Shown here in pieces: positions 1 to 64,000 of a DNA stretch of 64,000 nt. The first letter of the stretch is position 1; every line of letters starts with the position of its first letter. The position numbers and the translations under genes were made by a program. The stretch comes from Rhizobium sp. ZPR4 (GTDB taxonomy: Bacteria > Pseudomonadota > Alphaproteobacteria > Rhizobiales > Rhizobiaceae), in NCBI RefSeq assembly GCF_040215725.1, contig NZ_CP157968.1, positions 558,001-622,000 of the forward strand, in the 5' to 3' direction. The notes under the pieces were generated by a model. That model saw only the letters and a list, made by a program, of their open reading frames with translations, made no database searches and was not told the DNA's origin.

Positions 1-115
1 TACTGGACGGCATGCCGGCGGCGTATGGGAATTGTATCCCCGGCTCGCTCAAACAGGCACGACAATGATCCCTGCCGTTGCCTGTCAAACGACCTGACTT
101 GGCCGTTGGTCACTG

Positions 116-1123
116 TCACTGCTGGTCGCAGATCGGGATCGGCTTGGCAGGCGGAACCGGATGGTCCTTCTTGTACTGAACGATGATCGGCTCGAGGGTT
201 TCCTTGGGCCAGAACTTAGGCGTGCCGATTTCCTTCAGGCAGGAATCGTTCCAATACAGTCCGGATTGGGCCGGAGAGCGTCCCGCCGCAACGGCCTTGG
301 CGATTGCCTTGATGTCTAAAGACTCCGGGTAGATATAGAGTGTCGTCGGATTGTCCTTGACCATGGAGATGATCTGATTGGCATCCGATGCCGCCCAGCT
401 GGTGCAACCATCACTGCGGCCGCCGGCATATTCCACCAGCTTTCCGAGCGGAACATAGCCGTCCCGGTTGGCATAGGGGCTCTGCGGATCCTTCTTCATG
501 CAGATGCCCGCAACCTTGGCGGCGGCATGTCCGCCGATCGCTCGCTGCCGCGCATTGGCGGTCTCGCCTTCACCGTCGAATTGGAGGAACGTGCGAAGGT
601 AGGCGGCCTCCTTCGTTTGGGAGAGCTTGTAGTAACCCTTGAAGGTCGTCTTCGTCTCTTCGGTCACATAGGAGCCGCCCATCGTGAGGTTCGAGTCCAT
701 CGCGTTGCCGAAGTTCTTCGCGCACATGCGTCCATTGCCGAAGTCGGCAACACCTTTGAGGTCGCGGCCGCTGCCGTGGCCCGATGAAACGACACGGAAG
801 GTCTGTGTCGCCTCGCAGACGATATAGAAGCGACCCGCGGACTTGCCGTCATTTGGAGCGTTTGGACGGGTTGCGTCCATGGCGAAATAGCAGGGATTTT
901 TGACCGTGCCTTCGCTCACTTTTCGCATGTAGAGCGCGCGGGCTCTTTGCAGGATCGGTTGGGCAATCTGCCCTTCACCGGTACCGACATAGGCTCCGAG
1001 CCAGGCCGGAATGTCCGGCTGCCGGGTCGCGGCCAGGGATTGCGATGTTGCGGGAATGACGAGGGCGAGGGAGCAAAGGCTGAGCATCTGGGGGACGCTT
1101 CGAAGGGCATATCTCAACCGCAC
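116..1123 (-). CDS. Secreted YkuD_2-type (L,D-transpeptidase-like) protein
   Basis: A 335-residue protein with an N-terminal signal peptide (hydrophobic core about residues 8-30, Ala-rich cleavage region). The C-terminal half carries a GGHAA segment followed about 45 residues later by GGRSDGCTSW. This resembles the His...Ser-x-Gly-Cys active site of YkuD-type L,D-transpeptidases, in the arrangement of the murein L,D-transpeptidase catalytic-domain family (YkuD_2). Such enzymes use the Cys to cross-link or trim peptidoglycan in the periplasm. The start is GTG, with GGAG about ten bases upstream. It is the last gene before the left edge and stands alone. The family call rests on the Cys motif and layout; the substrate is unknown. 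Confidence 0.6.
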   Translation of the reverse strand: MRLRYALRSVPQMLSLCSLALVIPATSQSLAATRQPDIPAWLGAYVGTGEGQIAQPILQRARALYMRKVSEGTVKNPCYFAMDATRPNAPNDGKSAGRFYIVCEATQTFRVVSSGHGSGRDLKGVADFGNGRMCAKNFGNAMDSNLTMGGSYVTEETKTTFKGYYKLSQTKEAAYLRTFLQFDGEGETANARQRAIGGHAAAKVAGICMKKDPQSPYANRDGYVPLGKLVEYAGGRSDGCTSWAASDANQIISMVKDNPTTLYIYPESLDIKAIAKAVAAGRSPAQSGLYWNDSCLKEIGTPKFWPKETLEPIIVQYKKDHPVPPAKPIPICDQQ

Positions 1124-1487
1124 GGAATTAGTTCTCCTATCAAATATCCCGGGCCCTCACGCGCCGCTGCCGTCAAAAGCAATGTTGACAGCCTGCCTGC
1201 CCCACAAGCTCGACTGGCACGCGCTCAGATCCGGAAATCATACTTGTGCGCTGCTTTGCTGAACGAGACCCTAACAGATACGGGAAATCCTGGTTGACAA
1301 GGAAAATTGCTCGCCTGTCATTGATTGTCGACATCCGTTTCGCGCCAGCATTCTTCAGCGATCACGGCGCAAATATGGCGGACTTCAGGCGAGCAGGGCG
1401 CCAGAAGCTAGGAACTCGTGGGAATGCCTTGGAACCGCCGATGTAGCTCTTCCGCGTCTGGATCAGGTTGGCAGGGTGGCCGGTCAC
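1124..1487. other. Intergenic region, no gene seen
   Basis: 364 bases between two minus-strand genes. The short open frames here show no recognisable protein and no good ribosome binding site. It must contain the promoter of the L,D-transpeptidase-like gene, but I could not single out a convincing -35/-10 pair, terminator hairpin or tRNA. Confidence 0.5.
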
Positions 1488-2204
1488 TTATTGCGAAGAC
1501 AGATGCGGGGCAGGAAAATCCAGCACCCGGCTGGTATAGCTTTCGATCAGCGCGCTGAACGGTGTTCCATCCGGCAGTTTCAGCACGGCATGGTGTTCGA
1601 GAAGAAACGAAGGCAGCGCGAGAGACGCGTTTCCGGATGGCGGCAGATCGGCGCCCGTGTCCCATCCTTGCGGGAGAGGCGACCAGAGCAGCTTTGCCGA
1701 CAGGTTCGTACGCGTGAAATTGAGGGCCTGAACGGCGCGGCCGAATGCGATATCGCTGGTATCGAGCGACTTATTCATCTCGGCTGTGAGCTTTGCCGGC
1801 ACGTACCAATTATCCGCCTCGGACAGAATACGATCCCCGCAGGCCAGGCGAACGCGACGATAGGCGACAGGCTCGTCGGATCCGACCGCCAGCAACTTCC
1901 GGATGGAAGCATCGGCCGGTTTGTCCTGACCGCGCACGCGCTGTGCGATGATCTTCGAGCCTTCCGGCGCAAGCTTATGCGCGGCGCACCAGCGGTCGAG
2001 CGTCAGCGTGGCGCTGGCATTGCTGAGGAGATCGGCATTGAGGGTCTGAAGGATTGCCAGTGCTTCCAGACGCGAGGTTGGCGTGTCGGGCCACTGGGAA
2101 GCAGCCGACATTTCCTGCGCCGTTGCCGTCTGCGCGCCAAGCGCGATGGCGACCGAGCTGCCGAGGGCAATCATGCGGACGAATGACGGGGACTTTGATG
2201 CCAT
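1488..2204 (-). CDS. Secreted protein with a chorismate-lyase (UbiC)-like layout
   Basis: 238 residues with a signal peptide (hydrophobic about 9-28, cleavage near TATAQ). The mature part contains LDRWCAAHKL, then EPVAYRRVRLACGDRILSEA and NWYVP, then DIAFGRAV, and near the C-terminus a LPDGTPFSALIES strand. The order of these blocks resembles chorismate pyruvate-lyase UbiC: paired strands, then a VP-x-x-x-L block, then a late Glu-containing strand. UbiC itself is cytoplasmic, so an exported version would not act on the ubiquinone pathway in the usual way. I treat the fold as a guess. No operon partner is evident. The start is ATG at 2204. Confidence 0.5.
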   Translation of the reverse strand: MASKSPSFVRMIALGSSVAIALGAQTATAQEMSAASQWPDTPTSRLEALAILQTLNADLLSNASATLTLDRWCAAHKLAPEGSKIIAQRVRGQDKPADASIRKLLAVGSDEPVAYRRVRLACGDRILSEADNWYVPAKLTAEMNKSLDTSDIAFGRAVQALNFTRTNLSAKLLWSPLPQGWDTGADLPPSGNASLALPSFLLEHHAVLKLPDGTPFSALIESYTSRVLDFPAPHLSSQ

Positions 2205-2377
2205 GCGATGAAATCCTCTGCAGATGATTTTACAGGCCAGAACCTAGTGGCTGACAAGTGCGCCGTTGGCATAGATGGCAGGCCCGCTGCTATTGGCAAG
2301 ACCTGAAAAGGCTGTTGCGGACAAGCGCGGCAACCGGCCGCAAAATCAGCCGGTGTCTTCCTCGCCGTATGAGATGC

Positions 2378-3007
2378 CTAAGATCCGATTGCATCGAGAC
2401 CGATGATCGCCAACTGGATGAGGCCGGCCGTGGCGACGAAGGCCAGCGCGGAGACCAACAGTGCCGCCAATATCAGCAATCCGTCCCGTGCCATCAGGGC
2501 GACCGAGATCGCGACGAGGGCAAAGACCGGCATATAGTTGCCGAGTGGGATCGGAAGGACAATGGCAATCGCCAGCAGCAGGATCGGAAAGGACAGCAGC
2601 CATTGCATGGTGCTGCCCGTGAAAGCGGCCAGACGACCCGGACGAACGACGGTTTCAATCCTGGTGAGGATCGGCGCGCTGTAGCGCACAATGAGTTCCA
2701 CGAGTGACGGCGACAGCTTGTGCCGGCTTAGAAAGGCGGGCAACTATATCGTCCGGCAGCCTAGCCCGATCTGCACCGCCACCAGAGTGAGAGCGCTTCC
2801 GAAAACGACACCGAACGGCCCCGGTATCGGAATCAGGGCAGGCAGGGCGAGAACGAGAATGGTAAAGGCCATGCTTCTGCGCCCGAGGCCGGAGAGCACC
2901 TCTCCGATGGAGAGGCCGCCCCGCTCATGGGCGAGCTTGGCGAGATCGTACAGGCGAGTGGACGCCCTATCATCCTCCTCAGTCGTGCCGGCAGCCCGTT
3001 CTATCAT
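2378..3007 (-). pseudogene. exoD: exoD-like exopolysaccharide synthesis gene split by an in-frame TAG
   Basis: Two adjacent open frames (3007-2744 and 2743-2378) lie in the same reading frame and are separated only by a TAG at 2746-2744. Read through, they give one ExoD-family membrane protein of about 209 residues: an N-terminal cytoplasmic helix with LGRRSMAF, a hydrophobic block LVLALPALIPIPG, and a C-terminal hairpin of hydrophobic segments. Across the stop the sequence reads CRTI-stop-LPAFLSRH. ExoD homologues have Trp before LP there, so a single TGG-to-TAG change explains the break. ExoD proteins affect exopolysaccharide production and alkali tolerance in rhizobia. It could be a recent pseudogene, a sequencing error or a suppressed stop. 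No other damage is visible. Confidence 0.8.
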
Positions 3008-3055
3008 CGGACATCACCAGATCGGGCCACTCGAATCTCTTGCTTGCACAAAGCT

Positions 3056-3367
3056 TCAGGCCTCATCGGAACCTGCACTGTTTGTCTGGATCAGCTTGAT
3101 GACGGTCGCGCAATCCGGATTGCTTTTGTCGAGCAGGTCGGCGGGGCTGCTCCAGCCGGTCGACAGGCCGATGACGGTGGAAATCGTCCAGAAAGTATCT
3201 TCCGACGCGCGTTGCGCCAGTGCCGGGACTTCGGTCGAGAGACAGGCCTGCGATTGCCTGACGATCTCGACTGGCTGGCCGACGGCGACGGCTTGTCGCT
3301 CGATCTCGGCTTGAAGCGGACCAAGGGCGAAGGTGGCGAAGAGGGCTGCGAGGATATTGGAGATCAT
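3056..3367 (-). CDS. Small secreted hypothetical protein
   Basis: 103 residues from ATG 3367, which has an AAGG ribosome binding site about eight bases upstream. A longer frame exists, but its extra N-terminus is proline-rich and has no such site. The first 20 residues (MISNILAALFATFALGPLQA) form a short signal peptide. The mature protein has two cysteines (in QACL and PDCA) that could form a disulfide. The rest is helical and polar, with no family I recognise. It lies between terC and the broken exoD on the same strand, with a 72-base gap to terC, so co-transcription is possible. Confidence 0.55.
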   Translation of the reverse strand: MISNILAALFATFALGPLQAEIERQAVAVGQPVEIVRQSQACLSTEVPALAQRASEDTFWTISTVIGLSTGWSSPADLLDKSNPDCATVIKLIQTNSAGSDEA

Positions 3368-3439
3368 ATCTGTACCTTGTCGGAAATCTGTTTGAAGCGG
3401 GGGAGGGAGGTGCCCACGGAGCGCGGGCACCTCACGGCA

Positions 3440-4423
3440 TCAGGCGCTTTCGGCCTTGCCGCGCGTCTTCAGCAGGCTCCAGGCGACGCCGCTGCCGATA
3501 ATGGCGAAGGTGATGCCGAGCGAGAGGGCGGCCGGGAATTTTTCCAGGCCCAGCATGTCGGCGACGAAGATCTTCGAGCCGATGAAGACGAGCACGATGG
3601 CAAGCGCCGGCTTCAGATATTGGAAGCGATGGATCATGGCGGCGAGTGCGAAGTAGAGGGCACGCAAGCCAAGGATTGCAAAGATGTTCGAGGTGTAGAC
3701 GATGAACGGATCGGTCGTGATCGCGAAGATGGCGGGAACCGAATCCACGGCAAAGATCACGTCGGCGACTTCGATCAGCACAAGCGCCATGAAGAGCGGC
3801 GTGATGAACCAGACCATTTTACCGTTCTGCGGATGCGGCTGTTTGACGAAGAAGCGTTCGCCATGATGGTGGTCGGTGACGTTGAAGCGGCTGCGCATGA
3901 AGCGAATGAGCGGGTTCTTCGCGACATCAGGCTCGGCATCCTTCATGACCAGCATCTTGATGCCGGTTACGATCAGGAAGGCGGCAAAGACATAGAGCAG
4001 CCACGAGAACTCGGCCACTAGCGTCGCACCGACACCGATCATGATGGCGCGCAGCACGATGACACCCAGAATCCCCCAGAAGAGCACGCGGTGCTGATAG
4101 AGGCGGGGTACGGCAAAGAAGGCGAAGATGAGGGCAATGACGAAGACGTTGTCGAGAGCCAGCGTCTTTTCGACGACGAAGCCCGTCATATAGGCAAGGC
4201 CGGAATCGGCACCGAGATACCACCATACCCAGCCACCAAAGGCGAGACCGAGCGTGATGTAGAGGACGGAGAGCTTGATGCTCTCGCCAACGCCGATTTC
4301 CTTGTTTTCCTTATGCAGGACACCAAGATCGAAGGAGAGGATGGCAATGACGAGCGCAAGGAAGCTCGCCCACATCCAGAGCGGCTTTCCCAGCCACTCG
4401 ACGAAGAGCAAAGACGTTTCCAT
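3440..4423 (-). CDS. TerC/Alx-family inner-membrane protein
   Basis: 327 residues, an almost entirely hydrophobic protein with about eight membrane segments. It carries two TerC-family acidic motifs: EKTLALDNVFV in the first half and EVADVIFAVDSVPAI in the second. These Asp/Glu-bearing helices are thought to form the metal path in TerC/Alx proteins, which export Mn2+ or protect against metal and pH stress. A cytoplasmic loop contains DHHHGERFFV, a possible metal-sensing or binding patch. Length and motif order fit Alx-type members. The gene has a strongly structured leader covering its Shine-Dalgarno sequence (see 4424-4500), which suggests control at translation. Confidence 0.9.
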   Translation of the reverse strand: METSLLFVEWLGKPLWMWASFLALVIAILSFDLGVLHKENKEIGVGESIKLSVLYITLGLAFGGWVWWYLGADSGLAYMTGFVVEKTLALDNVFVIALIFAFFAVPRLYQHRVLFWGILGVIVLRAIMIGVGATLVAEFSWLLYVFAAFLIVTGIKMLVMKDAEPDVAKNPLIRFMRSRFNVTDHHHGERFFVKQPHPQNGKMVWFITPLFMALVLIEVADVIFAVDSVPAIFAITTDPFIVYTSNIFAILGLRALYFALAAMIHRFQYLKPALAIVLVFIGSKIFVADMLGLEKFPAALSLGITFAIIGSGVAWSLLKTRGKAESA

Positions 4424-4500
4424 GACGGAAAACCTCTGTCGGCGCGGTGTCGGAAAGGTCCGACATCGCGAGAACGCCGACGGCTCTCACCAGAGGGGCC
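4424..4500 (-). promoter_or_regulatory. Structured 5' leader of the terC-type gene, Shine-Dalgarno in a stem
   Basis: On the plus strand CCTCTGTCGGCG (4433-4444) is complementary to CGCCGA (4475-4480) plus CAGAGG (4491-4496), with a ten-base bulge between the two halves. Inside lies a second perfect hairpin, TGTCGGA-AAGG-TCCGACA (4448-4465). In the mRNA, the AGAGG Shine-Dalgarno nine bases before the ATG is therefore locked in the outer stem. Genes of this family are often controlled by the yybP-ykoY manganese riboswitch. I could not recognise its usual conserved loop sequences here, so this may be a divergent member, a different sensor or a simple translation-limiting stem. Confidence 0.5.
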
Positions 4501-4594
4501 CGGACCAGCGGGTTGGCCAATAGCTGGGAAGCGGACGTTTGCGTTTCAAGAGCTGCACGCACTTTTCAAAGGCGCAGCGATTTCGCTTGCTCCT

Positions 4595-5311
4595 TTAAGC
4601 TGCGGTCCGGCCGATGTGGATGCTGTGAACGCTTGCTCTCTTCTGTGCGACGAAATCCGTCAGCGCGGATGGAATGTCGACATGGGCGCTGCGCCGCTCA
4701 AGAATACGGAACCCTTTGGGAAGACAGGTGGCGATGCGGTCGATAATCGTTTCATAATCGACGATGAGCATCTCCCGACCGGCCATGAGGTCGAAGAGAA
4801 GGGGATCGGCGAGCACGCGCTCATTTTCGCAGAACCAGTAGGAGGAAATTGTCAGATCGGGGAGGTAGCCGATCTGTGCCGGCAGATTTCTTTGCTCGAA
4901 CTGGAAATCGCCGGGCAACCCCGCGGCAGCCATCAATTCTCTGGCGAGGGACAGCTGGTGTTCGGATAAGTCCAGCCCCCGAAGCTCCAGCTCGGGATTG
5001 TCGGCGAGATAGGCAAAGGCAAGGCTGAAGGCGCCGGAGCCGCAGCCGAGATCGCATACCCTTCTATATCTGTGGACGGCGTCTTCAAGGCTGGTAAGCG
5101 CCTGCAGGCATTTCAGAGAGTTTCGCATACCGAATGCACGGGTGAAGGCATCGGCGGAAAGGTTATAGTCGAATATCTCGATCTGGCGCCGGCTTTCGAC
5201 AGCATTGCGCAAAGCAATACTGTCGTTGCTTGGATGGTACAGGTGGTTACACCTTAGCAAGATCTCAGAAAATTCTTCGAGATTTCGTGTCTGTACGGCC
5301 GCGTATGTCAT
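4595..5311 (-). CDS. Class I SAM-dependent methyltransferase
   Basis: 238 residues from ATG 5311, chosen because GAGGACAGG lies just upstream and because a longer frame would run into the neighbouring lrp gene. Motif I (CDLGCGSGAFSLAF, about residues 85-98) binds S-adenosylmethionine; the next acidic strand ends in RGLDLSEHQL. The N-terminal 75 residues form a helical cap. The C-terminal part keeps a Rossmann-like order, but the substrate cannot be told. The gene is 139 bases downstream of the Lrp-type regulator on the same strand and may be its target. The family is sure, the reaction is not. Confidence 0.8.
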   Translation of the reverse strand: MTYAAVQTRNLEEFSEILLRCNHLYHPSNDSIALRNAVESRRQIEIFDYNLSADAFTRAFGMRNSLKCLQALTSLEDAVHRYRRVCDLGCGSGAFSLAFAYLADNPELELRGLDLSEHQLSLARELMAAAGLPGDFQFEQRNLPAQIGYLPDLTISSYWFCENERVLADPLLFDLMAGREMLIVDYETIIDRIATCLPKGFRILERRSAHVDIPSALTDFVAQKRASVHSIHIGRTAA

Positions 5312-5450
5312 GAAGCCTGTCCTCGCCAAGGGTGTAGTCTTTGGCGTGATTGGAAAGGCTGCATGCGCCGAAAGCAAGCCCTCAAAACTTGCCTTCGTCG
5401 GTCGATGGGGCAGAGCCGCGCAATTGCGATCATCGAACGTCGTCGCCACG

Positions 5451-5930
5451 TCAGCCATGTGGCGACAGCACGGGAAATCCTTCAAAGGTCTTGAGCGTGT
5501 CGAGGACGATCGACGTCTTTACATGCTGAACCGATTCATGCGGCAGCAGCACATCGTTGACGAAACGGGAGAGATCGGTAAGCCCGCGAGTGGCGACCTT
5601 CAGGTGATAGTCCATTTCGCCTGTCAGCGCATAGGCTTCCAGCACCTCCGGCAGCCCGTTGATGAGCTGGGAGAACCGGCGGGCATTGTCTCTGTTGTGG
5701 GTGGCAAGCGTCACCGAAATGACCACGAGCATGTCCAGCCCCAGCTTCTGCCGGTCAAGATTGGCTTGGTAGCTGCGGATATAGCCTTCCGCCTCCAGCC
5801 TCGTACGTCGCCTCGAGCACTGCGATGGCGAAAGTGCGATACGTTCGCCGAGCTCGTTGTTCGTCAATCTTCCGTCTTTCTGAAGCTCCTCCAACAGGCG
5901 CAGATCCAATTTGTCGAGCTGTTCATCCAT
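5451..5930 (-). CDS. Lrp/AsnC-family transcriptional regulator
   Basis: 159 residues, normal for the family. An N-terminal winged helix-turn-helix (about 1-60, with LDLRLLEELQKDGR and LSPSQCSRRRTRLEAEG) precedes a ligand-binding RAM domain (about 65-150, with LPEVLEAYALTGEMDYHLKV). These proteins form dimers to octamers and sense amino acids. The conserved Gly-Asp position of the effector loop is Gly-Glu-Met-Asp here. It is transcribed away from the alkaline phosphatase gene and toward a methyltransferase. The effector is unknown. Confidence 0.93.
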   Translation of the reverse strand: MDEQLDKLDLRLLEELQKDGRLTNNELGERIALSPSQCSRRRTRLEAEGYIRSYQANLDRQKLGLDMLVVISVTLATHNRDNARRFSQLINGLPEVLEAYALTGEMDYHLKVATRGLTDLSRFVNDVLLPHESVQHVKTSIVLDTLKTFEGFPVLSPHG

Positions 5931-6256
5931 TGCGCAAAACTCTTACAATCCTCACGAATCCTGTACGAGTTTTGTCTTTTCCTCGGAGAGTTACAAGCTT
6001 CAAGGGCGAATCTTCGGTCAAATCTTGCACAGTTGGATTCGATAATTTTCGACGCTTTTGGGCCGAACGAAACGGGAAGGGGCTGCACTGCCACCAGCGT
6101 TCGCGCCATCTTTTTAGATGCCGCACATACAATCAGTCTTCCTTAGCGTTTGCACCTTTGGAATTTCCGGTTGCAGAAAGTTGACTCCTTTTTACGTGAT
6201 TGTCATCTGGCTTTTATAAGTGGGAAGCGGGAAGCAACCAAACGCAGGGGGTAAAA
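5931..6256. promoter_or_regulatory. Divergent lrp/phosphatase promoter region
   Basis: 326 bases between the lrp start on the minus strand and the alkaline phosphatase ATG on the plus strand. It is less GC-rich than the flanking genes near 5990-6220, as expected of a promoter. It holds the candidate Pho box at 6200-6217 and the ribosome binding site GCAGGGGG at about 6244-6251. No other structure stands out. Confidence 0.5.
6200..6217 (+). promoter_or_regulatory. Candidate Pho box
   Basis: TTGTCAT-CTGG-CTTTTAT matches the 7-4-7 PhoB box CTGTCAT-N4-CTGTCAT at 6 of 7 and 5 of 7 positions. It lies 39 bases before the chosen ATG of the alkaline phosphatase gene, a plausible place for activation under phosphate starvation. 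The match is imperfect, and the only support besides the sequence is that alkaline phosphatase is a classic Pho-regulon member. Confidence 0.45.
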
Positions 6257-8011
6257 ATGCGTAAACTTCTTCTCGCCATGATGTCTGCGACCGTAATATC
6301 CGGCGCAGCCCATGCAGCGACAGTCTATCCGTTGGACCGGGCAACGGTACTTGCCGGCTCGCCCTTCGATTTCAAGGTGGAATTCAGCAAGGTCGTGAAG
6401 CCGGAGGACGTCAAGGTCACCGTCAACGGCGAAAGCTACGATGCCGTTTTCGGCAAGGCTGCCGATTTCGTCGCGGAAGAAAAGGGCGCTGAGGACAAGG
6501 TTCTCGGATCGGCCCTGATCCTGCGCGGCATCAAGCTCGCAAAGCCTGGCCAGTACAAGGTCGAAGTTTCGGCCGGCGACGAGAAAAAGTCGGTCAACTG
6601 GGATGTCTATGGCACGTCGGCGACGCCGAAGGCCAAGAACATCATCTTCCTGCTCGGCGACGGTCTCTCCGTTGCGCATCGCACCGGTGCCCGCATCATG
6701 TCCAAGGGCATGACCGAAGGTAAGGCCAACGGCCGCCTCGCCATGGACGATATCCCGCCGGTCGCTTTCATCGGCACGTCCTCGACCTCGGCCATCGCCA
6801 CCGACAGCGCCAACACCATGTCGGCCTACATGACCGGCCACAAGTCGGCCGTAAATGCACTCGGCGTCTATGCTGACCGCACGCCGGCGAGCCTGGACGA
6901 TCCGAAGGTCGAAACGATCGGTGAAGCCCTGCGCCGCACCGGCAAGAAGTCGCTCGGCATCGTCACCACGGCCGAAGTCGAAGATGCAACGCCGGCCGCA
7001 CTCGTCTCCCACACGCGCAAGCGCGGCGACAAGGCCGAGATTGTCGGCATGATGTACGACGTCAAGCCGGATGTCCTGCTCGGTGGCGGCTCGGCCTATT
7101 TCCTGGCGAAAAGCGTTCCCGGCTCCAAGCGCAAGGACGACAAGGACTATATCGCGCTCTTCAAGGACGCCGGCTATGCCGTTGCCACCGACAAGAGCGA
7201 ACTGGCGACCGCTGCCGGCTCCAACCAGGACAAGCTGCTCGGTCTCTTCCACACCGGTAACCTCGACGTGACGCTCGATCGCGAATTCCTCAAGAAGGGC
7301 ACCGTCGACAAGTTCCCGAACCAGCCGGGCCTCGTCGACATGACCAAGGTTGCGCTCGACAAGCTCGCCAAGAACCCGGAAGGCTTCTTCCTGGTGGTCG
7401 AGGGTGCCTCCATCGACAAGATGAGCCATCCGCTCGATTGGGATCGTGCCCTTGTCGACACGATCGAGTTCGACAAGGCCGTTGCCGTTGCCCGCGAATT
7501 CCAGGAAAAGAACCCGGATACGCTGATCGTTGTTACCGGCGACCATACCCATGGCGTCTCGATCATCGGCACGGTTGACGATAACAAGCCGGGCACCGAA
7601 ATGCGTGAAAAGGTCGGCACCTACGCCGCTGCCGGCTTCCCGAACTACGAAGACAAGGATGGCGATGGCTATCCGGATCGCGTCGACGTTTCGCGTCGTC
7701 TGTTCATGGCCGCCAACAACGGCCCTGACCACTACGAAACCTTCCGTCCGAAGCTCGATGGTCCTTTCGTTCCGGCAATCCAGAACGAGAAGAAGGAATA
7801 TGTTGCCAACGAAGCCTACAAGGACGTGCCCGGTGCCGTCTTCGTGCAGGGCAATATCCCGAAGGACGAGGATAGTGGTGTCCACGCTGTGGACGATATC
7901 GTTCTGCAGGCTGCCGGTCCTGGTGCCGAAGGCTTCCGCGGTTACATGGAACAGAGCGACGTCTACCGCGTGCTGGCCGATACCTTCGCGCTCGGCACCG
8001 AAAAGATGTAA
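6257..8011 (+). CDS. Exported alkaline phosphatase
   Basis: 584 residues from ATG 6257, which has a strong GCAGGGGG site upstream. A signal peptide (1 to about 20, ending AAHA) exports it. An N-terminal beta-rich domain of about 100 residues (TVYPLDRATVLAGSPF onward) precedes the alkaline phosphatase domain. Landmarks are LLGDG with metal ligand Asp135, the phosphorylated Ser184 in TDSANT, and metal ligands in GDHTHG (Asp429, His430, His432). The enzyme should release phosphate from monoesters in the periplasm using bound metal, usually Zn and Mg. It is larger than E. coli PhoA because of the N-terminal domain. A terminator hairpin follows, after which a metal-transport-like operon starts on the same strand. 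Confidence 0.92.
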   Translation: MRKLLLAMMSATVISGAAHAATVYPLDRATVLAGSPFDFKVEFSKVVKPEDVKVTVNGESYDAVFGKAADFVAEEKGAEDKVLGSALILRGIKLAKPGQYKVEVSAGDEKKSVNWDVYGTSATPKAKNIIFLLGDGLSVAHRTGARIMSKGMTEGKANGRLAMDDIPPVAFIGTSSTSAIATDSANTMSAYMTGHKSAVNALGVYADRTPASLDDPKVETIGEALRRTGKKSLGIVTTAEVEDATPAALVSHTRKRGDKAEIVGMMYDVKPDVLLGGGSAYFLAKSVPGSKRKDDKDYIALFKDAGYAVATDKSELATAAGSNQDKLLGLFHTGNLDVTLDREFLKKGTVDKFPNQPGLVDMTKVALDKLAKNPEGFFLVVEGASIDKMSHPLDWDRALVDTIEFDKAVAVAREFQEKNPDTLIVVTGDHTHGVSIIGTVDDNKPGTEMREKVGTYAAAGFPNYEDKDGDGYPDRVDVSRRLFMAANNGPDHYETFRPKLDGPFVPAIQNEKKEYVANEAYKDVPGAVFVQGNIPKDEDSGVHAVDDIVLQAAGPGAEGFRGYMEQSDVYRVLADTFALGTEKM

Positions 8012-8035
8012 GTTCTTGCGGACCATGTGAATATG

Positions 8036-8065
8036 GACAGGCGGTGTCAACGCCGCCTGTCTTTT
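8036..8065 (+). terminator. Rho-independent terminator after the alkaline phosphatase gene
   Basis: GACAGGCGG (8036-8044) pairs perfectly with CCGCCTGTC (8053-8061) across an eight-base loop and is followed by TTTTC. It begins 25 bases after the phosphatase stop and ends 22 bases before the next ATG, so it separates the phosphatase from the following operon or lets only part of transcription through. Confidence 0.8.
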
Positions 8066-8086
8066 CATCTTTCATGGGGGTATGCG

Positions 8087-8551
8087 ATGTCCGGGGACAA
8101 GATCGCCACCATTAATCGTCGGAGCTTTTTGGCTGCTGCCGCGGCTTTGCCTGTCATGGGTATTGCGACACGCACAGGCGCCTCCGAGAAGTTAGGCTTC
8201 GGCGAACTCTACAAGAGTTTCGGCCCGCTCGGACTGGAATTTTCTGACAAGGTAAAACAGCTGAGCGGCAAGGAAGTTGCCATAAACGGCTTCATGGCAC
8301 CGCCCTTGAAGGCGGAGGCCGCTTTCTTCGTGCTCACGGAAATCCCGATGTCGCTCTGCCCGTTCTGCTCTTCCGATGCCGACTGGCCCGACAATATCCT
8401 GGTCGTCTATCTCTCCTCCAAGCAGACATTCGTGCAGTACAACGCGCCGATCATGGCACGCGGCATGCTGGAACATGGTTCGTGGACGGACCCGGAAACC
8501 GGCTTCATCAGCCAATTGCGTCTCAGGGACGCCTCGTTCAGGACTGTCTGA
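8087..8551 (+). CDS. Tat-exported DUF3299-like protein linked to an ABC transporter
   Basis: 154 residues from ATG 8087, preceded by GGGGG. The N-terminus has a twin-arginine signal (NRRSFLAAAAALPVMG), so it is exported folded. The mature protein contains KEVAINGFMAPPL, then EIPMSLCPFCSSDADWPDN with a CPFC pair, then a late FRTV end. This order (membrane-side OB-like strands followed by a Cys-x-x-Cys) resembles small DUF3299-type proteins encoded next to MacB-like ABC transporters. It lies five bases before the ATPase gene, so the three genes form one operon. The CPFC pair and Tat export suggest a metal or redox role. The family name is a recollection and should be tested. Confidence 0.65.
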   Translation: MSGDKIATINRRSFLAAAAALPVMGIATRTGASEKLGFGELYKSFGPLGLEFSDKVKQLSGKEVAINGFMAPPLKAEAAFFVLTEIPMSLCPFCSSDADWPDNILVVYLSSKQTFVQYNAPIMARGMLEHGSWTDPETGFISQLRLRDASFRTV

Positions 8552-8556
8552 TCCTC

Positions 8557-9243
8557 ATGCTCGCTCTCGATGTTTCCGGCCTGAAGATGCGCTTTCCGGG
8601 TCTGGCCGCGCCGGTTCTCTCCATTGACCGGCTTCATTTGCCGGCGGGCGGCCGGCTTGCGATCACGGGTGCGTCCGGTTCCGGCAAGAGCACCTTCGTC
8701 AATGCCATTACCGGGCTGGAAGATGTGAGGGATGGCAGCGTGTCCTGGAGCGGGACGGAGATCACGCGCCTCTCCGCCGGCCGTCGCGACGCCTTTCGCG
8801 CGCGCAATATCGGTCTCGTCATGCAGGATTTTCATCTGTTTCCCGGCCTGTCCGCCTTCGAGAATGTCGTGTTGCCGATCAAGCTGACACGGCGCCTTGC
8901 GGCCCAAGAACGCGAGCGTGCGCTTCATCTGCTTTCCGTGACCGGTATCGCCCGGCCGCAGCAGAAGATCGAAACCTTGTCGCGCGGCGAAATGCAGCGC
9001 GTTGCCGTTGCCCGCGCATTGCTATTGCGCCCCGGCGTCATCGTTGCGGACGAGCCGACGGCGAGCCTCGATCGCCAGGCGGGTGGTGAGGTTGCGGAGC
9101 TCTTGCTGCAATTGTCGGCAGAAGAAGGGACGACGCTTATCGTGGTTACGCATGATGCGGCGCTCGCCGAGCGTCTTGGCCGCCGCATCAATCTGGCGAG
9201 CGGACGCATCGAAGAAGACAGCCAAGAGGTTGCCGCGCAATGA
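8557..9243 (+). CDS. ABC transporter ATP-binding protein (MacB/LolD type)
   Basis: 228 residues from ATG 8557. Walker A is GASGSGKST (about 37-45), the Q-loop is VMQDFHLFPGL, the signature is LSRGEMQR (Arg in place of the second Gly of LSGGE), and Walker B is VIVADEPTASLD. The H-loop is VVTHDAAL. Size and sequence fit the LolD/MacB group, whose ATPases work with FtsX-like permeases rather than classic importers. Its stop overlaps the permease start in ATGA, indicating coupled translation. Confidence 0.92.
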   Translation: MLALDVSGLKMRFPGLAAPVLSIDRLHLPAGGRLAITGASGSGKSTFVNAITGLEDVRDGSVSWSGTEITRLSAGRRDAFRARNIGLVMQDFHLFPGLSAFENVVLPIKLTRRLAAQERERALHLLSVTGIARPQQKIETLSRGEMQRVAVARALLLRPGVIVADEPTASLDRQAGGEVAELLLQLSAEEGTTLIVVTHDAALAERLGRRINLASGRIEEDSQEVAAQ

Positions 9244-10523
9244 TTACCTTCATCCTTGCCGACCTCAGGCGTTTCTGGAGTGGAGCGCTGGCCGTCGTGG
9301 TGTTGATCGCCTTGTCGGTCGCGCTGAGCGTGACAGTGACGCTGCAGGAGCGGGCGGTCCGCCTCGGCAGTGCGCGCGCTGCGGAAAAGTTCGATCTGCT
9401 TGTCGGCGCTGCCGGCAGCGAGACGCAACTGGCGCTTTCCGCGGTCTTCCTACAGCCGGCGCCACTGCCGCTGATGGAGGGCGCCGTCCTTTCCCGCTTG
9501 ACCAACGATCCGCGTGTCGAACTGGCGGCACCTGTCGGCTTTGGCGATTCCGCTTACGGCCATCCGATCGTCGGCACGACCACGAGCCTGATCTCATCCC
9601 TTTCGCCATCGCTCTCGCAGGGGGTGATGTTCTCGCGCCTTGGTGAAGCAGTGGTCGGCTCCGATGTCGCCTTGTCGGCCGGTGCCGAGATCAAGCCGAT
9701 GCATGGAACAGCTGAAACCGGCGGCGAAACCCATACGGCGATTGCCTATAAGGTCACCGGCCGCATGGCGCCGACCGGCACGGCCTGGGATCGGGCGATC
9801 CTCGTGCCGATCCGCGCCGTCTGGCAGCTGCACGGCATGCATGGCGAGGACCATCAGGATCATGATGCCGAGGAGGCGGATGCGCATGGCGCAGCCAGCC
9901 CAGAACAGGATCATCATGAAGACCATGACCACGAGCCTGGCCACGTCGATGCGGATGCGCCGCTCGATGAGCAATTCGACGTGCAGACGCCTGGCGTTCC
10001 GGCCGTTCTCGTCAAGCCGAAGACAATTGCCGATGCATACCGCCTCAGGCAGGAATATCGCACCGGCACGACGCTCGGCGTCTTTCCGGCGGAGGTGTTG
10101 ACCAGGCTCTATGCGACGCTCGGCGATGCCCGCAGCCTGCTTCTGGCGATTGCGCTCGGCACGCAGGCGATCGTGATTGCCGCGATCGTGCTGGTAACCA
10201 TCATGCATGTCGGTTCGCGACGCCGGCAGATCGGCGCCCTGCGGGCGCTTGGAACACCGGTCCGCTCGATCGTCACGCTCGTCTGGGGCGAACTCTTCGT
10301 CCTGTTCGCCGCCGGCATCCTGCTTGGCATCGTGCTCGGCTATGCCGCAGCATTGGTCATCTCCGCCAGGCTGGCGGCATCGACCGCCGTTCGTTTGCCC
10401 GTCGGCTTTTCCTTCGATGATCTCTGGCTCGTTGGCGGGTTTGCGGCGGTTGCCGCGATCATCTCCATCGTGCCGGCCTTCAGTGCGTTACGCTCCAGCC
10501 CGGCGGCGGCGCTGCGCGCCTGA
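9240..10523 (+). CDS. FtsX/MacB-type ABC permease with a histidine-rich loop
   Basis: 427 residues. One N-terminal membrane helix (about 15-38), a long periplasmic domain, then three C-terminal helices (about 300-330, 350-375, 395-420): the FtsX/MacB topology. The periplasmic domain contains an insertion from about residue 197 to 243 with ten His and many Asp/Glu (for example DHHEDHDHEPGH), a typical metal-binding tract. Together with the Tat protein and ATPase upstream this looks like a metal-linked system. The closest parallel I can recall is the zinc-regulated ABC genes (Zrg) of Vibrio, which also pair such a permease with a DUF3299 protein. Direction of transport is unknown. Confidence 0.85.
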   Translation: MITFILADLRRFWSGALAVVVLIALSVALSVTVTLQERAVRLGSARAAEKFDLLVGAAGSETQLALSAVFLQPAPLPLMEGAVLSRLTNDPRVELAAPVGFGDSAYGHPIVGTTTSLISSLSPSLSQGVMFSRLGEAVVGSDVALSAGAEIKPMHGTAETGGETHTAIAYKVTGRMAPTGTAWDRAILVPIRAVWQLHGMHGEDHQDHDAEEADAHGAASPEQDHHEDHDHEPGHVDADAPLDEQFDVQTPGVPAVLVKPKTIADAYRLRQEYRTGTTLGVFPAEVLTRLYATLGDARSLLLAIALGTQAIVIAAIVLVTIMHVGSRRRQIGALRALGTPVRSIVTLVWGELFVLFAAGILLGIVLGYAAALVISARLAASTAVRLPVGFSFDDLWLVGGFAAVAAIISIVPAFSALRSSPAAALRA

Positions 10524-10612
10524 CGCTTAGCTGGCAGAAGCAAGCAAACTATCGCGGGCTTTGGCCGTTGGATCGACGACGGGCCACCGACAAGTTCGTC
10601 CGTTAGCGCGGG

Positions 10613-10628
10613 CTTTTGCTCGCAAAAG
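10613..10628. other. Short perfect inverted repeat
   Basis: CTTTTGC-TC-GCAAAAG is a perfect seven-base inverted repeat with a two-base centre, about 75 bases before the siderophore-binding gene. The tiny loop makes a protein-binding site more likely than an RNA terminator. I could not match it to a Fur, RirA or Irr consensus. Confidence 0.3.
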
Positions 10629-10702
10629 ACGAGATAAAACTGGATTGCAAAACTCCTCTTTATTGACTAAGCCATGTCGCGTGTCTGATGGAGGATCCCG
10701 TA

Positions 10703-11671
10703 ATGGCGAACAGCGCACGTAAAATCGCTTCTGTTTTTGGTCTGCTCGCCGTTCTGGCTGCAAGTTCGGCCTTGGCGGAAGATACGAAAACCGTTTCCGT
10801 GATGGATGATCGTGGCGTCAAGGTCGATGTGCCCGTCCAGCCGAAGCGGATTGCCGCAATCTCCTATTTTGCCGACGACGTCGCGCTCGCCCTGGGCATC
10901 AAGCCAGTCGCCAGCACCTATATGACAGCGGGCCGGCAGCCGGATTTCCTTCTCGGCCTGACCGCGCAGATGGCGCAGATCGGCCAGCGCGCCAAGCCCA
11001 ATCTGGAGCTGCTGTCGCAGGCCAAGCCCGATCTCATTGTGGCTATCCGCCGTTACACGGTCGGTAACGCGCCGCAGCTGGAAAAGATCGCGCCCTACCT
11101 CGCCTACAACATGGAGCTCTTGACCGAGAGCGACAAGGAAATCGCCGAATTCTCGAAGATCCTCGGCAAGCCTGAACGCGGCCTGCAGCTCAACGCCGAT
11201 TTCCACAAGCACCTCGACGAGATCGCGGCCAAGGCGCCGAAAGACGTCCATCCGCGCTTTGCGATCATGTGGGGCGGCGCGACGCCCTTTGCCTTCCATA
11301 CCGAAAACACCGCAGCCTCGATCGTTGCCGCCATCGGCGGCGACAATATCGCCGGACCGAAGACGGCTGGTGGCCCCTTCGGCATCGATATGAGCCTGGA
11401 AACCATGCTGGAGAAGGACCCGGAGGTCCTGTTCATCTATGATTCCGGGCCGGACCGGCCGCAGGAAGGCAATCCGATCTGGCAGGAATTGACCGCCGTC
11501 AAGAACAAGCGGGTATTCTACGTTGGGGATCAGTGGGTCGAAACCAATGGCCCGATCGCGCGCGAAATCGTGCTGCGCGAGGCGGCCCATTATCTCTACC
11601 CAGATGCTTTCCCGGCCGTCGATGTGAGGGCGGAAGCCGCCAAGATCATTCCCGCCGATATTCAGAAGTAA
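10703..11671 (+). CDS. Iron-siderophore ABC transporter substrate-binding protein
   Basis: 322 residues from ATG 10703, with GGAGG eight bases upstream. A signal peptide (about 1-25, ending SALA) exports it to the periplasm. It is a type III (FecB/FhuD-like) binding protein: the first lobe has the PKRIAAISYFADDVALALG block typical of the family, then a long linking helix, and a second lobe with the GGDNIAG and DPEVLFIYDSG segments. It would hand a ferric siderophore, haem or corrinoid-like ligand to the two permeases that follow. No TonB-dependent receptor is in view. A lipobox is absent, as usual for Gram-negative members. Confidence 0.9.
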   Translation: MANSARKIASVFGLLAVLAASSALAEDTKTVSVMDDRGVKVDVPVQPKRIAAISYFADDVALALGIKPVASTYMTAGRQPDFLLGLTAQMAQIGQRAKPNLELLSQAKPDLIVAIRRYTVGNAPQLEKIAPYLAYNMELLTESDKEIAEFSKILGKPERGLQLNADFHKHLDEIAAKAPKDVHPRFAIMWGGATPFAFHTENTAASIVAAIGGDNIAGPKTAGGPFGIDMSLETMLEKDPEVLFIYDSGPDRPQEGNPIWQELTAVKNKRVFYVGDQWVETNGPIAREIVLREAAHYLYPDAFPAVDVRAEAAKIIPADIQK

Positions 11672-11672
11672 G

Positions 11673-12698
11673 ATGCTTCGGGCCGTGGCCACGATGGATG
11701 CGCGCAAATCACTGGCGGTGATCGCACTCCTCGTTGCCGCGACCCTGCTGCTCGTCTTCATCGGCTTGCTGCCCGGCGCAAAGGTCTTGACGATCACGGA
11801 CGCGGCCCGCGCCCTCTTCTCACCGGACGGCAAGGTCAATTCCATCCTTGTCTGGACGCTGCGACTACCGCGAAGTCTTGCAGCGGCGCTCGCCGGTGCC
11901 GGGCTCGCGATCTCCGGCTATCTCCTGCAGACCTTGACGCGAAACCCGCTCGCCGATCCTGGAATTACCGGCGTCACCGCCGGCGCGATCACGCCGATTG
12001 TCTGCTGTTTCGTTTTCCTTCCCTGGCTGTCCTCCGCCCTCTACCCTTTCGTCGGTCTTGCGGGCGGCTTGGCGGCAGCGGCCGTCACCTTCTGGGTTTC
12101 TAAGGGCGGGCAGGGGCGGCCGTTGCATCTGGCGCTCGGCGGCGTCAGCATCTCGCTGTTTCTCGGTGCAATCACGATTTACGTGCTGCTTTTGACCGGG
12201 CCGCAATCGACATCGCTTCTGTTCTGGCTCTCCGGCGGCTTTCAGGGACGCTCCTGGCCGCATCTTGGCTATATGCTCCCCTGGGTCGTCATCGGCGTTG
12301 GGGGCGCGTTGGCACTGCATCGCGTGATCGGCATGTTCGCGCTTAGCGATCATGCCGCCGCCGGCATGGGCGTGCAGCTCAATCTATGGAAGCCGGTGCT
12401 GCTCGTGCTCGGCGCCTGTCCCGTTGCCGGTGTCGCACCCGTTGCGGGGCCGGTCGCCTTTGTCGGGCTGGCGGCGCCCCATATTGCGCGTCTGCTGAGG
12501 CCGCGCGGCGCGTCATGGGAAATCGCACTTTGCGCTGCCATCGGCGCGCTGATCGTGACGGTTTCCGATCTCATCGCTCGCACGGTCGCCATTCCGAAAG
12601 AACTTCCCGTCGGCATCATCACGGCATTGATCGGCGGGCCGGTCTTTATTTACCTCATCCAACGCGGCCGCCTGCAATTCAGGGGGCATGGCCCATGA
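11673..12698 (+). CDS. FecCD-family ABC permease, first
   Basis: 341 residues with about ten hydrophobic segments. It shows the FecCD hallmarks LRLPRSLAAALAGAGLAISG, LLQTLTRNPLADPGITG and, near the end, APVAGPVAFVGLAAPHIARL, which packs against the ATPase. It starts one base after the stop of the binding protein. It pairs with the next permease to form a heterodimeric channel, as in FecCD or FhuB halves. Substrate follows the binding protein: an iron complex by inference. Confidence 0.92.
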   Translation: MLRAVATMDARKSLAVIALLVAATLLLVFIGLLPGAKVLTITDAARALFSPDGKVNSILVWTLRLPRSLAAALAGAGLAISGYLLQTLTRNPLADPGITGVTAGAITPIVCCFVFLPWLSSALYPFVGLAGGLAAAAVTFWVSKGGQGRPLHLALGGVSISLFLGAITIYVLLLTGPQSTSLLFWLSGGFQGRSWPHLGYMLPWVVIGVGGALALHRVIGMFALSDHAAAGMGVQLNLWKPVLLVLGACPVAGVAPVAGPVAFVGLAAPHIARLLRPRGASWEIALCAAIGALIVTVSDLIARTVAIPKELPVGIITALIGGPVFIYLIQRGRLQFRGHGP

Positions 12699-13729
12699 CT
12701 GTGGACGCCTCCGTCTCTCATATGCCGCGAAGAGGGATGTTGCCGATTATCATCTTCATCGCGCTTCTTTCGCTGATTGCCGCGACATTCCTCGGTGTCG
12801 TCGATCTGCCGGCGGCGGATGTGCTTGCTGTCTTGAGCGGCAAGGGTTCGCCCGAGGCGCAGTCGATCATTCTCGATATCCGGCTGCCGCGCATCGTCAC
12901 CGGTATTCTTGCCGGCATCCAGTTCGGCGTCGCCGGCTTGCTGCTCCAGACGATAACGAGAAACCCGCTCGCAGATCCCTCCCTGATGGGGGTGTCGCAG
13001 GGTGCGACGCTGACCGTCACGCTGTTCCTTCTCTTCACGGTCTACATCTTCAATCCCGGCGAGAATACGGTGGCGGAACTGCCGATCGCCTGGCTTCCGG
13101 TCGCAGGTCTTGCGGGCGGAATGCTCGCCGGCGGTATCATCTACCTGCTCGCCTTCCGGCTCGAACTCAGTCCGCTGCGCATCACGCTCTGTGGTGTCGC
13201 CATCGGCGCGGTCCTGCATGCGCTCGCCGTCGGCCTCATCGCCGGCTGGGGATCGGCGCGCATCGAGATCATTCTCGAATGGCTTTCGGGCAGCCTTTAT
13301 GCGCGCACCTGGGACCATGCGTTGTTTCTCCTGCCGTTTACGATCGCAGGTCTGCTTATCTTGCCGCTGATCTACCGGCCATTGGTTATGCTGCAATTCG
13401 ATGCGCAGGTCGCCCGTTCGTTCGGCCTTGCCTATCGCAGGCAGTTTTCCTTGGTGCTGCTGGTGTCCTGCGCCCTAGCAGCAAGCGCGGTCGGTGCCGT
13501 AGGCCCGATCGTTTTCGTCGGGCTGGTTGTTCCGCATCTCGCCCGCTTCCTTGCCGGCCGGCATTTCCCTCTGGTTCTGCCTTTGACGATTGTTCTTGGC
13601 GCTATCTTCGTTACGCTGGGTGATCTTATCGGCCGTCTTGTCGGGCAGGCGGAGGAAGTGCCGATCGGGGTCGTCACCGCGATTGTCGGTGTGCCCGTGC
13701 TGCTTATGCTTTTGAGAAAAATTTCCTGA
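12695..13729 (+). CDS. FecCD-family ABC permease, second
   Basis: 344 residues from ATG 12695, chosen because it overlaps the stop of the first permease in ATGA. A longer upstream frame exists but lies entirely inside the first permease gene and is Arg-rich. It has the same landmarks as its partner: IRLPRIVTGILAG, LLQTITRNPLADPSLMG, AVGPIVFVGLVVPHLAR. Two similar but distinct permeases support a heterodimer. Confidence 0.92.
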   Translation: MTVDASVSHMPRRGMLPIIIFIALLSLIAATFLGVVDLPAADVLAVLSGKGSPEAQSIILDIRLPRIVTGILAGIQFGVAGLLLQTITRNPLADPSLMGVSQGATLTVTLFLLFTVYIFNPGENTVAELPIAWLPVAGLAGGMLAGGIIYLLAFRLELSPLRITLCGVAIGAVLHALAVGLIAGWGSARIEIILEWLSGSLYARTWDHALFLLPFTIAGLLILPLIYRPLVMLQFDAQVARSFGLAYRRQFSLVLLVSCALAASAVGAVGPIVFVGLVVPHLARFLAGRHFPLVLPLTIVLGAIFVTLGDLIGRLVGQAEEVPIGVVTAIVGVPVLLMLLRKIS

Positions 13730-13737
13730 GATCGCCC

Positions 13738-14526
13738 ATGCCACTTTCCTGTTCGCAATTGTCTGTCTTTTACGGCCGCCGCAAGGCACTCGACAGCTTT
13801 AAACTCTCCATGCATAAGGGAGAGATCCGGGCGCTGATCGGCCCGAACGGCTCGGGCAAAAGTACGGCCCTGCAAGCGCTTGCCGGCCTGATTGCCCCGG
13901 CAGAGGGACAGGTGACAATCGAGGATATCTCGGTCGCAACCATGTCCCGCCGTACGATCGCCAAGAAGCTTGCCTTCCTGCCGCAGCAGCCGTCGGCACC
14001 GGACGAGATGACGATCGCGCAACTCGTGCGGCAAGGTCGTTTCGCCCATGTCGGACTTTTTCGCAGCTATGATCGCAGGGATGAAGAGGCGATCGAATGG
14101 GCGCTGGAAAGCACCGGGCTTTCGAGCCTCGCCGGTCGCACACTGCAAGAGCTTTCCGGCGGCGAGCGACAGCGGGCATGGATATCAGCCGCGCTCGCGC
14201 AGGAAGCCGGCATATTGTTGCTCGACGAGCCGACTTCGTTCCTCGACATAGGCTATCAGGTCGAGGTTCTGGATCTCGTTCATCGCCTCAGCCGCGAGAG
14301 GGGCGTCACCATCATCATGGCGATCCACGATATCAATCAGGCGATTGCCGTCAGCGACCGCATCTCATTGCTGGAGAAGGGCGAGCTTCGCTTCGACGGC
14401 GAGCCGAGGGCGCTTGCCGAAAGCGGCCTGATCGAGAAGACATTTCGAGTGAAAGGGCGGTTCGTCCAGGTGAGCCCCGACGTGCCGCCGCATTTCGATG
14501 TCGAGCTGACGCGGCTCAGCCATTGA
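13738..14526 (+). CDS. FecE/FhuC-type ABC ATP-binding protein
   Basis: 262 residues, eight bases after the permease stop. Walker A GPNGSGKST, Q-loop FLPQQPSAP, signature LSGGERQR, Walker B ILLLDEPTSFLD and H-loop AIHDIN are all intact, so this is a working importer ATPase of the siderophore group. It completes a binding protein-permease-permease-ATPase operon. Its 3' end overlaps by 11 bases the 3' end of the convergent methyltransferase gene, so no terminator fits between them. Confidence 0.93.
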   Translation: MPLSCSQLSVFYGRRKALDSFKLSMHKGEIRALIGPNGSGKSTALQALAGLIAPAEGQVTIEDISVATMSRRTIAKKLAFLPQQPSAPDEMTIAQLVRQGRFAHVGLFRSYDRRDEEAIEWALESTGLSSLAGRTLQELSGGERQRAWISAALAQEAGILLLDEPTSFLDIGYQVEVLDLVHRLSRERGVTIIMAIHDINQAIAVSDRISLLEKGELRFDGEPRALAESGLIEKTFRVKGRFVQVSPDVPPHFDVELTRLSH

Positions 14527-15208
14527 GGGGCTTGACGAGCCGGAAGACGATTTTCGTCTGCGTGTAATAGTCGAGCGCATCGGCAAAGTCGGGCGTCCAG
14601 CCATCCTCGACGAAGGGGATGAAGCCGTCATATTCCAGTTTCCGGCCGGAGACTGCGAAGCCTGCCTTTGAGAAAGCGCGTCCGTAATCGGAAATCGAGC
14701 GATCCTGGACGACGGTGTTGGTGCGCTTGGCGACGAGGTCGCGCCACTTCGGCCAAAGCGGGTTGTCCGTGTGGCAACCGGTGACGGCATAATAGACACC
14801 GCCGGGCTTCAATGCCTTCCAGATATCCGCGGCATGGGCATGGATATCCTCGACGAGATAGATGACCTCGTGGCTGATCGCAAGATCGAATTCTTCCACC
14901 CAGCCTTCGAGCGTTCCGCTCACCGCATGCTGGACCGGCAGGTTGCTCTTGAAAGATTCAGCCTTGGCGATCGACTGTTCGGCGATGTCGATGCCCAGCG
15001 CCTTGCGAAACGGCCTGATGGCATAGAGATGACGCAGCAGGCCGCCCTGGTTGCAGCCGAAATCGACGACGCTCTTGGCGGATAGATCACGCTCGACGAT
15101 CAGGTCGATCAGATGTCTCCAGATCGGCGCATGCCCATCGGCCATCCTGTCTTCGGCGTCCGGGTCGACATACCATGTGGCGATCGTCTTCTGACCTTGC
15201 TGGCTCAT
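14516..15208 (-). CDS. Class I SAM-dependent methyltransferase
   Basis: 230 residues from ATG 15208, which has GGAGAGAAAGC upstream; a longer frame adds 33 residues without support. Motif I is VVDFGCNQGGLLRHL, the acidic strand is ALGIDIAEQSI, and the later segment ISHEVIYLVEDIHAHAAD leads to KALKPGGVYY, the usual class I order. The DFGCNQGG variant of motif I still has the glycine turn. It faces the siderophore-uptake operon tail to tail. Function in siderophore or lipid modification would be a guess. Confidence 0.82.
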   Translation of the reverse strand: MSQQGQKTIATWYVDPDAEDRMADGHAPIWRHLIDLIVERDLSAKSVVDFGCNQGGLLRHLYAIRPFRKALGIDIAEQSIAKAESFKSNLPVQHAVSGTLEGWVEEFDLAISHEVIYLVEDIHAHAADIWKALKPGGVYYAVTGCHTDNPLWPKWRDLVAKRTNTVVQDRSISDYGRAFSKAGFAVSGRKLEYDGFIPFVEDGWTPDFADALDYYTQTKIVFRLVKPLNG

Positions 15209-15450
15209 CAGCTTTCTCTCCAGGCTATTCAAAACGTGCCCCGTCTTTAAGCTGGACTGCGGTCCATGGCTAGCGCAGTTCTGCTTTTCTTCGAATCGCG
15301 AAACCACTCTATCCTTTTATTTCTTGGCGCATTCCGGACGGAAAACCGCTGCGCACTTTTCCGGGAAATGCTCTAGATTTTGAAACCCAAAAGCCGTGCG
15401 GACAGAAGATTTTATCTGCCGCAATAACCCGGAGAACAAAGGCCTCGCAA

Positions 15451-16518
15451 TCAATGCAGGCGCTGGCCATTCGACGGATCGAACAGATGTGCCTTTGCCG
15501 GATCGATCCTGAGCTGGATCGGCTGGCCGGGAGACACCGAAGGGCGGTCCCTGATGGCTGCCATGATCGATTGCGCGCCGGCCTGCAATTGCAGATGCGT
15601 GTCCGAGCCAGTCGGCTCGATAATGATGACCTTGGCCTCTACGCCATTTGCGTCGACGGCAATATGTTCCGGGCGGATGCCGAGCTGGACGGATCGGCCG
15701 AGATGGCGGCGGGCGCTTTCCGGCAGCGGCCAATGCAGGTTTTCCGCGTCCTGCAGCCCCAACCTTCCGTTTCGATCGATGACGAGGCCATCTATGAAGT
15801 TCATCGACGGCGAGCCGATAAAGCCGGCGACGAAGCTGTTGGCCGGCGCATCGTAGATTTCGAGCGGCGAGCCGATCTGCTCGATATGGCCGCCACGCAT
15901 GACGACGATACGGTCGGCCATGGTCATGGCCTCCATCTGGTCGTGCGTGACATAGACCATGGTGGTGCCGAGACGCTGGTGCAACGTCTTGATCTCAGTG
16001 CGCATCTGCACGCGCAATTTGGCATCGAGATTGGACAGCGGTTCGTCGAAGAGGAAGACGGCAGGGTTGCGGACGATGGCGCGGCCCATCGCCACGCGCT
16101 GACGCTGTCCGCCCGACAATTGCCGGGGATAGCGATCGAGGAGGGCGGAGAGATCGAGGATCGCAGCCGCATCGTTCACCTTCTGCTCGATTTCGTGTTT
16201 GCTGCGGCGCGCAAGCTTCAGCGAAAAGGCCATGTTGTCGCGCACCGTCATATGCGGATAGAGCGCATAGGACTGGAACACCATGGCGATATCGCGTTCG
16301 TTCGGCTCGAGATCGTTGACAACGCGGTCGCCGATTTCGATTTCGCCATCGCTGATGCCTTCAAGCCCGGCGATCATGCGCAGCAAGGTGGATTTGCCGC
16401 AGCCCGAAGGTCCTACAAGCACCATGAACTCGCCGTCCTGTGCCGTGACGGAGACGCCGTGCAGCACTTCGAGCGCGCCGTAGCGTTTGATGGCATTGCG
16501 AATGGTCAGTTTCGCCAT
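15451..16518 (-). CDS. Sugar ABC transporter ATP-binding protein (UgpC/MalK type)
   Basis: 355 residues from ATG 16518, preceded by GGGAGAGATATCC. The N-terminal ATPase has Walker [11 protein letters not shown]-loop [14 protein letters not shown], signature LSGGQRQR, Walker [13 protein letters not shown] and H-loop VTHDQMEA. The C-terminal 120 residues form the TOBE/MalK regulatory domain (GIRPEHI). It is the last gene of the fucoside operon, 32 bases after the second permease, and energises that importer. Confidence 0.94.
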
Positions 16519-16550
16519 GGATATCTCTCCCAAAAATGTCGGCCGGCGCG

Positions 16551-17405
16551 TCAGCGCCCGCCCATGCCCGCATTGAGGGCGATGCTGTTGTAGATGAGCT
16601 TCTGCAGGATGATCGCGAGGAAGATGCCCGGAAGCATGGAAAGGGTGGCGCCGGCCATTAGGTAGTTCCATTGTGTGCCTTGCTGCGTCTGGAACAGGGT
16701 AAGACCGACGGGCAGGGTGGCATTGTCGGCACCGGTCATGACGATCAGCGGCCAGAGGAAATTGTTCCACTGCCCGATGAAGGTGAAGAGCGACAGAAGC
16801 CCGATCGCCGGCATGGACAGCGGCACGATGATGCTGACGAGAATGCGCCGGCGCGAAGCGCCGTCGATCCTTGCCGCCTCCTCGAGCTCCATGGGAATGG
16901 AGAGGAAGAACTGCCGCATCAGGAAGGCGCCGAAGGTGCCAAAGGAGATCGGCAGGATCACGCCGGGGAAAGTGTTGACCAGACCGAGCTTGTTGACGAT
17001 CAGAAACAGCGGAATGATCAGCATCAGCGGCGGCACCATCAGCGTGCCGATATAGCCGAGCAGCAGCGTTTCGCGCGCCCTGAATTTCAGCCGCGCGAAG
17101 GCGTAGCCGGACAGGCAGGAGACGACGACGGTGATGGCCGTCACGCAGATGGCGATAATGGCGCTGTTGAGGAAGAAGCGGCCGAAGGGCAGCTGGGTCC
17201 AGGCGGCGGCAAAGTTACCCCATTCGAAGACGTCGGGCAGGATACGCGGGGGTATTGCCGTCACCTCGGCATTGGAGCGCACCGCATTCGAGACCATCCA
17301 GAAGAACGGAAAGAGAAAGGCGATCGCGACGAGTGTGATTGCCAGGTGATTGACGATATCGAGCACCAGCTTCCGGCGTGCTCTGGCTTCGGATTTAAGC
17401 GTCAT
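16551..17405 (-). CDS. Sugar ABC permease (MalG/UgpE type)
   Basis: 284 residues with six membrane helices. The EAA loop that docks on the ATPase reads [20 protein letters not shown]. The C-terminus [12 protein letters not shown] is close to the family's usual ...GLTAGAVKG end. Its first codons overlap the 3' end of the preceding permease by 11 bases. Together they make the heterodimeric channel of a CUT1 carbohydrate importer. Confidence 0.93.
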
Positions 17406-18324
17406 AATGCACCCATTTGCGCTGGAACCGGAATTGCAGGGCGGTCAGCGCCATGATCAGCGCAAACATCACCCAGGCGATGGCCGAGGCATAGCCCATC
17501 TGGAAGTTCTGAAAACCGCGTTGGTAGATGGCATAGCCGAGCGTCGCGGTCGACGATCCCGGCCCACCCTTGGTCATGACGAAAATCTGGTCGAAGACCT
17601 GCAGCGAGGTGATCGCCGTCATGACGGTGCCGAAGAATAGCGTCGGCGAGATCAAGGGCAGGCGGATTTTCCAGAAGCGGTCCCAGGCCGTGGCGCCGTC
17701 GATGCGCGCCGCTTCCAGATAAGTTGCCGGCACCATGTCGAGCGCGGCATTGAAGAGAACCGTATTGTAGCCGACGCCAGCCCAGATCGAGGTGAGGACG
17801 ACGGCCTGCATAGCAAGCGTGCGATCGTTCAGCACGCCCGAGAACGGCAGGGACAACGCCGCCATCATGCTGTCGAACAGGCCGCCGCTGGTAAAGATCA
17901 GCATCCAGACCATGGCAACGGCGATGAGCGGGGTGAAGGTAGGCAAGAAGAAGATGACGCGGAACCAGCGCTGACCGATCTTCAGGCTCGAAATCCAGGT
18001 CGCCAGCCCCAACGAGATGACGATATTGAGCACCAGATATTCGACCGTGAAGAAAATGGTGTTGCGCATGACCGTCCAGAATTGCGGGTCGGTCGTAAAC
18101 AGGCGTACATAATTGGAAAAACCGACGAAGCGTGGCGTGCCAAGCAGCTGCCAATTGGTGAAGCTGAGCGCGATCGAGGCGAGGATCGGCAGGACGAGAA
18201 ACAGGACGATGCCGATCAGGCCCGGCAACAGGAAGAACAACGCCGTCCATCCCTCGCCTCTGAACCATTTGCGCGAGCGTGGCCTTGGTCTTGCGATCAT
18301 GTCGGTGTGCTTGCCCAGCATCAT
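17395..18324 (-). CDS. Sugar ABC permease (MalF/UgpA type)
   Basis: 309 residues; the start has AAGGAGAGGCCC just upstream. The N-terminus is basic (RPRPRSRKWFR), followed by six helices; the EAA loop reads [19 protein letters not shown]. It follows the binding-protein gene by 72 bases and overlaps its partner permease. The substrate is inferred from the operon's fucosidase. Confidence 0.93.
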   Translation of the reverse strand: MMLGKHTDMIARPRPRSRKWFRGEGWTALFFLLPGLIGIVLFLVLPILASIALSFTNWQLLGTPRFVGFSNYVRLFTTDPQFWTVMRNTIFFTVEYLVLNIVISLGLATWISSLKIGQRWFRVIFFLPTFTPLIAVAMVWMLIFTSGGLFDSMMAALSLPFSGVLNDRTLAMQAVVLTSIWAGVGYNTVLFNAALDMVPATYLEAARIDGATAWDRFWKIRLPLISPTLFFGTVMTAITSLQVFDQIFVMTKGGPGSSTATLGYAIYQRGFQNFQMGYASAIAWVMFALIMALTALQFRFQRKWVHYDA

Positions 18325-18396
18325 GGGCCTCTCCTTTTCGGCAGTAGCGCTGCGGTCGAGCCGATGGCCCGACCGCAGGCCGGCCAGGTGCCCGGT

Positions 18397-19611
18397 CTAT
18401 GGTAGCTGGCTCTGAATATCGCTCAATACGCCTTCGGGCTTCGAGTCCCCCGTCAGTGCCAGCGGCACGTACTGCATCACCAGATTCTCGAACTGGTTCC
18501 ATTTCTCGTTGATGCGGAACGGCGTGGTATGGGCGAACATATATTCGAGCGTGTCGCGGGTGCCGCTGACATTCTTCGCCGCTCCGTCATACCAGGCGGT
18601 CTGCTGTGCAAGCCGGGCCGGCAGCGCGCGTCCGGCCGAACCGAGGATTTCGGCAGCCTTCGGGCCGGTCAGCACCTGTAGCGCCTTGAAGGCGGCATCC
18701 TTGTGCTGGCTGGTGGCGGAAATGCCCCAGCCGGAGCCTGCCGTAATGAAGCGCGAGGGACCGGTGCCGCGCGGCAGCGGCGCGATGCCGATCTTGAAGT
18801 TGACATTGGCCTGCCCGGTAATCAGCGACCAGGGACCGTCGATATACATGGCGACATTGCCCGAGGCGAAGCGGCCGCTTGCGGCGGAAGCATCGGCAGC
18901 GGAGGCAAAGACCGGCGAGAGTTTGTCCTTGGCGGTGAGATCGGCATACTTGCTGAAGGCATCGACAAAACCGGCATTGGTGAGGTCGAATTCATTGTCG
19001 GCGTTGAAATAATCCGCGCCAAGCGCGACGGGGCCGGCGATGAAATCGAAGGCCTGGGTTCCGTAGCCGTAGGTTCCGTCCTTGGTCAGCGCCTTGGCGT
19101 CGGCCTTGAAATCGTCGAACGTCCAGTCCTTGGCGGGCTCCTTCAAACCGGCAGCGGCGAATTTGTCGCGATTGTAGAAGACCATCCACGGGCCGACATC
19201 GTAGGGCAGGGCATAGAGCTTGCCGTCCTGTGAAAGGCCGGACATGATCGATGTCTCGAAGTCCGCCACCTTCACGTCGCTGCTTTTCACATAATCGTCG
19301 AGCGGCGTCAGGATCGAATAGAAATTCGGCATGCGCATCGACTGCATCGAAACGATATCGGCGACCTGTCCCGATGCCGCCAGAACCGGCAGTCGCGTCC
19401 AGTAATCCGTCCAGCCCGAAAGCTGCAGATTGACCTTGATGTTGGGATATTGCTTATTAACGAGATCGGCCAACTGCTGCCACAGCTCGGCATCGTTCGG
19501 CTGACCCCACATCTGCCAGGTCAGTGTCACGGGGGCATCCTGCGCCTTGGCGCCGATGCCGGGTAGTGAACTCGCCGCAAGGGCGGCGGCAAATATCAAT
19601 GAACGCTTCAT
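18397..19611 (-). CDS. Extracellular sugar-binding protein of a CUT1 ABC importer
   Basis: 404 residues with a signal peptide (1 to about 23, ending GAKA). The mature protein is a solute-binding protein family 1 type: it opens with PVTLTWQMWGQPNDAEL, has LYALPYDVGPWMVFYNRD in the first lobe, and AMYIDGPWSLITG and FITAGSGWGIS in the second. Length is typical. Given the operon, a fucosylated oligosaccharide or fucoside is the likely ligand, but nothing in the sequence fixes it. A pair of related 13-base direct repeats lies in its leader (19631-19658). Confidence 0.92.
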   Translation of the reverse strand: MKRSLIFAAALAASSLPGIGAKAQDAPVTLTWQMWGQPNDAELWQQLADLVNKQYPNIKVNLQLSGWTDYWTRLPVLAASGQVADIVSMQSMRMPNFYSILTPLDDYVKSSDVKVADFETSIMSGLSQDGKLYALPYDVGPWMVFYNRDKFAAAGLKEPAKDWTFDDFKADAKALTKDGTYGYGTQAFDFIAGPVALGADYFNADNEFDLTNAGFVDAFSKYADLTAKDKLSPVFASAADASAASGRFASGNVAMYIDGPWSLITGQANVNFKIGIAPLPRGTGPSRFITAGSGWGISATSQHKDAAFKALQVLTGPKAAEILGSAGRALPARLAQQTAWYDGAAKNVSGTRDTLEYMFAHTTPFRINEKWNQFENLVMQYVPLALTGDSKPEGVLSDIQSQLP

Positions 19612-19627
19612 GATTGTTCCTCCTCCT

Positions 19628-19658
19628 TAATGACTTTCATTACAGTGACGTTCATCAC
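19628..19658. promoter_or_regulatory. Repeat pair in the leader of the sugar-binding-protein gene
   Basis: TGACTTTCATTAC (19631-19643) and TGACGTTCATCAC (19646-19658) match at 11 of 13 positions and are spaced 15 bases apart. The first lies in the perfect palindrome TAATGA-CTT-TCATTA (19628-19642). They sit 17-47 bases before the ATG. This may be an internal operator or an mRNA element that raises binding-protein output relative to the rest of the operon; neither is proved. Confidence 0.35.
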
Positions 19659-19697
19659 TATCCGGACGCTCCCCTCCGGTTTGGTCTTGCGGGCCGT

Positions 19698-20483
19698 TCA
19701 GGCCGCGATCATGACCTCCAGGTCGGCGATCAGGCCGATCAGTTCGGTTCGCTGGCGCCGCCATGGATCAGGATCCTGTCCCGGCTCGAGAATGGCGGTC
19801 ATGCGCTGGAGAAAGTCCGGCGGCAGCCGCTCCAGTTCGGCCGCCATCGGCAGGTTCCAGCCGTCGCCCGGAAAATAGACCCGGTTGAAGGCAAAAACCG
19901 TCTGCAGGATGGCGTTGGCAAGCTTGCCCGTCAGCCCGACGAGAAAGACGAGATCGCGGCGAACGACCTTGCTCTCATAATGATAATCCCTGGCCCAATA
20001 GCGCAGGATATCCATGTACTGGCTGAGGACCGAGGCCCTCAGCGCTTCCGGGTACTGCGCCAGCTGCTGCTTCCAGCCGGTCAGCAAGCCACTGGGGTCG
20101 GCGATGATCTGCTGGCTGACAAGATCTGTCGGCAGGTGATAGCCCCAGATCGTCCATTCGAAGCTCTTCGGCACGACGATGCCGGCAAGCCAGGAGTCCA
20201 GATCGCGCTGCACGCCGGCATACCGCCGCATCCAGACGCCATCCATGCGGATGCCTTCTGCCTGCCAACTTTGCAGCGCGGCATCGAAGCGCCGCCACGC
20301 TGCGGTTTGGCGAACCTCCGGTCCGCGATAGGCATCGGCATAGACCCGGAAATCGAAATCCGATTGCGCATCCGACCGTCCCTTGCCGCGCGAGCCGGCG
20401 AGCGCGACGGCGCCATTGCCGTCTTCCGCCAGATCGGCGATCAAGGGGGTCATCGCGGCAATGAGTTCGGCTTCGCGGCTCAT
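19698..20483 (-). CDS. Nucleotidyltransferase-fold protein in the fucosidase operon
   Basis: 261 residues. The segment GAVALAGSRGKGRSDAQSDFDF (about 25-46) matches the pol-beta nucleotidyltransferase signature GS-x-x-x-G-x-x-x-x-SD-D-D, with the metal-binding Asp-x-Asp seen as DFDF. The remainder is helical and Trp-rich, similar to DUF4037-type proteins. Such folds transfer nucleotides to drugs, proteins or tRNA, and some are degenerate. It lies between the fucosidase (33 bases upstream) and the binding-protein gene. Its role in sugar use is unknown. Confidence 0.75.
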   Translation of the reverse strand: MSREAELIAAMTPLIADLAEDGNGAVALAGSRGKGRSDAQSDFDFRVYADAYRGPEVRQTAAWRRFDAALQSWQAEGIRMDGVWMRRYAGVQRDLDSWLAGIVVPKSFEWTIWGYHLPTDLVSQQIIADPSGLLTGWKQQLAQYPEALRASVLSQYMDILRYWARDYHYESKVVRRDLVFLVGLTGKLANAILQTVFAFNRVYFPGDGWNLPMAAELERLPPDFLQRMTAILEPGQDPDPWRRQRTELIGLIADLEVMIAA

Positions 20484-20516
20484 GACGGCACCGGGCGGCT
20501 GGGCTTCGTTCTCTCC

Positions 20517-21836
20517 TTAATCCTTGAGGATCAGCTCGATGACGGGGGTCACGACGTCGGGCTTCAGAACCGGCAGTTCGAGCGTCAGGATACCTTCGCC
20601 GACGGCGACGCCGATATTGGAATCGACCTCGGCATCCGGATCGAGCCAGTGCAGCTCGCTGGCATCGTGCAGGAATTGCGCATACTTGACCTTGCGCCCC
20701 AGCCCTTCGATGTGGATGTGGCGGAACGGCCAAGTCTGGATGTGCAGGTAGAGCCGGTTGCCCTTCTGGGTGAAGCGGCAACCGCTCGGCGCCTTATGGG
20801 TGGAAGGACCGGCGCCATAGATCGCGCGGCCGTTCAGCCGCAGCCATTCGCCATAGGTGTTGAGTGCCGTGATGGCGCGGGCGTCGAAGGTGCCGCGGCC
20901 GGTCGGGCCGACATTCATCAAAAGGTTGCCGCCGAGCGAAACCGTATCGACCAGGATGTTGATAAGCTGGCCGGCATCCTTCCAGCTGGTCTCGTCGCGA
21001 TAATAGCCCCAGGAGCCGCTGAAGGTGTGGCAGGCTTCCCAGCGCACCGGTAGGCCTGCGACGGTCGGAGCGACGCGTGGCGTATATTGTTCTGGCGTCA
21101 CCAGATCGGGCATGTGATCGGCGTCACGCGGCAGGTCGAGGCGATCGCCGACGATGATCTCAGGCTGCAGCTGGCGTACCAGCTTCATCAGGTCCTCGCT
21201 CTCCCAGTCGGCGCGGCCCTTGCCCGGTAGGCCCTTGTAGGTGCGGCGGGGATAGCTGAAATCGAACCAGATGACGTCGATCTTGCCGAAGTTCGTCAGG
21301 AGTTCAGTCACCTGGTCGCGCATATATTGCGCATAGCGCTTGACGTCGCGGCCCTCGTTGAGCTTTGCGGCATCGGGATGGTTGCGCTGCGGATGGTGCC
21401 CGTCGATCGGGAAATCCGGATGATGCCAATCGACCAGGGAATAGTAGAAACCGACCTTCAATCCCTCGGCGCGAAGCGCTTCGACGTAAGGGCCGATCAG
21501 ATCCTTGCCATAGGGCGTGTTGGTGACCTTGTAGTCGGTAACCTTGCTGTCCCACAGGCAGAAGCCCTCATGGTGCTTGGCGGTCAGAACCACATATTTC
21601 ATGCCGGCCTCGCGAGCGCGGCGTGCCCATTCGCGGGCGTCGTAGAGATCGGGATCGAAGTTGTCGAAATACTTCTGATAGGCCTCGGTGGTGAATTCCT
21701 CGCGGTTCTTCAGCCATTCGTGGCGTGCACCGAGAGCGTAAAGTCCGAAGTGGATGAACATGCCGAAGCGGTCGTGTCCAAACCATGTTTTGCCATCGGC
21801 CACATTCTGGCCGCCACTGATCGCTGCGTCGCTCAC
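20517..21836 (-). CDS. GH29 alpha-L-fucosidase, cytoplasmic
   Basis: 439 residues starting with GTG behind a good GGGAGGATAGT site. GH29 landmarks: WFGHDRFGMFIHFGLYALGA near the N-terminus, KYVVLTAKHHEGFCLWDS, GFYYSLVDWHHPDF, and IDVIWFDFSYP, whose Asp is the expected nucleophile. A C-terminal beta domain follows. There is no signal peptide, so fucosides must be imported first, which fits the ABC importer encoded downstream. It is the first gene of the operon, with a palindromic operator right upstream and a divergent LacI regulator. Confidence 0.93.
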   Translation of the reverse strand: MSDAAISGGQNVADGKTWFGHDRFGMFIHFGLYALGARHEWLKNREEFTTEAYQKYFDNFDPDLYDAREWARRAREAGMKYVVLTAKHHEGFCLWDSKVTDYKVTNTPYGKDLIGPYVEALRAEGLKVGFYYSLVDWHHPDFPIDGHHPQRNHPDAAKLNEGRDVKRYAQYMRDQVTELLTNFGKIDVIWFDFSYPRRTYKGLPGKGRADWESEDLMKLVRQLQPEIIVGDRLDLPRDADHMPDLVTPEQYTPRVAPTVAGLPVRWEACHTFSGSWGYYRDETSWKDAGQLINILVDTVSLGGNLLMNVGPTGRGTFDARAITALNTYGEWLRLNGRAIYGAGPSTHKAPSGCRFTQKGNRLYLHIQTWPFRHIHIEGLGRKVKYAQFLHDASELHWLDPDAEVDSNIGVAVGEGILTLELPVLKPDVVTPVIELILKD

Positions 21837-21861
21837 ACTATCCTCCCAAGTGTTAAGGCTT

Positions 21862-21879
21862 AATCGAACCGGTTCGATT
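21862..21879. promoter_or_regulatory. Perfect 18-bp palindrome, likely LacI-type operator
   Basis: AATCGAACCGGTTCGATT is its own reverse complement, with the central CG typical of LacI-family operators. It lies 25 bases before the fucosidase start and about 160 bases before the divergent lacI-type gene. The natural reading is that this regulator represses the operon, and perhaps itself, until an imported sugar releases it. Confidence 0.75.
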
Positions 21880-22039
21880 TAATCATCGATCCACTTGCCC
21901 TATATGTCAAGCGCGCTGTTGAAATCTCTTTCTGCATATTGCTTCATGGCCGACAAATGTTAGATTTATGACAGCGATTCATTGAGGAAGGTATCTTCGA
22001 TTGGAACGCTGAAGGCGATAGAAACGGTTCGAAAAATTC

Positions 22040-23047
22040 ATGGCCACAATTCGCGATGTCGCCAAACTCGCTGACGTATCCGTCTCGACGGTGTCGTTGG
22101 CTTTGAGCAATCCGGCGCGTGTCAGCCAGAAGACGCTGGAAAAAATTCGTCAGGCGATTGCCGCTGTCGGCTTCGTTGCCGATCCGCTTGCGCAAAGTCT
22201 GGCGCGCGGCCGCAGCCGCATGATCGGTTTCGTCGTCGGCAATGTCGGCAATCCATTTTTCGGGGATATCCGGCGTGAGCTGGAAAACTATGCGCTCGAC
22301 CACCAGCATTTCGTCGTCGTCACCGATTCCTCCGGCAAGACGGATCGCGAGAGAGCGATGGTCGAGCACCTGATCGGCCTCAAGACCGCGGGCCTGGCGC
22401 TTGCGCCGTCAGGCTACGACCAGGACTATCTTGACTTCATCGCCGGCTTGAACGTGCCGATCGTCTGTTTCGACCAGAAGGTCGCCGGCATCGAGCGCGA
22501 TTTCGTCGGCTCCGACAACTATCTCGCCGGCGCGATGTTGACCGAGCATCTCCTGCAGCTCGGCCACCGGCGCATCGCCTTCATCACCGGCCCGAGCCAT
22601 ATGCACACGGCAACGGAGAGATATCGTGGCTTTGCCGAGACTATGGCCAATGCCGGCATCGAGGTGAACCCGAACTTCATCGTCGACGGCCAGTTCACAC
22701 GCACGGCCGGCTATGAGGCAGCCATGCGCTTGCTGATCCAGCCCGAGCGCCCCACCGCGATCCTCGGCGCCAACAATACCGTGGCGCTTTCGGCGCTGCA
22801 GGCCATGCAGGAGCTAGGCTTCCGCTGTCCCGAGGACATCTCGCTCGCCATGATCGACAATGTGCAATGGAGCTCGGTCATCACGCCGCGCATCACCATG
22901 GTGGTTCAGGACACGCTGGCGCTCGGCGGCATCATCGCGCGCCGCCTGATGCACCGCATCACCAATCCGCAAGGTGCGGTCGAGCCGCCGCAGGATTTCG
23001 TGCTGACGCCGAAATTCGTTCCAGGCAATTCCTGCCGGAGAATTTAA
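22040..23047 (+). CDS. LacI-family transcriptional regulator
   Basis: 335 residues. The N-terminal HTH (ATIRDVAKLADVSVSTVSLA, about 2-21) and hinge helix (DPLAQSLARG) are canonical. The rest is a periplasmic-binding-protein-like sugar domain: MIGFVVGNVGNPFF, then GLALAPSGYDQDY, GHRRIAFITG and CPEDISLAMIDN. It is divergent from the fucosidase operon and is its likely regulator. Its 3' end faces bamA across 74 bases. Confidence 0.94.
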   Translation: MATIRDVAKLADVSVSTVSLALSNPARVSQKTLEKIRQAIAAVGFVADPLAQSLARGRSRMIGFVVGNVGNPFFGDIRRELENYALDHQHFVVVTDSSGKTDRERAMVEHLIGLKTAGLALAPSGYDQDYLDFIAGLNVPIVCFDQKVAGIERDFVGSDNYLAGAMLTEHLLQLGHRRIAFITGPSHMHTATERYRGFAETMANAGIEVNPNFIVDGQFTRTAGYEAAMRLLIQPERPTAILGANNTVALSALQAMQELGFRCPEDISLAMIDNVQWSSVITPRITMVVQDTLALGGIIARRLMHRITNPQGAVEPPQDFVLTPKFVPGNSCRRI

Positions 23048-23121
23048 AGCTCTGTGCATCGCACATTGGAGGCGCCGAAGACTTCTTGCGTCTTAGCAGC
23101 CGGGCGCTGATCCGGATTGCG

Positions 23122-25449
23122 TCAGAACTGGTTGCCGAAGCCGAAGCGGAAGTTTTCCACCTTGTCGTAGTCCTGCTTGAGGAACGGCACGGCGTAGCTG
23201 AGATTGATTGTGCCGAATGGTGACGCCCAGGTCAGTCCGATGCCGGCCGATGCGCGCAGCGCCGATCCATCGTGCAGGACATCACCATAAAGATTGGCAT
23301 CATTGCCATAGAGCGTTCCCGCGTCCAGGAAGACGGAGCTGCGGAAGCCGAGATCCTGCGGCATGCCCGGCGTCGGCATGCTCGTTTCCACCGAGGCGGT
23401 GAAGTATTTGGTTCCGCCGAGCGGATCGCCGTCGGACGTCCTTGGACCGATGCCCGCATCTTCAAAGCCTCTAATCTCGCTGCCGCCGATCATGAACTGA
23501 TCGAAAATGTTCAAGTCCTGACCATTTGTCGAAGTCATGTAGCCGGCACCAAGGGTTATCGAACCGATGATATCCTGTGAGTCCGAAAGTGTGTGGTAGT
23601 AGCGCGCCTTGCCGCTGAGTTTGTAATAGTTCGAGTCGCCGCCAAGACCGGCGACTTCCTGCGTGACCTTGGCGATGAAGCCGTCACGCGGTAGGTTCTG
23701 ATCGTCAAGAGTATTGTAGGTGAAGGTCTGGGAAACGCTCGATTGCGTCCAGGGACCGTTGTTGATCAGGTTCTGGTACGGTGCGGAGAGATTGTCCTGC
23801 CAGTCGCTCTCGCCAGTATAGGTAATCTGCTTGTAGGTGTAGCGAAGCGTCGTCGAAAGGTCCTCGGTGATAGGCGCCGTGATCCGCAGCGAGATACCTT
23901 CCTCGCCGTAGTCGTAGTAATCGCTGCTGGTGGTGACGCTCTTGAAAAGGTCGAAGCCGGCGGCGAGGCGTTCGCCAAGGAAATATGGCTCGGTGAAGGA
24001 GAGAGTGTAGGTTTGGCTTCCGCTCGTGCTCGCGCCTGCCGCAACCTTGATATACTGGCCGCGTCCGAGGAAATTCTTCTCCTCCACGGAGGCTTCCAGC
24101 AAAGGACCACCGTTGACGCCGACAGCGTAGCCCCCGCCGATACCGAAGGAGCCGGTTGGCTGATCTTCGACATCGACGATGATGACGACCCGATCCGGAG
24201 CGCTGCCAGGACGTGTCGAGATCTTCACCGACGTGAAATAGCCGAGCGCATCCAGGCGGCGTTTGGCGCGCGCAATCATCTGCTCATTGAAGGCATCCCC
24301 TTCGTTGAGGTCGAATTCACGCCGAATGACATAGTCCCTCGTTCGTGTGTTGCCGCGAATTTCGATGCGCTCCACATAGGCGCGTTCACCCTGATCGACG
24401 ATGTATTCTATCGAGACGGAATGATCTTCGGGGTTGCGATTGCCGCGCGGCGTTACCTTGGCAAATGGATAGCCGGCTGCCTCTATGCGTTTCGAGATTG
24501 CGTCAATCGACTTCTGGATATCCTCGGCATTATAGGTATCGCCTTTGCGCGTGATGACGAGGCTTTTCAGGTCGTCGGCATTGATACCCTGCACGGTTGA
24601 TGTCACTGAAATATCGCCATAGCGATATTTCTCGCCCTCATCGACAACGAAGCTGACGTCGTAGCTGTTCGTCGCGCTGTCGAAGGTTGCATTATCGGAC
24701 ACCAGCCTGAAATCGACAAATCCGTGATCGTAATAGAATTTACGAAGTGCGTCCTCGTCGGCGTCTTTCTTCGTTTCGCTATAAATATCCTTGCGCGTCA
24801 GAAACGACAGGAAAGTGGATTTCTTTGTGCTGATCACCGCGGCGAGACGACCGCCGCTGAAAGCATGATTTCCGGAGAATGTCAGCTTGCTGATTGTCGT
24901 GCGGTCGCCTTCGTTAATGACGAAAGCGAGATTGACCCTGTTCTTCGCGATGTTGACGACTTGCGGCGTCACTTGGACATTGTTGCGCCCGATCGCGGCA
25001 TAGGCATCCTTGATCGACTTTATGTCGTCTTGAACCTGACTTTCACTGTATGGGCCAGCCGCCTTGGACTTAACCAGCTCGGCCAATTTATCGTCCTTTA
25101 TCTTCTTGTTCCCGTTGAATACAACTGCATTGATGAGATTGTTCTCGTGTACGGAGATAACGAGACTATGGCCTTCTACCGATATATGTACATCGGAAAA
25201 ATAGCCAGTTGCATAGAGTTGTTTGATCGATTGGTCGATATCCGCATCTGAAAAGCTCTTGCCAGGAGCGATCGTTATATTGTCCTTTACTGCGGTCGGT
25301 CCAACGCGCTCGGCACCAACCACCCGTATATCACTTACCATAGCTGCCTGCGCAGACAGAGGCGCGGCTATGGCTGTGCTTATGAATGCTAAAATGGCAA
25401 TTGTCGAATTTGAACGTTTTAACTTTGACCGCGGTAAATCAGAGTTCAT
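23122..25449 (-). CDS. bamA: BamA-family outer-membrane assembly factor
   Basis: 775 residues. A signal peptide (about 12-36, ending AQAA) leads into five POTRA repeats (about 37-430; each ends in strands such as VSFVVDEGEKYRYG and IEYIVDQGERAYVERI). A 16-stranded barrel follows, with TEPYFLGERLAAG and the loop-6 motif IRGF (about 658-661; Val/Ile-Arg-Gly-Phe/Tyr is family-wide). The last residue is Phe, as required for barrel insertion. BamA folds outer-membrane proteins. It is complete but lacks the usual rseP/lpxD neighbours and looks less GC-rich than the flanks. It lies next to an lptD gene, so it may be a second copy. The ATG at 25449 has AAGG upstream. Confidence 0.9.
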   Translation of the reverse strand: MNSDLPRSKLKRSNSTIAILAFISTAIAAPLSAQAAMVSDIRVVGAERVGPTAVKDNITIAPGKSFSDADIDQSIKQLYATGYFSDVHISVEGHSLVISVHENNLINAVVFNGNKKIKDDKLAELVKSKAAGPYSESQVQDDIKSIKDAYAAIGRNNVQVTPQVVNIAKNRVNLAFVINEGDRTTISKLTFSGNHAFSGGRLAAVISTKKSTFLSFLTRKDIYSETKKDADEDALRKFYYDHGFVDFRLVSDNATFDSATNSYDVSFVVDEGEKYRYGDISVTSTVQGINADDLKSLVITRKGDTYNAEDIQKSIDAISKRIEAAGYPFAKVTPRGNRNPEDHSVSIEYIVDQGERAYVERIEIRGNTRTRDYVIRREFDLNEGDAFNEQMIARAKRRLDALGYFTSVKISTRPGSAPDRVVIIVDVEDQPTGSFGIGGGYAVGVNGGPLLEASVEEKNFLGRGQYIKVAAGASTSGSQTYTLSFTEPYFLGERLAAGFDLFKSVTTSSDYYDYGEEGISLRITAPITEDLSTTLRYTYKQITYTGESDWQDNLSAPYQNLINNGPWTQSSVSQTFTYNTLDDQNLPRDGFIAKVTQEVAGLGGDSNYYKLSGKARYYHTLSDSQDIIGSITLGAGYMTSTNGQDLNIFDQFMIGGSEIRGFEDAGIGPRTSDGDPLGGTKYFTASVETSMPTPGMPQDLGFRSSVFLDAGTLYGNDANLYGDVLHDGSALRASAGIGLTWASPFGTINLSYAVPFLKQDYDKVENFRFGFGNQF

Positions 25450-25577
25450 CTACGCTTTTACCTTGCATTTCCAAATGGAGCTGTTCCGCGGGTTTTTCAG
25501 AGAAATGAATATCCATGCGGTCGGAGAATCTGCCTGTGACGTAGAAAGAGCACTATCACTTCTCCGTGCTCTTCGGT

Positions 25578-25597
25578 GTTAAGTAATGTTAAGTAAT
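25578..25597. promoter_or_regulatory. Tandem 10-bp direct repeat upstream of bamA
   Basis: GTTAAGTAAT occurs twice in direct succession, 129-148 bases before the bamA start, in the 297-base gap between lptD and bamA. OmpR/PhoB-family regulators typically bind direct repeats with a 10-11-base period, and such a regulator is encoded nearby. A weaker tandem of the same period lies before lptD (28451-28470). The rest of the gap shows nothing else notable. Confidence 0.4.
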
Positions 25598-25746
25598 ATT
25601 TCGATTGGGTCTCCGTCTTGCCGATCGCGCGCGGAACCCCGAAGTACATCGGGATCCCGGCATGTCGACCAAAACTGCTTCATCGCAAGGCGGTTCGCGA
25701 TCTTGTCTGAAGCGATCCGAAAGCTGCGGATCAAATCTGAAATGAT

Positions 25747-28107
25747 CTAATTGCCGCCGAGCTTGACTTCCCCCAGCGTGCGGAACGTCAGGTGCAGCAT
25801 TATGGACCAATCGACGCCCGTCGTGCTGGAGGTATCCTTTTTCCAGTCGTAAACTAGGCTGGCAGTCGTGCATTCATCGGAATAGGTTACGCCGAAGTCG
25901 TGTTCGCTGAGATCCTTGGCGCGTAGATCATATCCGAGCGTCGTGTTGACTGACCATTGATCCGAGAGTTTCAATTTCACCTGCGGTTGGAGCTCATCCT
26001 CATTGGTGGGTATGTCGTAATCGGGCTGAGCCTCGATATGCGTATAGGTCAACTGCGTATCGAGAATCGGCGTGACATAACCAATCGTCGTATCGCCGCG
26101 CTTTAGCGCAAAATTGTCGTGGTCGAGCCGATAGGACGTCGAAACTGAAATGCCGTGCGGCATGGTTATGCCGAACATCGTCACATAGTCCGATCGTGCC
26201 GTTTCGAGCCCCGATTCGAGGCCGGCGCCGACCAGGTCCGGCGTTGCAAATGAATTCATTCCCATGAGCTGGTAGGACTGGCCAACGACACTGTCCAGTT
26301 TGTAGCCGCTGTCGAAGCTGCCGGTGTAACGCATGCCGACATTGGCACGCGTTCCCCCTTCCACGCGGTCGAAGCCGGAGAATTTATCCCGGTCGAAGAG
26401 GTTCGTCGCATCGAATACGAAACTTTGAGCATCCTCGTTCGGCAACTGACCGGCAAGCTGCTCGTCGGGTCGGAGATAAATCTGCGCTATGGGTTCGAAG
26501 ACCTGCGTGGAGTGCTCCGTGGTCGCCAGGATCGGATATTTGGCCTCTAGCCCGGCCGTCAGCATTTTCCGCGCGGCAGCGCCATTGTCGTCGTAGTTAC
26601 CGGCATAGACATATGAGGGGCTGATGGAGTTCGGCCCATCCATCCCAAGAGCCATCGTATCTCCACGGGCGGCAAGCAGCGGCGTCAACTCCAGCCCCTG
26701 AGGCGTCACGAAGGAGCGCTGCCACTGCATTTCGGTCGTAAGCCGCGCATAATCGCCAGTAAGCCCGAGAAAGCGGTCTGAGTTGTCGGGATTGACGACG
26801 ACGTCCGCGGTGCTGCGCGAGACATTCGTGAAATTGCTGGTCAGCGACAGTTCTCCACCGAGAACAGGCTGTGGCGCGATCGCGTGATAATCGATCACCG
26901 GATAGGCGACGGCCTGCTGCTTTTGCAAGGTGCTGCCGGTTGTGGCGTCCTGCTCATTGTAGTAGGCGAACCGCATATCGAAAAAGTTCCGTTTGCCGAT
27001 GCCGGTCAAGTAGGCCTGATTGGTATGTGTGGCTTGATTGAGCCCCTCGATATTATAGGTTCGGGCAAAGTCGTTGTCGCTCTGCGCCATGACATCCCAG
27101 CCGAAGGTCCAGCGTGGGTTGATCCTGAAATCGCCTTTGGAAGCTATGAGCGTCCTGAGCTTGGCATTCACATCGGTGGTTCCGGTGTCAAACGCACCCG
27201 GGTCGGCCTGATCGATGAGGGCTGCGCGCAGATCATAGGTGCCGTTTTCAAGCCGCTGGCGAAACTCGCCCTGCAATAGCAAACCCTGATTACTATATCC
27301 TGTCGCGGTAACCGTCGCGTCCATGCTCGGCGAAATCACATAGTAATAGGGGATTGCCGCGCCAAAGCCGAGATTCTGGGAGACGCTGAAGGTTGGAAAC
27401 AGAAAGCCCGACTTTCTCTTTACGGTATTGTCGGGCACGGTCATCCAGGGAATATAGGCGATCGGCTGGCCGAAAAGTTCAAGCCTTGCATGCTCCAGTC
27501 TTATCGTATGAGTGATGCCGTTCTGGATAATCCTCTCTGCCTTCACCTGCCACAGCGGAGCGCGGCCCTGTTCCGAGCACGGAGCGCAGGCGGTGTAGAC
27601 GCCTTTGGTCAGGATAACCTTGGAGCCGCCGACGCGGTCGCCCTTGATTGCCACCATTCTCGTATTGTCGGGCATTTCAACCCGCAGAGCCTCGATAAAT
27701 CCATTGGAGAAATCATTGGTCACGTCCATTCTGTCACCGTAGGTACGGTTGCCATCAGGGGTGATCAATTCCACATTTCCTGTCGCAGTCATCCTTTTTG
27801 TGATCTGGTTGTAGTCGACCTGATTGGCTACCAATTTATAGCCGCCATAGTGGATTTGAACTGCGCCGCGTGCGGTTATTATCTGCGTATCTTTGTTGTA
27901 AATAGCCTCGTTCGCCTGTAAGAGCAGCTTCGTCCCATCCGGAATCTTAACGTTTGTCGTGGTCGGTAGTGTCGACGTCTGACCTGCCGGTTGTCGCTGA
28001 AATTGCCCTTGCGCAAGTGAATGATCACTGGCTGCACATGTGGCGATGATGGTGAACGACCAAGCCATAGCGGCTCGGTTTGAGGACAACGGAGCTATGC
28101 GTCTCAA
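25747..28107 (-). CDS. lptD: LptD-family LPS-assembly outer-membrane protein
   Basis: 786 residues. After an export signal (about 1-33, ending SLAQ) comes an OstA/LptA-like beta-jellyroll (about 50-160, with LLLQANEAIYNKDTQIITA and MTATGNVELI), then the large LptD barrel domain. The CAPC pair at about 170 and a later Cys in SDEC may form the disulfides typical of LptD. LptD inserts lipopolysaccharide into the outer leaflet. The start is uncertain: TTG 28107 has GGAG upstream, while the first ATG (28068) has no clear site. No surA/pdxA/ksgA neighbours are present, so this looks like an extra copy. It is on the same strand as bamA, 297 bases upstream. Confidence 0.88.
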   Translation of the reverse strand: MRRIAPLSSNRAAMAWSFTIIATCAASDHSLAQGQFQRQPAGQTSTLPTTTNVKIPDGTKLLLQANEAIYNKDTQIITARGAVQIHYGGYKLVANQVDYNQITKRMTATGNVELITPDGNRTYGDRMDVTNDFSNGFIEALRVEMPDNTRMVAIKGDRVGGSKVILTKGVYTACAPCSEQGRAPLWQVKAERIIQNGITHTIRLEHARLELFGQPIAYIPWMTVPDNTVKRKSGFLFPTFSVSQNLGFGAAIPYYYVISPSMDATVTATGYSNQGLLLQGEFRQRLENGTYDLRAALIDQADPGAFDTGTTDVNAKLRTLIASKGDFRINPRWTFGWDVMAQSDNDFARTYNIEGLNQATHTNQAYLTGIGKRNFFDMRFAYYNEQDATTGSTLQKQQAVAYPVIDYHAIAPQPVLGGELSLTSNFTNVSRSTADVVVNPDNSDRFLGLTGDYARLTTEMQWQRSFVTPQGLELTPLLAARGDTMALGMDGPNSISPSYVYAGNYDDNGAAARKMLTAGLEAKYPILATTEHSTQVFEPIAQIYLRPDEQLAGQLPNEDAQSFVFDATNLFDRDKFSGFDRVEGGTRANVGMRYTGSFDSGYKLDSVVGQSYQLMGMNSFATPDLVGAGLESGLETARSDYVTMFGITMPHGISVSTSYRLDHDNFALKRGDTTIGYVTPILDTQLTYTHIEAQPDYDIPTNEDELQPQVKLKLSDQWSVNTTLGYDLRAKDLSEHDFGVTYSDECTTASLVYDWKKDTSSTTGVDWSIMLHLTFRTLGEVKLGGN

Positions 28108-28721
28108 ATGCGGTACTCCGCAAATAGCGCGAGAAATGCTGGTATCTCTTTGTGTATCTCGTTCCGCCTGCGTGCGATAGCGATTCCTTTAGGAGATATG
28201 TTCTTTCTTGACTGACTACTTGTCATTCCGTGGTGAGATAATGGAGAAATACTTTTGATTTCCGCCGTGCTTCGATCAGTTGATAGCCATTGAATTACCT
28301 GAACCTTACAATCGAATTCTGCTTGACTATCCGGGCTTGTACCTGCCCGGCCTTCCTGCTGGGATACTGCAACACTATGCGTAGCTGGACGCACGATTTC
28401 GGACTCCATTGCCATTTGGCAAGGAATAGACGAAGATAGCTACGCTTTGGATTAAGTTGCGTTAATTTATGTTTCTGTATATTTCTGCTTATTTATTTTA
28501 TGTTTCTCTATGTAAATTTATGCAATTTCCGAAACAAAGTGACAGTATTGCCAACTGCGTGGACGGTACCTGCCACAAGCTCGACAAAATTAGGTGCAGG
28601 CTGCCTAATGTACAATACACCTTGTGCGGGAACAGCCGAGCTGGCTCGAAAGAACATTAAACGCATGCCTTGAGAGCATCGAAATGTTCCCGAATTGATC
28701 TGAGCTGCAGTAAAGGTGCCC
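28108..28721. promoter_or_regulatory. AT-rich divergent region between lptD and the two-component system
   Basis: 614 bases. The part from about 28440 to 28530 is markedly AT-rich for this genome. It holds a 15-base direct repeat, TTTATGTTTCTGTAT (28466-28480) and TTTATGTTTCTCTAT (28497-28511), and a tandem decamer ATTAAGTTGC/GTTAATTTAT (28451-28470) that matches the bamA-upstream tandem at 14 of 20 positions. A 103-codon minus-strand frame (28415-28104) runs into the lptD start but has weak coding character. The region must carry promoters for both directions. Confidence 0.5.
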
Positions 28722-29462
28722 ATGAATACCATTAGAACTGCAAACAAGGAGCAGAAGCAGTCGATCCTTCTGGTGGAGGACGATAGCGAGATCGCGAAGA
28801 TACTGTCGGAAGTTCTGGCCGAAAACGGCTTTAACAGTATGTGGGCCGCCTCCGCCGAGAAGATGGATGCGTATCTGGAAGACAATACGGCCGATCTTGT
28901 CATTCTCGACGTGATGTTGCCCGGCGAGAGCGGATTGAGCATCTGCCGCCGGTTGAGAGCGACGTCATTGGTCCCGATCATCATGCTGACGGCGCGTTCG
29001 GAGGATGTGGACAGGATCATAGGGCTGGAAATCGGCGCCGACGATTATGTCACCAAACCTTTCAACCATCGAGAGCTTCTTGCGAGAATCCACGCACTCC
29101 TGAGACGTTCCCATATCAGCAGACCGCCAAACGATCCTTTCCATTCCGCCTTCCGTTTCGAGGGATGGCGCGTCGAGCCGGGGCAGCGGCAGTTGTTCAG
29201 CCCGGAGGGCGCCCGCGTGACGCTGACAAGCACGGAGTTCGACCTTCTTCTGGCGTTCTGTCAGAACTCAAGGCGTATTCTGACGAGGGAGCAGCTTCTG
29301 GAGCTCACGCACAGCGGCATAGCCGGCCCGATCGGCCGCAGCGTTGATGTCCATATCAGTCGAATACGCCAGAAGATCGAACCCGACCTGCGCTCTCCGA
29401 CCTTCATCAAAACCGTTCGCTTGGGAGGCTACGTCTTTACGCCCAGCATAGAGATATTATGA
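28722..29462 (+). CDS. OmpR-family response regulator
   Basis: 246 residues from ATG 28722, with AAAGG five bases upstream; a GTG two codons earlier is the alternative. Receiver domain: acidic pair in LLVEDDSEI, phospho-acceptor Asp63 in VILDVMLPGESG, Thr in MLTARSEDVDR, and Lys in YVTKPFNHREL. The C-terminal winged helix has the OmpR pattern: LTSTEFDLLLAF, then REQLLELTHSG, then DVHISRIRQKIE and VRLGGYVF. It is translationally coupled to the sensor kinase by an ATGA overlap. Lying divergent from lptD-bamA, it is the obvious candidate regulator of those genes. Confidence 0.94.
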   Translation: MNTIRTANKEQKQSILLVEDDSEIAKILSEVLAENGFNSMWAASAEKMDAYLEDNTADLVILDVMLPGESGLSICRRLRATSLVPIIMLTARSEDVDRIIGLEIGADDYVTKPFNHRELLARIHALLRRSHISRPPNDPFHSAFRFEGWRVEPGQRQLFSPEGARVTLTSTEFDLLLAFCQNSRRILTREQLLELTHSGIAGPIGRSVDVHISRIRQKIEPDLRSPTFIKTVRLGGYVFTPSIEIL

Positions 29463-30841
29463 CGGGGTATCTTCGTTTCATCAATCACAAGTCCATTGTC
29501 ACGCAGATGATTGCGGTTGTGCTTGCAGCCGTTGTTCTGGGGACGGTATGCACCTCGGTGGCGTTTCTCTTTCTCTCTTATGGATGGCATAATGAGACCA
29601 ATCTCAAGCTTGCGGCGGCCTCGGCGGCCGCGCGCATAGCCACGATCGCCGACGACGCCCGCCAGAGCGCGTCACTCGAGGAGCTGAAAAAGACCATCAA
29701 GGCTTCGCGATGGCTTGAGATGCATATAGAAATCGTTCCGAGTGCCGTGTTTTTCTCCAGCCCCGAATTTACCTCGGCAGAAAAGCGCACCGAGCAGGAA
29801 AGCGGCTTTGCCGACGAACTGCGAAGCGAGCTTCTCTCCCATTGGAACCTGTCGTCATCGGATATCTCGATCTCCACGGGCAACTCGGTCGTCGTCAAGA
29901 TCAACAATCAATACGCTTTGATTTTCCAGACGACGCACCGCCCGCCGATGCAGCGGTTCATCTTCATACAGCTTGGCTTCGTCGTTGCGACGGTCATGAT
30001 CGTGGTGCTTTTCCTGGCCGTTTACATCATCAAGCGGCTTATGGCGCCACTCTCGTCGATAGCAGCGGCGGCTGACGCTCTTGGCCACGTGTCGACCCAG
30101 GCCCAGCCGATCAACGATGCAGGGCCGCAGGAAGTCATTCAAGTGGCGAGGGCTCTCAATCATCTTCATGGGCGTCTGCAGTCCCTGATAGAAGAACGGA
30201 CCCGCATGCTGGCTGCAATCAGCCACGATCTTCGCACTCCGCTGACGCGCCTGCGCCTGAAGCTTGAGCGCGGAGTCCAGACCGGGAAACTGGGCAGCAT
30301 GATCGATGAAATCGAAATCATAGACAACATGATCTCGGAAACGCTGCATTATCTGCGCGAGCAGAACGACCGGCGCGCCGGATATGTCATAGACATGCCG
30401 AGCCTCATTCAGACCATCTGTAACGAGTTTGCGGATTTAGGCTTCGATATACGATATCAGGGGCCTGCCAGAATGGCTTACTTCTGCGAGGAATTGGGAA
30501 TGAGACGCGCGCTCTCCAATGTGATCGATAATGCGATCAAGCATGGGACAGAGGTCGTCGTACTGCTTGAAAGCCGAGGTGCAAGCGGCTTTGAAATCCG
30601 GATATCCGACAACGGCCCCGGTATTCCGAAAGAACACCGCGCCAAGGTGTTGGAGCCTTTCTATGTTGCAGACGATGCGCGATCCCTGATCGGAAGAAGC
30701 GGATTTGGATTGGGTCTTTCCATCGTACGCGATGTCGTATCCCGTCACCGCGGAACCATTTCCTTTGCAGACAACTCGCCTTCGGGGCTCGTCGTGCGGT
30801 TGTCCTTCAATCAATCGCGATCGGCCGAATTTGCAAGCTGA
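29459..30841 (+). CDS. EnvZ-type sensor histidine kinase
   Basis: 460 residues. Helix 1 (about 16-40), a periplasmic sensor of about 125 residues, helix 2 (about 168-192), a HAMP linker, then the HisKA box SHDLRTPLTRLRL with phospho-acceptor His256. ATP-binding boxes: N (RALSNVIDNAIKHG), G1 (ISDNGPGIP) and G2 (GFGLGLSIV). All catalytic motifs are intact. The sensor domain resembles no family I can name. It should phosphorylate the overlapping OmpR-type regulator in response to an envelope or pH-type signal (inference). Confidence 0.94.
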   Translation: MTGYLRFINHKSIVTQMIAVVLAAVVLGTVCTSVAFLFLSYGWHNETNLKLAAASAAARIATIADDARQSASLEELKKTIKASRWLEMHIEIVPSAVFFSSPEFTSAEKRTEQESGFADELRSELLSHWNLSSSDISISTGNSVVVKINNQYALIFQTTHRPPMQRFIFIQLGFVVATVMIVVLFLAVYIIKRLMAPLSSIAAAADALGHVSTQAQPINDAGPQEVIQVARALNHLHGRLQSLIEERTRMLAAISHDLRTPLTRLRLKLERGVQTGKLGSMIDEIEIIDNMISETLHYLREQNDRRAGYVIDMPSLIQTICNEFADLGFDIRYQGPARMAYFCEELGMRRALSNVIDNAIKHGTEVVVLLESRGASGFEIRISDNGPGIPKEHRAKVLEPFYVADDARSLIGRSGFGLGLSIVRDVVSRHRGTISFADNSPSGLVVRLSFNQSRSAEFAS

Positions 30842-31081
30842 ACCTTTGACGGATGCGACCGGCCAGTCTGCAACATGTATCTCGTACGGCGTCATCACTC
30901 CCACACGCGCGACGTCGGGGAGGGTGGTGGATGCAATATTCTGACAGAAATGTCCGCCTTGCCGACCCAGATGCGGTTCCGTGAAATTAGGCCCACAGAT
31001 TGCGATTTAGTCTCGCGCAAGGTCTGGTTGCGATGGTCCATGTGGGGCGAATATCGGTGAACTGCGCTGTGGGGGCGATCA

Positions 31082-33286
31082 ATGATTTCGACGTATCTCG
31101 GCTACGTGTCCGCGACAAAGGACATGGCATCAACGCTTGCGCGCATCGCCAAGCAAGCGACGGTCAAGAGCGACCAGCAATATTACGATGCGCATATCGG
31201 CAAGGTTAAGAATGTCGATGAGTTTCTGAGCGACTACAAGCTGTACAGCTATGCGATGAAGGCCTATGGCCTTGAGGACATGACTTATGCCAAGGCCTTC
31301 ATGAAAAAGGTCCTGGCCAGCGATCTTAGCGATACGAGCAGCTTTGCAAACAAACTGACGGACAGCCGCTATCGGCAATTCGCCGCTGCTTTCAATTTTG
31401 GCGCTACCTCAAAAAATCAATCGGCTCAGAGCGATTCCCAGAAGAGCGATACGATCGGGCTTTATGAGCAATCCTTCGCCAATGAAACGGCCTTGGCCAA
31501 GAAGGAAAGCAAGTTCTACGATAGCTGGATCGACAAAGTGTCGAATGTCGACGATATCGTCAACAGCAGCAGGATGACGGACTATATCCTGCGGGCGCAC
31601 GGTTTAAACCCGGACAATATCTCGAAGGCGTTCCTGAAGTCGGTTCTGACCGGCGATGTCAACGATCCGAACAGCTTCGTCAACACGGCGAGCAATTTCT
31701 CGACGGCATCGGCGCAGCCGACATACAAGCTGATCGCGTCGCAGTTCAGCTTCAATGCCGACGGAACGCTTTCCGGTGCGACTGCGCAGACGACGGAGCA
31801 GAAGGAGGCCATGATCTCGCGATATGATAGCATGGTTCCGAGCCTCTTGACCTCGGCTGCGGCCACCAGCAATGACGACTACTATCGTCAGGCGATCACG
31901 AAAGTTCAATCGATCAGCGATATTACCGGCGATAACAGGCTGTTTTCCTATATAAAGACCGCATTCAATCTCAATCCCAAGCTCACTCCGGTCCAATTCA
32001 ACCTCGCCTTCACGAACTCCGATTATGCCGCCGTGACCGGAATGGCGGACATGGTTTCGCACTTCCAGTTTGCGTCCGACGGAACGCTGCCGACCGGTCA
32101 GCCGGCGCAGACACAACAGGCTATCGACGATATCTCGACCAAATATATAAACGAGGCCAAAGGTGCGAAACAGGCCCTGTTCGACGACGCCGAGAAACAC
32201 TACAAGACCGCGGTCGGCGAGATAAAGACGATCGCGGACTTCTTTGCCGCCAACGACACGAAGAACAAGAATCTTCCAACCATAGAGGACATGGCGCTTC
32301 GCGCCTTTGGGATTGACAAGAATGAGGTCTCCAGGGATCAGCTGCGCAAGATCCTGGAGAGCGATCCTTATGACAGCAAGAGCTACGTCAATTCGTTGAA
32401 AGACGACAGATTCGTCGAGCTTGCCAAAGCATTCAATTTCGACAGCGAGGGCAATCTGCGGGCGCCGGTCGTGCCCCTGTCGCAGACCTCGATCAACAGC
32501 CTGATTTCCGCCTATTCGAAGTCGAAGATCTTCGGGTTGACCGGCGAGATGCGGGACAAGGCAGTTAAGGATGCGAAGGACGCGGCGACCGAATTCAGCA
32601 AGTCGATCGCCAAGATCAAGACCGTCGACGAACTCCTGGCCGACAAGAAGCTGACGGAGTTTATCCTCGTTGCGAACAATATCGATCCCAAGACGGTCGA
32701 CAAGAATACCTTGAAGAAGGCCTTCACCGCAGACCCCGAGGATGCCAAGGGTTTTCTGAATACACAGGCTGGCCAGCAATTCAAGGCGATGGTGAACGCC
32801 TTCAATTTCGACGCCAAGGGAAATCTGACCACAGCCAAGATCGAGCCGGGACAGAACAAGGGTGCGCGTCTCGCCACCAACGATCTCTATCTTCACCAGA
32901 CGCTCGAAACGCAGCAGGGGGGCTCCAATGAGGGCGTTCGCCTCGCGCTCTACTTTCAGCGCAAGGCGCCGCAGGTCAATTCCGTCTACGATATCATGTC
33001 GGATCCGGCGCTCTACAATGTGATCAAGACGACCTATTCGCTGCCCGCATCCATGTCGAACATGGACGTGACCCGCCAGGCGGCGATGCTCGAAAAGTTG
33101 TTCCCGATTAAGGATTTGCATGATGCCGGCAAGGTGAACAACCTGCTCAAGCGCTTCTCGGCCGTCTATGATGCGGCAAATGGCGGGAGCACGACTTCCC
33201 CAGCATCCGCCATTCTCACGCGAGGCTCCAAGACGAGCATGAGCGCGGACCTCATGCTCTCGATAGCCCAACTCAGATCGCGATAA
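31082..33286 (+). CDS. Large DUF1217 repeat protein
   Basis: 734 residues starting at ATG 31082 behind a GGGGG site. About six copies of a 100-residue unit can be read, each with a helix, an A-x-G-[LI] turn, a K-x-(V/I)-L strand and an (F/A)xFNF motif: YGLEDMTYAKAFMKKVL/AAAFNFG, HGLNPDNISKAFLKSVL/SQFSFN, FNLNPKLTPVQ/SHFQF, FGIDKNEVSRDQLRKIL/AKAFNF, NNIDPKTVDKNTLKKAF/VNAFNF and YSLPASMSNMDV. This is the DUF1217 repeat known from rhizobial flagellar clusters, where the protein is shorter. No signal peptide is evident. It lies 240 bases after the sensor kinase and may be part of the same regulon. Its function is not known. Confidence 0.8.
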   Translation: MISTYLGYVSATKDMASTLARIAKQATVKSDQQYYDAHIGKVKNVDEFLSDYKLYSYAMKAYGLEDMTYAKAFMKKVLASDLSDTSSFANKLTDSRYRQFAAAFNFGATSKNQSAQSDSQKSDTIGLYEQSFANETALAKKESKFYDSWIDKVSNVDDIVNSSRMTDYILRAHGLNPDNISKAFLKSVLTGDVNDPNSFVNTASNFSTASAQPTYKLIASQFSFNADGTLSGATAQTTEQKEAMISRYDSMVPSLLTSAAATSNDDYYRQAITKVQSISDITGDNRLFSYIKTAFNLNPKLTPVQFNLAFTNSDYAAVTGMADMVSHFQFASDGTLPTGQPAQTQQAIDDISTKYINEAKGAKQALFDDAEKHYKTAVGEIKTIADFFAANDTKNKNLPTIEDMALRAFGIDKNEVSRDQLRKILESDPYDSKSYVNSLKDDRFVELAKAFNFDSEGNLRAPVVPLSQTSINSLISAYSKSKIFGLTGEMRDKAVKDAKDAATEFSKSIAKIKTVDELLADKKLTEFILVANNIDPKTVDKNTLKKAFTADPEDAKGFLNTQAGQQFKAMVNAFNFDAKGNLTTAKIEPGQNKGARLATNDLYLHQTLETQQGGSNEGVRLALYFQRKAPQVNSVYDIMSDPALYNVIKTTYSLPASMSNMDVTRQAAMLEKLFPIKDLHDAGKVNNLLKRFSAVYDAANGGSTTSPASAILTRGSKTSMSADLMLSIAQLRSR

Positions 33287-33329
33287 TGCTTTTCCGCCCG
33301 GAGTTACGCAAAAACAGAGGCTCTAGCGC

Positions 33330-33347
33330 CACTGCGTGATCGCAGTG
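33330..33347. terminator. Terminator-like hairpin between convergent genes
   Basis: CACTGCG-TGAT-CGCAGTG is a perfect seven-base stem with a four-base loop, placed between the convergent DUF1217 gene and the SDR gene. On the plus strand it is followed by a T-rich stretch (TCTTCGTCTTT), so it can end the DUF1217 transcript. The stem is short, which keeps confidence moderate. Confidence 0.5.
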
Positions 33348-33365
33348 ATGTCTTCGTCTTTGATG

Positions 33366-34142
33366 CTATTGGTGCTGCAATACGCTCAGGCCTCCGTCCA
33401 CGGTCAGGCAGGCGGCATTCATGAAGGGACATTCATCCGAGATCATGAAGACCGCGGCCATGGCGATCTCCTGGGGAGTGGCGATGCGGCCGCCCGGATG
33501 CAGCTTCATCGTCTCGGCCTTCGCCTTTTCCGGATCGGGAAAGCTGTTCCAGTAATCGATGGCCTTTTGCGTTGCGACGTAGCCGGGCGCGAGCGCGTTC
33601 ACGCGCACGTTCTTCGAGGCATATTCGATCCCCAGCGATTTGGTCATGCCAAGAAGCGCATGCTTGGCAAGCGGGTAGGGGAAGGTGTGCGGAATGATCG
33701 TGAAGGCGTGGGTCGAGGCGATGTTGAGTATGACGCCGCCGCCCCGGGCGATCATCTCGGGCAGCACGGATCGGCAGCAATTCCAGGCGCCCTTGAGGTT
33801 GATGTCGAAGCAGCGCTGCCAATCCTCGTCCGTTGCCTGCAGCGGCTCGGCAAAGACGTTGACGCCGGCATTGTTGACGAGTGCATTGATGCTGCCGATT
33901 TCGCCGGCCGCCCTGGCCACGGCGGCGCGCACGACTTCGGCATCGGTGATGTTGGCGGCTTGATAGCCAAGGTTAGCGCCATCTTCCCTGAGCTTGCCGG
34001 CGCTTTGTTCCAGCAGAGCTTCGTCGCGATCGATAAGGAAGAGGCTCGCATCTTCGGCCGCGCACGCCTCGGCGATGGCCAGCCCGATCCCTTGCGCGGC
34101 TCCGGTAATGAAGATCCGTTTTCCAGAAAGGCGGTTTGGCAT
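33366..34142 (-). CDS. SDR-family sugar-type dehydrogenase
   Basis: 258 residues. NAD(P)-binding ITGAAQGIGLAIA near the N-terminus, NNAG at about residue 90, and an active-site pattern Ser...Tyr-x-x-x-Lys: IASTHAF followed by YPLAKHALLG. The C-terminal VDGGLSVL is typical of classical SDRs. Asp (LIDRD) after the second strand favours NAD. It is 19 bases downstream of an aldose epimerase gene and divergent from an AraFGH-type importer, suggesting oxidation of the imported aldose. Sugar identity is inferred only. Confidence 0.88.
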   Translation of the reverse strand: MPNRLSGKRIFITGAAQGIGLAIAEACAAEDASLFLIDRDEALLEQSAGKLREDGANLGYQAANITDAEVVRAAVARAAGEIGSINALVNNAGVNVFAEPLQATDEDWQRCFDINLKGAWNCCRSVLPEMIARGGGVILNIASTHAFTIIPHTFPYPLAKHALLGMTKSLGIEYASKNVRVNALAPGYVATQKAIDYWNSFPDPEKAKAETMKLHPGGRIATPQEIAMAAVFMISDECPFMNAACLTVDGGLSVLQHQ

Positions 34143-34161
34143 TCAGTGTTCCTTTTGCAGG

Positions 34162-35055
34162 CTATCGCGAATATTCCTGTGGCTGCAGACGGATTGATCC
34201 TGCAAAGATCTCTCCCGGCTGCAGGATCTTCAAATCCCCAAGATCGGGGAGATTATGACCGTTGGCGATGTGGGACATCGGCTCGAAGCAGAAATAGTCA
34301 TGGCGAAAGGCCGGGTTGAAGCTCGTGTCGGGAATGAAGATGAACGCGTGCCTGACTGAGATGTCGGCAGTCAGCCGCAGGCTTGCAAGTCTCTCCGGCC
34401 AGACGATCTCCGCCTCGCCGCTCCATCCTTCGAAGCCGTTGTTGACCCAGCGGCGGGGCAGGGGTGAGGGCTCGGAGAAGTCGAGATCGGCTGGAATCTC
34501 GGTGCGTTCCCCCGGGAGCCAGCCTTCCGTCTCCGTCCAAAATTGCTGCGCCGGCGCAAAGAGCGTCGTTTCAGGGGTCATCGGGAAGTATGGATGCCAG
34601 CCAAGCCCGAAGGGCAGCGCCTTCTTGCCGGTATTCTCAACGCTCATGTGAAGCATCAGCCCTTCAGATGACAGAGCGATGATCTGTCTCGCCTCGTAGC
34701 TATAGGGCGTATCGCCTTCCCTATGACGAAGGCCGATCTGCAATTCGTTGCTGCTGCGGGAGAGGATGGACCATTCGGCCTGCCAACCGTCACCGTGAAG
34801 GTAGTGAGGATCTGAAGCCGTGTTCGGCCTGAGCTGGTAGTCGCGCCCCTCGAATACGAAGCGATTGTTTCGCACGCGGTTGCCGAAGGGGACGAGGGGA
34901 TAGCAGGCGGAGGCGGACGCATGAGCATCGTCCGGAGCGGGTCTCAATAGCGCAATCCTGCGACCGTCTACTGTCCAGGCGTAATCAAGCAATGTGCCGC
35001 CGAAGGTTGAAACGCGAACCGAAAGCGAACCGTCCTGCAAATCGATAATGGTCAT
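34162..35055 (-). CDS. Aldose 1-epimerase-family protein
   Basis: 297 residues of beta-sandwich sequence. Landmarks: YPLVPFGNRVRNNRF, the His in PHYLHGDGWQAEW, GLGWHPYFP, and ISVRHAFIFIPD with the late Glu in FCFEPMSHI. These correspond to the two His and the Glu of mutarotases. It interconverts alpha and beta anomers of a sugar, here feeding the adjacent dehydrogenase. It is the first gene of a minus-strand pair divergent from the AraFGH-type importer. Confidence 0.88.
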   Translation of the reverse strand: MTIIDLQDGSLSVRVSTFGGTLLDYAWTVDGRRIALLRPAPDDAHASASACYPLVPFGNRVRNNRFVFEGRDYQLRPNTASDPHYLHGDGWQAEWSILSRSSNELQIGLRHREGDTPYSYEARQIIALSSEGLMLHMSVENTGKKALPFGLGWHPYFPMTPETTLFAPAQQFWTETEGWLPGERTEIPADLDFSEPSPLPRRWVNNGFEGWSGEAEIVWPERLASLRLTADISVRHAFIFIPDTSFNPAFRHDYFCFEPMSHIANGHNLPDLGDLKILQPGEIFAGSIRLQPQEYSR

Positions 35056-35421
35056 TAAGCGGTTGCCTTCCCCTCACAACCAAGGCCGGTGCCGAATGGA
35101 TCGCACCCTATATTCGCCGGGTTCCATGTCAACATATATATGATTTATTTTTGGGTCATCTCCGGCATTTTCGCCAATATCCTTACGATTTTTCCGTATC
35201 TAGTATTTTAAGCGAAGCCTCAATTGCTGTGGCGGCATAAATAATCATACATAAATATTGACTGGTATGATGTTTTTTCATATTCAAGGTCTCGGGTCCA
35301 TTGGGCTGCAAATGTGGCTTAATTGTTATACAAATAATTGACTCATATTACAATATAACTTAGGGAAGTCGAGCGGTTCCCGGGAGATGAATGGGAACGC
35401 GCCAACAAAGGGAGAGAGATC
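35056..35421. promoter_or_regulatory. AT-rich divergent promoter region of the sugar locus
   Basis: 366 bases, clearly AT-rich compared with the flanking genes. It must carry promoters for the epimerase/SDR pair and for the AraFGH-type operon. It contains the GntR-type operator at 35323-35333 and, 4 bases after it, TTGACT (35338-35343) as a possible -35 element, though no well-spaced -10 is clear. The ribosome binding site of the binding-protein gene is GGGAGAGAG just before 35422. Confidence 0.55.
35323..35333. promoter_or_regulatory. GntR (FadR-type) operator candidate
   Basis: TTGTTATACAA fits the FadR-subfamily half-site scheme T-N-GT-N3-AC-N-A exactly. It lies about 90 bases before the binding-protein gene, and a GntR-FCD regulator is encoded at the end of the same operon. 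Binding there would place repression near the promoter. Confidence 0.5.
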
Positions 35422-36405
35422 ATGCGCTTTTTCAAAGCGGCAATCCTTGCAGGCACCTTTGCCGTTCTGGCGGCCGGCTCCGCTTTCGCGGAGGACGTCA
35501 AGATCGGCTTCATCGTCAAGCAGCCCGAAGAGCCCTGGTTCCAGGACGAATGGAAATTCGCCGATCAGGCCGCCAAGGAGAAGGGCTTCACGCTGGTGAA
35601 GATCGGCGCCGAGGATGGCGAGAAGGTGCAGTCGGCGATCGATAATCTCGGTGCACAGGGCGCGCAGGGCTTCATCATCTGCACGCCGGATGTGAAGCTC
35701 GGCCCAGGCATCGTCGCCAAGGCCGCAGCCAACCAGCTGAAACTGATGACTGTCGATGATCGCCTGGTCAATGCCGAGGGCAAGCCGCTCGAAGACGTGC
35801 CGCATATGGGCATTTCCGCCACCAAGATCGGCGAGACCGTCGGCCAGGCGATCGTCGATGAAATCAAGAAGCGCGGCTGGGACATGAAGAATGTCGGCGC
35901 GATCCGCGTTTCCTACGATCAGCTGCCGACCGCCGTCGACCGCGTCGAAGGCGCAATCTCGGTTCTGAAGACGGCTGGTTTCCCGGCTGCGAACATTTTT
36001 GACGCGCCGCAGGCAAAGACCGATACGGAAGCTGCGCTCAATGCCGCGACCACGGTTCTCAACAAGCATGCCGATATCAAGTATTGGGTCGCTTTCGGCC
36101 TTAACGATGAAGCTGTGCTTGGCGCTGTCCGCGCCTCGGAATCGGTCGGCATTCCCGCAGCGAACATGATCGGCGTCGGTATCGGCGGCGCGGATTCGGC
36201 GATCAACGAGTTCAAGAAGCCCGCGGCAACCGGCTTCTTCGGTACGGTCATCATCTCGCCGAAGCGCCACGGCTACGAGACGGCCATCAACATGTATGAC
36301 TGGATTGCCAACAGCAAGGAGCCGCCGAAGCTGACACTCACCTCCGGCTCCCTCGCACTGCGCGGCGACTACGAGAAGGTTCGCAAGGATCTCGGCATCG
36401 AATGA
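35422..36405 (+). CDS. AraF-type periplasmic sugar-binding protein
   Basis: 327 residues, signal peptide 1 to about 23 (ending SAFA). Type I solute-binding fold with AraF-like features: IGFIVKQPEEPWFQDEW at the start, QGFIICTPDVKLGPGIV, then KLMTVDDRLVN in the first lobe, and VAFGLNDEAVLG and VGIGGADSAINEF in the second. This suggests L-arabinose or a related aldose as ligand. It is followed by an ATPase with two nucleotide-binding domains and a single permease, the usual CUT2 arrangement. Confidence 0.9.
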   Translation: MRFFKAAILAGTFAVLAAGSAFAEDVKIGFIVKQPEEPWFQDEWKFADQAAKEKGFTLVKIGAEDGEKVQSAIDNLGAQGAQGFIICTPDVKLGPGIVAKAAANQLKLMTVDDRLVNAEGKPLEDVPHMGISATKIGETVGQAIVDEIKKRGWDMKNVGAIRVSYDQLPTAVDRVEGAISVLKTAGFPAANIFDAPQAKTDTEAALNAATTVLNKHADIKYWVAFGLNDEAVLGAVRASESVGIPAANMIGVGIGGADSAINEFKKPAATGFFGTVIISPKRHGYETAINMYDWIANSKEPPKLTLTSGSLALRGDYEKVRKDLGIE

Positions 36406-36472
36406 TCGTCCTGCCAGGATGATGTCCGTCCGGTGGCTTGTTGCCGCCGGACCTTCTCTCGATGGAGCAAGT

Positions 36473-37978
36473 ATGGCTTTCCTTGAATTCAAGGGCATTT
36501 CCAAGGGCTATCCTGGCGTCCAGGCGCTGTCCGATGTCTCTTTCGATGTCGAAAGAGGCGCCGTGCATGGGCTGATGGGCGAAAACGGCGCCGGCAAGTC
36601 GACGCTGATTAGGGTTCTCTCGGGCGATCAGGCAGCTGATACTGGCAGCATCGTCATCGATGGTGTGGAGCAGCATTACAGCTCGGTCCGTGATGCCTTT
36701 CATGCGGGCGTCATCGTCATCCATCAGGAGCTGCAGCTGGTGCCGGAACTGACCGTCGCCGAAAACCTCTGGCTCGGCCGTTTTCCCGGCAAGGCCGGTG
36801 TGATTGACGGCAGGACATTGATCGAAACCGTTCGCACCAGGCTCACGGAAATCGGCATTGATGTCGATCCGGCAGCCAAGGTTTCCTCGTTGTCGATCGG
36901 CGCCCGCCAGATGGTGGAGATCGCCAAGGCCGTCATGGTCGATGCGCGGGTGATCGCACTCGACGAGCCGACCTCGTCGCTATCGTCACGCGAGAGCGAA
37001 ATCCTGTTTTCCCTGATCGACCGGCTGAGAGCCAATGGCACGGTCATCCTCTATGTCTCGCATCGCCTTGATGAGATCTTCCGGCTCTGCGACAGTCTCA
37101 CCGTGCTGCGCGACGGCAAGCTCGCCGCGCATCATCCAAAGGTCGCCGATACGACGCGCGAGCAGGTCATTTCGCAGATGGTCGGCCGCGAGATCAGCAA
37201 TATCTGGGGCTGGCGCGAACGTCCGCTTGGCGAGGTGCGTCTCGAAGCCAAGGGGCTCTCGGGATCGAAGCTGCGCAATCCCGTCAGCTTCTCGGTCTGC
37301 AGGGGTGAAATTCTCGGCTTTTTCGGTCTTATCGGTGCCGGCCGAAGCGAGATGGCTCGCCTTCTCTATGGTGCCGATCATCGCCATCAGGGCAGCGTCT
37401 TGATTGACGGCATCGCCGTTTCGCCGAACAATCCGAAGGCGGCCATCAGCGCCGGCATGGTTCTGTGCCCGGAAGATCGCAAGTTCGACGGCATTGTTCA
37501 GGGGCGATCGATTGAGGAAAACATTGCCATCTCCTCGCGGCGGCATTTCTCGCCCTTCGGCATCCTCAATCCGAAGAAGGAAGCCTCGGTCGCCGATCAG
37601 TTCATCGCCAAGCTCAGGGTCCGCACGCCCTCGCGCAAGCAGGATATCGTCAATCTCTCGGGCGGCAACCAGCAAAAGGTCATTCTCGGCCGCTGGCTTT
37701 CGGAGCAGGGTGTCAAGGTTCTCGTCATCGACGAGCCGACGCGCGGCATCGATGTCGGCGCCAAGTCGGAAATCTATGAAATCCTCTATGAGCTGGCGGC
37801 CGGCGGCATGGCGATCGTCGTCATCTCCAGCGAGCTCCCCGAGGTCATGGGCATTTCCGATCGCATCATGGTCATGTGCCAGGGCCGCGTCGCCGCCGAT
37901 GTTGTGCGTGCCGATTTCGACGAGCGGGCCATTCTGACCGCGGCCCTGCCCGACAAGAATGCCGCCGGCACAATCTAG
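36473..37978 (+). CDS. AraG-type sugar ABC ATPase, two domains
   Basis: 501 residues from ATG 36473. Two ABC domains: the first has Walker A GENGAGKST, signature LSIGARQM and Walker B VIALDEPTSSLS; the second has a weak P-loop GLIGAGRSE, signature LSGGNQQK and Walker B VLVIDEPTRGID. This asymmetry is normal for CUT2 importers. It sits 67 bases after the binding-protein gene and 16 bases before the permease. Confidence 0.93.
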   Translation: MAFLEFKGISKGYPGVQALSDVSFDVERGAVHGLMGENGAGKSTLIRVLSGDQAADTGSIVIDGVEQHYSSVRDAFHAGVIVIHQELQLVPELTVAENLWLGRFPGKAGVIDGRTLIETVRTRLTEIGIDVDPAAKVSSLSIGARQMVEIAKAVMVDARVIALDEPTSSLSSRESEILFSLIDRLRANGTVILYVSHRLDEIFRLCDSLTVLRDGKLAAHHPKVADTTREQVISQMVGREISNIWGWRERPLGEVRLEAKGLSGSKLRNPVSFSVCRGEILGFFGLIGAGRSEMARLLYGADHRHQGSVLIDGIAVSPNNPKAAISAGMVLCPEDRKFDGIVQGRSIEENIAISSRRHFSPFGILNPKKEASVADQFIAKLRVRTPSRKQDIVNLSGGNQQKVILGRWLSEQGVKVLVIDEPTRGIDVGAKSEIYEILYELAAGGMAIVVISSELPEVMGISDRIMVMCQGRVAADVVRADFDERAILTAALPDKNAAGTI

Positions 37979-37994
37979 TTCAGGAATGGTAGTG

Positions 37995-38951
37995 ATGAAT
38001 TCGTTGAAAAAAATCCTTCTCGGCGAACAGGGTCTGGTGGTGATCTTCGCGATCGCCTTCGTGATCGTCTCGCTTTTCGTTCCGAGTTTCCTGACCGAGC
38101 GCAACATGCTCGGCCTGCTGCAGTCGGTGGTGACGATCGGCATCGTCGCCTGCACCATGATGTTCTGCCTTGCCTCGCGCGACTTCGACCTGTCGGTCGG
38201 CTCGACCGTCGCCTTTTCGGGCATGATCGCCGTCATGGTGTCGAACTCCACCGGCTCCATTCCGCTCGGCCTGCTCGCGGCGCTGATCTGCGGCAGCGTC
38301 GTCGGCGTCGTCAATGGCGTCGTCATTGCCAAGTTCCGCATCAACGCGCTGATCACCACGCTTGCCACGATGCAGATCGTACGCGGCCTCGCCTTGATCG
38401 CGTCCGACGGCCGCGCCGTCGGCATCAACGATCCGGCCTTCTATCAGCTGGCGCTGTCGCGCTTCCTGACGGTGCCGACGCCGATCTGGATCATGGTGGC
38501 GCTGTTCATCATATTCGGCTTCACGCTCAATCGCACCGTTTTCGGCAAGAACACGCTGGCAATCGGCGGCAATCCCGAGGCCTCGCGTCTCGCCGGCGTC
38601 AACGTCGTCAATATGCGGATCTGGATCTTCGCCCTGCAGGGCCTGGTCTGCGCCATCGCCGGCATACTGCTCGCCTCGCGCATCACCTCGGGCCAGCCGA
38701 ATGCGGCAACGGGCCTCGAGCTCTCGGTCATCTCGGCCTGCGTTCTCGGCGGCGTCTCTCTCGCCGGCGGCCGTGCGGCAATGACCGGCGTGATCGTGGG
38801 TGTCCTCATCATGGGTATTGCCGAGAATGTGATGAACCTGCTCAACATCCAGGCCTTCTATCAATATCTCGTGCGTGGCTGCATTCTGCTGATTGCTGTT
38901 CTGTTGGACAATCTGCGATCGTCGGCAGCAGGGCGCGGCAGCCGCATGTGA
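37995..38951 (+). CDS. AraH-type sugar ABC permease
   Basis: 318 residues with eight to ten hydrophobic segments. It contains the BPD_transp_2 landmarks ASRDFDLSVGSTVAFSG, AKFRINALITTLATMQI, and NPEASRLAGVNV near the ATPase-docking loop, and GGVSLAGGRAAMTG. It completes the AraFGH-type importer; ATG 37995 follows AGGAATGG. A single permease gene means a homodimer, as in this class. Confidence 0.93.
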   Translation: MNSLKKILLGEQGLVVIFAIAFVIVSLFVPSFLTERNMLGLLQSVVTIGIVACTMMFCLASRDFDLSVGSTVAFSGMIAVMVSNSTGSIPLGLLAALICGSVVGVVNGVVIAKFRINALITTLATMQIVRGLALIASDGRAVGINDPAFYQLALSRFLTVPTPIWIMVALFIIFGFTLNRTVFGKNTLAIGGNPEASRLAGVNVVNMRIWIFALQGLVCAIAGILLASRITSGQPNAATGLELSVISACVLGGVSLAGGRAAMTGVIVGVLIMGIAENVMNLLNIQAFYQYLVRGCILLIAVLLDNLRSSAAGRGSRM

Positions 38952-39066
38952 CCAGACTTGCTTGGAGAAGTTTGGGGAGAAGTTTGCCGGACTTGCAGTT
39001 GCGGATTGATGCCGGGGCATGGTGCCGCTCATGATCGCTGCCGGGCAGCGGAAGGGAGTGCAAGTG

Positions 39067-39837
39067 ATGAGTACGCGTTTGGGATCTTTACGGGCTCATG
39101 GCGGGGCCGCGCCCGAACAGGGCAGGCGCACCGTGCGCGAGGAGTTGTTGAAGAAACTCATCGGCCAGATCGTCTCGGGCGCTCTCGCCGAGGGCTCGAT
39201 CCTTCCGAATGAAGCCGAGCTCTCAGAGGTCTATGGCGTCAGCCGCACCAGCCTGCGCGAGGCCATGCAATATCTGTCGGCGCTGGGGATGGTTCGCTCG
39301 CGCACCCGCGCCGGCACCACGGTCCTGCCGCGGGAAAACTGGAACTATCTGGACCCGCTGGTTCTCGACGCGACGCTTGCCCTCAGCAACGACCGAAGTT
39401 TCTACGATTCTCTGCTCGATGCGCGGCAAGTGCTGGAACCCGCCGCCGCGGCGCAGGCAGCCGCCAACGCCACGGCCAAGCAGCTCGCACAGATCGCCGA
39501 GGCTTTTGAGGACATGGTCGCTGCCAACGCGCGGGACAACGAGGCATGGAGCCAGGCGGATCTGGAGTTTCACACGGCCATCATCAATGCCAGCGGCAAC
39601 TGGGTCTTCCGCCAGTTCGCCACGGCGATCCGCGCCGCTTTGCTCGCGAGTTTTCGCCTGACAAACCGCGCCAGCCAGTCGCATGACTACGCGATCGCCC
39701 GTCATCAGGATGTCCTGGATGCGATCCGAATGCGCCGACCCGATGCCGCACGTTTTGCCATGGAGCAGCTGATCGGAACGGCCAGAATGGAGCTTAGTGA
39801 CGCCCTGCGCGTCGCCAAACTGGATGAGCCGGAATAA
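39067..39837 (+). CDS. GntR-family regulator, FCD subfamily
   Basis: 256 residues from ATG 39067, behind GGAAGGGAGTG. The N-terminal winged helix reads NEAELSEVYGVSRTSLREAM with GMVRSRTRAGTTV as the wing. The C-terminal all-helical FCD ligand domain (about 100-245) has Asp and His metal-site residues in DLEFHTAIINASGN and RHQDVLDAIRMRRP. It lies 115 bases after the permease and probably controls the sugar operon through the site at 35323-35333. Confidence 0.92.
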   Translation: MSTRLGSLRAHGGAAPEQGRRTVREELLKKLIGQIVSGALAEGSILPNEAELSEVYGVSRTSLREAMQYLSALGMVRSRTRAGTTVLPRENWNYLDPLVLDATLALSNDRSFYDSLLDARQVLEPAAAAQAAANATAKQLAQIAEAFEDMVAANARDNEAWSQADLEFHTAIINASGNWVFRQFATAIRAALLASFRLTNRASQSHDYAIARHQDVLDAIRMRRPDAARFAMEQLIGTARMELSDALRVAKLDEPE

Positions 39838-40006
39838 TCGATTTCCTGCGCGCAAGAAAATGGCGCGAGGCCCATGTCGCCGTCTGCCAGAATGTTTTCA
39901 GCATGTGTTTAGCGAATTCGAGAGCTGGCCAGAGAATCCCGGCTCCTTGCGCCTGCCGGCAGGCAGGGCATAAATGCGAAGACCGCAACATGGCTCGAGC
40001 CGATCG

Positions 40007-40609
40007 ATGACAATAAAGTCCCCGCTTTCCTGTGCCTTTTGCGTCGTCGTTGTTCTGGCGGAGAGCATGAAGCCTGCATTGGCGTCGCCGGCAGCAACCG
40101 CGCCTCAACTTCCGACCATGCAGCAGCTGCAATCTGCTCTCGACGAGGTAAAGCCCGGACTTGCGCGAATCCGCGAGTTTTTCGGCTGCATCCCTGCCTT
40201 CGGAAGACCGATGACCATTCGCCTTTGTGCGCTGAAGGCGGAAGGAACCGATTTCGTTCAAACCATTCCATTTCGGCTTGCCGACCAACGCTGGCAGGTC
40301 GTTCTGGATCGAACGGGAAGACCTCCAGAAACTGATGGGGCTTGCGCGCCTCTTGATGTAGTCCAGGCTGAGCTGCGCAAGCTGCGTGGGGATGGCAAGC
40401 TGCATGTTACCGGCGAGGTTGACGATGGCGCGGGAACCTTTACCAGCGAGCGCGGGTTATTGCGGGATCATAAGGGACCTTATCGATTGATGTGTCGCTA
40501 CGATGTCGTCACGGGTTTAGGCAAGAAGGCTTTGCTGATCGCCTATGTCTGGCATGACGGAGCGCACTATATCGTCGATCGGGATATCGAGGCATGGCCG
40601 GATGATTGA
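40007..40609 (+). CDS. Secreted hypothetical protein
   Basis: 200 residues from ATG 40007 (a longer frame from 39974 is possible; neither has a strong ribosome site). A signal peptide (hydrophobic about 7-22, cleavage near ALA) is followed by a mixed protein with four cysteines (FGCIP, RLCAL, GACAP, LMCRY), which may form two disulfides. Repeated short strands and basic patches do not match a family I know. The next gene begins 59 bases downstream on the same strand. Confidence 0.55.
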   Translation: MTIKSPLSCAFCVVVVLAESMKPALASPAATAPQLPTMQQLQSALDEVKPGLARIREFFGCIPAFGRPMTIRLCALKAEGTDFVQTIPFRLADQRWQVVLDRTGRPPETDGACAPLDVVQAELRKLRGDGKLHVTGEVDDGAGTFTSERGLLRDHKGPYRLMCRYDVVTGLGKKALLIAYVWHDGAHYIVDRDIEAWPDD

Positions 40610-40668
40610 GCATGCGCGGCACCATTGCAGCTGCGAAGCCCGGCATTGCATATGGAGGAGATTTCGGA

Positions 40669-41052
40669 ATGACCGATGATGAAAAGGCAATCCGGAAAGT
40701 CGTGGAAACCTGGACTGCCGCAAGCAGGCAAGGCGATACGGCCACGGTCCTCGGGTTGATGACGGACGATGTTATCTTCATGGTTCCTGGCCAGGAGCCC
40801 TTTGGTAAAGAGGCATTTGCTGCGGCGTCGAAAGGCATGGAGGGTATGACGATGGAGGGTGCGAGCGAGATCGTCGAACTGCAGGTGCTCGGCGACTGGG
40901 CCTATATCCGCAACCATATCGACATGACAGTGACACCGCCTGATGGCGACGCCGTTCATCGGTCGGGCTATACGCTCACGCTTCTGCGCAAGGAGGCTGA
41001 CGGTTGGTGGCGTCTTGCTCGCGATGCGAATCTTCTGACGGTTAGCCGCTGA
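40669..41052 (+). CDS. SnoaL/DUF4440-like NTF2-fold protein
   Basis: 127 residues from ATG 40669, with GGAGGAG nine bases upstream; longer frames lack support. The pattern AIRKVVETWTAASRQGD, LMTDDVIFMVPGQEPFGKEA and the closing WWRLARDANLL is typical of small NTF2-like SgcJ/EcaC or DUF4440 proteins. These form cone-shaped dimers and may bind small ligands or act as isomerases. No catalytic set is obvious. It may be co-transcribed with the preceding secreted protein. Confidence 0.8.
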   Translation: MTDDEKAIRKVVETWTAASRQGDTATVLGLMTDDVIFMVPGQEPFGKEAFAAASKGMEGMTMEGASEIVELQVLGDWAYIRNHIDMTVTPPDGDAVHRSGYTLTLLRKEADGWWRLARDANLLTVSR

Positions 41053-41077
41053 TCTATCGCCCTCTTCGTATCTTAGG

Positions 41078-42361
41078 TCAGGCGGCGTCGAGTGCCGCAG
41101 CCAGATCGGCAATCAGATCGTCGGGATGCTCGATCCCGATCGACAGGCGGATCGTCGATTCCAGCACGCCGATGCGGTGGCGTACATCCACGGGAACGCC
41201 GGAATGTGTGGTTGTGGCAGGATGGGAAGCCAGCGATTCCGTGCCGCCGAGGCTGACAGCAAGCTTGAATATCTGCAGCGCATTCAGGAATTTGAATGAT
41301 GCCGGCTGACCGCCCTTGATATCGAAGGAGAAGGTGGAGCCTGCACCGCTGCACTGGGCGGCGAAGATGCGACCAGTCGCCGAAGATGGATCGGTATAGG
41401 GCAGATAATGGATCTGCTCGACCTTCGGGTGATCCCGCAGGAAATCGGCGACCGCCCGGGCATTGCTGTTTGCCCGCTCCATGCGGATCTGCAGCGTTTC
41501 CAGCGAGCGGCCGAGCATCCAGCAGGAATGCGGGTCGAGCTGCGTGCCGATCGCGCCGCGCAGTGCCTTCACCTGCTTGATGACAGCCTTGGAGCCAAGG
41601 GCGGCACCGGCGATCAGATCGGAATGGCCGCCGACATATTTGGTCAGCGAGTAGAGGGAGATATCGGCCCCGTGCTCGAGCGGCCGCTGGAAGACAGGGC
41701 CGAGCAGCGTATTGTCGCAGGCGACGATCGGTGTGTGCCCCTGCTTTTTGCCGATCGCATCGGCAACGCGGCGGATCATCGCGATATCGACGAGGCTGTT
41801 CGTCGGATTGGCAGGCGTTTCCACGAGAATGACGGAGACGCGCCCTTTGGCCATGGCGTCCTCCGCACTCGCCATCACCGAACTTTCGCTGACGCCATCG
41901 GCGAAGCCGACGGCAGCCACTCCGAGATTGAGGAATGTCTTGGCGACCAGTGTTTCCGTGCCGCCGTAAAGCGGCTGCGAATGCAGGATCGCATCGCCAG
42001 GTCGTGCGAAGGTGAGAAGGGTCGTCGCGATTGCCGACATGCCGGAGGAAAACAGCGCGCCGCTTTCCGCTTTTTCATAGACGGCGAGACGATCCTCGAC
42101 GATTTCGCTGTTGGGATGGTTGAAGCGCGAGTAGACGAGCCCGACGCCCGTGCCCGCCGGCGGCTCGGTGCGGCCGGAGATGTAATTGAAGAAATCGCGA
42201 CCGTCTTCGGCCGATTTGAAGACGAAGGTGGAGGTCAGGAAAACAGGTGGCTTGACCGCGCCCTCGGAGAGCTCAGGGTCGTAGCCGTAATTCAGCATCT
42301 GGGTTTCGGGATGGAGGGGGTGGTTGCCGATATGCGTTTTGGACGGATGCGGCGCAGTCAT
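41078..42361 (-). CDS. PLP-dependent Cys/Met metabolism enzyme (cystathionine gamma-synthase family)
   Basis: 427 residues from ATG 42361, with GAGGAGA just upstream. Fold type I transsulfuration family: [19 protein letters not shown] with the phosphate-contact Tyr/Arg, [29 protein letters not shown], and the PLP lysine in [13 protein letters not shown]. The end [18 protein letters not shown] is typical. It may be a methionine gamma-lyase or cystathionine gamma-synthase type; sequence alone does not decide. It is a single gene, with a 123-base gap to ppk2. Confidence 0.9.
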
Positions 42362-42446
42362 GACGGTCTCCTCAGCCGATGACACGAATTTTAGATTCGC
42401 ATCATATCATCAGTTGCGGTGCCGCTTGCTATAGTCTTTGGCGGAT

Positions 42447-42472
42447 GACGGGCTCGCTGAGGCGAGCCCGTC
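42447..42472. terminator. Strong hairpin after ppk2
   Basis: GACGGGCTCGC (42447-42457) pairs perfectly with GCGAGCCCGTC (42462-42472) around TGAG. It lies 13 bases beyond the ppk2 stop (minus strand) and before the next gene. No long T run follows on either side, so termination may be weak, but the stem can also protect the mRNA end. Confidence 0.6.
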
Positions 42473-42484
42473 TAGTCGATATCG

Positions 42485-43399
42485 TCAGTAGATTTCCGGC
42501 ACGTACATTTCCGGCGGCACCGGTGTGCGATGATAGTCGGCGTTGCGCATGCGCTCCGGCAGGATGATTTCCGGCTTCGGAACTGCCTCGTAAGGGATCT
42601 GCGTCAGCAGATGCGCGATGCAGTTGAGACGTGCCCTCTTCTTGTCGACGGCATGGACGACCCACCACGGCGCTTCCGGAATATGGGTGCGCTCAAGCAT
42701 CTCTTCCTTGGCCTTGGTGTATTCTTCCCAATGCACGCGGCTCTGCAGATCCATCGGCGAAAGCTTCCACTGCTTCAGCGGGTCCTGAATGCGCATGTTG
42801 AAACGGAATTCCTGTTCCTCGTCGGTGATCGAGAACCAGTATTTGAGGAGAATGATGCCGGAGCGAACCAGCATCCGCTCGAAATCCGGCACCGAGCGGA
42901 AGAACTCTTCCAGCTCTTCCGACGAGCAGAAACCCATGACGCGCTCGACACCAGCGCGGTTATACCAGCTGCGGTCGAACAGCACCATTTCGCCTGCCGT
43001 CGGCAGATGGGCGGCATAGCGCTGAAAATACCACTGGTGCTTCTCGCGCTCGGTCGGTGCCGGCAGCGCGACGACGCGGCAGATGCGCGGATTGAGACGC
43101 TGGGTGACGCGCTTGATGGCGCCGCCCTTGCCGGCGGAATCGCGGCCTTCGAACAGCACGACGACCTTGAGTTTCTTGTATTGCACCCAGTCCTGCAGGC
43201 GCACCAGCTCATGCTGAAGGCGGAAGAGTTCGCGGAAATAAACGCGGCGATCAAGTGTCGCCTCGCCTTCGCTGATCAGGCCTTCGGCAACCAGCTCGTC
43301 GAGACGGTCCTCTTCGAGCTGCATCTCCAGCTCTTCGTCGAAGCTGTCGACGATTTCATCCTTGATGCGGCTGAGCGGGTCCTGGTTTTCTTCGGTCAT
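42485..43399 (-). CDS. ppk2: Polyphosphate kinase 2
   Basis: 304 residues. PPK2 landmarks: Walker A-like LFEGRDSAGKGGAIK (about 82-96), the lid segment REKHQWYFQRYAAHLP, and Walker B-like LFDRSWYNRAGVERVMGF. The class I lid Arg/Lys residues are present, so it probably transfers phosphate between polyphosphate and ADP or GDP; which nucleotide cannot be told. The acidic N-terminal 60 residues are normal for rhizobial members. Polyphosphate links it to the Pho theme of the window, but it is a separate transcription unit. Confidence 0.94.
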   Translation of the reverse strand: MTEENQDPLSRIKDEIVDSFDEELEMQLEEDRLDELVAEGLISEGEATLDRRVYFRELFRLQHELVRLQDWVQYKKLKVVVLFEGRDSAGKGGAIKRVTQRLNPRICRVVALPAPTEREKHQWYFQRYAAHLPTAGEMVLFDRSWYNRAGVERVMGFCSSEELEEFFRSVPDFERMLVRSGIILLKYWFSITDEEQEFRFNMRIQDPLKQWKLSPMDLQSRVHWEEYTKAKEEMLERTHIPEAPWWVVHAVDKKRARLNCIAHLLTQIPYEAVPKPEIILPERMRNADYHRTPVPPEMYVPEIY

Positions 43400-43495
43400 T
43401 GCGCGCCTCCTGCTCTGTTTTCATGTTGATGCTGCAGCCCTTGGGGCCGCGAGAGCCGGCGCGCTGCTCAGGCATGTGCCGGCTGTGTTTCGGCA

Positions 43496-44284
43496 TTACT
43501 CGGCGGTCCAGCCGCCGTCGACGGAAAGCGTCGTGCCGGTAATCTGCTTGGCGGCGTCGCCGCAGAGGAAGACGGCAATCGCGGCCACTTCGTCGACGGT
43601 CACGAATTCCTTCGTCGGCTGCGCGGCCAAAAGCACGTCATGCTTGACCTGCTCTTCCGTCATGTTACGTGCCTTCATGGTCTCGGGGATCTGCTTTTCG
43701 ACGAGCGGCGTCCAGACATAGCCGGGAGCGATGGAGTTGACCGTCACGCCGTTCTGAGCAGCTTCGAGAGCGATCGTCTTGGTGAGGCCGGTAATGCCGT
43801 GCTTGGCCGAAACATAGGCCGACTTGAAGGGCGAGGCGACGAGCGCATGCGCCGAGGACGTGTTGATGATGCGGCCCCACTTGCGCGCCTTCATGCCCGG
43901 AATGGCGGCCTTGATCGCGTAGAAGGCGGCAAGCAGGTTGATGCGGATGATCGCTTCCCATTTGTCGTCGGGAAACTCCTCGATCGGGGCGACGAACTGG
44001 ATGCCGGCATTGTTGACAAGAATATCGAGACTGCCGAAGGCTTCCTCGGCTTCGCGCACCATTGATGTCACTTCCTCGCCATTCATCATGTTGGCACCGG
44101 AGTAGCGGCACTTCACGCCGAAATCGGCTTCGATGCCAGCGCGTTCCTTCTCGATTGCATCGGCATCGCCGAGGCCGTTGATCGTCACATTCGCGCCTTC
44201 GGCGGCAAAGGCGCGGGCAATCGCAAGCCCGATACCGCTCGTCGAACCGGTGACCAGCGCATTCTTCGAAGTCAACGAACCCAT
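43496..44284 (-). CDS. bdhA: 3-hydroxybutyrate dehydrogenase (SDR)
   Basis: 262 residues from ATG 44284, with GCAGGAG eight bases upstream; the longer frame has no support. NAD-binding ALVTGSTSGIGLAIARAF, NNAG, active site NTSSAHALVAS with Tyr-x-x-x-Lys in YVSAKHG, and the C-terminal TLSVDGGWTAE. The GSTSGIG motif and the PFKSAYVSAKHGI block match bacterial 3-hydroxybutyrate dehydrogenases, which oxidise 3-hydroxybutyrate to acetoacetate. It is divergent from acetoacetate decarboxylase, which supports this assignment. Confidence 0.9.
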   Translation of the reverse strand: MGSLTSKNALVTGSTSGIGLAIARAFAAEGANVTINGLGDADAIEKERAGIEADFGVKCRYSGANMMNGEEVTSMVREAEEAFGSLDILVNNAGIQFVAPIEEFPDDKWEAIIRINLLAAFYAIKAAIPGMKARKWGRIINTSSAHALVASPFKSAYVSAKHGITGLTKTIALEAAQNGVTVNSIAPGYVWTPLVEKQIPETMKARNMTEEQVKHDVLLAAQPTKEFVTVDEVAAIAVFLCGDAAKQITGTTLSVDGGWTAE

Positions 44285-44490
44285 GATGCAACTCCTGCAA
44301 TGTCTATGACATGGTTGGGTAAATGGAAAATGCCAAGATGAGCGCACACTGCCAGCCTCGTATGTCGCTTTGATAACAGTGCAATTTTGCTCCGTGCCGC
44401 GAGCCATCGACACCTGACACTTCTCTGTCATGCAACCGTGCAAGTTTTCGCTCCGGTGCCCGGCGATTTCCTCCAACGACGGAATATACG

Positions 44491-45237
44491 ATGAAGGTCG
44501 AAGACATTCTCAAGCATGCCTATGCGATGCCGCTGACCAACCCTTCCTACCCTCCGGGACCCTATCGGTTCTTCGATCGTGAATACATCATTATCACCTA
44601 CCGCACCTCGCGTGAGGCTCTTGAGGCCGTCGTACCCGCGCCGCTCGAAATCGACGAGCCGCTGGTGAAATACGAATTCATCCGCATGCCCGATTCCACC
44701 GGCTTTGGCGATTATACAGAGACCGGGCAGGTCATCCCGGTCACATATCGCGGGCAGAAGGGCGGCTATGTTCACTCCATGTATCTCGACGACGATGCGC
44801 CGATCACCGGCGGCCGTGAGATCTGGGGTTTTCCGAAGAAGCTTGCCAGCCCGAAGATTGTCAACGAGGGCGAAGTCATCGTCGGCACGCTGCATTACGG
44901 CAGTGTTCTCTGCGCCACCGGAACGATGGGCTACAAGCACAAGCCGGTCGACCAGGGACCGCTTCTGTCCGCTCTCTCGGAGCCTAATTTCCTGATCAAG
45001 ATCGTGCCGCATGTCGACGCCACCCCGCGCATCTGCGAGCTGGTGCGCTATTACCTGACCGATATCACCATCAAGGAAGCCTGGACTTCGCCGGCTGCTC
45101 TCGATCTTCGGCCGCATGTCATGGCCGACGTCGCACGGCTGCCCGTGCTGGAAGTGGTTTCCGCGGTTCATTTCACCGCCGATCTGACGCTCGGTCTCGG
45201 CGAAGTCGTTCACGACTATCTCGCAGAGCGCAGATAA
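44491..45237 (+). CDS. adc: Acetoacetate decarboxylase
   Basis: 248 residues, the usual length. Family landmarks: [31 protein letters not shown], and the Schiff-base site [12 protein letters not shown] with Lys116/Lys117 and the neighbouring Glu. The enzyme converts acetoacetate to acetone and CO2. It faces bdhA across 206 bases and is followed 36 bases later by the patatin gene. The trio fits turnover of poly-hydroxybutyrate-derived acetoacetate. ATG 44491 has a weak ribosome site. Confidence 0.92.
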
Positions 45238-45273
45238 CCAAACCTCATTGCTATTTCATGCTGGAGACGGATC

Positions 45274-46431
45274 GTGCTTGAACGAAATACTAAGGCCGCA
45301 GCCCCGACTATTCCGGAAATTGCCATGCAATATGATCGCGTCGCTCTGGTATTCCAGGGTGGCGGCGCGCTAGGTGCTTATCAGGCTGGCGTCTACCAGG
45401 CGCTTGCCGAAGCGGGATGCGAGCCGACCTGGCTTTCGGGGGTCTCGATCGGCGCGGTCAATGCCGCGATCATCGCCGGTAACGAGCCGGGCCGGCGTCT
45501 GCAGCGTCTGGAGCAGTTCTGGCAGATCATCTCCGGCCGCAAGATCTGGGCCTATACGCCGGAAGGCGATTTCTTCCGCGATATCCGCAATCGCACCAGC
45601 TCGTGGATGACGATGACGATGGGCCAGCCCGGCTTCTTCAAGCCACGTTTCCCCAATCCCTGGCTGGAGCTGCCGGGTGCGGAAGGCGCGACCAGCTTCT
45701 ACGATTCCTCGGAGTTGAAGAAGACGCTGGAGATGCTGATCGACTTCGACGTGCTCAACGACGGCAAGAAGCGTTTCAGCGTCGGTGCCGTGAATGTGCG
45801 CACCGGCAACTTCGTCTATTTCGACACCGACAATATCCGCATCGGCCCCGAGCACATCATGGCGAGCGGTGCCCTGCCGCCCGCCCTGCCGTCCATCCGC
45901 ATCGAAGGCGAATATTATTGGGACGGCGGCATCGTCTCCAATACGCCGCTTCAATACCTGCTCGATCAGGAGGAGGATCGCAGCTCGCTGGTGTTCCAGG
46001 TGGACTTGTTCAGCGCCCGCGGCGTCCTGCCGCGCAGCATGCCCGATGTGCTGTCGCGCCACAAGGACATCATGTATTCGAGCCGTACGCGGCAGAACAC
46101 CGACAATTTCAAGCGCATCCACGGGCTGAAGATGAAGCTCCTGAGTGCGCTGAAGCGCGTTCCGAAGGATCAGCTGACCCCGGAAGAGGAAGAGCTGATC
46201 GCCGATTATTCCGATGCCGGCGTCGTCAACATCGTGCATCTGATCTATCAGCACAAGAATTACGAAGGCCATGCCAAGGACTATGAGTTCTCCGGCACCT
46301 CGATGCGCGAGCATTGGGACATGGGACTGGAAGATACCAAGCGCACGCTGCGCCACACTGAATGGCTGCTGCCACCCTTCAGTGATGATGCTGTCGCCAT
46401 TCATGACCTGCATCGTGAAGATCCTGCTTGA
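45274..46431 (+). CDS. Patatin-like phospholipase family protein
   Basis: 385 residues from GTG 45274, preceded by GGAGACGG; an internal ATG at 45325 is the alternative. The patatin core has the oxyanion loop FQGGGALGAYQAGV, the nucleophile elbow GVSIGAVNAAI, and the catalytic Asp in WDGGIVSNTP. A C-terminal extension of about 120 residues (DUF3734-like, RSRTRQNTDNFKRIHG... and a Tyr/Trp-rich end) follows. Patatins hydrolyse lipids; in this neighbourhood a role at the surface of polyhydroxybutyrate granules is conceivable but unproved. Same strand as adc and probably one operon. Confidence 0.9.
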   Translation: MLERNTKAAAPTIPEIAMQYDRVALVFQGGGALGAYQAGVYQALAEAGCEPTWLSGVSIGAVNAAIIAGNEPGRRLQRLEQFWQIISGRKIWAYTPEGDFFRDIRNRTSSWMTMTMGQPGFFKPRFPNPWLELPGAEGATSFYDSSELKKTLEMLIDFDVLNDGKKRFSVGAVNVRTGNFVYFDTDNIRIGPEHIMASGALPPALPSIRIEGEYYWDGGIVSNTPLQYLLDQEEDRSSLVFQVDLFSARGVLPRSMPDVLSRHKDIMYSSRTRQNTDNFKRIHGLKMKLLSALKRVPKDQLTPEEEELIADYSDAGVVNIVHLIYQHKNYEGHAKDYEFSGTSMREHWDMGLEDTKRTLRHTEWLLPPFSDDAVAIHDLHREDPA

Positions 46432-46471
46432 GCCGAGAGGGTGCCTGTCGGCCTGACTTTAATAATAATCG

Positions 46472-46501
46472 GGCCGGAGCGAGCTGTGCTTAGCTCCGGC
46501 C
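46472..46501. terminator. Bidirectional terminator between patatin and CGNR genes
   Basis: GGCCGGAGC (46472-46480) pairs with GCTCCGGCC (46493-46501) around a 12-base loop, between the convergent patatin (ends 46431) and CGNR genes (ends 46550). T-rich and A-rich stretches lie on the two sides, as expected for a shared terminator. Confidence 0.7.
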
Positions 46502-46549
46502 GATTTCACGATCCCTCCGCAAAACCTCCATTTTCTTGCGTGGCAAGCG

Positions 46550-47170
46550 TCAGTTCTGCTTGAGCCGGTGCCGATGCGCCGCCTGCTTGGCGCGATTGCC
46601 GCACATCGCCATGCTGCACCAGCGTCTGCGGTGGCCGCGCGTGTGGTCGACGAAAAGCAGGGTGCATGCGTGGCCTTCGCAGGCTTTCACATCAGAGAAA
46701 TCCTCCGTGCAGACAAAACGCCCCAGCGCTTCGCCGATCGGCAATAGCAGTGATTCCGGCGAACGCCATTTCCGCATCGGCTGAAAGCCGAGCCCTTCTT
46801 CTTCGTCGGATTGCCTTGCGACAATGCGATTAAAGCCCTCGTCGCGTTCCAGCAGGCGATTTAGTGGCTCCAGATCGTTCAAGGCATCCGATGTCAGCGG
46901 CTTTCCCTTGCGGGAATTTACGAAGGCCCTGAACCATTCGCGCAGGCTTCTTGCCTGATCGGCAACCTTGTCGAGTTCGCCGGGCAGCGCCCGTTCGCGC
47001 ATGGCAGCGAGCGTCTCACGGGGCACCAGGCCAGCCTGTTCCAGCCAGCGAAGCAAGCCCTCCCCATCGTCAATCCAGTCGATCGGCACATCCACAGGCG
47101 TTGCGACCGAATTGAGGAAATCCAGCCCCAGCGTATCGCCAACGAAGATGGCGGGCGAGTGGTTGTCCAT
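46550..47170 (-). CDS. CGNR zinc-finger/ABATE-domain regulator-like protein
   Basis: 206 residues. The N-terminal ABATE domain (about 1-135) opens with FVGDTLGLDFLNSVAT. The C-terminal zinc finger (about 165-200) has CEGHACTLLFVDHTRGHRR followed by WCSMAMCGNRAK: Cys/His/Cys ligands and the CGNR signature. Such proteins are thought to bind DNA and regulate stress or catabolic genes. It is divergent from an operon of two hydrolases and an SDR, with three related 12-base repeats between them (see 47235-47307), so it is the likely local regulator. Confidence 0.88.
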   Translation of the reverse strand: MDNHSPAIFVGDTLGLDFLNSVATPVDVPIDWIDDGEGLLRWLEQAGLVPRETLAAMRERALPGELDKVADQARSLREWFRAFVNSRKGKPLTSDALNDLEPLNRLLERDEGFNRIVARQSDEEEGLGFQPMRKWRSPESLLLPIGEALGRFVCTEDFSDVKACEGHACTLLFVDHTRGHRRRWCSMAMCGNRAKQAAHRHRLKQN

Positions 47171-47234
47171 GGACTACTTCCTTTCCGGCCGCCGACGAGG
47201 ATGTTGAACGGCCATTCGAAAACATGATCGAGAT

Positions 47235-47307
47235 ATAACCTATCAAAGACCTCTTGACAAGTTACGCTCATCAGGAGTAACCCTACTAGCGCAATTTGAC
47301 AGGTTAC
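47235..47307. promoter_or_regulatory. Three related 12-base repeats in the divergent CGNR/hydrolase promoter
   Basis: TTGACAAGTTAC (47254-47265) and TTGACAGGTTAC (47296-47307) are direct repeats with one mismatch. ATAACCTATCAA (47235-47246) is the same element inverted, with two mismatches to the second. An intervening GTAAC (47276-47280) makes a partial dyad with the middle copy. This spacing is what one expects of operators for the divergently encoded regulator. Confidence 0.55.
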
Positions 47308-47334
47308 TAACGCCAAGCCACATGGAGAAAGCTG

Positions 47335-48021
47335 ATGCTGTCGCAAAATGTAGATGTTGTTCTTGTCCATGGCGCCTGGGCGGATGGGTCGGGCTGGGCA
47401 AAGGTGATCGCGCCGTTGGCGGCCGCCGGCTTTTCGGTAACCGCCGCGCCGCTGCCGTTGACGTCATTTGCTGATGATGTCGCCGCCCTAGAACGTGCGT
47501 TGGAACGGACGATGGGACCGGTGATCCTGGTTGGCCACGCCTATGCCGGCGCAGTGATTGCCGCGGTTTCCAGCGAAAAGGTCAAGGCTCTGGTCTATGT
47601 AGCAGCGCTCGCACCGGATGAAGGTGAGACGGTTGCCGATGTCTTCTATCGCGGCGAGCCTCACCCGCAGGCGCCAAAATTGGCGCCTGACAGCCACGGG
47701 CTGATCTATCTTCCGCAGGACGCGTTCGCCACCGCCTTTGCCCAGAACGCGAAGGCCGACGAACTGGCAGTTCTGGCGGCCTCGCAGCGGCCGATCTCGC
47801 CGGCATGTATCACCGTCCCTGTCGGGCGTCCGCTCTGGAAGGATCGTCCCACCTGGTTCTTGATCGCCGAGGAAGACCGGATGATCCGGGTCGAAAACCA
47901 GCGGTTCATGGCGGCACGCATGAAGGCACAGCAGCGCTCCATCCCGGTCGATCATATGCCGATGATTACGGCTCCGGCCGCCATCGTCGACGTCGTCCGG
48001 GATGCTGCCGCTACCATCTGA
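47335..48021 (+). CDS. Alpha/beta hydrolase with Ala at the nucleophile position
   Basis: 228 residues. The oxyanion segment VDVVLVHGAWADGSGWAK and the C-terminal His in PVDHMPMITAP are normal, but the nucleophile elbow reads VILVGHAYAGAVI: Ala69 stands where Ser, Asp or Cys is usual. A D/E acid is in EEDRMI. In several related proteins the elbow is written GHAYAG as well, so this may be a subfamily that lost hydrolysis or uses another residue. First gene of a three-gene operon divergent from the CGNR regulator. Confidence 0.85.
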   Translation: MLSQNVDVVLVHGAWADGSGWAKVIAPLAAAGFSVTAAPLPLTSFADDVAALERALERTMGPVILVGHAYAGAVIAAVSSEKVKALVYVAALAPDEGETVADVFYRGEPHPQAPKLAPDSHGLIYLPQDAFATAFAQNAKADELAVLAASQRPISPACITVPVGRPLWKDRPTWFLIAEEDRMIRVENQRFMAARMKAQQRSIPVDHMPMITAPAAIVDVVRDAAATI

Positions 48022-48077
48022 GTTTCGGATTTGTAACTCAATAAACTCAATTATGAAGGTTATGAAAGGGCTTTATC

Positions 48078-48920
48078 ATGACTGATATCAGCTATCGCAC
48101 CGTCAATGTCGAAGGCGTCAAGGTCTTCTATCGTGAGGCAGGCTCTCCAGGGGCGGACAAGCTACTGTTGCTGCACGGCTTTCCGACTTCCAGCCACATG
48201 TTCCGCGATCTCATCCCGCTGCTTGCCGATCGCTATCACATCATCGCACCGGATCTTCCGGGCTTCGGCCAATCCGATGCGCCGAAGGGCAGCAACACAT
48301 TCGACAGCATCGCCGCGACGATCGATCGTTTCACTGAAGTCGTCGGCTTCGACCGCTATGCGGTCTATGTCTTCGACTATGGTGCGCCGACCGGTTTTCG
48401 GCTGGCGGTAAAGCATCCGGAGCGGATCACGGCGATCATCTCTCAAAACGGCAATGCCTATGAAGAGGGCTTGAGCGAGGGTTGGAACCCGATCGAGGCC
48501 TATTGGCGTGAGGCTTCCGAGGAAAATCGCAATGCGCTGAAGGCATTTCTGCAGCCGGATGCGACGGCGTGGCAGTACACGCACGGCGTGCCCGACCCGT
48601 CGAGGGTCTCGCCAGACGGCTACTCGCTTGATAGTCTCTATCTGGCCCGCCCTGGTGCGGAAAAGGTTCAGCTCGACCTCTTCGGCGACTATAAGAGCAA
48701 CGTCGCCCTTTATCCGACATTCCAGAATTACTTCCGCACCCATAAGCCGCGTCTCTTGGCCGTCTGGGGCAAGCACGATCCCTTCTTCTTGCCGCCCGGC
48801 GCCGAGGCCTATCATCGCGACATTCCCGAGGCGGTCGTCAAGTTCCTTGATACGGGTCATTTCGCTCTCGAAACCCACGCAGCGGAGATCGCAGCTGAAA
48901 TCCGCACTTTCCTCGGTTGA
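48078..48920 (+). CDS. Alpha/beta hydrolase with Asp nucleophile
   Basis: 280 residues. Oxyanion turn LLLHGFPTSSHMF, nucleophile elbow AVYVFDYGAPTGF with Asp100, and the C-terminal base His in FLDTGHFALE. An Asp nucleophile marks the epoxide hydrolase/haloalkane dehalogenase branch. The cap domain (about 130-215) is aromatic-rich. It lies between an unusual hydrolase (56-base gap) and an SDR (71-base gap) and may act on the same small molecule. Substrate unknown. Confidence 0.9.
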   Translation: MTDISYRTVNVEGVKVFYREAGSPGADKLLLLHGFPTSSHMFRDLIPLLADRYHIIAPDLPGFGQSDAPKGSNTFDSIAATIDRFTEVVGFDRYAVYVFDYGAPTGFRLAVKHPERITAIISQNGNAYEEGLSEGWNPIEAYWREASEENRNALKAFLQPDATAWQYTHGVPDPSRVSPDGYSLDSLYLARPGAEKVQLDLFGDYKSNVALYPTFQNYFRTHKPRLLAVWGKHDPFFLPPGAEAYHRDIPEAVVKFLDTGHFALETHAAEIAAEIRTFLG

Positions 48921-48991
48921 TATCGGACCCTGCCGCGCCGGTGATTGCCGGCGCGGCATGGGCAATATCTTACGAAAACAGGAGAAACATC

Positions 48992-49762
48992 ATGTCCGAC
49001 AGAGTCGCTGTTATTACCGGCGCCAGCCAGGGTATCGGCCGGTCGACGGCCCTTCGCCTTGCTCAGGACTTTGGCGCATTGGTCCTCGTTGCCCGCAACC
49101 GGGCCAAGCTGGAAGAGACGGCCAAGGCGGCCGAGGAGGCGGGCAGCAAAGTGCTTGTGATCGATGCCGATCTTGGCGAACCAGCGGCGGCTCAGCGCGT
49201 TGTCGATGAAGCCTTATCCACTTTCGGCCGGATCGACGCGCTTCTGAATATCGCGGGCGCCGTGCCGCAGATCGATCTTTTCGACATGACGGATCAGCAA
49301 TGGGATGATGGCCTGGCGCTGAAACTGCATGGTGCGCGCAGGCTGACCATTGCCGCCTGGCCGGCATTGAAGAAGAGCCGAGGGTCGGTCGTGCTGATGT
49401 CGGGCAATTCGGCAATTTTTCCCAAAGCGCCCTATGCGGCCGTTGGGACTATAAACGCTGCAATCATAGCGTTGGCAAAGGCCTTTTCCGATCGCGGTAT
49501 CGCCGATGGCGTTCAGGTCAACAGCGTCTTGCCCGGCCCGGTCATGACCGGGCGGCGGCAGTCCTATCTCGAACATTGGGCGCCGCTGCATGGCATGACT
49601 GTCGAAGAAGCAACCGCCAAGTTCCCGCAGGAAGCCGGGATCGCGCGCTATGGCGAACCCGAGGAGATCGCAGAGCTGATGGCCTTCCTGGTCTCGCCAG
49701 GAACGCACTGGATGACCGGTTCGGCCCTGCGCATGGATGGCGGCGAGGTGAAATCGATCTGA
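48992..49762 (+). CDS. SDR-family oxidoreductase
   Basis: 256 residues from ATG 48992, preceded by AGGAGAAACATC; a longer frame overlaps the previous gene and is rejected. NAD(P)-binding VAVITGASQGIGRSTALRL, an N-x-AG equivalent at LNIAGAV, Ser in MSGNSAIF, and a C-terminal SALRMDGGEVKSI. The usual YxxxK is degenerate (APYAAVGTINAAI), so activity may differ. Last gene of the hydrolase operon. Confidence 0.85.
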   Translation: MSDRVAVITGASQGIGRSTALRLAQDFGALVLVARNRAKLEETAKAAEEAGSKVLVIDADLGEPAAAQRVVDEALSTFGRIDALLNIAGAVPQIDLFDMTDQQWDDGLALKLHGARRLTIAAWPALKKSRGSVVLMSGNSAIFPKAPYAAVGTINAAIIALAKAFSDRGIADGVQVNSVLPGPVMTGRRQSYLEHWAPLHGMTVEEATAKFPQEAGIARYGEPEEIAELMAFLVSPGTHWMTGSALRMDGGEVKSI

Positions 49763-49783
49763 CCCGCGCTTGTGGGCGCGAGG

Positions 49784-50677
49784 TCAGCGCGCCTTGTAGC
49801 TGACAGAGATCTTGGCGCTGGTGAGCGCGGTCTGTGCCAGCTGCGCGCTATTGAAGTCGAGCGCACCGATTTTCAATGGCTGGTCGAAGGCAAGATCGAG
49901 CATGAAGAAGCCTGTGGGGTGCGGCAGATCCTGCACGAAGCGGAGCAGGGCTTTCTTCGAGTCCGCATCGATCCGGCTGTCGGGGAGTGCCTGCAGCGCT
50001 GTCACCGTCGTATCACGCAATTGGTTGATGCCTTGGGCGGGATCGTCCGAACCTGTCATCTGCTGGAGAAAAGCAGCCAGCGATGGCACCGCCATGCCTT
50101 CGAACAGCCCCATATTATCGAGCCGGAAGCGCAGATGGGTGAGGCCGACCGATCCATCTCGCGTCAGAGCCGGCATGCCTGCATTCTTGGGCAGGCTCAG
50201 TTCGGCCGAGAGCGAGGCCTTGCCGAGGCGCAGATTGGTGAGCTGCAGCTCCTGGATATCGAGATAACCGTCCTTCGGATCGAAACGGAAAGCGCCTGAT
50301 ATGTCCATGGGCCATTGCTGGACCGTCGTGATGTAATTGGCCATGGCGTTGTCGAGCATCGGCGTGAAGCGTACGCCTTCAACCGAGAATCGTCCCCAGG
50401 TGGGCAGGTGATCTGGTTTGCTTGCCATGGTCTTCAGGAAGTCGGCCAGCCCGTCTCCCTTGAACTCGCCGCGTTCGAAGGTCCATCCGATTCTGCTGCC
50501 GGATTTGAACAGCCCGTTCGTAACCGCGCAGCCATCGTGCAGATCGGAAATGGCGAAGCCGTCCGCATGCTGGATGATACCACTGCTTTCGATGAGGTCC
50601 GTACAGGGCGTCCCGGCGGCAACGGCAGAAGGAGGAGCAAAGGAGACGAGCAGCGGGAGCAGGAGGGAGAGGCGCAT
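49784..50677 (-). CDS. Secreted hypothetical protein
   Basis: 297 residues. A signal peptide (1 to about 21, ending AVAA) leads to a protein with one early Cys pair (TPCTDL and DGCAV). The body has repeated amphipathic strands (for example SGAFRFDPKDGYLDIQELQL and LTHLRFRLDNMGLFEG), suggesting a beta-rich periplasmic protein. No motif identifies its role. It is convergent with the preceding SDR gene. Confidence 0.6.
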   Translation of the reverse strand: MRLSLLLPLLVSFAPPSAVAAGTPCTDLIESSGIIQHADGFAISDLHDGCAVTNGLFKSGSRIGWTFERGEFKGDGLADFLKTMASKPDHLPTWGRFSVEGVRFTPMLDNAMANYITTVQQWPMDISGAFRFDPKDGYLDIQELQLTNLRLGKASLSAELSLPKNAGMPALTRDGSVGLTHLRFRLDNMGLFEGMAVPSLAAFLQQMTGSDDPAQGINQLRDTTVTALQALPDSRIDADSKKALLRFVQDLPHPTGFFMLDLAFDQPLKIGALDFNSAQLAQTALTSAKISVSYKAR

Positions 50678-50810
50678 TTTTCAGGTCTACCTGTTTGAGT
50701 CGATCGGCAAATACGAGCCGCGACATGTTTGCGGCTATGCCACCCATGTCAAGGCATGGCGCCTCGATAAGTGCCTCGCGCGCATGTCTTTCAAGGAGGA
50801 TATAGTCTTG

Positions 50811-52508
50811 CTAGGTCGAGCCGCGCTTATTGCCATCGGCACGGATCAGATCGGCGGCCTTCTCGGCAAGACAATAGGTGGCCGCGACCGTGTTGGCCGA
50901 GACGATGCTCGGCATGATTGAGGCGTCGACGACGCGCAGACCCTCGACGCCATGCACGCGCATGGTTAAGGGATCGACGACCGCTCTATCGCCGCGCCCC
51001 ATGGCGCAGGTGCCGACGGGATGGAACAGCGTGCCGACCCGCTCGCGGATAAAGGCGTCGAGTGCGCCGTCGCTTTCGATGTCCGGACCCGGATCGAGCT
51101 CGGCATCGAGATGCGGTGCAAAGGGAGCCTGCGCGGTAATCTTTCGTGCGAGCCGGATGCCCTTGCGCAGCACATCCATCGTGCTGTCGCCGCGAAAGAA
51201 GTTATAGAGGATTGCGGGCTTTTCGTCGGGATAGGCGCTCTTCAAGGCGACGCGACCGATGCTCCCAGGTCGAAGCTGGCAGACATGCATGAGGAAACCA
51301 TGGCCGGTGAAACCCGATGCCGACTGTGTATTGGCTCGGCCGGTGCAGAAGAAGAGCTGGATATCAGGCCGTTCGCTTTCAGGATCTGTCGAGATAAACC
51401 CGCCGCCTTCGCCCGTCGTTGAGGAAAACAGCCCCCGCTTGTTGAAGATCCAGTTGAGTATGTGACCGACATTGCGCGGCAAGGCACGCCACGAGACGCC
51501 ATAGGGTGCAATGGATTTCGCCCGATATTCGATCGTGACGTCGAGATGATCCTGCAGATTTTCTCCGACCCCGGGCAGGTCCGCGACAACTGGAATGCCG
51601 CGGCGGGCAAGCTCCTTGGCACTGCCGATGCCCGATAGCATCAGCAGATGCGGCGACGCGAAGGAACCGGCCGAGAGGATGACTTCGCGGGCGTCGAGCG
51701 TTCCATGCTGGCCCTGCCGCCGGAAGGCGATGCCGGTCGCTTTTCGGCCCTCGAAAAGGACGCGCGTTACCTCGGTTTCGCTCATCACGCTCAGGTTCGG
51801 CCGATGCCGTATAGGATCGAGATAGGCGCCTTCCGCGGTGACGCGCTCGCCGTTTTTCTGCGTAAATGTGTAGAGACCGACGCCATTCTGACGAGCGCCA
51901 TTGAAATCGGCATTCAAGGAATGACCAGCCTGCTGCGCGGCCCCCAGGAACACTTCAGCCATCGGATTGACGCTTCGGAGCGGCGCGATGTTCAGCGGTC
52001 CGTCCGCGCCGTGGTAGGCGAGGTCGATCTGCTTTTCGAGCGGCATGTCGCCGAAGCGAATGTGCTTGGCGGAGCCCGGTTCAGCGAGGATTTCGAAACG
52101 CTCCAGCTTGCGAAAATAGGGCAGCAGGTCGTCGTAACCCCAGCCGGGATTGCCGAGGTCGCGCCAATGGTCGAAATCCTCACGCTGGCCGCGGATAAAG
52201 ATCTGGCCGTTGACATTCGTCGAGCCGCCCGTGCCCTTGCCGCGCGGCAGGGCGATCGAGCGACCCTGCAGGCCGGGTTCGGGTTCGGTCTCGAACCAGG
52301 ACATGAATTTCGGGCCGCCCAGAAAGGCGAGTGCCGGGGCCATGAAGGTGACCATGGCGAGCGGAATGCGCACGATCGCCTTGCGCGCATTGCGATCCAT
52401 GCCCGCTTCGACGAGGCAGACGCGAGTTGCGGGATCCTCGCTCAGGCGATTGGCGAGCACACAGCCCGCAGCACCGCCACCGACGATGATGTAGTCGAAA
52501 TCAGGCAA
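50811..52508 (-). CDS. GMC-family oxidoreductase (choline dehydrogenase-like)
   Basis: 565 residues. N-terminal FAD-binding YIIVGGGAAGCVLANRLSED, the GMC signature PRGKGTGGSTNVNGQIFIRG, a second signature ILSAGSFASPHLLMLSGIG, and C-terminal LFHPVGTCAMG with the catalytic His, followed by VDASIMPSIVSANTVAAT. It oxidises an alcohol using FAD; choline dehydrogenase and alkyl alcohol dehydrogenase types look alike, so the substrate is open. The start appears to be TTG 52508, just after the SDR stop; the pair is one operon, likely acting in sequence on an alcohol or its product. Confidence 0.92.
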   Translation of the reverse strand: MPDFDYIIVGGGAAGCVLANRLSEDPATRVCLVEAGMDRNARKAIVRIPLAMVTFMAPALAFLGGPKFMSWFETEPEPGLQGRSIALPRGKGTGGSTNVNGQIFIRGQREDFDHWRDLGNPGWGYDDLLPYFRKLERFEILAEPGSAKHIRFGDMPLEKQIDLAYHGADGPLNIAPLRSVNPMAEVFLGAAQQAGHSLNADFNGARQNGVGLYTFTQKNGERVTAEGAYLDPIRHRPNLSVMSETEVTRVLFEGRKATGIAFRRQGQHGTLDAREVILSAGSFASPHLLMLSGIGSAKELARRGIPVVADLPGVGENLQDHLDVTIEYRAKSIAPYGVSWRALPRNVGHILNWIFNKRGLFSSTTGEGGGFISTDPESERPDIQLFFCTGRANTQSASGFTGHGFLMHVCQLRPGSIGRVALKSAYPDEKPAILYNFFRGDSTMDVLRKGIRLARKITAQAPFAPHLDAELDPGPDIESDGALDAFIRERVGTLFHPVGTCAMGRGDRAVVDPLTMRVHGVEGLRVVDASIMPSIVSANTVAATYCLAEKAADLIRADGNKRGST

Positions 52509-52511
52509 GGC

Positions 52512-53240
52512 TCAGATATCCTGAATCTGCGGCAGGATCACGAGATCGCGAATGGTGACGTTGGCGGGCCGCGTCAGCATGAAGAGCACCGCATCGGCCA
52601 CGTCCTCCGACCTCAAACCCTCCCGCGCAGCAACCTTGGCATTGATGGCGGCAGGGTCGGTATAGCCCCAGAGTTCGTTGAGCACGACGCCGGGTGCGAC
52701 GGAGCCGACGCGGATATTGTGCTTCATCGTCTGCCGCCGCAGCCCGTGCGCGAAAGCCTGAATCGCGTGCTTTGATGCCGAATAGATCGGCTCCCAATGA
52801 ATGGCCTGATGCCCGGCGACGGATGACGTCACGACGATCTGCCCGCCACCATTTGCAATCATATCGGGCAGCACGGCGCGCGCCAGCCGGAAGACGGAAT
52901 TGACGTTGATCGAAATGAGTTGATCCCAGGCGTCCGGATCGCCTTCTGCGACGTCACCAGGGATGTAAAGGCCGGCATTGGGCAGGAGAATGTCGATCTG
53001 GCCGAAACGCTTGATCGCTGCATCGACCACCTTCTTGACGGCAGCCGGTTCGGTGAGATCCGCTGGCAGCACCAGCGCGTCGCCGCCAACCTTTGCGGCC
53101 ACCGCTTCCAGCCGTTCGGCGGAGCGGCCGACAAGTGCGAGTTTCACTCCCTCTTCGCTGAGCGCCAATGCGGTTGCTCGCCCGATACCGGAGCTTGCGC
53201 CTGTGACCAGCGCGACCTTGCCTTCAAGCTTCTGTCCCAA
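52512..53240 (-). CDS. SDR-family oxidoreductase, TTG start
   Basis: 242 residues. I choose TTG 53240 because GGGGAGGACATC is ideally placed before it; a TTG 14 codons upstream has a poor site. Landmarks: VALVTGASSGIGRATALAL, NAG in LPNAGLY, active site VTSSVAGHQAI with Tyr-x-x-x-Lys in YSASKHAI, and C-terminal NVTIRDLVILPQ. It resembles serine 3-dehydrogenase/YdfG-like SDRs. It is the first gene of the pair with the GMC oxidoreductase. Reaction is not determined. Confidence 0.88.
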   Translation of the reverse strand: MGQKLEGKVALVTGASSGIGRATALALSEEGVKLALVGRSAERLEAVAAKVGGDALVLPADLTEPAAVKKVVDAAIKRFGQIDILLPNAGLYIPGDVAEGDPDAWDQLISINVNSVFRLARAVLPDMIANGGGQIVVTSSVAGHQAIHWEPIYSASKHAIQAFAHGLRRQTMKHNIRVGSVAPGVVLNELWGYTDPAAINAKVAAREGLRSEDVADAVLFMLTRPANVTIRDLVILPQIQDI

Positions 53241-53400
53241 GATGTCCTCCCCATTGGTGGAGTCTTGGAAATTCTCCGCCAATGGGGAGCCTAGGTAGGC
53301 GACCTCTACCCGTCAATAAAAAATCTTTTCTCACGTAAATTTTTGCCATCGAAACATCGATGCAGTGGTCGCGGCAGGCGGGACCCGTGGATGGGGCTTG

Positions 53401-54111
53401 TCAGGCCGAGAGCTTGAACGCGCCGGTTTTCGCCTGTTCGGTATAGGGCAGAATGCGGCGCAGAACCTCCTGAGCAAACGTCTGAGCGTTCTGCTGCGCC
53501 TTGTCGAGATTGCTCACCGTTTCTGGATCGATCGAATAAAGGGTCTGGCCGTAGCCGAAGACTTCGCGATAGGCGGCGCGCTCGATGATGGGTGTGGACA
53601 GCACATGGACGCGGCGGCTCGACAGCAGCTCTTTTACAGAGTGCAGTGCGCGCGTGGTGACCATCGGGTTGACGCGTGTCAAAACCACCGAATGCGGGAT
53701 GCGGATATCGGCCCGATCCTCCAGATACTGCAGAAGCTCGATGACGTTGGTGGCGCCCTCCGCATCCATGGCCGAACCTTGCACGGGAATGAGCACATAA
53801 TTCGAATAGCCGAGTGCCTGTGCAAGAAGCGGACTGCGGGCGCCGGGCAGGTCTATGAGCAGGAAATCGACCTCGTCGCGAAGCTTGCGCGCATGCTGGC
53901 CGAGATTGGCCGCCGTCACGTAGGGAATGACGGAAAGCGAAGAAGGTGCTCTTTCGCCCAGCCGCTCATGCCATTTGGATATCCACAATTGCGGGTCGGC
54001 ATCGAGGATGGCTACCGAAAAGCCCATCCGTGCGAGTTCACAAGCGACGATGACGACGGCAGTGGTCTTGCCAGCGCCGCCCTTGGTGTTGGCAAAGGTC
54101 AAAACGGCCAT
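53401..54111 (-). CDS. Orphan ParA-family ATPase
   Basis: 236 residues from ATG 54111 (CAGGAAG upstream). Deviant Walker A TKGGAGKTTA at about residue 9-18, switch I DADPQLWISKW, Walker B FLLIDLPGARSP. The signature Lys and Asp needed for ATP-dependent DNA-associated patterning are present. No ParB gene is next to it. Related proteins position chromosomes, plasmids, or protein clusters such as chemoreceptor arrays. The chemotaxis operon lies 1.4 kb away with one gene between, so a clustering role is possible but only circumstantial. Confidence 0.85.
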   Translation of the reverse strand: MAVLTFANTKGGAGKTTAVVIVACELARMGFSVAILDADPQLWISKWHERLGERAPSSLSVIPYVTAANLGQHARKLRDEVDFLLIDLPGARSPLLAQALGYSNYVLIPVQGSAMDAEGATNVIELLQYLEDRADIRIPHSVVLTRVNPMVTTRALHSVKELLSSRRVHVLSTPIIERAAYREVFGYGQTLYSIDPETVSNLDKAQQNAQTFAQEVLRRILPYTEQAKTGAFKLSA

Positions 54112-54412
54112 GGGAGCTTCCTGGGCTGATCGGATGGACAACGCAATGGGGCAGGCGGGCAGCTGTCATGGCTTGGGCAAATCGTTACCCATCTATGGTT
54201 AACAAACCCTTTTGGATGAGGCCCAATCCGTCAACTCCTTCTACCGGATCAAGCGGCTGTAAGCGCTTCGAGGTGTCGCTTCGTCCGTATTTTTCCGGTT
54301 AGGCGATTTGCCATATTCTGTCGTCGATCAGTGGGAGCTGCCGCGCCATATAGCTTGGCTATGGAAGAAGGCTCGCAAAATGCGAGCCCTCCATTTCGGA
54401 ATGAACGAAGGA

Positions 54413-55294
54413 TCAGTTATTCAAGAAATCCGGCGTAATGCGATCAAGTTGCTGCAGTTGCATGATGCCGCGATTGCGATCGACTGCTGACTCCGGAACC
54501 CTTCTCGGCCCGACGGGAGTCGACTTACCGGCATCGTTCTTTGATGGCAGATTTAGAATATTCGGCGATTTAAGAATATAAGGAGAAGTGCCCTGAAGCT
54601 CTTTTCCCGGCGGCAGGGTGTGGCTTTCCGGAATAGGGGCGACCACGATGACCTTTGTTGGCTTCGGCGTTTTCGGCAGCTCTGAAAAGGTGAAATCAAT
54701 CGTCTCTATGGTCGTTCTGGCATGAGATATGCCGCCGGTCGCGATCCATTTCCCGTCGGCGAAGTCAGCGCCCACACCCGCGCCCGTGGTGACGGTCACT
54801 CTCACGGAATAGCTGAAACTATTCATTTGGCGCTCGGTGTGATGCGAAACTTGAGACACCCAATCACGCAATCTGAAGTCTTTTACGTCGACGTGTACAT
54901 CCTTGTAGCTCTCTTTTCTCGCGCATGCCTTTGAACGTTTCTCAAGCACGAAGACGCTATATTCGACCTTACCGTTTCGATAGGCTTCACGCGAAGCGCT
55001 GGCATTTGCAGAGTATAGAAGCTTGTCGACGCCTGCCGGTGCTATCCATTTCAATGGATCGACGTTGGCGTCGTCGTTTGCTGTCACATTTTGAGTAATC
55101 GCATAAGTCGATGTCCAATTGGAGAAGTCAAAGCCGCCCTGGCTCTTGTTCTCTTTAAATACGGTCAAGATCTCGCACTCAACGATGTCAGCCAGCTTGT
55201 TTATACTTTCTGGCTGAGCGTCGGGCATGCGGGGTAATGTGTTGCATCCGGCTAGGCCGGTTAAGGTGGAAAGAATTATTACTTTGGTCTTCAT
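54413..55294 (-). CDS. Putative lipoprotein, hypothetical
   Basis: 293 residues. The lipobox LTGLAGC at residues 11-17 (Cys17 would be acylated) marks a periplasmic lipoprotein. The body has conserved-looking strands (DFSNWTSTYAITQNV, FSYSVRVTVTTGAGVGADF) and a proline/threonine-rich tail. I recognise no family. The region is less GC-rich than its neighbours. It stands alone between the ParA-like gene and the chemotaxis operon. Confidence 0.6.
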   Translation of the reverse strand: MKTKVIILSTLTGLAGCNTLPRMPDAQPESINKLADIVECEILTVFKENKSQGGFDFSNWTSTYAITQNVTANDDANVDPLKWIAPAGVDKLLYSANASASREAYRNGKVEYSVFVLEKRSKACARKESYKDVHVDVKDFRLRDWVSQVSHHTERQMNSFSYSVRVTVTTGAGVGADFADGKWIATGGISHARTTIETIDFTFSELPKTPKPTKVIVVAPIPESHTLPPGKELQGTSPYILKSPNILNLPSKNDAGKSTPVGPRRVPESAVDRNRGIMQLQQLDRITPDFLNN

Positions 55295-55483
55295 TGGATT
55301 CCCCTCTGTTTGTTACAAACAGAGCGTCGTCGCACAAAGATATTCTGTCCAGTAAATAATAAACCTTATCGTGTTTTTCACTGAGTGCAAATAAACGCAT
55401 GCGTTGCTGGAAGGCGGGTATTCTGCAAGATCCCTTCTGCTAGTTCCAGATGGGAGCAGCCGAAGAGATAGCAGGCAACATCA

Positions 55484-56566
55484 TCAATGCCGTTTATCAG
55501 CCGCCAGGATTTCGCGGGCGATCTGATCCAGCCCGACGGTTCTGTCGACACCGCCATGGGCGATCGCTTCCTTCGGCATGCCGAAGACGACGGAGCTTTC
55601 CTCATCCTGTGCAACGGTGAAGGCGCCGGCATCGTGCATTTCCTTCATGCCGCGTGCACCGTCGTCACCCATGCCGGTCATGATGACGCCCATGGCGTTT
55701 CCCGCTGCCGAGCGCGCCGCCGAGCGGAAGAGTACGTCGACGGAGGGTCGATGCCGTGAAACGAGGGGGCCGTCCTTGATCGCGACGACATAGCGAGCGC
55801 CCTGTCGTTCCAGCAGCATGTGCTTGCCGCCGGGGGCGATCAGCACATGGCCGCGCAAGACCGCATCGCCATGTTCGGCCTCTTTCACCTCAACTTCGCA
55901 AAGGCTGTTGAGACGCTTGGCGAAAGCCGCCGTGAATTTTTCCGGCATGTGCTGCACGATGACCATGCCGGGCGTATTGGCCGGAAGCGCCACGAGCATT
56001 TCGCGCAGGGCTTCCGTGCCGCCCGTGGAGGCTCCAACGCAGACGATCATCTCCGTCGTCTTGGCCATGGCTCTGCCGCTTGGCGGCGGCAGAACTGCGT
56101 CGGCGGTCAGCTTGGCCGTCGGCTCGGCTGGAGTGACGATCCGGCGGCGAGTGCCGCCGAGCCGTGCTGCAGCGGCACCCTTGACCGCTTCGCGGATCAT
56201 GTCAGCCGTTTCCGCCAGATGGTCGGCGGCGGCGATCTTGGGCTTGAGGATGATATCGACGGCGCCGGCCTCCAGCGCCTGCATCAAGGTTTCCGAACCT
56301 GCTTCGGTGAGTGAGGAGCACATGACGACCGGGATCGGCCGTTGTGCCATCAGTTTGCGCAGGAAGGTGATGCCATCCATGCGCGGCATTTCGACATCGA
56401 GAGTAATGACATCAGGGATTTCTTCCTGGATCTTCTTTGCTGCCATGAAGGGGTCTGACGCGACGCCCATGACCTCGATATCCGGATCGGCCGACAGCAC
56501 CTGCGTCATGACCTGCCGGACACTGGCGGAATCGTCGACGATGAGCACGCGGATCTTCCTGGCCAT
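55484..56566 (-). CDS. cheB: CheB, chemoreceptor methylesterase/glutaminase
   Basis: 360 residues from ATG 56566. The N-terminal receiver has Asp11/Asp12 and phospho-acceptor Asp57 ([13 protein letters not shown]), then a linker, and the C-terminal methylesterase with Ser in [11 protein letters not shown], His in [12 protein letters not shown] and Asp in [11 protein letters not shown]. It removes methyl groups from receptors when phosphorylated by CheA. It is the last gene of the operon and follows cheR by five bases. Confidence 0.95.
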
Positions 56567-56571
56567 ACGCG

Positions 56572-57435
56572 TCAGACCTTTCTGAAGACCGTGTTGGCGA
56601 CCTGCTTGACCGGCAGATTGAGCCCGCTGATCGTCTCGGAATGGCCGACATAGAGGAAGCCGCCTGTCACCAGTTTCTCGCAAAGCCTGGAGAGAACCTT
56701 CTCCTGCGTCGGCTTGTCGAAATAGATCAGAACGTTGCGGCAGAAGACGATATGAACCTTGTCGCCGATCTCATAGGCGCGATCCATGAGATTGAGGCGG
56801 CCAAAGCCGATCCTTGAGCGCAGCTTGGGATGAATGCGAACTTCGCCGCGCTCGGGGTCGCGCGCTTCCATGACGTAGCGCAAACGCCGCGGCCGATCGA
56901 CGGGGTCGATCATCCCGGCGGGATAGACACCCCTGCGCGCCGCCCGAAGAACATCGGTCGACAGATCCGTGGCAAGGATGCTGTATTCAGGGGTGCCGTG
57001 GGCGTCGCGATAATCTTCCATGACCATGGCGATCGTGTAGGGCTCCGCGCCGATGGAGCAGGCGGCACTCCAGATCCTAAGGCGGCCGTGTCCCGCAGCG
57101 AGAAGCTCGGGTACGGCAGAGTTCTCGAGATGTTCGAAATGCTTCGGCTCGCGAAAGAAGTCCGTCTTGTTGGTCGTGACCGCATCGATCAGGTGGATCG
57201 CTTCGCGATCGATGCCGCCGCGCTTGAACAGATAGTCGCAGTAATCGTCGAGGTCGCCGATTCCGGTCGCCCGCAGCCGGCGGCGCAATCGCCCTTCCAG
57301 CATCGTCCGTTTGCCCGGAGGCATCTTGATGCCGCTATAGTCATAGATATATCGGGCGAGCTGATCGAAGTTCCGCCGGCTCAGCCCATTGTCTCCGTAG
57401 TCTCTTACATCCTGCAACGCCACTTTACGTCCCAC
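56572..57435 (-). CDS. cheR: CheR, chemoreceptor methyltransferase
   Basis: 287 residues from a GTG start that follows directly on the cheW stop. Two domains: an N-terminal helical part (about 15-90, with [15 protein letters not shown]) and a SAM-binding part with [30 protein letters not shown] and [15 protein letters not shown]. The usual Gly-Glu-Glu-Pro-Tyr of motif I is Gly-Ala-Glu-Pro-Tyr, a notable change. It adds methyl groups to receptor glutamates. Confidence 0.94.
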
Positions 57436-57945
57436 TCAAACAGCGGCCAATTCGGAGGCTCTCAGGCCCGTCCCCACGTCCATCAGCGACACCTTGTCGG
57501 TCGATGAGAAGAGCTTTGCGAGATCGATGATGACAACGAACCCGCCATCGCGGCGCACGACGCCGGCAATGTATTCGGATGGCCAGCGCACCCCGATATC
57601 GGGGGCGCTTTCGATCGATTCATGCTTGAAGGATGTGACCTCGAAAACGCGATCGGCGACGAGACCGAGGGTCAGGATCTTTTCGGCGGTCGGGATGTCG
57701 ATCACAAGGATCCGCGTATGCGGCGTCTTCGTCGTGGCCGACATGCCCAGGCGCAGACGCAGATCGATGACCGGCACGCCCTGGCCGCGCACATCACGCA
57801 GGCCGAGCAGATAGTCCGGCCCGTGCGGAATGCGAAAGGCGTCCTGATGGTCCAGGATTTCCCGGACCACCGTGACGGGCACGGCAAAGCATTCGTCGCC
57901 GAGACCGAACGTCACATATTGCGCTTCGGTGCTGGTTGCAGCCAT
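57436..57945 (-). CDS. cheW: CheW-type coupling protein, second copy
   Basis: 169 residues. CheW core: YVTFGLGDECFAVPVTVVREIL, then RDVRGQGVPVIDLRLRLGM, then TRILVIDIPTAEKILTLGLVAD, and IIDLAKLFSS near the end. It links receptors to CheA. It abuts cheR and the downstream receptor gene with no gaps. It differs clearly from the other CheW of the operon (61718-62230), so the two may partner different receptors. Confidence 0.94.
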   Translation of the reverse strand: MAATSTEAQYVTFGLGDECFAVPVTVVREILDHQDAFRIPHGPDYLLGLRDVRGQGVPVIDLRLRLGMSATTKTPHTRILVIDIPTAEKILTLGLVADRVFEVTSFKHESIESAPDIGVRWPSEYIAGVVRRDGGFVVIIDLAKLFSSTDKVSLMDVGTGLRASELAAV

Positions 57946-59775
57946 TTACGCGCTCTCCCTGAAGTCGTTGTCATCCGCATCGGGCCCACCCATGGACATG
58001 TCGAGGGTAAAACCCTTGAGGCGGGCCTGCTGTGCAGTGACGCTGTTGTCGGTGCGCGCCGCCGGAGCTCGGGTAGCTGGCGCCTTGACGGCAGGTTTGG
58101 TCTTGACCGGGTTGGCTGCATGATGGACCGGGCTATGGGCGGCCTGGGCCTTGCGGGCATTGGCCTGATCGACGCGGAAGAAGGCGATGGAGGCTTGCAG
58201 CTCCTCAGCCTGGGCGGCTAGTTCTTCCGAAGTTGCCGACATCTCTTCGGATGCGCCGGCATTCTGCTGCGTCACCTTGTCGAGCTGCTGGATCGCCTCG
58301 TTGATCTGTGAGGCACCGATATCCTGCTCTCGGCAGGCAGCCGAGATCTCGGCCACCAGCTCGGCTGTTTTGCGGATGTCGGGAACGAGGCGCGAAAGCA
58401 TGTCGCCGGCCTCGGTCGCGACCGTGACGGTTTCGCCCGAGAGGCTAGAGATCTCGGCTGCTGCCGCCTGGCTGCGTTCGGCCAGCTTGCGCACTTCGGA
58501 GGCGACGACGGCAAAGCCGCGGCCATGCTCGCCGGCACGTGCCGCCTCGACGGCGGCGTTCAAGGCAAGCAGATCGGTCTGACGGGCGATCTCCTGCACG
58601 ATCGAGATCTTCTCGGCGATGGTGCGCATGGCGTTGACGGCACGATCGACAGCCTGGCCGCTGATCTCGGCATCCTTGGCCGACTGACGGGCGATCTTTT
58701 CGGTCTGGGCCGCATTGTCGGCATTCTGCTTGATATTGGCGGCCATCTCTTCCATCGAGGCAGAGGCTTCTTCGGCGGACGATGCCTGTTCGGTCGCGCC
58801 CTGCGACAGCTGCTCGGAGCCTGCAGACAGCTGCTGGCTGCCGGACGAGACGTTGTCGGAGGCCGACAGCGCATCGGCAACCACGCCGCGCAGCCGCTCG
58901 ACCATCGACTGCAGCGACATGCCAAGCGTATCCTTCTCCGACATCGGCTTCGGCTTCACCGTCAGGTCGCCATTGGCGATCTGGTCGGCGATCGTTGCGG
59001 TATTGCGCAGGTTGCTGGTCATGACGTTGATCGTGTTGACCAGATCCTTGATTTCGTCATTGGTCTTGATCTCGATATCCTGATCGAGATCGCCGATGGC
59101 AACACCTTCAGCGACAGCCTGGATTTTCTTCAGGCCTCGATTGATGCCGAGCGCGATCCAGATGGCGACGGCGGTCGACAGCACGAACATGACCGCGAGC
59201 GTCGTCAGCAGGAGATTTCGTGCAAAAGCATACTGGTCGTTGGTCGCAAGATCGGTCGCGTGCAGATCAGCGAGGATTGCTTTGTTGAGGCTCTCAAGGG
59301 CATCCTGGAGCAGGTCGCTTGCCTTGCGTCCCTCGCCCATGGAGAGGGCACCGGCCTTGCGGTTGCTTTCGTCGGTATTCTCAGTCGCAAGCTTCAGAAT
59401 CTGATCGTCGATCTGCTTCCAGGCCGGATACTGCTTGGAGAACTCGGCAACCTTATCTGAAATCGCCGGATCTTGCGCCAGCGTCCGGACGAGCTGATCG
59501 ATCGTCGCCTGTTTCTCGTGAACGGCGTCGATATAACCGCCGATCGCCTGCGGATCGGTGTTGAGGATGGCGTTCTTTTCGTTGCGGATGGCATCCAGCA
59601 CGGCGGTGGAGAGGTCACCGGAATTGCGCAGATTGTTGGCCGGTCCCTGAACGATGTCGGTGATGGCGGAATTGAGGGAGGACAGGCTCATGATTGCGAG
59701 GACCGACATGCCGGTCGACATGACGATCAGCAGGCCGAAGGCAAGGGCCAGTTTGAGTTTGATGGTGAAGCGCAT
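57946..59775 (-). CDS. Methyl-accepting chemotaxis protein, copy A
   Basis: 609 residues from ATG 59775 (CAGGAG upstream). Helix 1 about 8-30, a periplasmic four-helix-bundle-type sensor of about 160 residues, helix 2 about 190-212, HAMP with a repeat-like second part, then the signalling hairpin. The tip is [20 protein letters not shown]. The C-terminal tail [14 protein letters not shown] is shared with copy B, and there is no CheR-docking pentapeptide. A 638-base segment coding for the signalling domain is identical to copy B (see findings). Sensor regions differ, so ligands differ. Confidence 0.95.
58124..58761. repeat. 638-bp exact repeat, copy 1
   Basis: Bases 58124-58761 are identical, by reading both lines through, to 60161-60798 (offset 2037). 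Outside this block the two receptor genes diverge at once on the left (different bases at 58123 and 60160) and within a few bases on the right. The block encodes most of the cytoplasmic signalling domain. The exactness suggests recent gene conversion. Confidence 0.9.
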
Positions 59776-59920
59776 CTCTGAAAAGCTCCTGGAGATGAAG
59801 GGTTTGATATTTGAAATGTCAGACGGGGAGCCGTCTTGATGCGCGAAGACCGATACATTCACCCTTCCGCGAACCGGGACCGGTTCTTGAGGTCGGCGAT
59901 AGCATTTGCCGGCCTTTGGT

Positions 59921-59939
59921 CCGGCGCCTCCGGCGCCGG
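59921..59939. other. Hairpin between the two receptor genes
   Basis: CCGGCGCC-TCC-GGCGCCGG forms a perfect eight-base stem, 26-44 bases downstream of the copy B stop on the minus strand. No T run follows, so it may stabilise mRNA ends or limit read-through rather than be a classic terminator. A second palindrome, GAACCGG-GA-CCGGTTC, lies at 59871-59886. Confidence 0.45.
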
Positions 59940-59964
59940 TGTTTGTTGATGTCAGGCCAAGCGC

Positions 59965-61692
59965 TCAGGCGCTCTGGCGAAAATCATTGTCATCGGCATC
60001 CGGCCCACCCATGGACATGTCGAGGGTGAAGCCCTTGAGACGAGCCTGCTGTGCAGCGACGCTGTTGTCAGCGCGTGTAGCGGCGGGTCTAGCAGCCGGT
60101 GCCTTGCCGAGTGGTGGCTGCTTGGCCTTGGCCGAGCTGACGGCGTGATGGACAGGAGCGTGGACCGGGCTATGGGCGGCCTGGGCCTTGCGGGCATTGG
60201 CCTGATCGACGCGGAAGAAGGCGATGGAGGCTTGCAGCTCCTCAGCCTGGGCGGCTAGTTCTTCCGAAGTTGCCGACATCTCTTCGGATGCGCCGGCATT
60301 CTGCTGCGTCACCTTGTCGAGCTGCTGGATCGCCTCGTTGATCTGTGAGGCACCGATATCCTGCTCTCGGCAGGCAGCCGAGATCTCGGCCACCAGCTCG
60401 GCTGTTTTGCGGATGTCGGGAACGAGGCGCGAAAGCATGTCGCCGGCCTCGGTCGCGACCGTGACGGTTTCGCCCGAGAGGCTAGAGATCTCGGCTGCTG
60501 CCGCCTGGCTGCGTTCGGCCAGCTTGCGCACTTCGGAGGCGACGACGGCAAAGCCGCGGCCATGCTCGCCGGCACGTGCCGCCTCGACGGCGGCGTTCAA
60601 GGCAAGCAGATCGGTCTGACGGGCGATCTCCTGCACGATCGAGATCTTCTCGGCGATGGTGCGCATGGCGTTGACGGCACGATCGACAGCCTGGCCGCTG
60701 ATCTCGGCATCCTTGGCCGACTGACGGGCGATCTTTTCGGTCTGGGCCGCATTGTCGGCATTCTGCTTGATATTGGCGGCCATCTCTTCCATCGAGGCGG
60801 AAGCTTCTTCGGCGGAAGAAGCCTGTTCGGTCGCGCCCTGCGACAGCTGCTCGGAACCTGCAGACAGCTGCTGGCTGCCGGACGAGACGTTGTCGGAGGC
60901 CGAGAGCGCATCGGCAACCACGCCGCGCAGCCGCTCGATCATCGAGTTGACGTGGCCCAAAAGCTCGCCGATCTCGTCCCTGGTCGTGATTGCCGCGAAT
61001 TCGGTCAGATCGCCATCGGCGACGGTCTGGACGGTCTTAACTGCGCGGCTGATACCCTTGTTGATCGAGAGGATGATCCAGATTGCCGAAAGAAATGCAA
61101 GGATCGATGCCGTCGAGGCGATGACGATCAGGATCAAGCGTGCATTCGCATAGTCGTTGGCGGCATCCTGATCCGCCTGTTTCAGTCTCGCCCGTTCGGA
61201 ATCGAAGACCTGTGCAAGCACATTGTCGATTTTGGTGCTTATGTCGCGGGCATCCGTCGTTGAAATATGCAGCGCGCCGGCAGTATCTCCGGCAAGCATC
61301 ATGGCACGGATACGGTCGTCGGCATTGCGCCAATTGGCAGAGAGATCCTTGATCTGTGTCCAGAATGCCATGTCCTGAGCTGTGGTATTGGCCAGGATCT
61401 TTGCAAGGTCGGCGTCGAACTCCGCCCGTGCGGCGTCGCTCTTTGCAATATAGTCCTTGGTTTCATTGACCGATGCGGATGACAGCATGTTCTTTTGCTG
61501 CCGCAACTGCTGCAGGACGGCAATATCGAGATTCTGGGCGAGCCGTAGGCGTTCGGCCGGACCCGATAGCGTATCGGACCAATTGTCGTTGACCTGGCCG
61601 AGGGTCGTGATGCTGTAGACGGCCGTGCCAAGAAGCATGGCAATGACGACAGCAAACGTTAGTAGCAGTTTGAGCTTGATCGTAAAGCGCAT
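59965..61692 (-). CDS. Methyl-accepting chemotaxis protein, copy B
   Basis: 575 residues from ATG 61692 (AAGGAGG upstream). Helix 1 about 8-30, a sensor of about 160 residues, helix 2 about 190-212, HAMP, then the same signalling domain as copy A. Its sensor part is quite different from copy A (short repeats such as [18 protein letters not shown]), so it reads another signal. It sits 25 bases after cheW and before copy A. The 638-base exact block shared with copy A ends inside this gene. Confidence 0.95.
60161..60798. repeat. 638-bp exact repeat, copy 2
   Basis: Identical to 58124-58761, same orientation, inside the upstream receptor gene. See copy 1. Beyond 60798 the two genes show scattered differences (for example cagagg versus cggaag just past the edge), then lose similarity entirely in the sensor part. 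Confidence 0.9.
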
Positions 61693-61717
61693 CTGATGGC
61701 CTCCTTGTCCTTGAAAT

Positions 61718-62230
61718 TCATGCTGTTGCTCTGACCGCAACCGCCCGCTGCGACGAGAAGATCGCCTGGAGGTTCGGCAGGATGATAAATTCGCCGCCGC
61801 GTTTCACGAGGGCATGGATATAGTCGGTGCGCCAGCGCATGCCGATGACCGGCGGCGGTTCGCTCGCCGTCTGCGAAAGCTGCGTCACCTCGTGCACCTT
61901 GTCGGTGCGAATGCCGATCAGGGTCGTCTCGCCGTCCAGTTCGAGTTCGGTGACGACGATGCGGCTGTCGATGGTGACATTGGCCGCCTCCATGCCGAAG
62001 GCGATGCGGATATCGGCGAGCGGAATGACCTTGCCGCGGAAGTTGATCACGCTGCCGACGAAGGGCAGACTGCCGGGAACGCTGGTCTCCGGCAGAAGAT
62101 CGAGGATCTCCTGAACGACGACTGCTTCGATGGCAAAGGTCTCGCCATTGAGGCTGAAGGTGAGCACCGAAAGCTCGTCGGCGCCTTTCCAGATGGCGCG
62201 ATGGTCCGATTTTACGTCTGCTTCGATCAT
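61718..62230 (-). CDS. cheW: CheW-type coupling protein, first copy
   Basis: 170 residues. [22 protein letters not shown], then [37 protein letters not shown] and the closing [10 protein letters not shown]. Its start overlaps the cheA stop in ATGA, so the two are translated together. It feeds the signal from receptors to CheA. Confidence 0.94.
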
Positions 62231-64000
62231 CCTGCTGCCCGCAATTGCGCCTCCTGGTGTTGTCCGGCGGCGATGAGATGGACGACGTCGAGGATCAGGG
62301 CCACATTGCCGTCACCGAGAATGGTCGCGCCGGAGAAGGTCGAGACGTGGTCGTGAAGCTTCGACATCGATTTGATGACGGTCTGGTGGTCGCCGATGAT
62401 CTGATCGACGACAAGGCCGACGCGCTCGCTGCCGGTCGAGATCACCACGACCTTCTGGTAGGGATCGGGCTCCGTGCCGGTCCGGAAGAGTTCGCGCAGG
62501 CGCAGGAACGGCACGAGATCGTCGCGCAGCGAGATGAAGCTGCGGCCGCGCGAGCGCAGATCCTGTTCGACCGAAAGTTCGAGGCATTCCTCGACGGCGG
62601 CGAGCGGGATCACATAGCGTCCATTGCCGACGCGGACGAGAAGGCCGTCGATGATGGCGAGCGTCAGCGGAATGCGCAGTGCGATCTCGGAACCCTTGCC
62701 GAATTCGCTGGTAATGTCGATCGCTCCGCGCAGCGTCTCGATCGTCTTCTTGACCACGTCCATGCCGACGCCGCGGCCGGAGAGGTTCGTAACCTTTTCC
62801 GCCGTCGAAAAGCCCGGCTGGAAAATCAGCTGCAGCAGTTCCTTGTCGGTCAGCTGGGCGCCGGGCTGGATCAGGCCGTTGGCTTCCGCCTTGGCGCGCA
62901 CCCTCTGGCGATCGATACCGCGCCCGTCATCCTTGATGGAGATGACGACTTCGCTGCCGGTCTGATGTGCCGAGAGGAAGACGCGCCCCGTCACGGGCTT
63001 GCCGGCCGCAACGCGGTCATCCGGGCTTTCAAGTCCATGGTCGATCGAGTTGCGGACGAGGTGGACGAGCGGATCGGCCAGGCGGTCGATGACCGTCTTG
63101 TCGACCTCGGTGCCTTCACCCTCGGTGACGAGTTCGATATCCTTGCCCGTCTCGCGGGCGAGATCGTGAACCAGACGGCGGAAGCGGCTGAAGAGGCTTG
63201 CGACCGGCATCATGCGCAGGACCATCATCGTGTCCCGCAATTCGCCGGCCAGACGCTCGATTTCTTCCGAGACCGAACGCAGGCCGAGATCGGCGGCCGA
63301 ATTTGCCATCTGGCTCAGGCGTGACTGGGCGATAACAAGTTCGCCGACCCGGTCCATCATCTCGTCGAGGCGCAAGGCGGGTACACGGACATTGTCTGCC
63401 TGCTTCTGCGATTTTGCATCGGCAGGCTGAGCCTTGCCAGCATCGATCGGCGGGGCGACGGCCTTTGACGGTTCGTCCTCGATCGGCTGTTCCGGCTTTG
63501 CGGCGACCGATGCAGGGACCGGTTCGGTCTGCGTTTGAAGTTCCTGCAGCTCCATCACCATGTCATCCATGACGAAGATGAAGACGTCTTCAATATCCGA
63601 GCGCGGCTTTTCCGTCGTCAGATGAACCGTCCAGCCGACGTGCAGATCGCGCGGTTCGAGGTACGCAAGCAGCGGGATCGCGCCGGTATCGGCTTCGATC
63701 CGGCATTCGCCGAGCTCGCGTAGCTCGTCCAGCAGCCCGAGCGGATTGGTGCCATTGACCATCGAGTTGGCCGGCAGGCTGAATTTCAGGTGCCAGGTCT
63801 TTGCTTTGCCGGCGCTTGCAGCAGGGGCCGCAACCGGCTGCACGCTGGCAGATGCCGTCGTTAGAGCATGCGATCCGGCTGCACCGACGGCCTGACGCAA
63901 TTTTTCGAGGAGCACGGAACTCATGGTCTCGTGATCGCCGTTCGGGTTTTCCAGAAGCGCCTGCATATGGCCCTGCGCGTCGAGAACGGCGCCCACCAGT
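62227..64000 (-). CDS. cheA: CheA sensor kinase, 5' end outside the window
   Basis: The gene runs off the right edge, so the N-terminal HPt domain with the phosphorylated His is not visible. Present are a P2-like region (about 590 residues visible), dimerisation domain (RLDEMMDRVGELVIAQSRL), the N box HLVRNSIDHGLE, G1 DDGRGID, G2 GRGVGMDVV, and the CheW-like regulatory domain (VIPLAAVEECLEL to HDHVSTFSGATILGDG). It is first in the visible operon. CheY and CheD genes, if any, lie beyond the window. Confidence 0.95.
   Translation of the reverse strand, partial: LVGAVLDAQGHMQALLENPNGDHETMSSVLLEKLRQAVGAAGSHALTTASASVQPVAAPAASAGKAKTWHLKFSLPANSMVNGTNPLGLLDELRELGECRIEADTGAIPLLAYLEPRDLHVGWTVHLTTEKPRSDIEDVFIFVMDDMVMELQELQTQTEPVPASVAAKPEQPIEDEPSKAVAPPIDAGKAQPADAKSQKQADNVRVPALRLDEMMDRVGELVIAQSRLSQMANSAADLGLRSVSEEIERLAGELRDTMMVLRMMPVASLFSRFRRLVHDLARETGKDIELVTEGEGTEVDKTVIDRLADPLVHLVRNSIDHGLESPDDRVAAGKPVTGRVFLSAHQTGSEVVISIKDDGRGIDRQRVRAKAEANGLIQPGAQLTDKELLQLIFQPGFSTAEKVTNLSGRGVGMDVVKKTIETLRGAIDITSEFGKGSEIALRIPLTLAIIDGLLVRVGNGRYVIPLAAVEECLELSVEQDLRSRGRSFISLRDDLVPFLRLRELFRTGTEPDPYQKVVVISTGSERVGLVVDQIIGDHQTVIKSMSKLHDHVSTFSGATILGDGNVALILDVVHLIAAGQHQEAQLRAAG

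Follow-up and report, generated by a model that had tools for sequence, protein, structure and literature searches.

A putative accessory cassette joining a second BamA and a second LptD to a two-component system in Rhizobium sp. ZPR4

BamA and LptD are essential, surface-exposed proteins and leading antibiotic targets, and the question raised by positions 23,122 to 30,841 of a 64,000-nucleotide stretch of Rhizobium sp. ZPR4 (the whole stretch is hereafter referred to as the window) is why genes for both stand there side by side, next to a divergent two-component system. An earlier sequence-only reading proposed a second, conditionally expressed assembly pair that changes the outer membrane; this proposal is partly supported by the sequence analysis described here.

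Layout, canonical copies and control elements

The locus comprises the following features, with positions counted in the window.

23122..25449, minus strand: bamA2, second BamA of 775 aa with five POTRA domains and an Omp85 barrel, IRGF motif kept, C-terminal Phe
25578..25597, minus strand: tandem 10-bp box of bamA2, ATTACTTAAC-ATTACTTAAC toward bamA2, ~130 bp ahead of the start codon
25747..28107, minus strand: lptD2, second LptD of 786 aa, TTG start
28451..28470, minus strand: tandem 10-bp box of lptD2, ATAAATTAAC-GCAACTTAAT toward lptD2, between lptD2 and the divergent regulator gene
28572..28591, no strand assigned: conserved block between lptD2 and the regulator gene, minus-strand sequence AATTTTGTCGAGCTTGTGGC, 18/20 columns invariant in 6/6 loci
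28716..29462, plus strand: OmpR-family response regulator of the cassette (Response_reg and Trans_reg_C)
29459..30841, plus strand: EnvZ-like histidine kinase of the cassette (HAMP, HisKA and HATPase_c)

Both barrel genes are complete where the sequence-only reading had placed them, and their products match the BamA and LptD profiles well above the cut-offs. The usual rhizobial neighbours, which it had found missing here, are present at canonical copies elsewhere in the genome, whose absence it had named as grounds for abandoning the proposal. Canonical bamA (C1:1316900; product 71% identical to that of bamA2) is flanked by rseP-like, lpxD, and fabZ genes, and canonical lptD (C1:828757; 65% identity with the lptD2 product) by surA-like, pdxA, and lptG-like genes, the neighbour names being read off translated open reading frames and ksgA lying outside this comparison. 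The presence of these canonical genes, both on the largest contig, rules out bamA2 and lptD2 as the sole essential copies; the latter two sit on a 1.82-Mb contig that is probably a secondary replicon. The lower GC content ascribed to them is real but modest (54.1% and 55.6%, against 59.2% for the window), and canonical bamA (57.4%) and lptD (57.7%) are likewise below the window's value. The lowest values belong to the two intergenic regions of the cassette (49.2% and 44.6%), and GC content is a weak sign of foreign origin. No Rfam family was matched at gathering thresholds within 21000-34000.

The divergent OmpR/EnvZ-type pair beside lptD2 was also recovered as described, but it scores below the NCBIfam equivalog cut-offs (regulator against OmpR, 232 of 331 bits; kinase against EnvZ, 180.5 of 415 bits), so that the two proteins do not qualify as true OmpR/EnvZ orthologues by these models. 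The pair resembles OmpR/EnvZ in domain architecture and in its tandem 10-bp boxes, a layout generally known for the OmpR box; unlike OmpR/EnvZ, it falls short of those cut-offs, and orthologues of its kinase were found in just six of the 148 genomes analysed from the genus, with the best 11 candidates scored in each. These orthologues (61-100% identity) occur in just the six genomes that carry the cassette, other matches listed reaching at most 42%; a missed orthologue is possible in such a search, although unlikely. Hydrophobic segments at about 19-37 and 168-190 of the kinase flank a presumed periplasmic sensor of ~126 residues. The sensor is the least conserved part of the system (47% identity in the diverged cassette of genome G242) and the DNA-binding domain of the regulator the best conserved (87% in G242).

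The perfect tandem repeat reported upstream of bamA2 (GTTAAGTAAT twice) and the weaker one upstream of lptD2 are both present. Apart from the former, readable at either of two overlapping offsets (25577 or 25578), the window contains no perfect tandem 10-mer; one of 20 mononucleotide shuffles contained such a repeat. Across 6/6 loci, 17 of the 20 columns are invariant in the bamA2 box, the best-conserved 20-column window of its intergenic region, and 16 of 20 in the lptD2 box; the most conserved part of the lptD2-regulator region is the block at 28572..28591, which may represent a promoter or leader of the regulator gene itself. A pattern spanning both boxes has two matches in the window and none in 100 shuffles, and 12 of its 14 exact matches across the 148 genomes are bamA2 or lptD2 promoters; this specificity is partly circular because the pattern was derived from these very sites. 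A wide regulon is unsupported: allowing one mismatch added only two recurring sites. One, present in 6/6 cassette genomes, adjoins a PAS-like gene as well as an acyltransferase-like gene at its 3′ end; the other, present in 4/6, separates a response regulator gene from an RND membrane-fusion-like gene, these genes being named from the DNA itself.

Distribution, loss and selection

The six of 148 genomes that have the kinase, and no others, also yielded orthologues of BamA2 (81-100% identity) and LptD2 (79-100%), and the three genes are always adjacent, with the regulator gene adjoining the bamA2/lptD2 pair in the five other loci examined. Rhizobium multihospitium HAMBI 2975 is an example of a carrier from soil or nodules. 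This co-occurrence and constant adjacency define a four-gene cassette, the order of which is kept in G336 and G242 although the flanks differ there; an RND pump adjoins the cassette in both. The cassette genes are open in 6/6 loci. Seven cassette-free members of the genus exceed the usual two Omp85 matches by one or two, the extra matches all ranking below those listed. Thirteen other genomes in the family draw have two LptD matches each, and re-inspection of second matches (five of the 13, plus G298) found four split alignments, a contig break in G298 and a weak second match in G054.

Scars of bamA2, i.e., deletion remnants, are retained in three cassette-less relatives (G213, G326, and G277), from which at least two losses follow; a fresh insertion of the cassette at an empty site is ruled out, because the three empty sites contain these scars. 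Among 72,556 plasmid records searched at megablast sensitivity, with records very close to the ZPR4 genome possibly outside the search, none holds the cassette, and a single one, p11515TR-B, has a 398-bp bamA2 fragment. A Sinorhizobium meliloti plasmid LptD is 52.6% identical and split across two frames; within 9 kb of its locus there is no bamA2 match, and the regulator match is just 32% and partial.

The trees called for by the sequence-only reading place BamA2 and LptD2 each in a separate accessory clade (100/100). The dN/dS values of bamA2 and lptD2 are 0.04-0.08 in all computable pairs, barring the near-identical pair G000-G258, which indicates that both genes are under purifying selection. 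In the closest pairs, bamA2 is less constrained than bamA1, the canonical gene (0.04-0.05 vs. 0.004-0.02). The values of lptD2 are near those of lptD1.

The two barrel proteins

BamA is marked by a (V/I)RGF motif, located in loop 6, and by a C-terminal Phe. BamA2 scores 771.5 bits against the equivalog TIGR03303 (cut-off 297), with five POTRA stretches and Omp85, and carries IRGF at 659-662, within predicted loop 6, and a C-terminal NQF. In a structure model of fair quality (mean pLDDT 76, pTM 0.48), in which strand limits are approximate, the predicted extracellular loops are 73% identical between BamA2 and BamA1 and the strands 71%. The last nine residues are FRFGFGNQF in 5/5 accessory rows and FRFGIANQF in 30/30 canonical rows. 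Fixed differences between accessory and canonical proteins number 6/25 in the last two strands vs. 49/477 elsewhere (p 0.045, a weak and post hoc enrichment), and 1 in the 9 residues of strand 1; their enrichment in residues 1-34 is partly an artefact, because the canonical rows came from local alignments. The genome has one strong and one weak match to PF13525 (BamD).

The C-terminal barrel domain of LptD2 matches PF04453 with 236 bits (cut-off 22.4), and C174, C177, and C746 are invariant across 36 aligned LptDs; cysteines of LptD serve disulphides between the N-domain and the barrel. PF04390 (LptE) has no match genome-wide, for either LptD, and the same search gives a match in 3 of 14 control genomes. 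Fixed differences occupy 21 of 41 classifiable sites in residues 703-777 vs. 36 of 399 in 55-702 (odds ratio 10.6, p 2.5e-10), the region being picked after data inspection; the broader 651-786 gives p 7.5e-11. On a structure model of moderate quality (mean pLDDT 64, pTM 0.44; strand limits approximate), they are concentrated in the last five predicted strands. In Escherichia coli LptD, the last five strands touch BamD and BamA during assembly. Identity between the final strands of LptD2 and those of canonical LptD is 38%, yet two further accessory copies share 90% and 85% of their residues with the ZPR4 copy across 711-770. The last strand has MLH or MAH in 6/6 accessory rows, and among 114 canonical rows GAR (95), AAR (7), GAK (5), SAR (3), GGR (2), or no match (2). 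Within the set compared, a domain swap was rejected as the source of this unusual C-terminus, which is common to the accessory copies: across 711-770, none of the 18 non-accessory LptDs comes close (30-50% identity).

Possible function and competing explanations

The best explanation, which we consider probable by a modest measure, is that 23122-30841 constitutes an accessory cassette that provides both essential outer-membrane assembly barrels in a spare and switchable form, run by the two-component system. It draws on duplication, linkage, kinase co-occurrence, conserved boxes, purifying selection, and repeated loss, all read from sequence, and from these we infer regulator-box binding, the direction of regulation, the signal, and the function. 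The kinase would sense an envelope condition, and the regulator would bind the tandem boxes and switch on lptD2 and bamA2 together. BamA2 would enter the existing BAM machinery, given the one strong BamD match, and add or substitute BAM capacity, and LptD2 would act as a second lipopolysaccharide (LPS) translocon with altered final strands. Insertion of outer-membrane proteins and LPS could thereby be sustained while BamA1 and LptD1 are inhibited or overloaded; candidate triggers are phage, bacteriocins, naturally occurring antimicrobials directed at BamA or LptD, and envelope stress in host or soil.

The closest precedent is BamK of Klebsiella pneumoniae, an accessory BamA paralogue 62.7% identical to canonical BamA, with diverged loops and controlled by the general envelope-stress two-component system BaeSR (PMC13059784). 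BamA2 is likewise a second BamA besides the canonical one, with a near-consensus regulator site upstream, and a backup role would parallel what BaeSR-controlled BamK can do. Two-component control is known for bamK, whereas for bamA2 it is suggested by conserved boxes and linkage; the BamA2 loops do not stand out in divergence, and bamA2 is paired with lptD2 and its own kinase and regulator, whereas the available part of the BamK report mentions no LptD partner (PMC13059784). Pseudomonas bamA2 is similarly a genus-limited second BamA of patchy occurrence at a second locus, although its copies are recent, highly similar duplicates, and the accessible parts of these reports name no lptD or two-component system (PMC4104836, PMC6240691). 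Titles and abstract openings of the open-licence literature yielded neither an accessory lptD nor a paired bamA and lptD cassette with its own two-component system.

The changes in LptD2 alone do not indicate a stress backup. A tentative variant, to which we give clearly less than even credence, is an inducible re-tooling cassette, in which one two-component system would swap in a matched BamA2 and LptD2 as an alternative assembly line on demand, LptD2 being a specialised translocon for LPS, its gate rebuilt and its BAM-recognition strands changed. Rather unlikely is a dedicated alternative LPS-export line, that is, functional specialisation rather than backup, in which LptD2, with its lateral gate and BAM-contacting strands changed, would serve another form of LPS or another growth phase, with BamA2 retained mainly to assemble it. 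The post hoc cluster of fixed differences in 703-777, the final strands alike among accessory copies and unlike the canonical ones, the MLH/MAH strand, and the distinct BamA end are consistent with such a line; by contrast, BamA2 has hardly changed in strand 1, the one that grips the C-terminal strand of the client, the enrichment in the last two BamA2 strands is weak, and the cassette is without an LPS-modification gene.

Replacement of two exposed essential receptors could also provide escape from BamA- or LptD-binding phages, bacteriocins, or contact-dependent inhibition, and both proteins are known as receptors or targets (PMC6240691, PMC12685063, PMC13059784). This surface variation is improbable: escape by surface epitopes is disfavoured for BamA because the BamA2 loops diverge from those of BamA1 no more than the strands do, and in LptD2 651-786 the predicted strands hold 19/28 fixed differences and 26/39 unchanged sites, the same share. 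A shade less probable still is a selfish element or historical remnant, in which an old duplicate on a secondary replicon, with little function, drifts in the group and is now being lost. The patchy occurrence, the scars, the plasmid-borne fragment, and the weaker constraint on bamA2 fit it, and patchiness with repeated loss is equally compatible with a weakly useful gene set; however, the open genes, dN/dS far under 1, and the boxes and kinase-regulator-target linkage retained in the diverged G242 cassette, in a different context, argue against it.

On the reading as a spare, switchable set, the cassette's private switch pair probably activates it only under certain conditions. A natural cassette with a second BamA, a second LptD, and a dedicated switch would offer a ready-made way around both antibiotic targets, and it would serve as an experiment of nature on the specialisation of BAM machines for a single client. 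Because the cassette is small, intact, and lost in relatives, deleting its genes in a soil Rhizobium would put this question to a direct test.

Gene content and distribution of the cassette

The 7.74-Mb genome of Rhizobium sp. ZPR4 (G000) comprises seven contigs, of which C1 is the largest (4.06 Mb) and C2, which holds the window, is 1.82 Mb and probably a secondary replicon. Positions 23122–30841 are filled by four intact genes, referred to here as the cassette, in which bamA2 and lptD2 lie on the minus strand and the two-component genes are divergent:

23122–25449, minus strand, bamA2 (accessory BamA)
25578–25597, tandem 10-bp box upstream of bamA2
25747–28107, minus strand, lptD2 (accessory LptD)
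28451–28470, tandem 10-bp box upstream of lptD2
28716–29462, plus strand, OmpR-family response regulator
29459–30841, plus strand, EnvZ-like histidine kinase

Whole-genome searches identified one further BamA and one further LptD. The former (bamA1, C1:1316900, 71% identity) has an rseP-like gene on one side and lpxD/fabZ on the other; the latter (lptD1, C1:828757, 65% identity) is flanked by surA-like/pdxA and an lptG-like gene, with neighbour names taken from translated ORFs. A distant TamA-like protein (C1:2923006, 25%) was also detected. BamD has one strong match in the genome.

Orthologues of LptD2 (79–100%), BamA2 (81–100%; next-best BamA, 73%), and the kinase (61–100%; all other matches listed, at most 42%) are found in the same 6 of 148 genomes of the genus, i.e., ZPR4, R. 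rhizogenes 17-2069-2c (G258), R. hainanense CCBAU 57015 (G222), R. multihospitium HAMBI 2975 (G250), R. tropici PTD1 (G336; 9% contamination in its listing), and R. lusitanum Opo-234 (G242). Among the best 120 protein database matches listed, six LptD2 clusters lie at 76% identity or above before a drop to 68%, and nine BamA2 clusters lie at 76% or above before a drop to 72%. The cassette flanks in G258, G222, and G250 are those of the window, whereas G336 and G242 retain the order and orientation of the four genes among unlike neighbours, an RND efflux pump adjoining the cassette in both.

Ancestry, selection, and loss

In the LptD tree (36 rows), for which the chosen outgroup did not form one side of a branch, the accessory copies form a single clade (support 100/100, stem 0.31), nested in a group of 24 rows (100/100) that comprises these six and 18 canonical rows, labelled here the R. 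tropici group, with the R. leguminosarum group outside; the exact attachment of the accessory clade has a support of only 54/3. The BamA tree is in agreement (five distinct accessory rows, 100/100; canonical versus accessory, 78/57). In most genome pairs, dS is higher for the accessory genes than for the canonical ones (e.g., ZPR4–G336, 0.83 for bamA2 versus 0.36 for bamA1). The exceptions are ZPR4–G258 and, for lptD, ZPR4–G222; against G242, accessory dS is mostly saturated. The dN/dS of bamA2 and lptD2 is 0.04–0.08 in all computable pairs save ZPR4–G258, where lptD2 reaches 0.22 on few changes and bamA2 dN is zero. lptD1 resembles lptD2 in this ratio, and bamA1 is lower in close pairs (0.004–0.02).

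Three relatives (G213, G326, and G277) match the window in the left flank and in the DUF1217 gene but lack the cassette. In G213 the 3′ end of bamA2 survives over approximately 100 bp, and in G326 a 31-bp piece survives, both with a junction at about 30994; G277 retains approximately 16 bp, with a junction at 30929. Because neither junction is derivable from the other, these scars indicate that the cassette was formerly present at this site and was deleted at least twice. Of the genomes examined, five more have only the DUF1217 gene in common with the window, apart from one that also carries its right-hand neighbours, and a 398-bp bamA2 fragment lies on p11515TR-B of Rhizobium sp. 11515TR.

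The DUF1217 gene adjoining the cassette (31082–33286) encodes a 734-aa protein of four DUF1217 stretches, at 84–95% in relatives without the cassette. On the bamA2 side, a cluster of alpha-L-fucosidase, ABC-transporter-like genes, and a LacI-family regulator (17395–23047) recurs in three relatives from which the cassette has been lost. The S. meliloti conjugative plasmid p_3 carries, among insertion sequences, an LptD-like gene (52.6%; locus L215, 9001–11308) broken across two reading frames near residue 629.

Divergence of LptD2 and BamA2

Fixed differences in LptD are defined here as positions where all six accessory copies share one residue and at least 90% of the 16 canonical copies share another. 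They are concentrated in residues 651–786 (28/67 classifiable sites versus 31/379 elsewhere, p = 7.5e-11), and therein in the last five predicted strands. Across 651–786 they do not favour strands over loops (19/28 of the fixed differences and 26/39 of the unchanged sites lie in strands). The last LptD strand is one side of the lateral gate. In this strand, all six accessory rows carry M-L/A-H where 112 of 114 canonical rows carry GAR, AAR, GAK, SAR, or GGR. During E. coli LptD assembly, the third-to-last strand and final periplasmic loop touch BamD, and the last two strands and final extracellular loop touch BamA (PMC6887485).

In BamA2, no region beyond the N-terminal 34 residues is enriched in fixed differences; strand 1 is nearly identical to the canonical one, identity to the canonical protein is 73% in loops and 71% in strands, and the last 33 residues gave p = 0.045 in a post hoc enrichment test. 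On these comparisons, LptD2 is clearly specialised and BamA2 only weakly so.

Putative control elements and proposed function

Across the six aligned loci, the bamA2 box is the best-conserved 20-column window of its intergenic region (17/20 invariant, mean 5.0), and the related lptD2 box (16/20, mean 4.1) is outranked only by a 20-bp block at 28572–28591, closer to the regulator gene and upstream of it (18/20 invariant, 6/6 loci). The pattern ANTTWACRYNACTTAAY, derived from these same promoter sites, has 14 exact matches in the 148 genomes: two per cassette genome (12), all at bamA2/lptD2 promoters, and one each in genomes G237 and G303. As a control, the pattern read backwards gave seven matches, three within cassette genomes. 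Each box is oriented toward its predicted target gene, which is consistent with activation. Within the two-component system, conservation peaks in the DNA-binding domain of the regulator (87% in G242) and is lowest in the kinase sensor (47%).

Two one-mismatch boxes lie elsewhere in ZPR4. That at C1:1743488 (locus L126, 1501–1517), kept in all six cassette genomes, has as neighbours a PAS-like gene and an acyltransferase-like gene, the latter with its 3′ end; that at C3:1198630 (locus L132, 1501–1517), present in 4/6, is flanked by a response regulator on one side and an RND membrane-fusion-like gene on the other, and adjoins an extra ACTTAAC half-site, which may be common to paralogous regulators.

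Accessory BamA paralogues and their two-component control are already known. A 2014 Omp85 survey proposed that highly similar BamA paralogues permit condition-specific expression or client specialisation (PMC4104836). BamK is turned on by baeS mutations, whereupon bamA is dispensable and resistance to a BamA-directed peptide results, and is a precedent for the co-regulated spare pair proposed here (PMC13059784). In the open-licence literature, no description was found of an accessory LptD or of a bamA and lptD pair, with or without its own two-component system.

In the simplest reading, the cassette would be a co-regulated spare BamA/LptD pair. The kinase, through a presumed periplasmic sensor, would activate the cassette-specific regulator, which would switch on lptD2 and bamA2; BamA2 would then partner with the existing BamD, and LptD2 would provide an added LPS exit with a changed gate.
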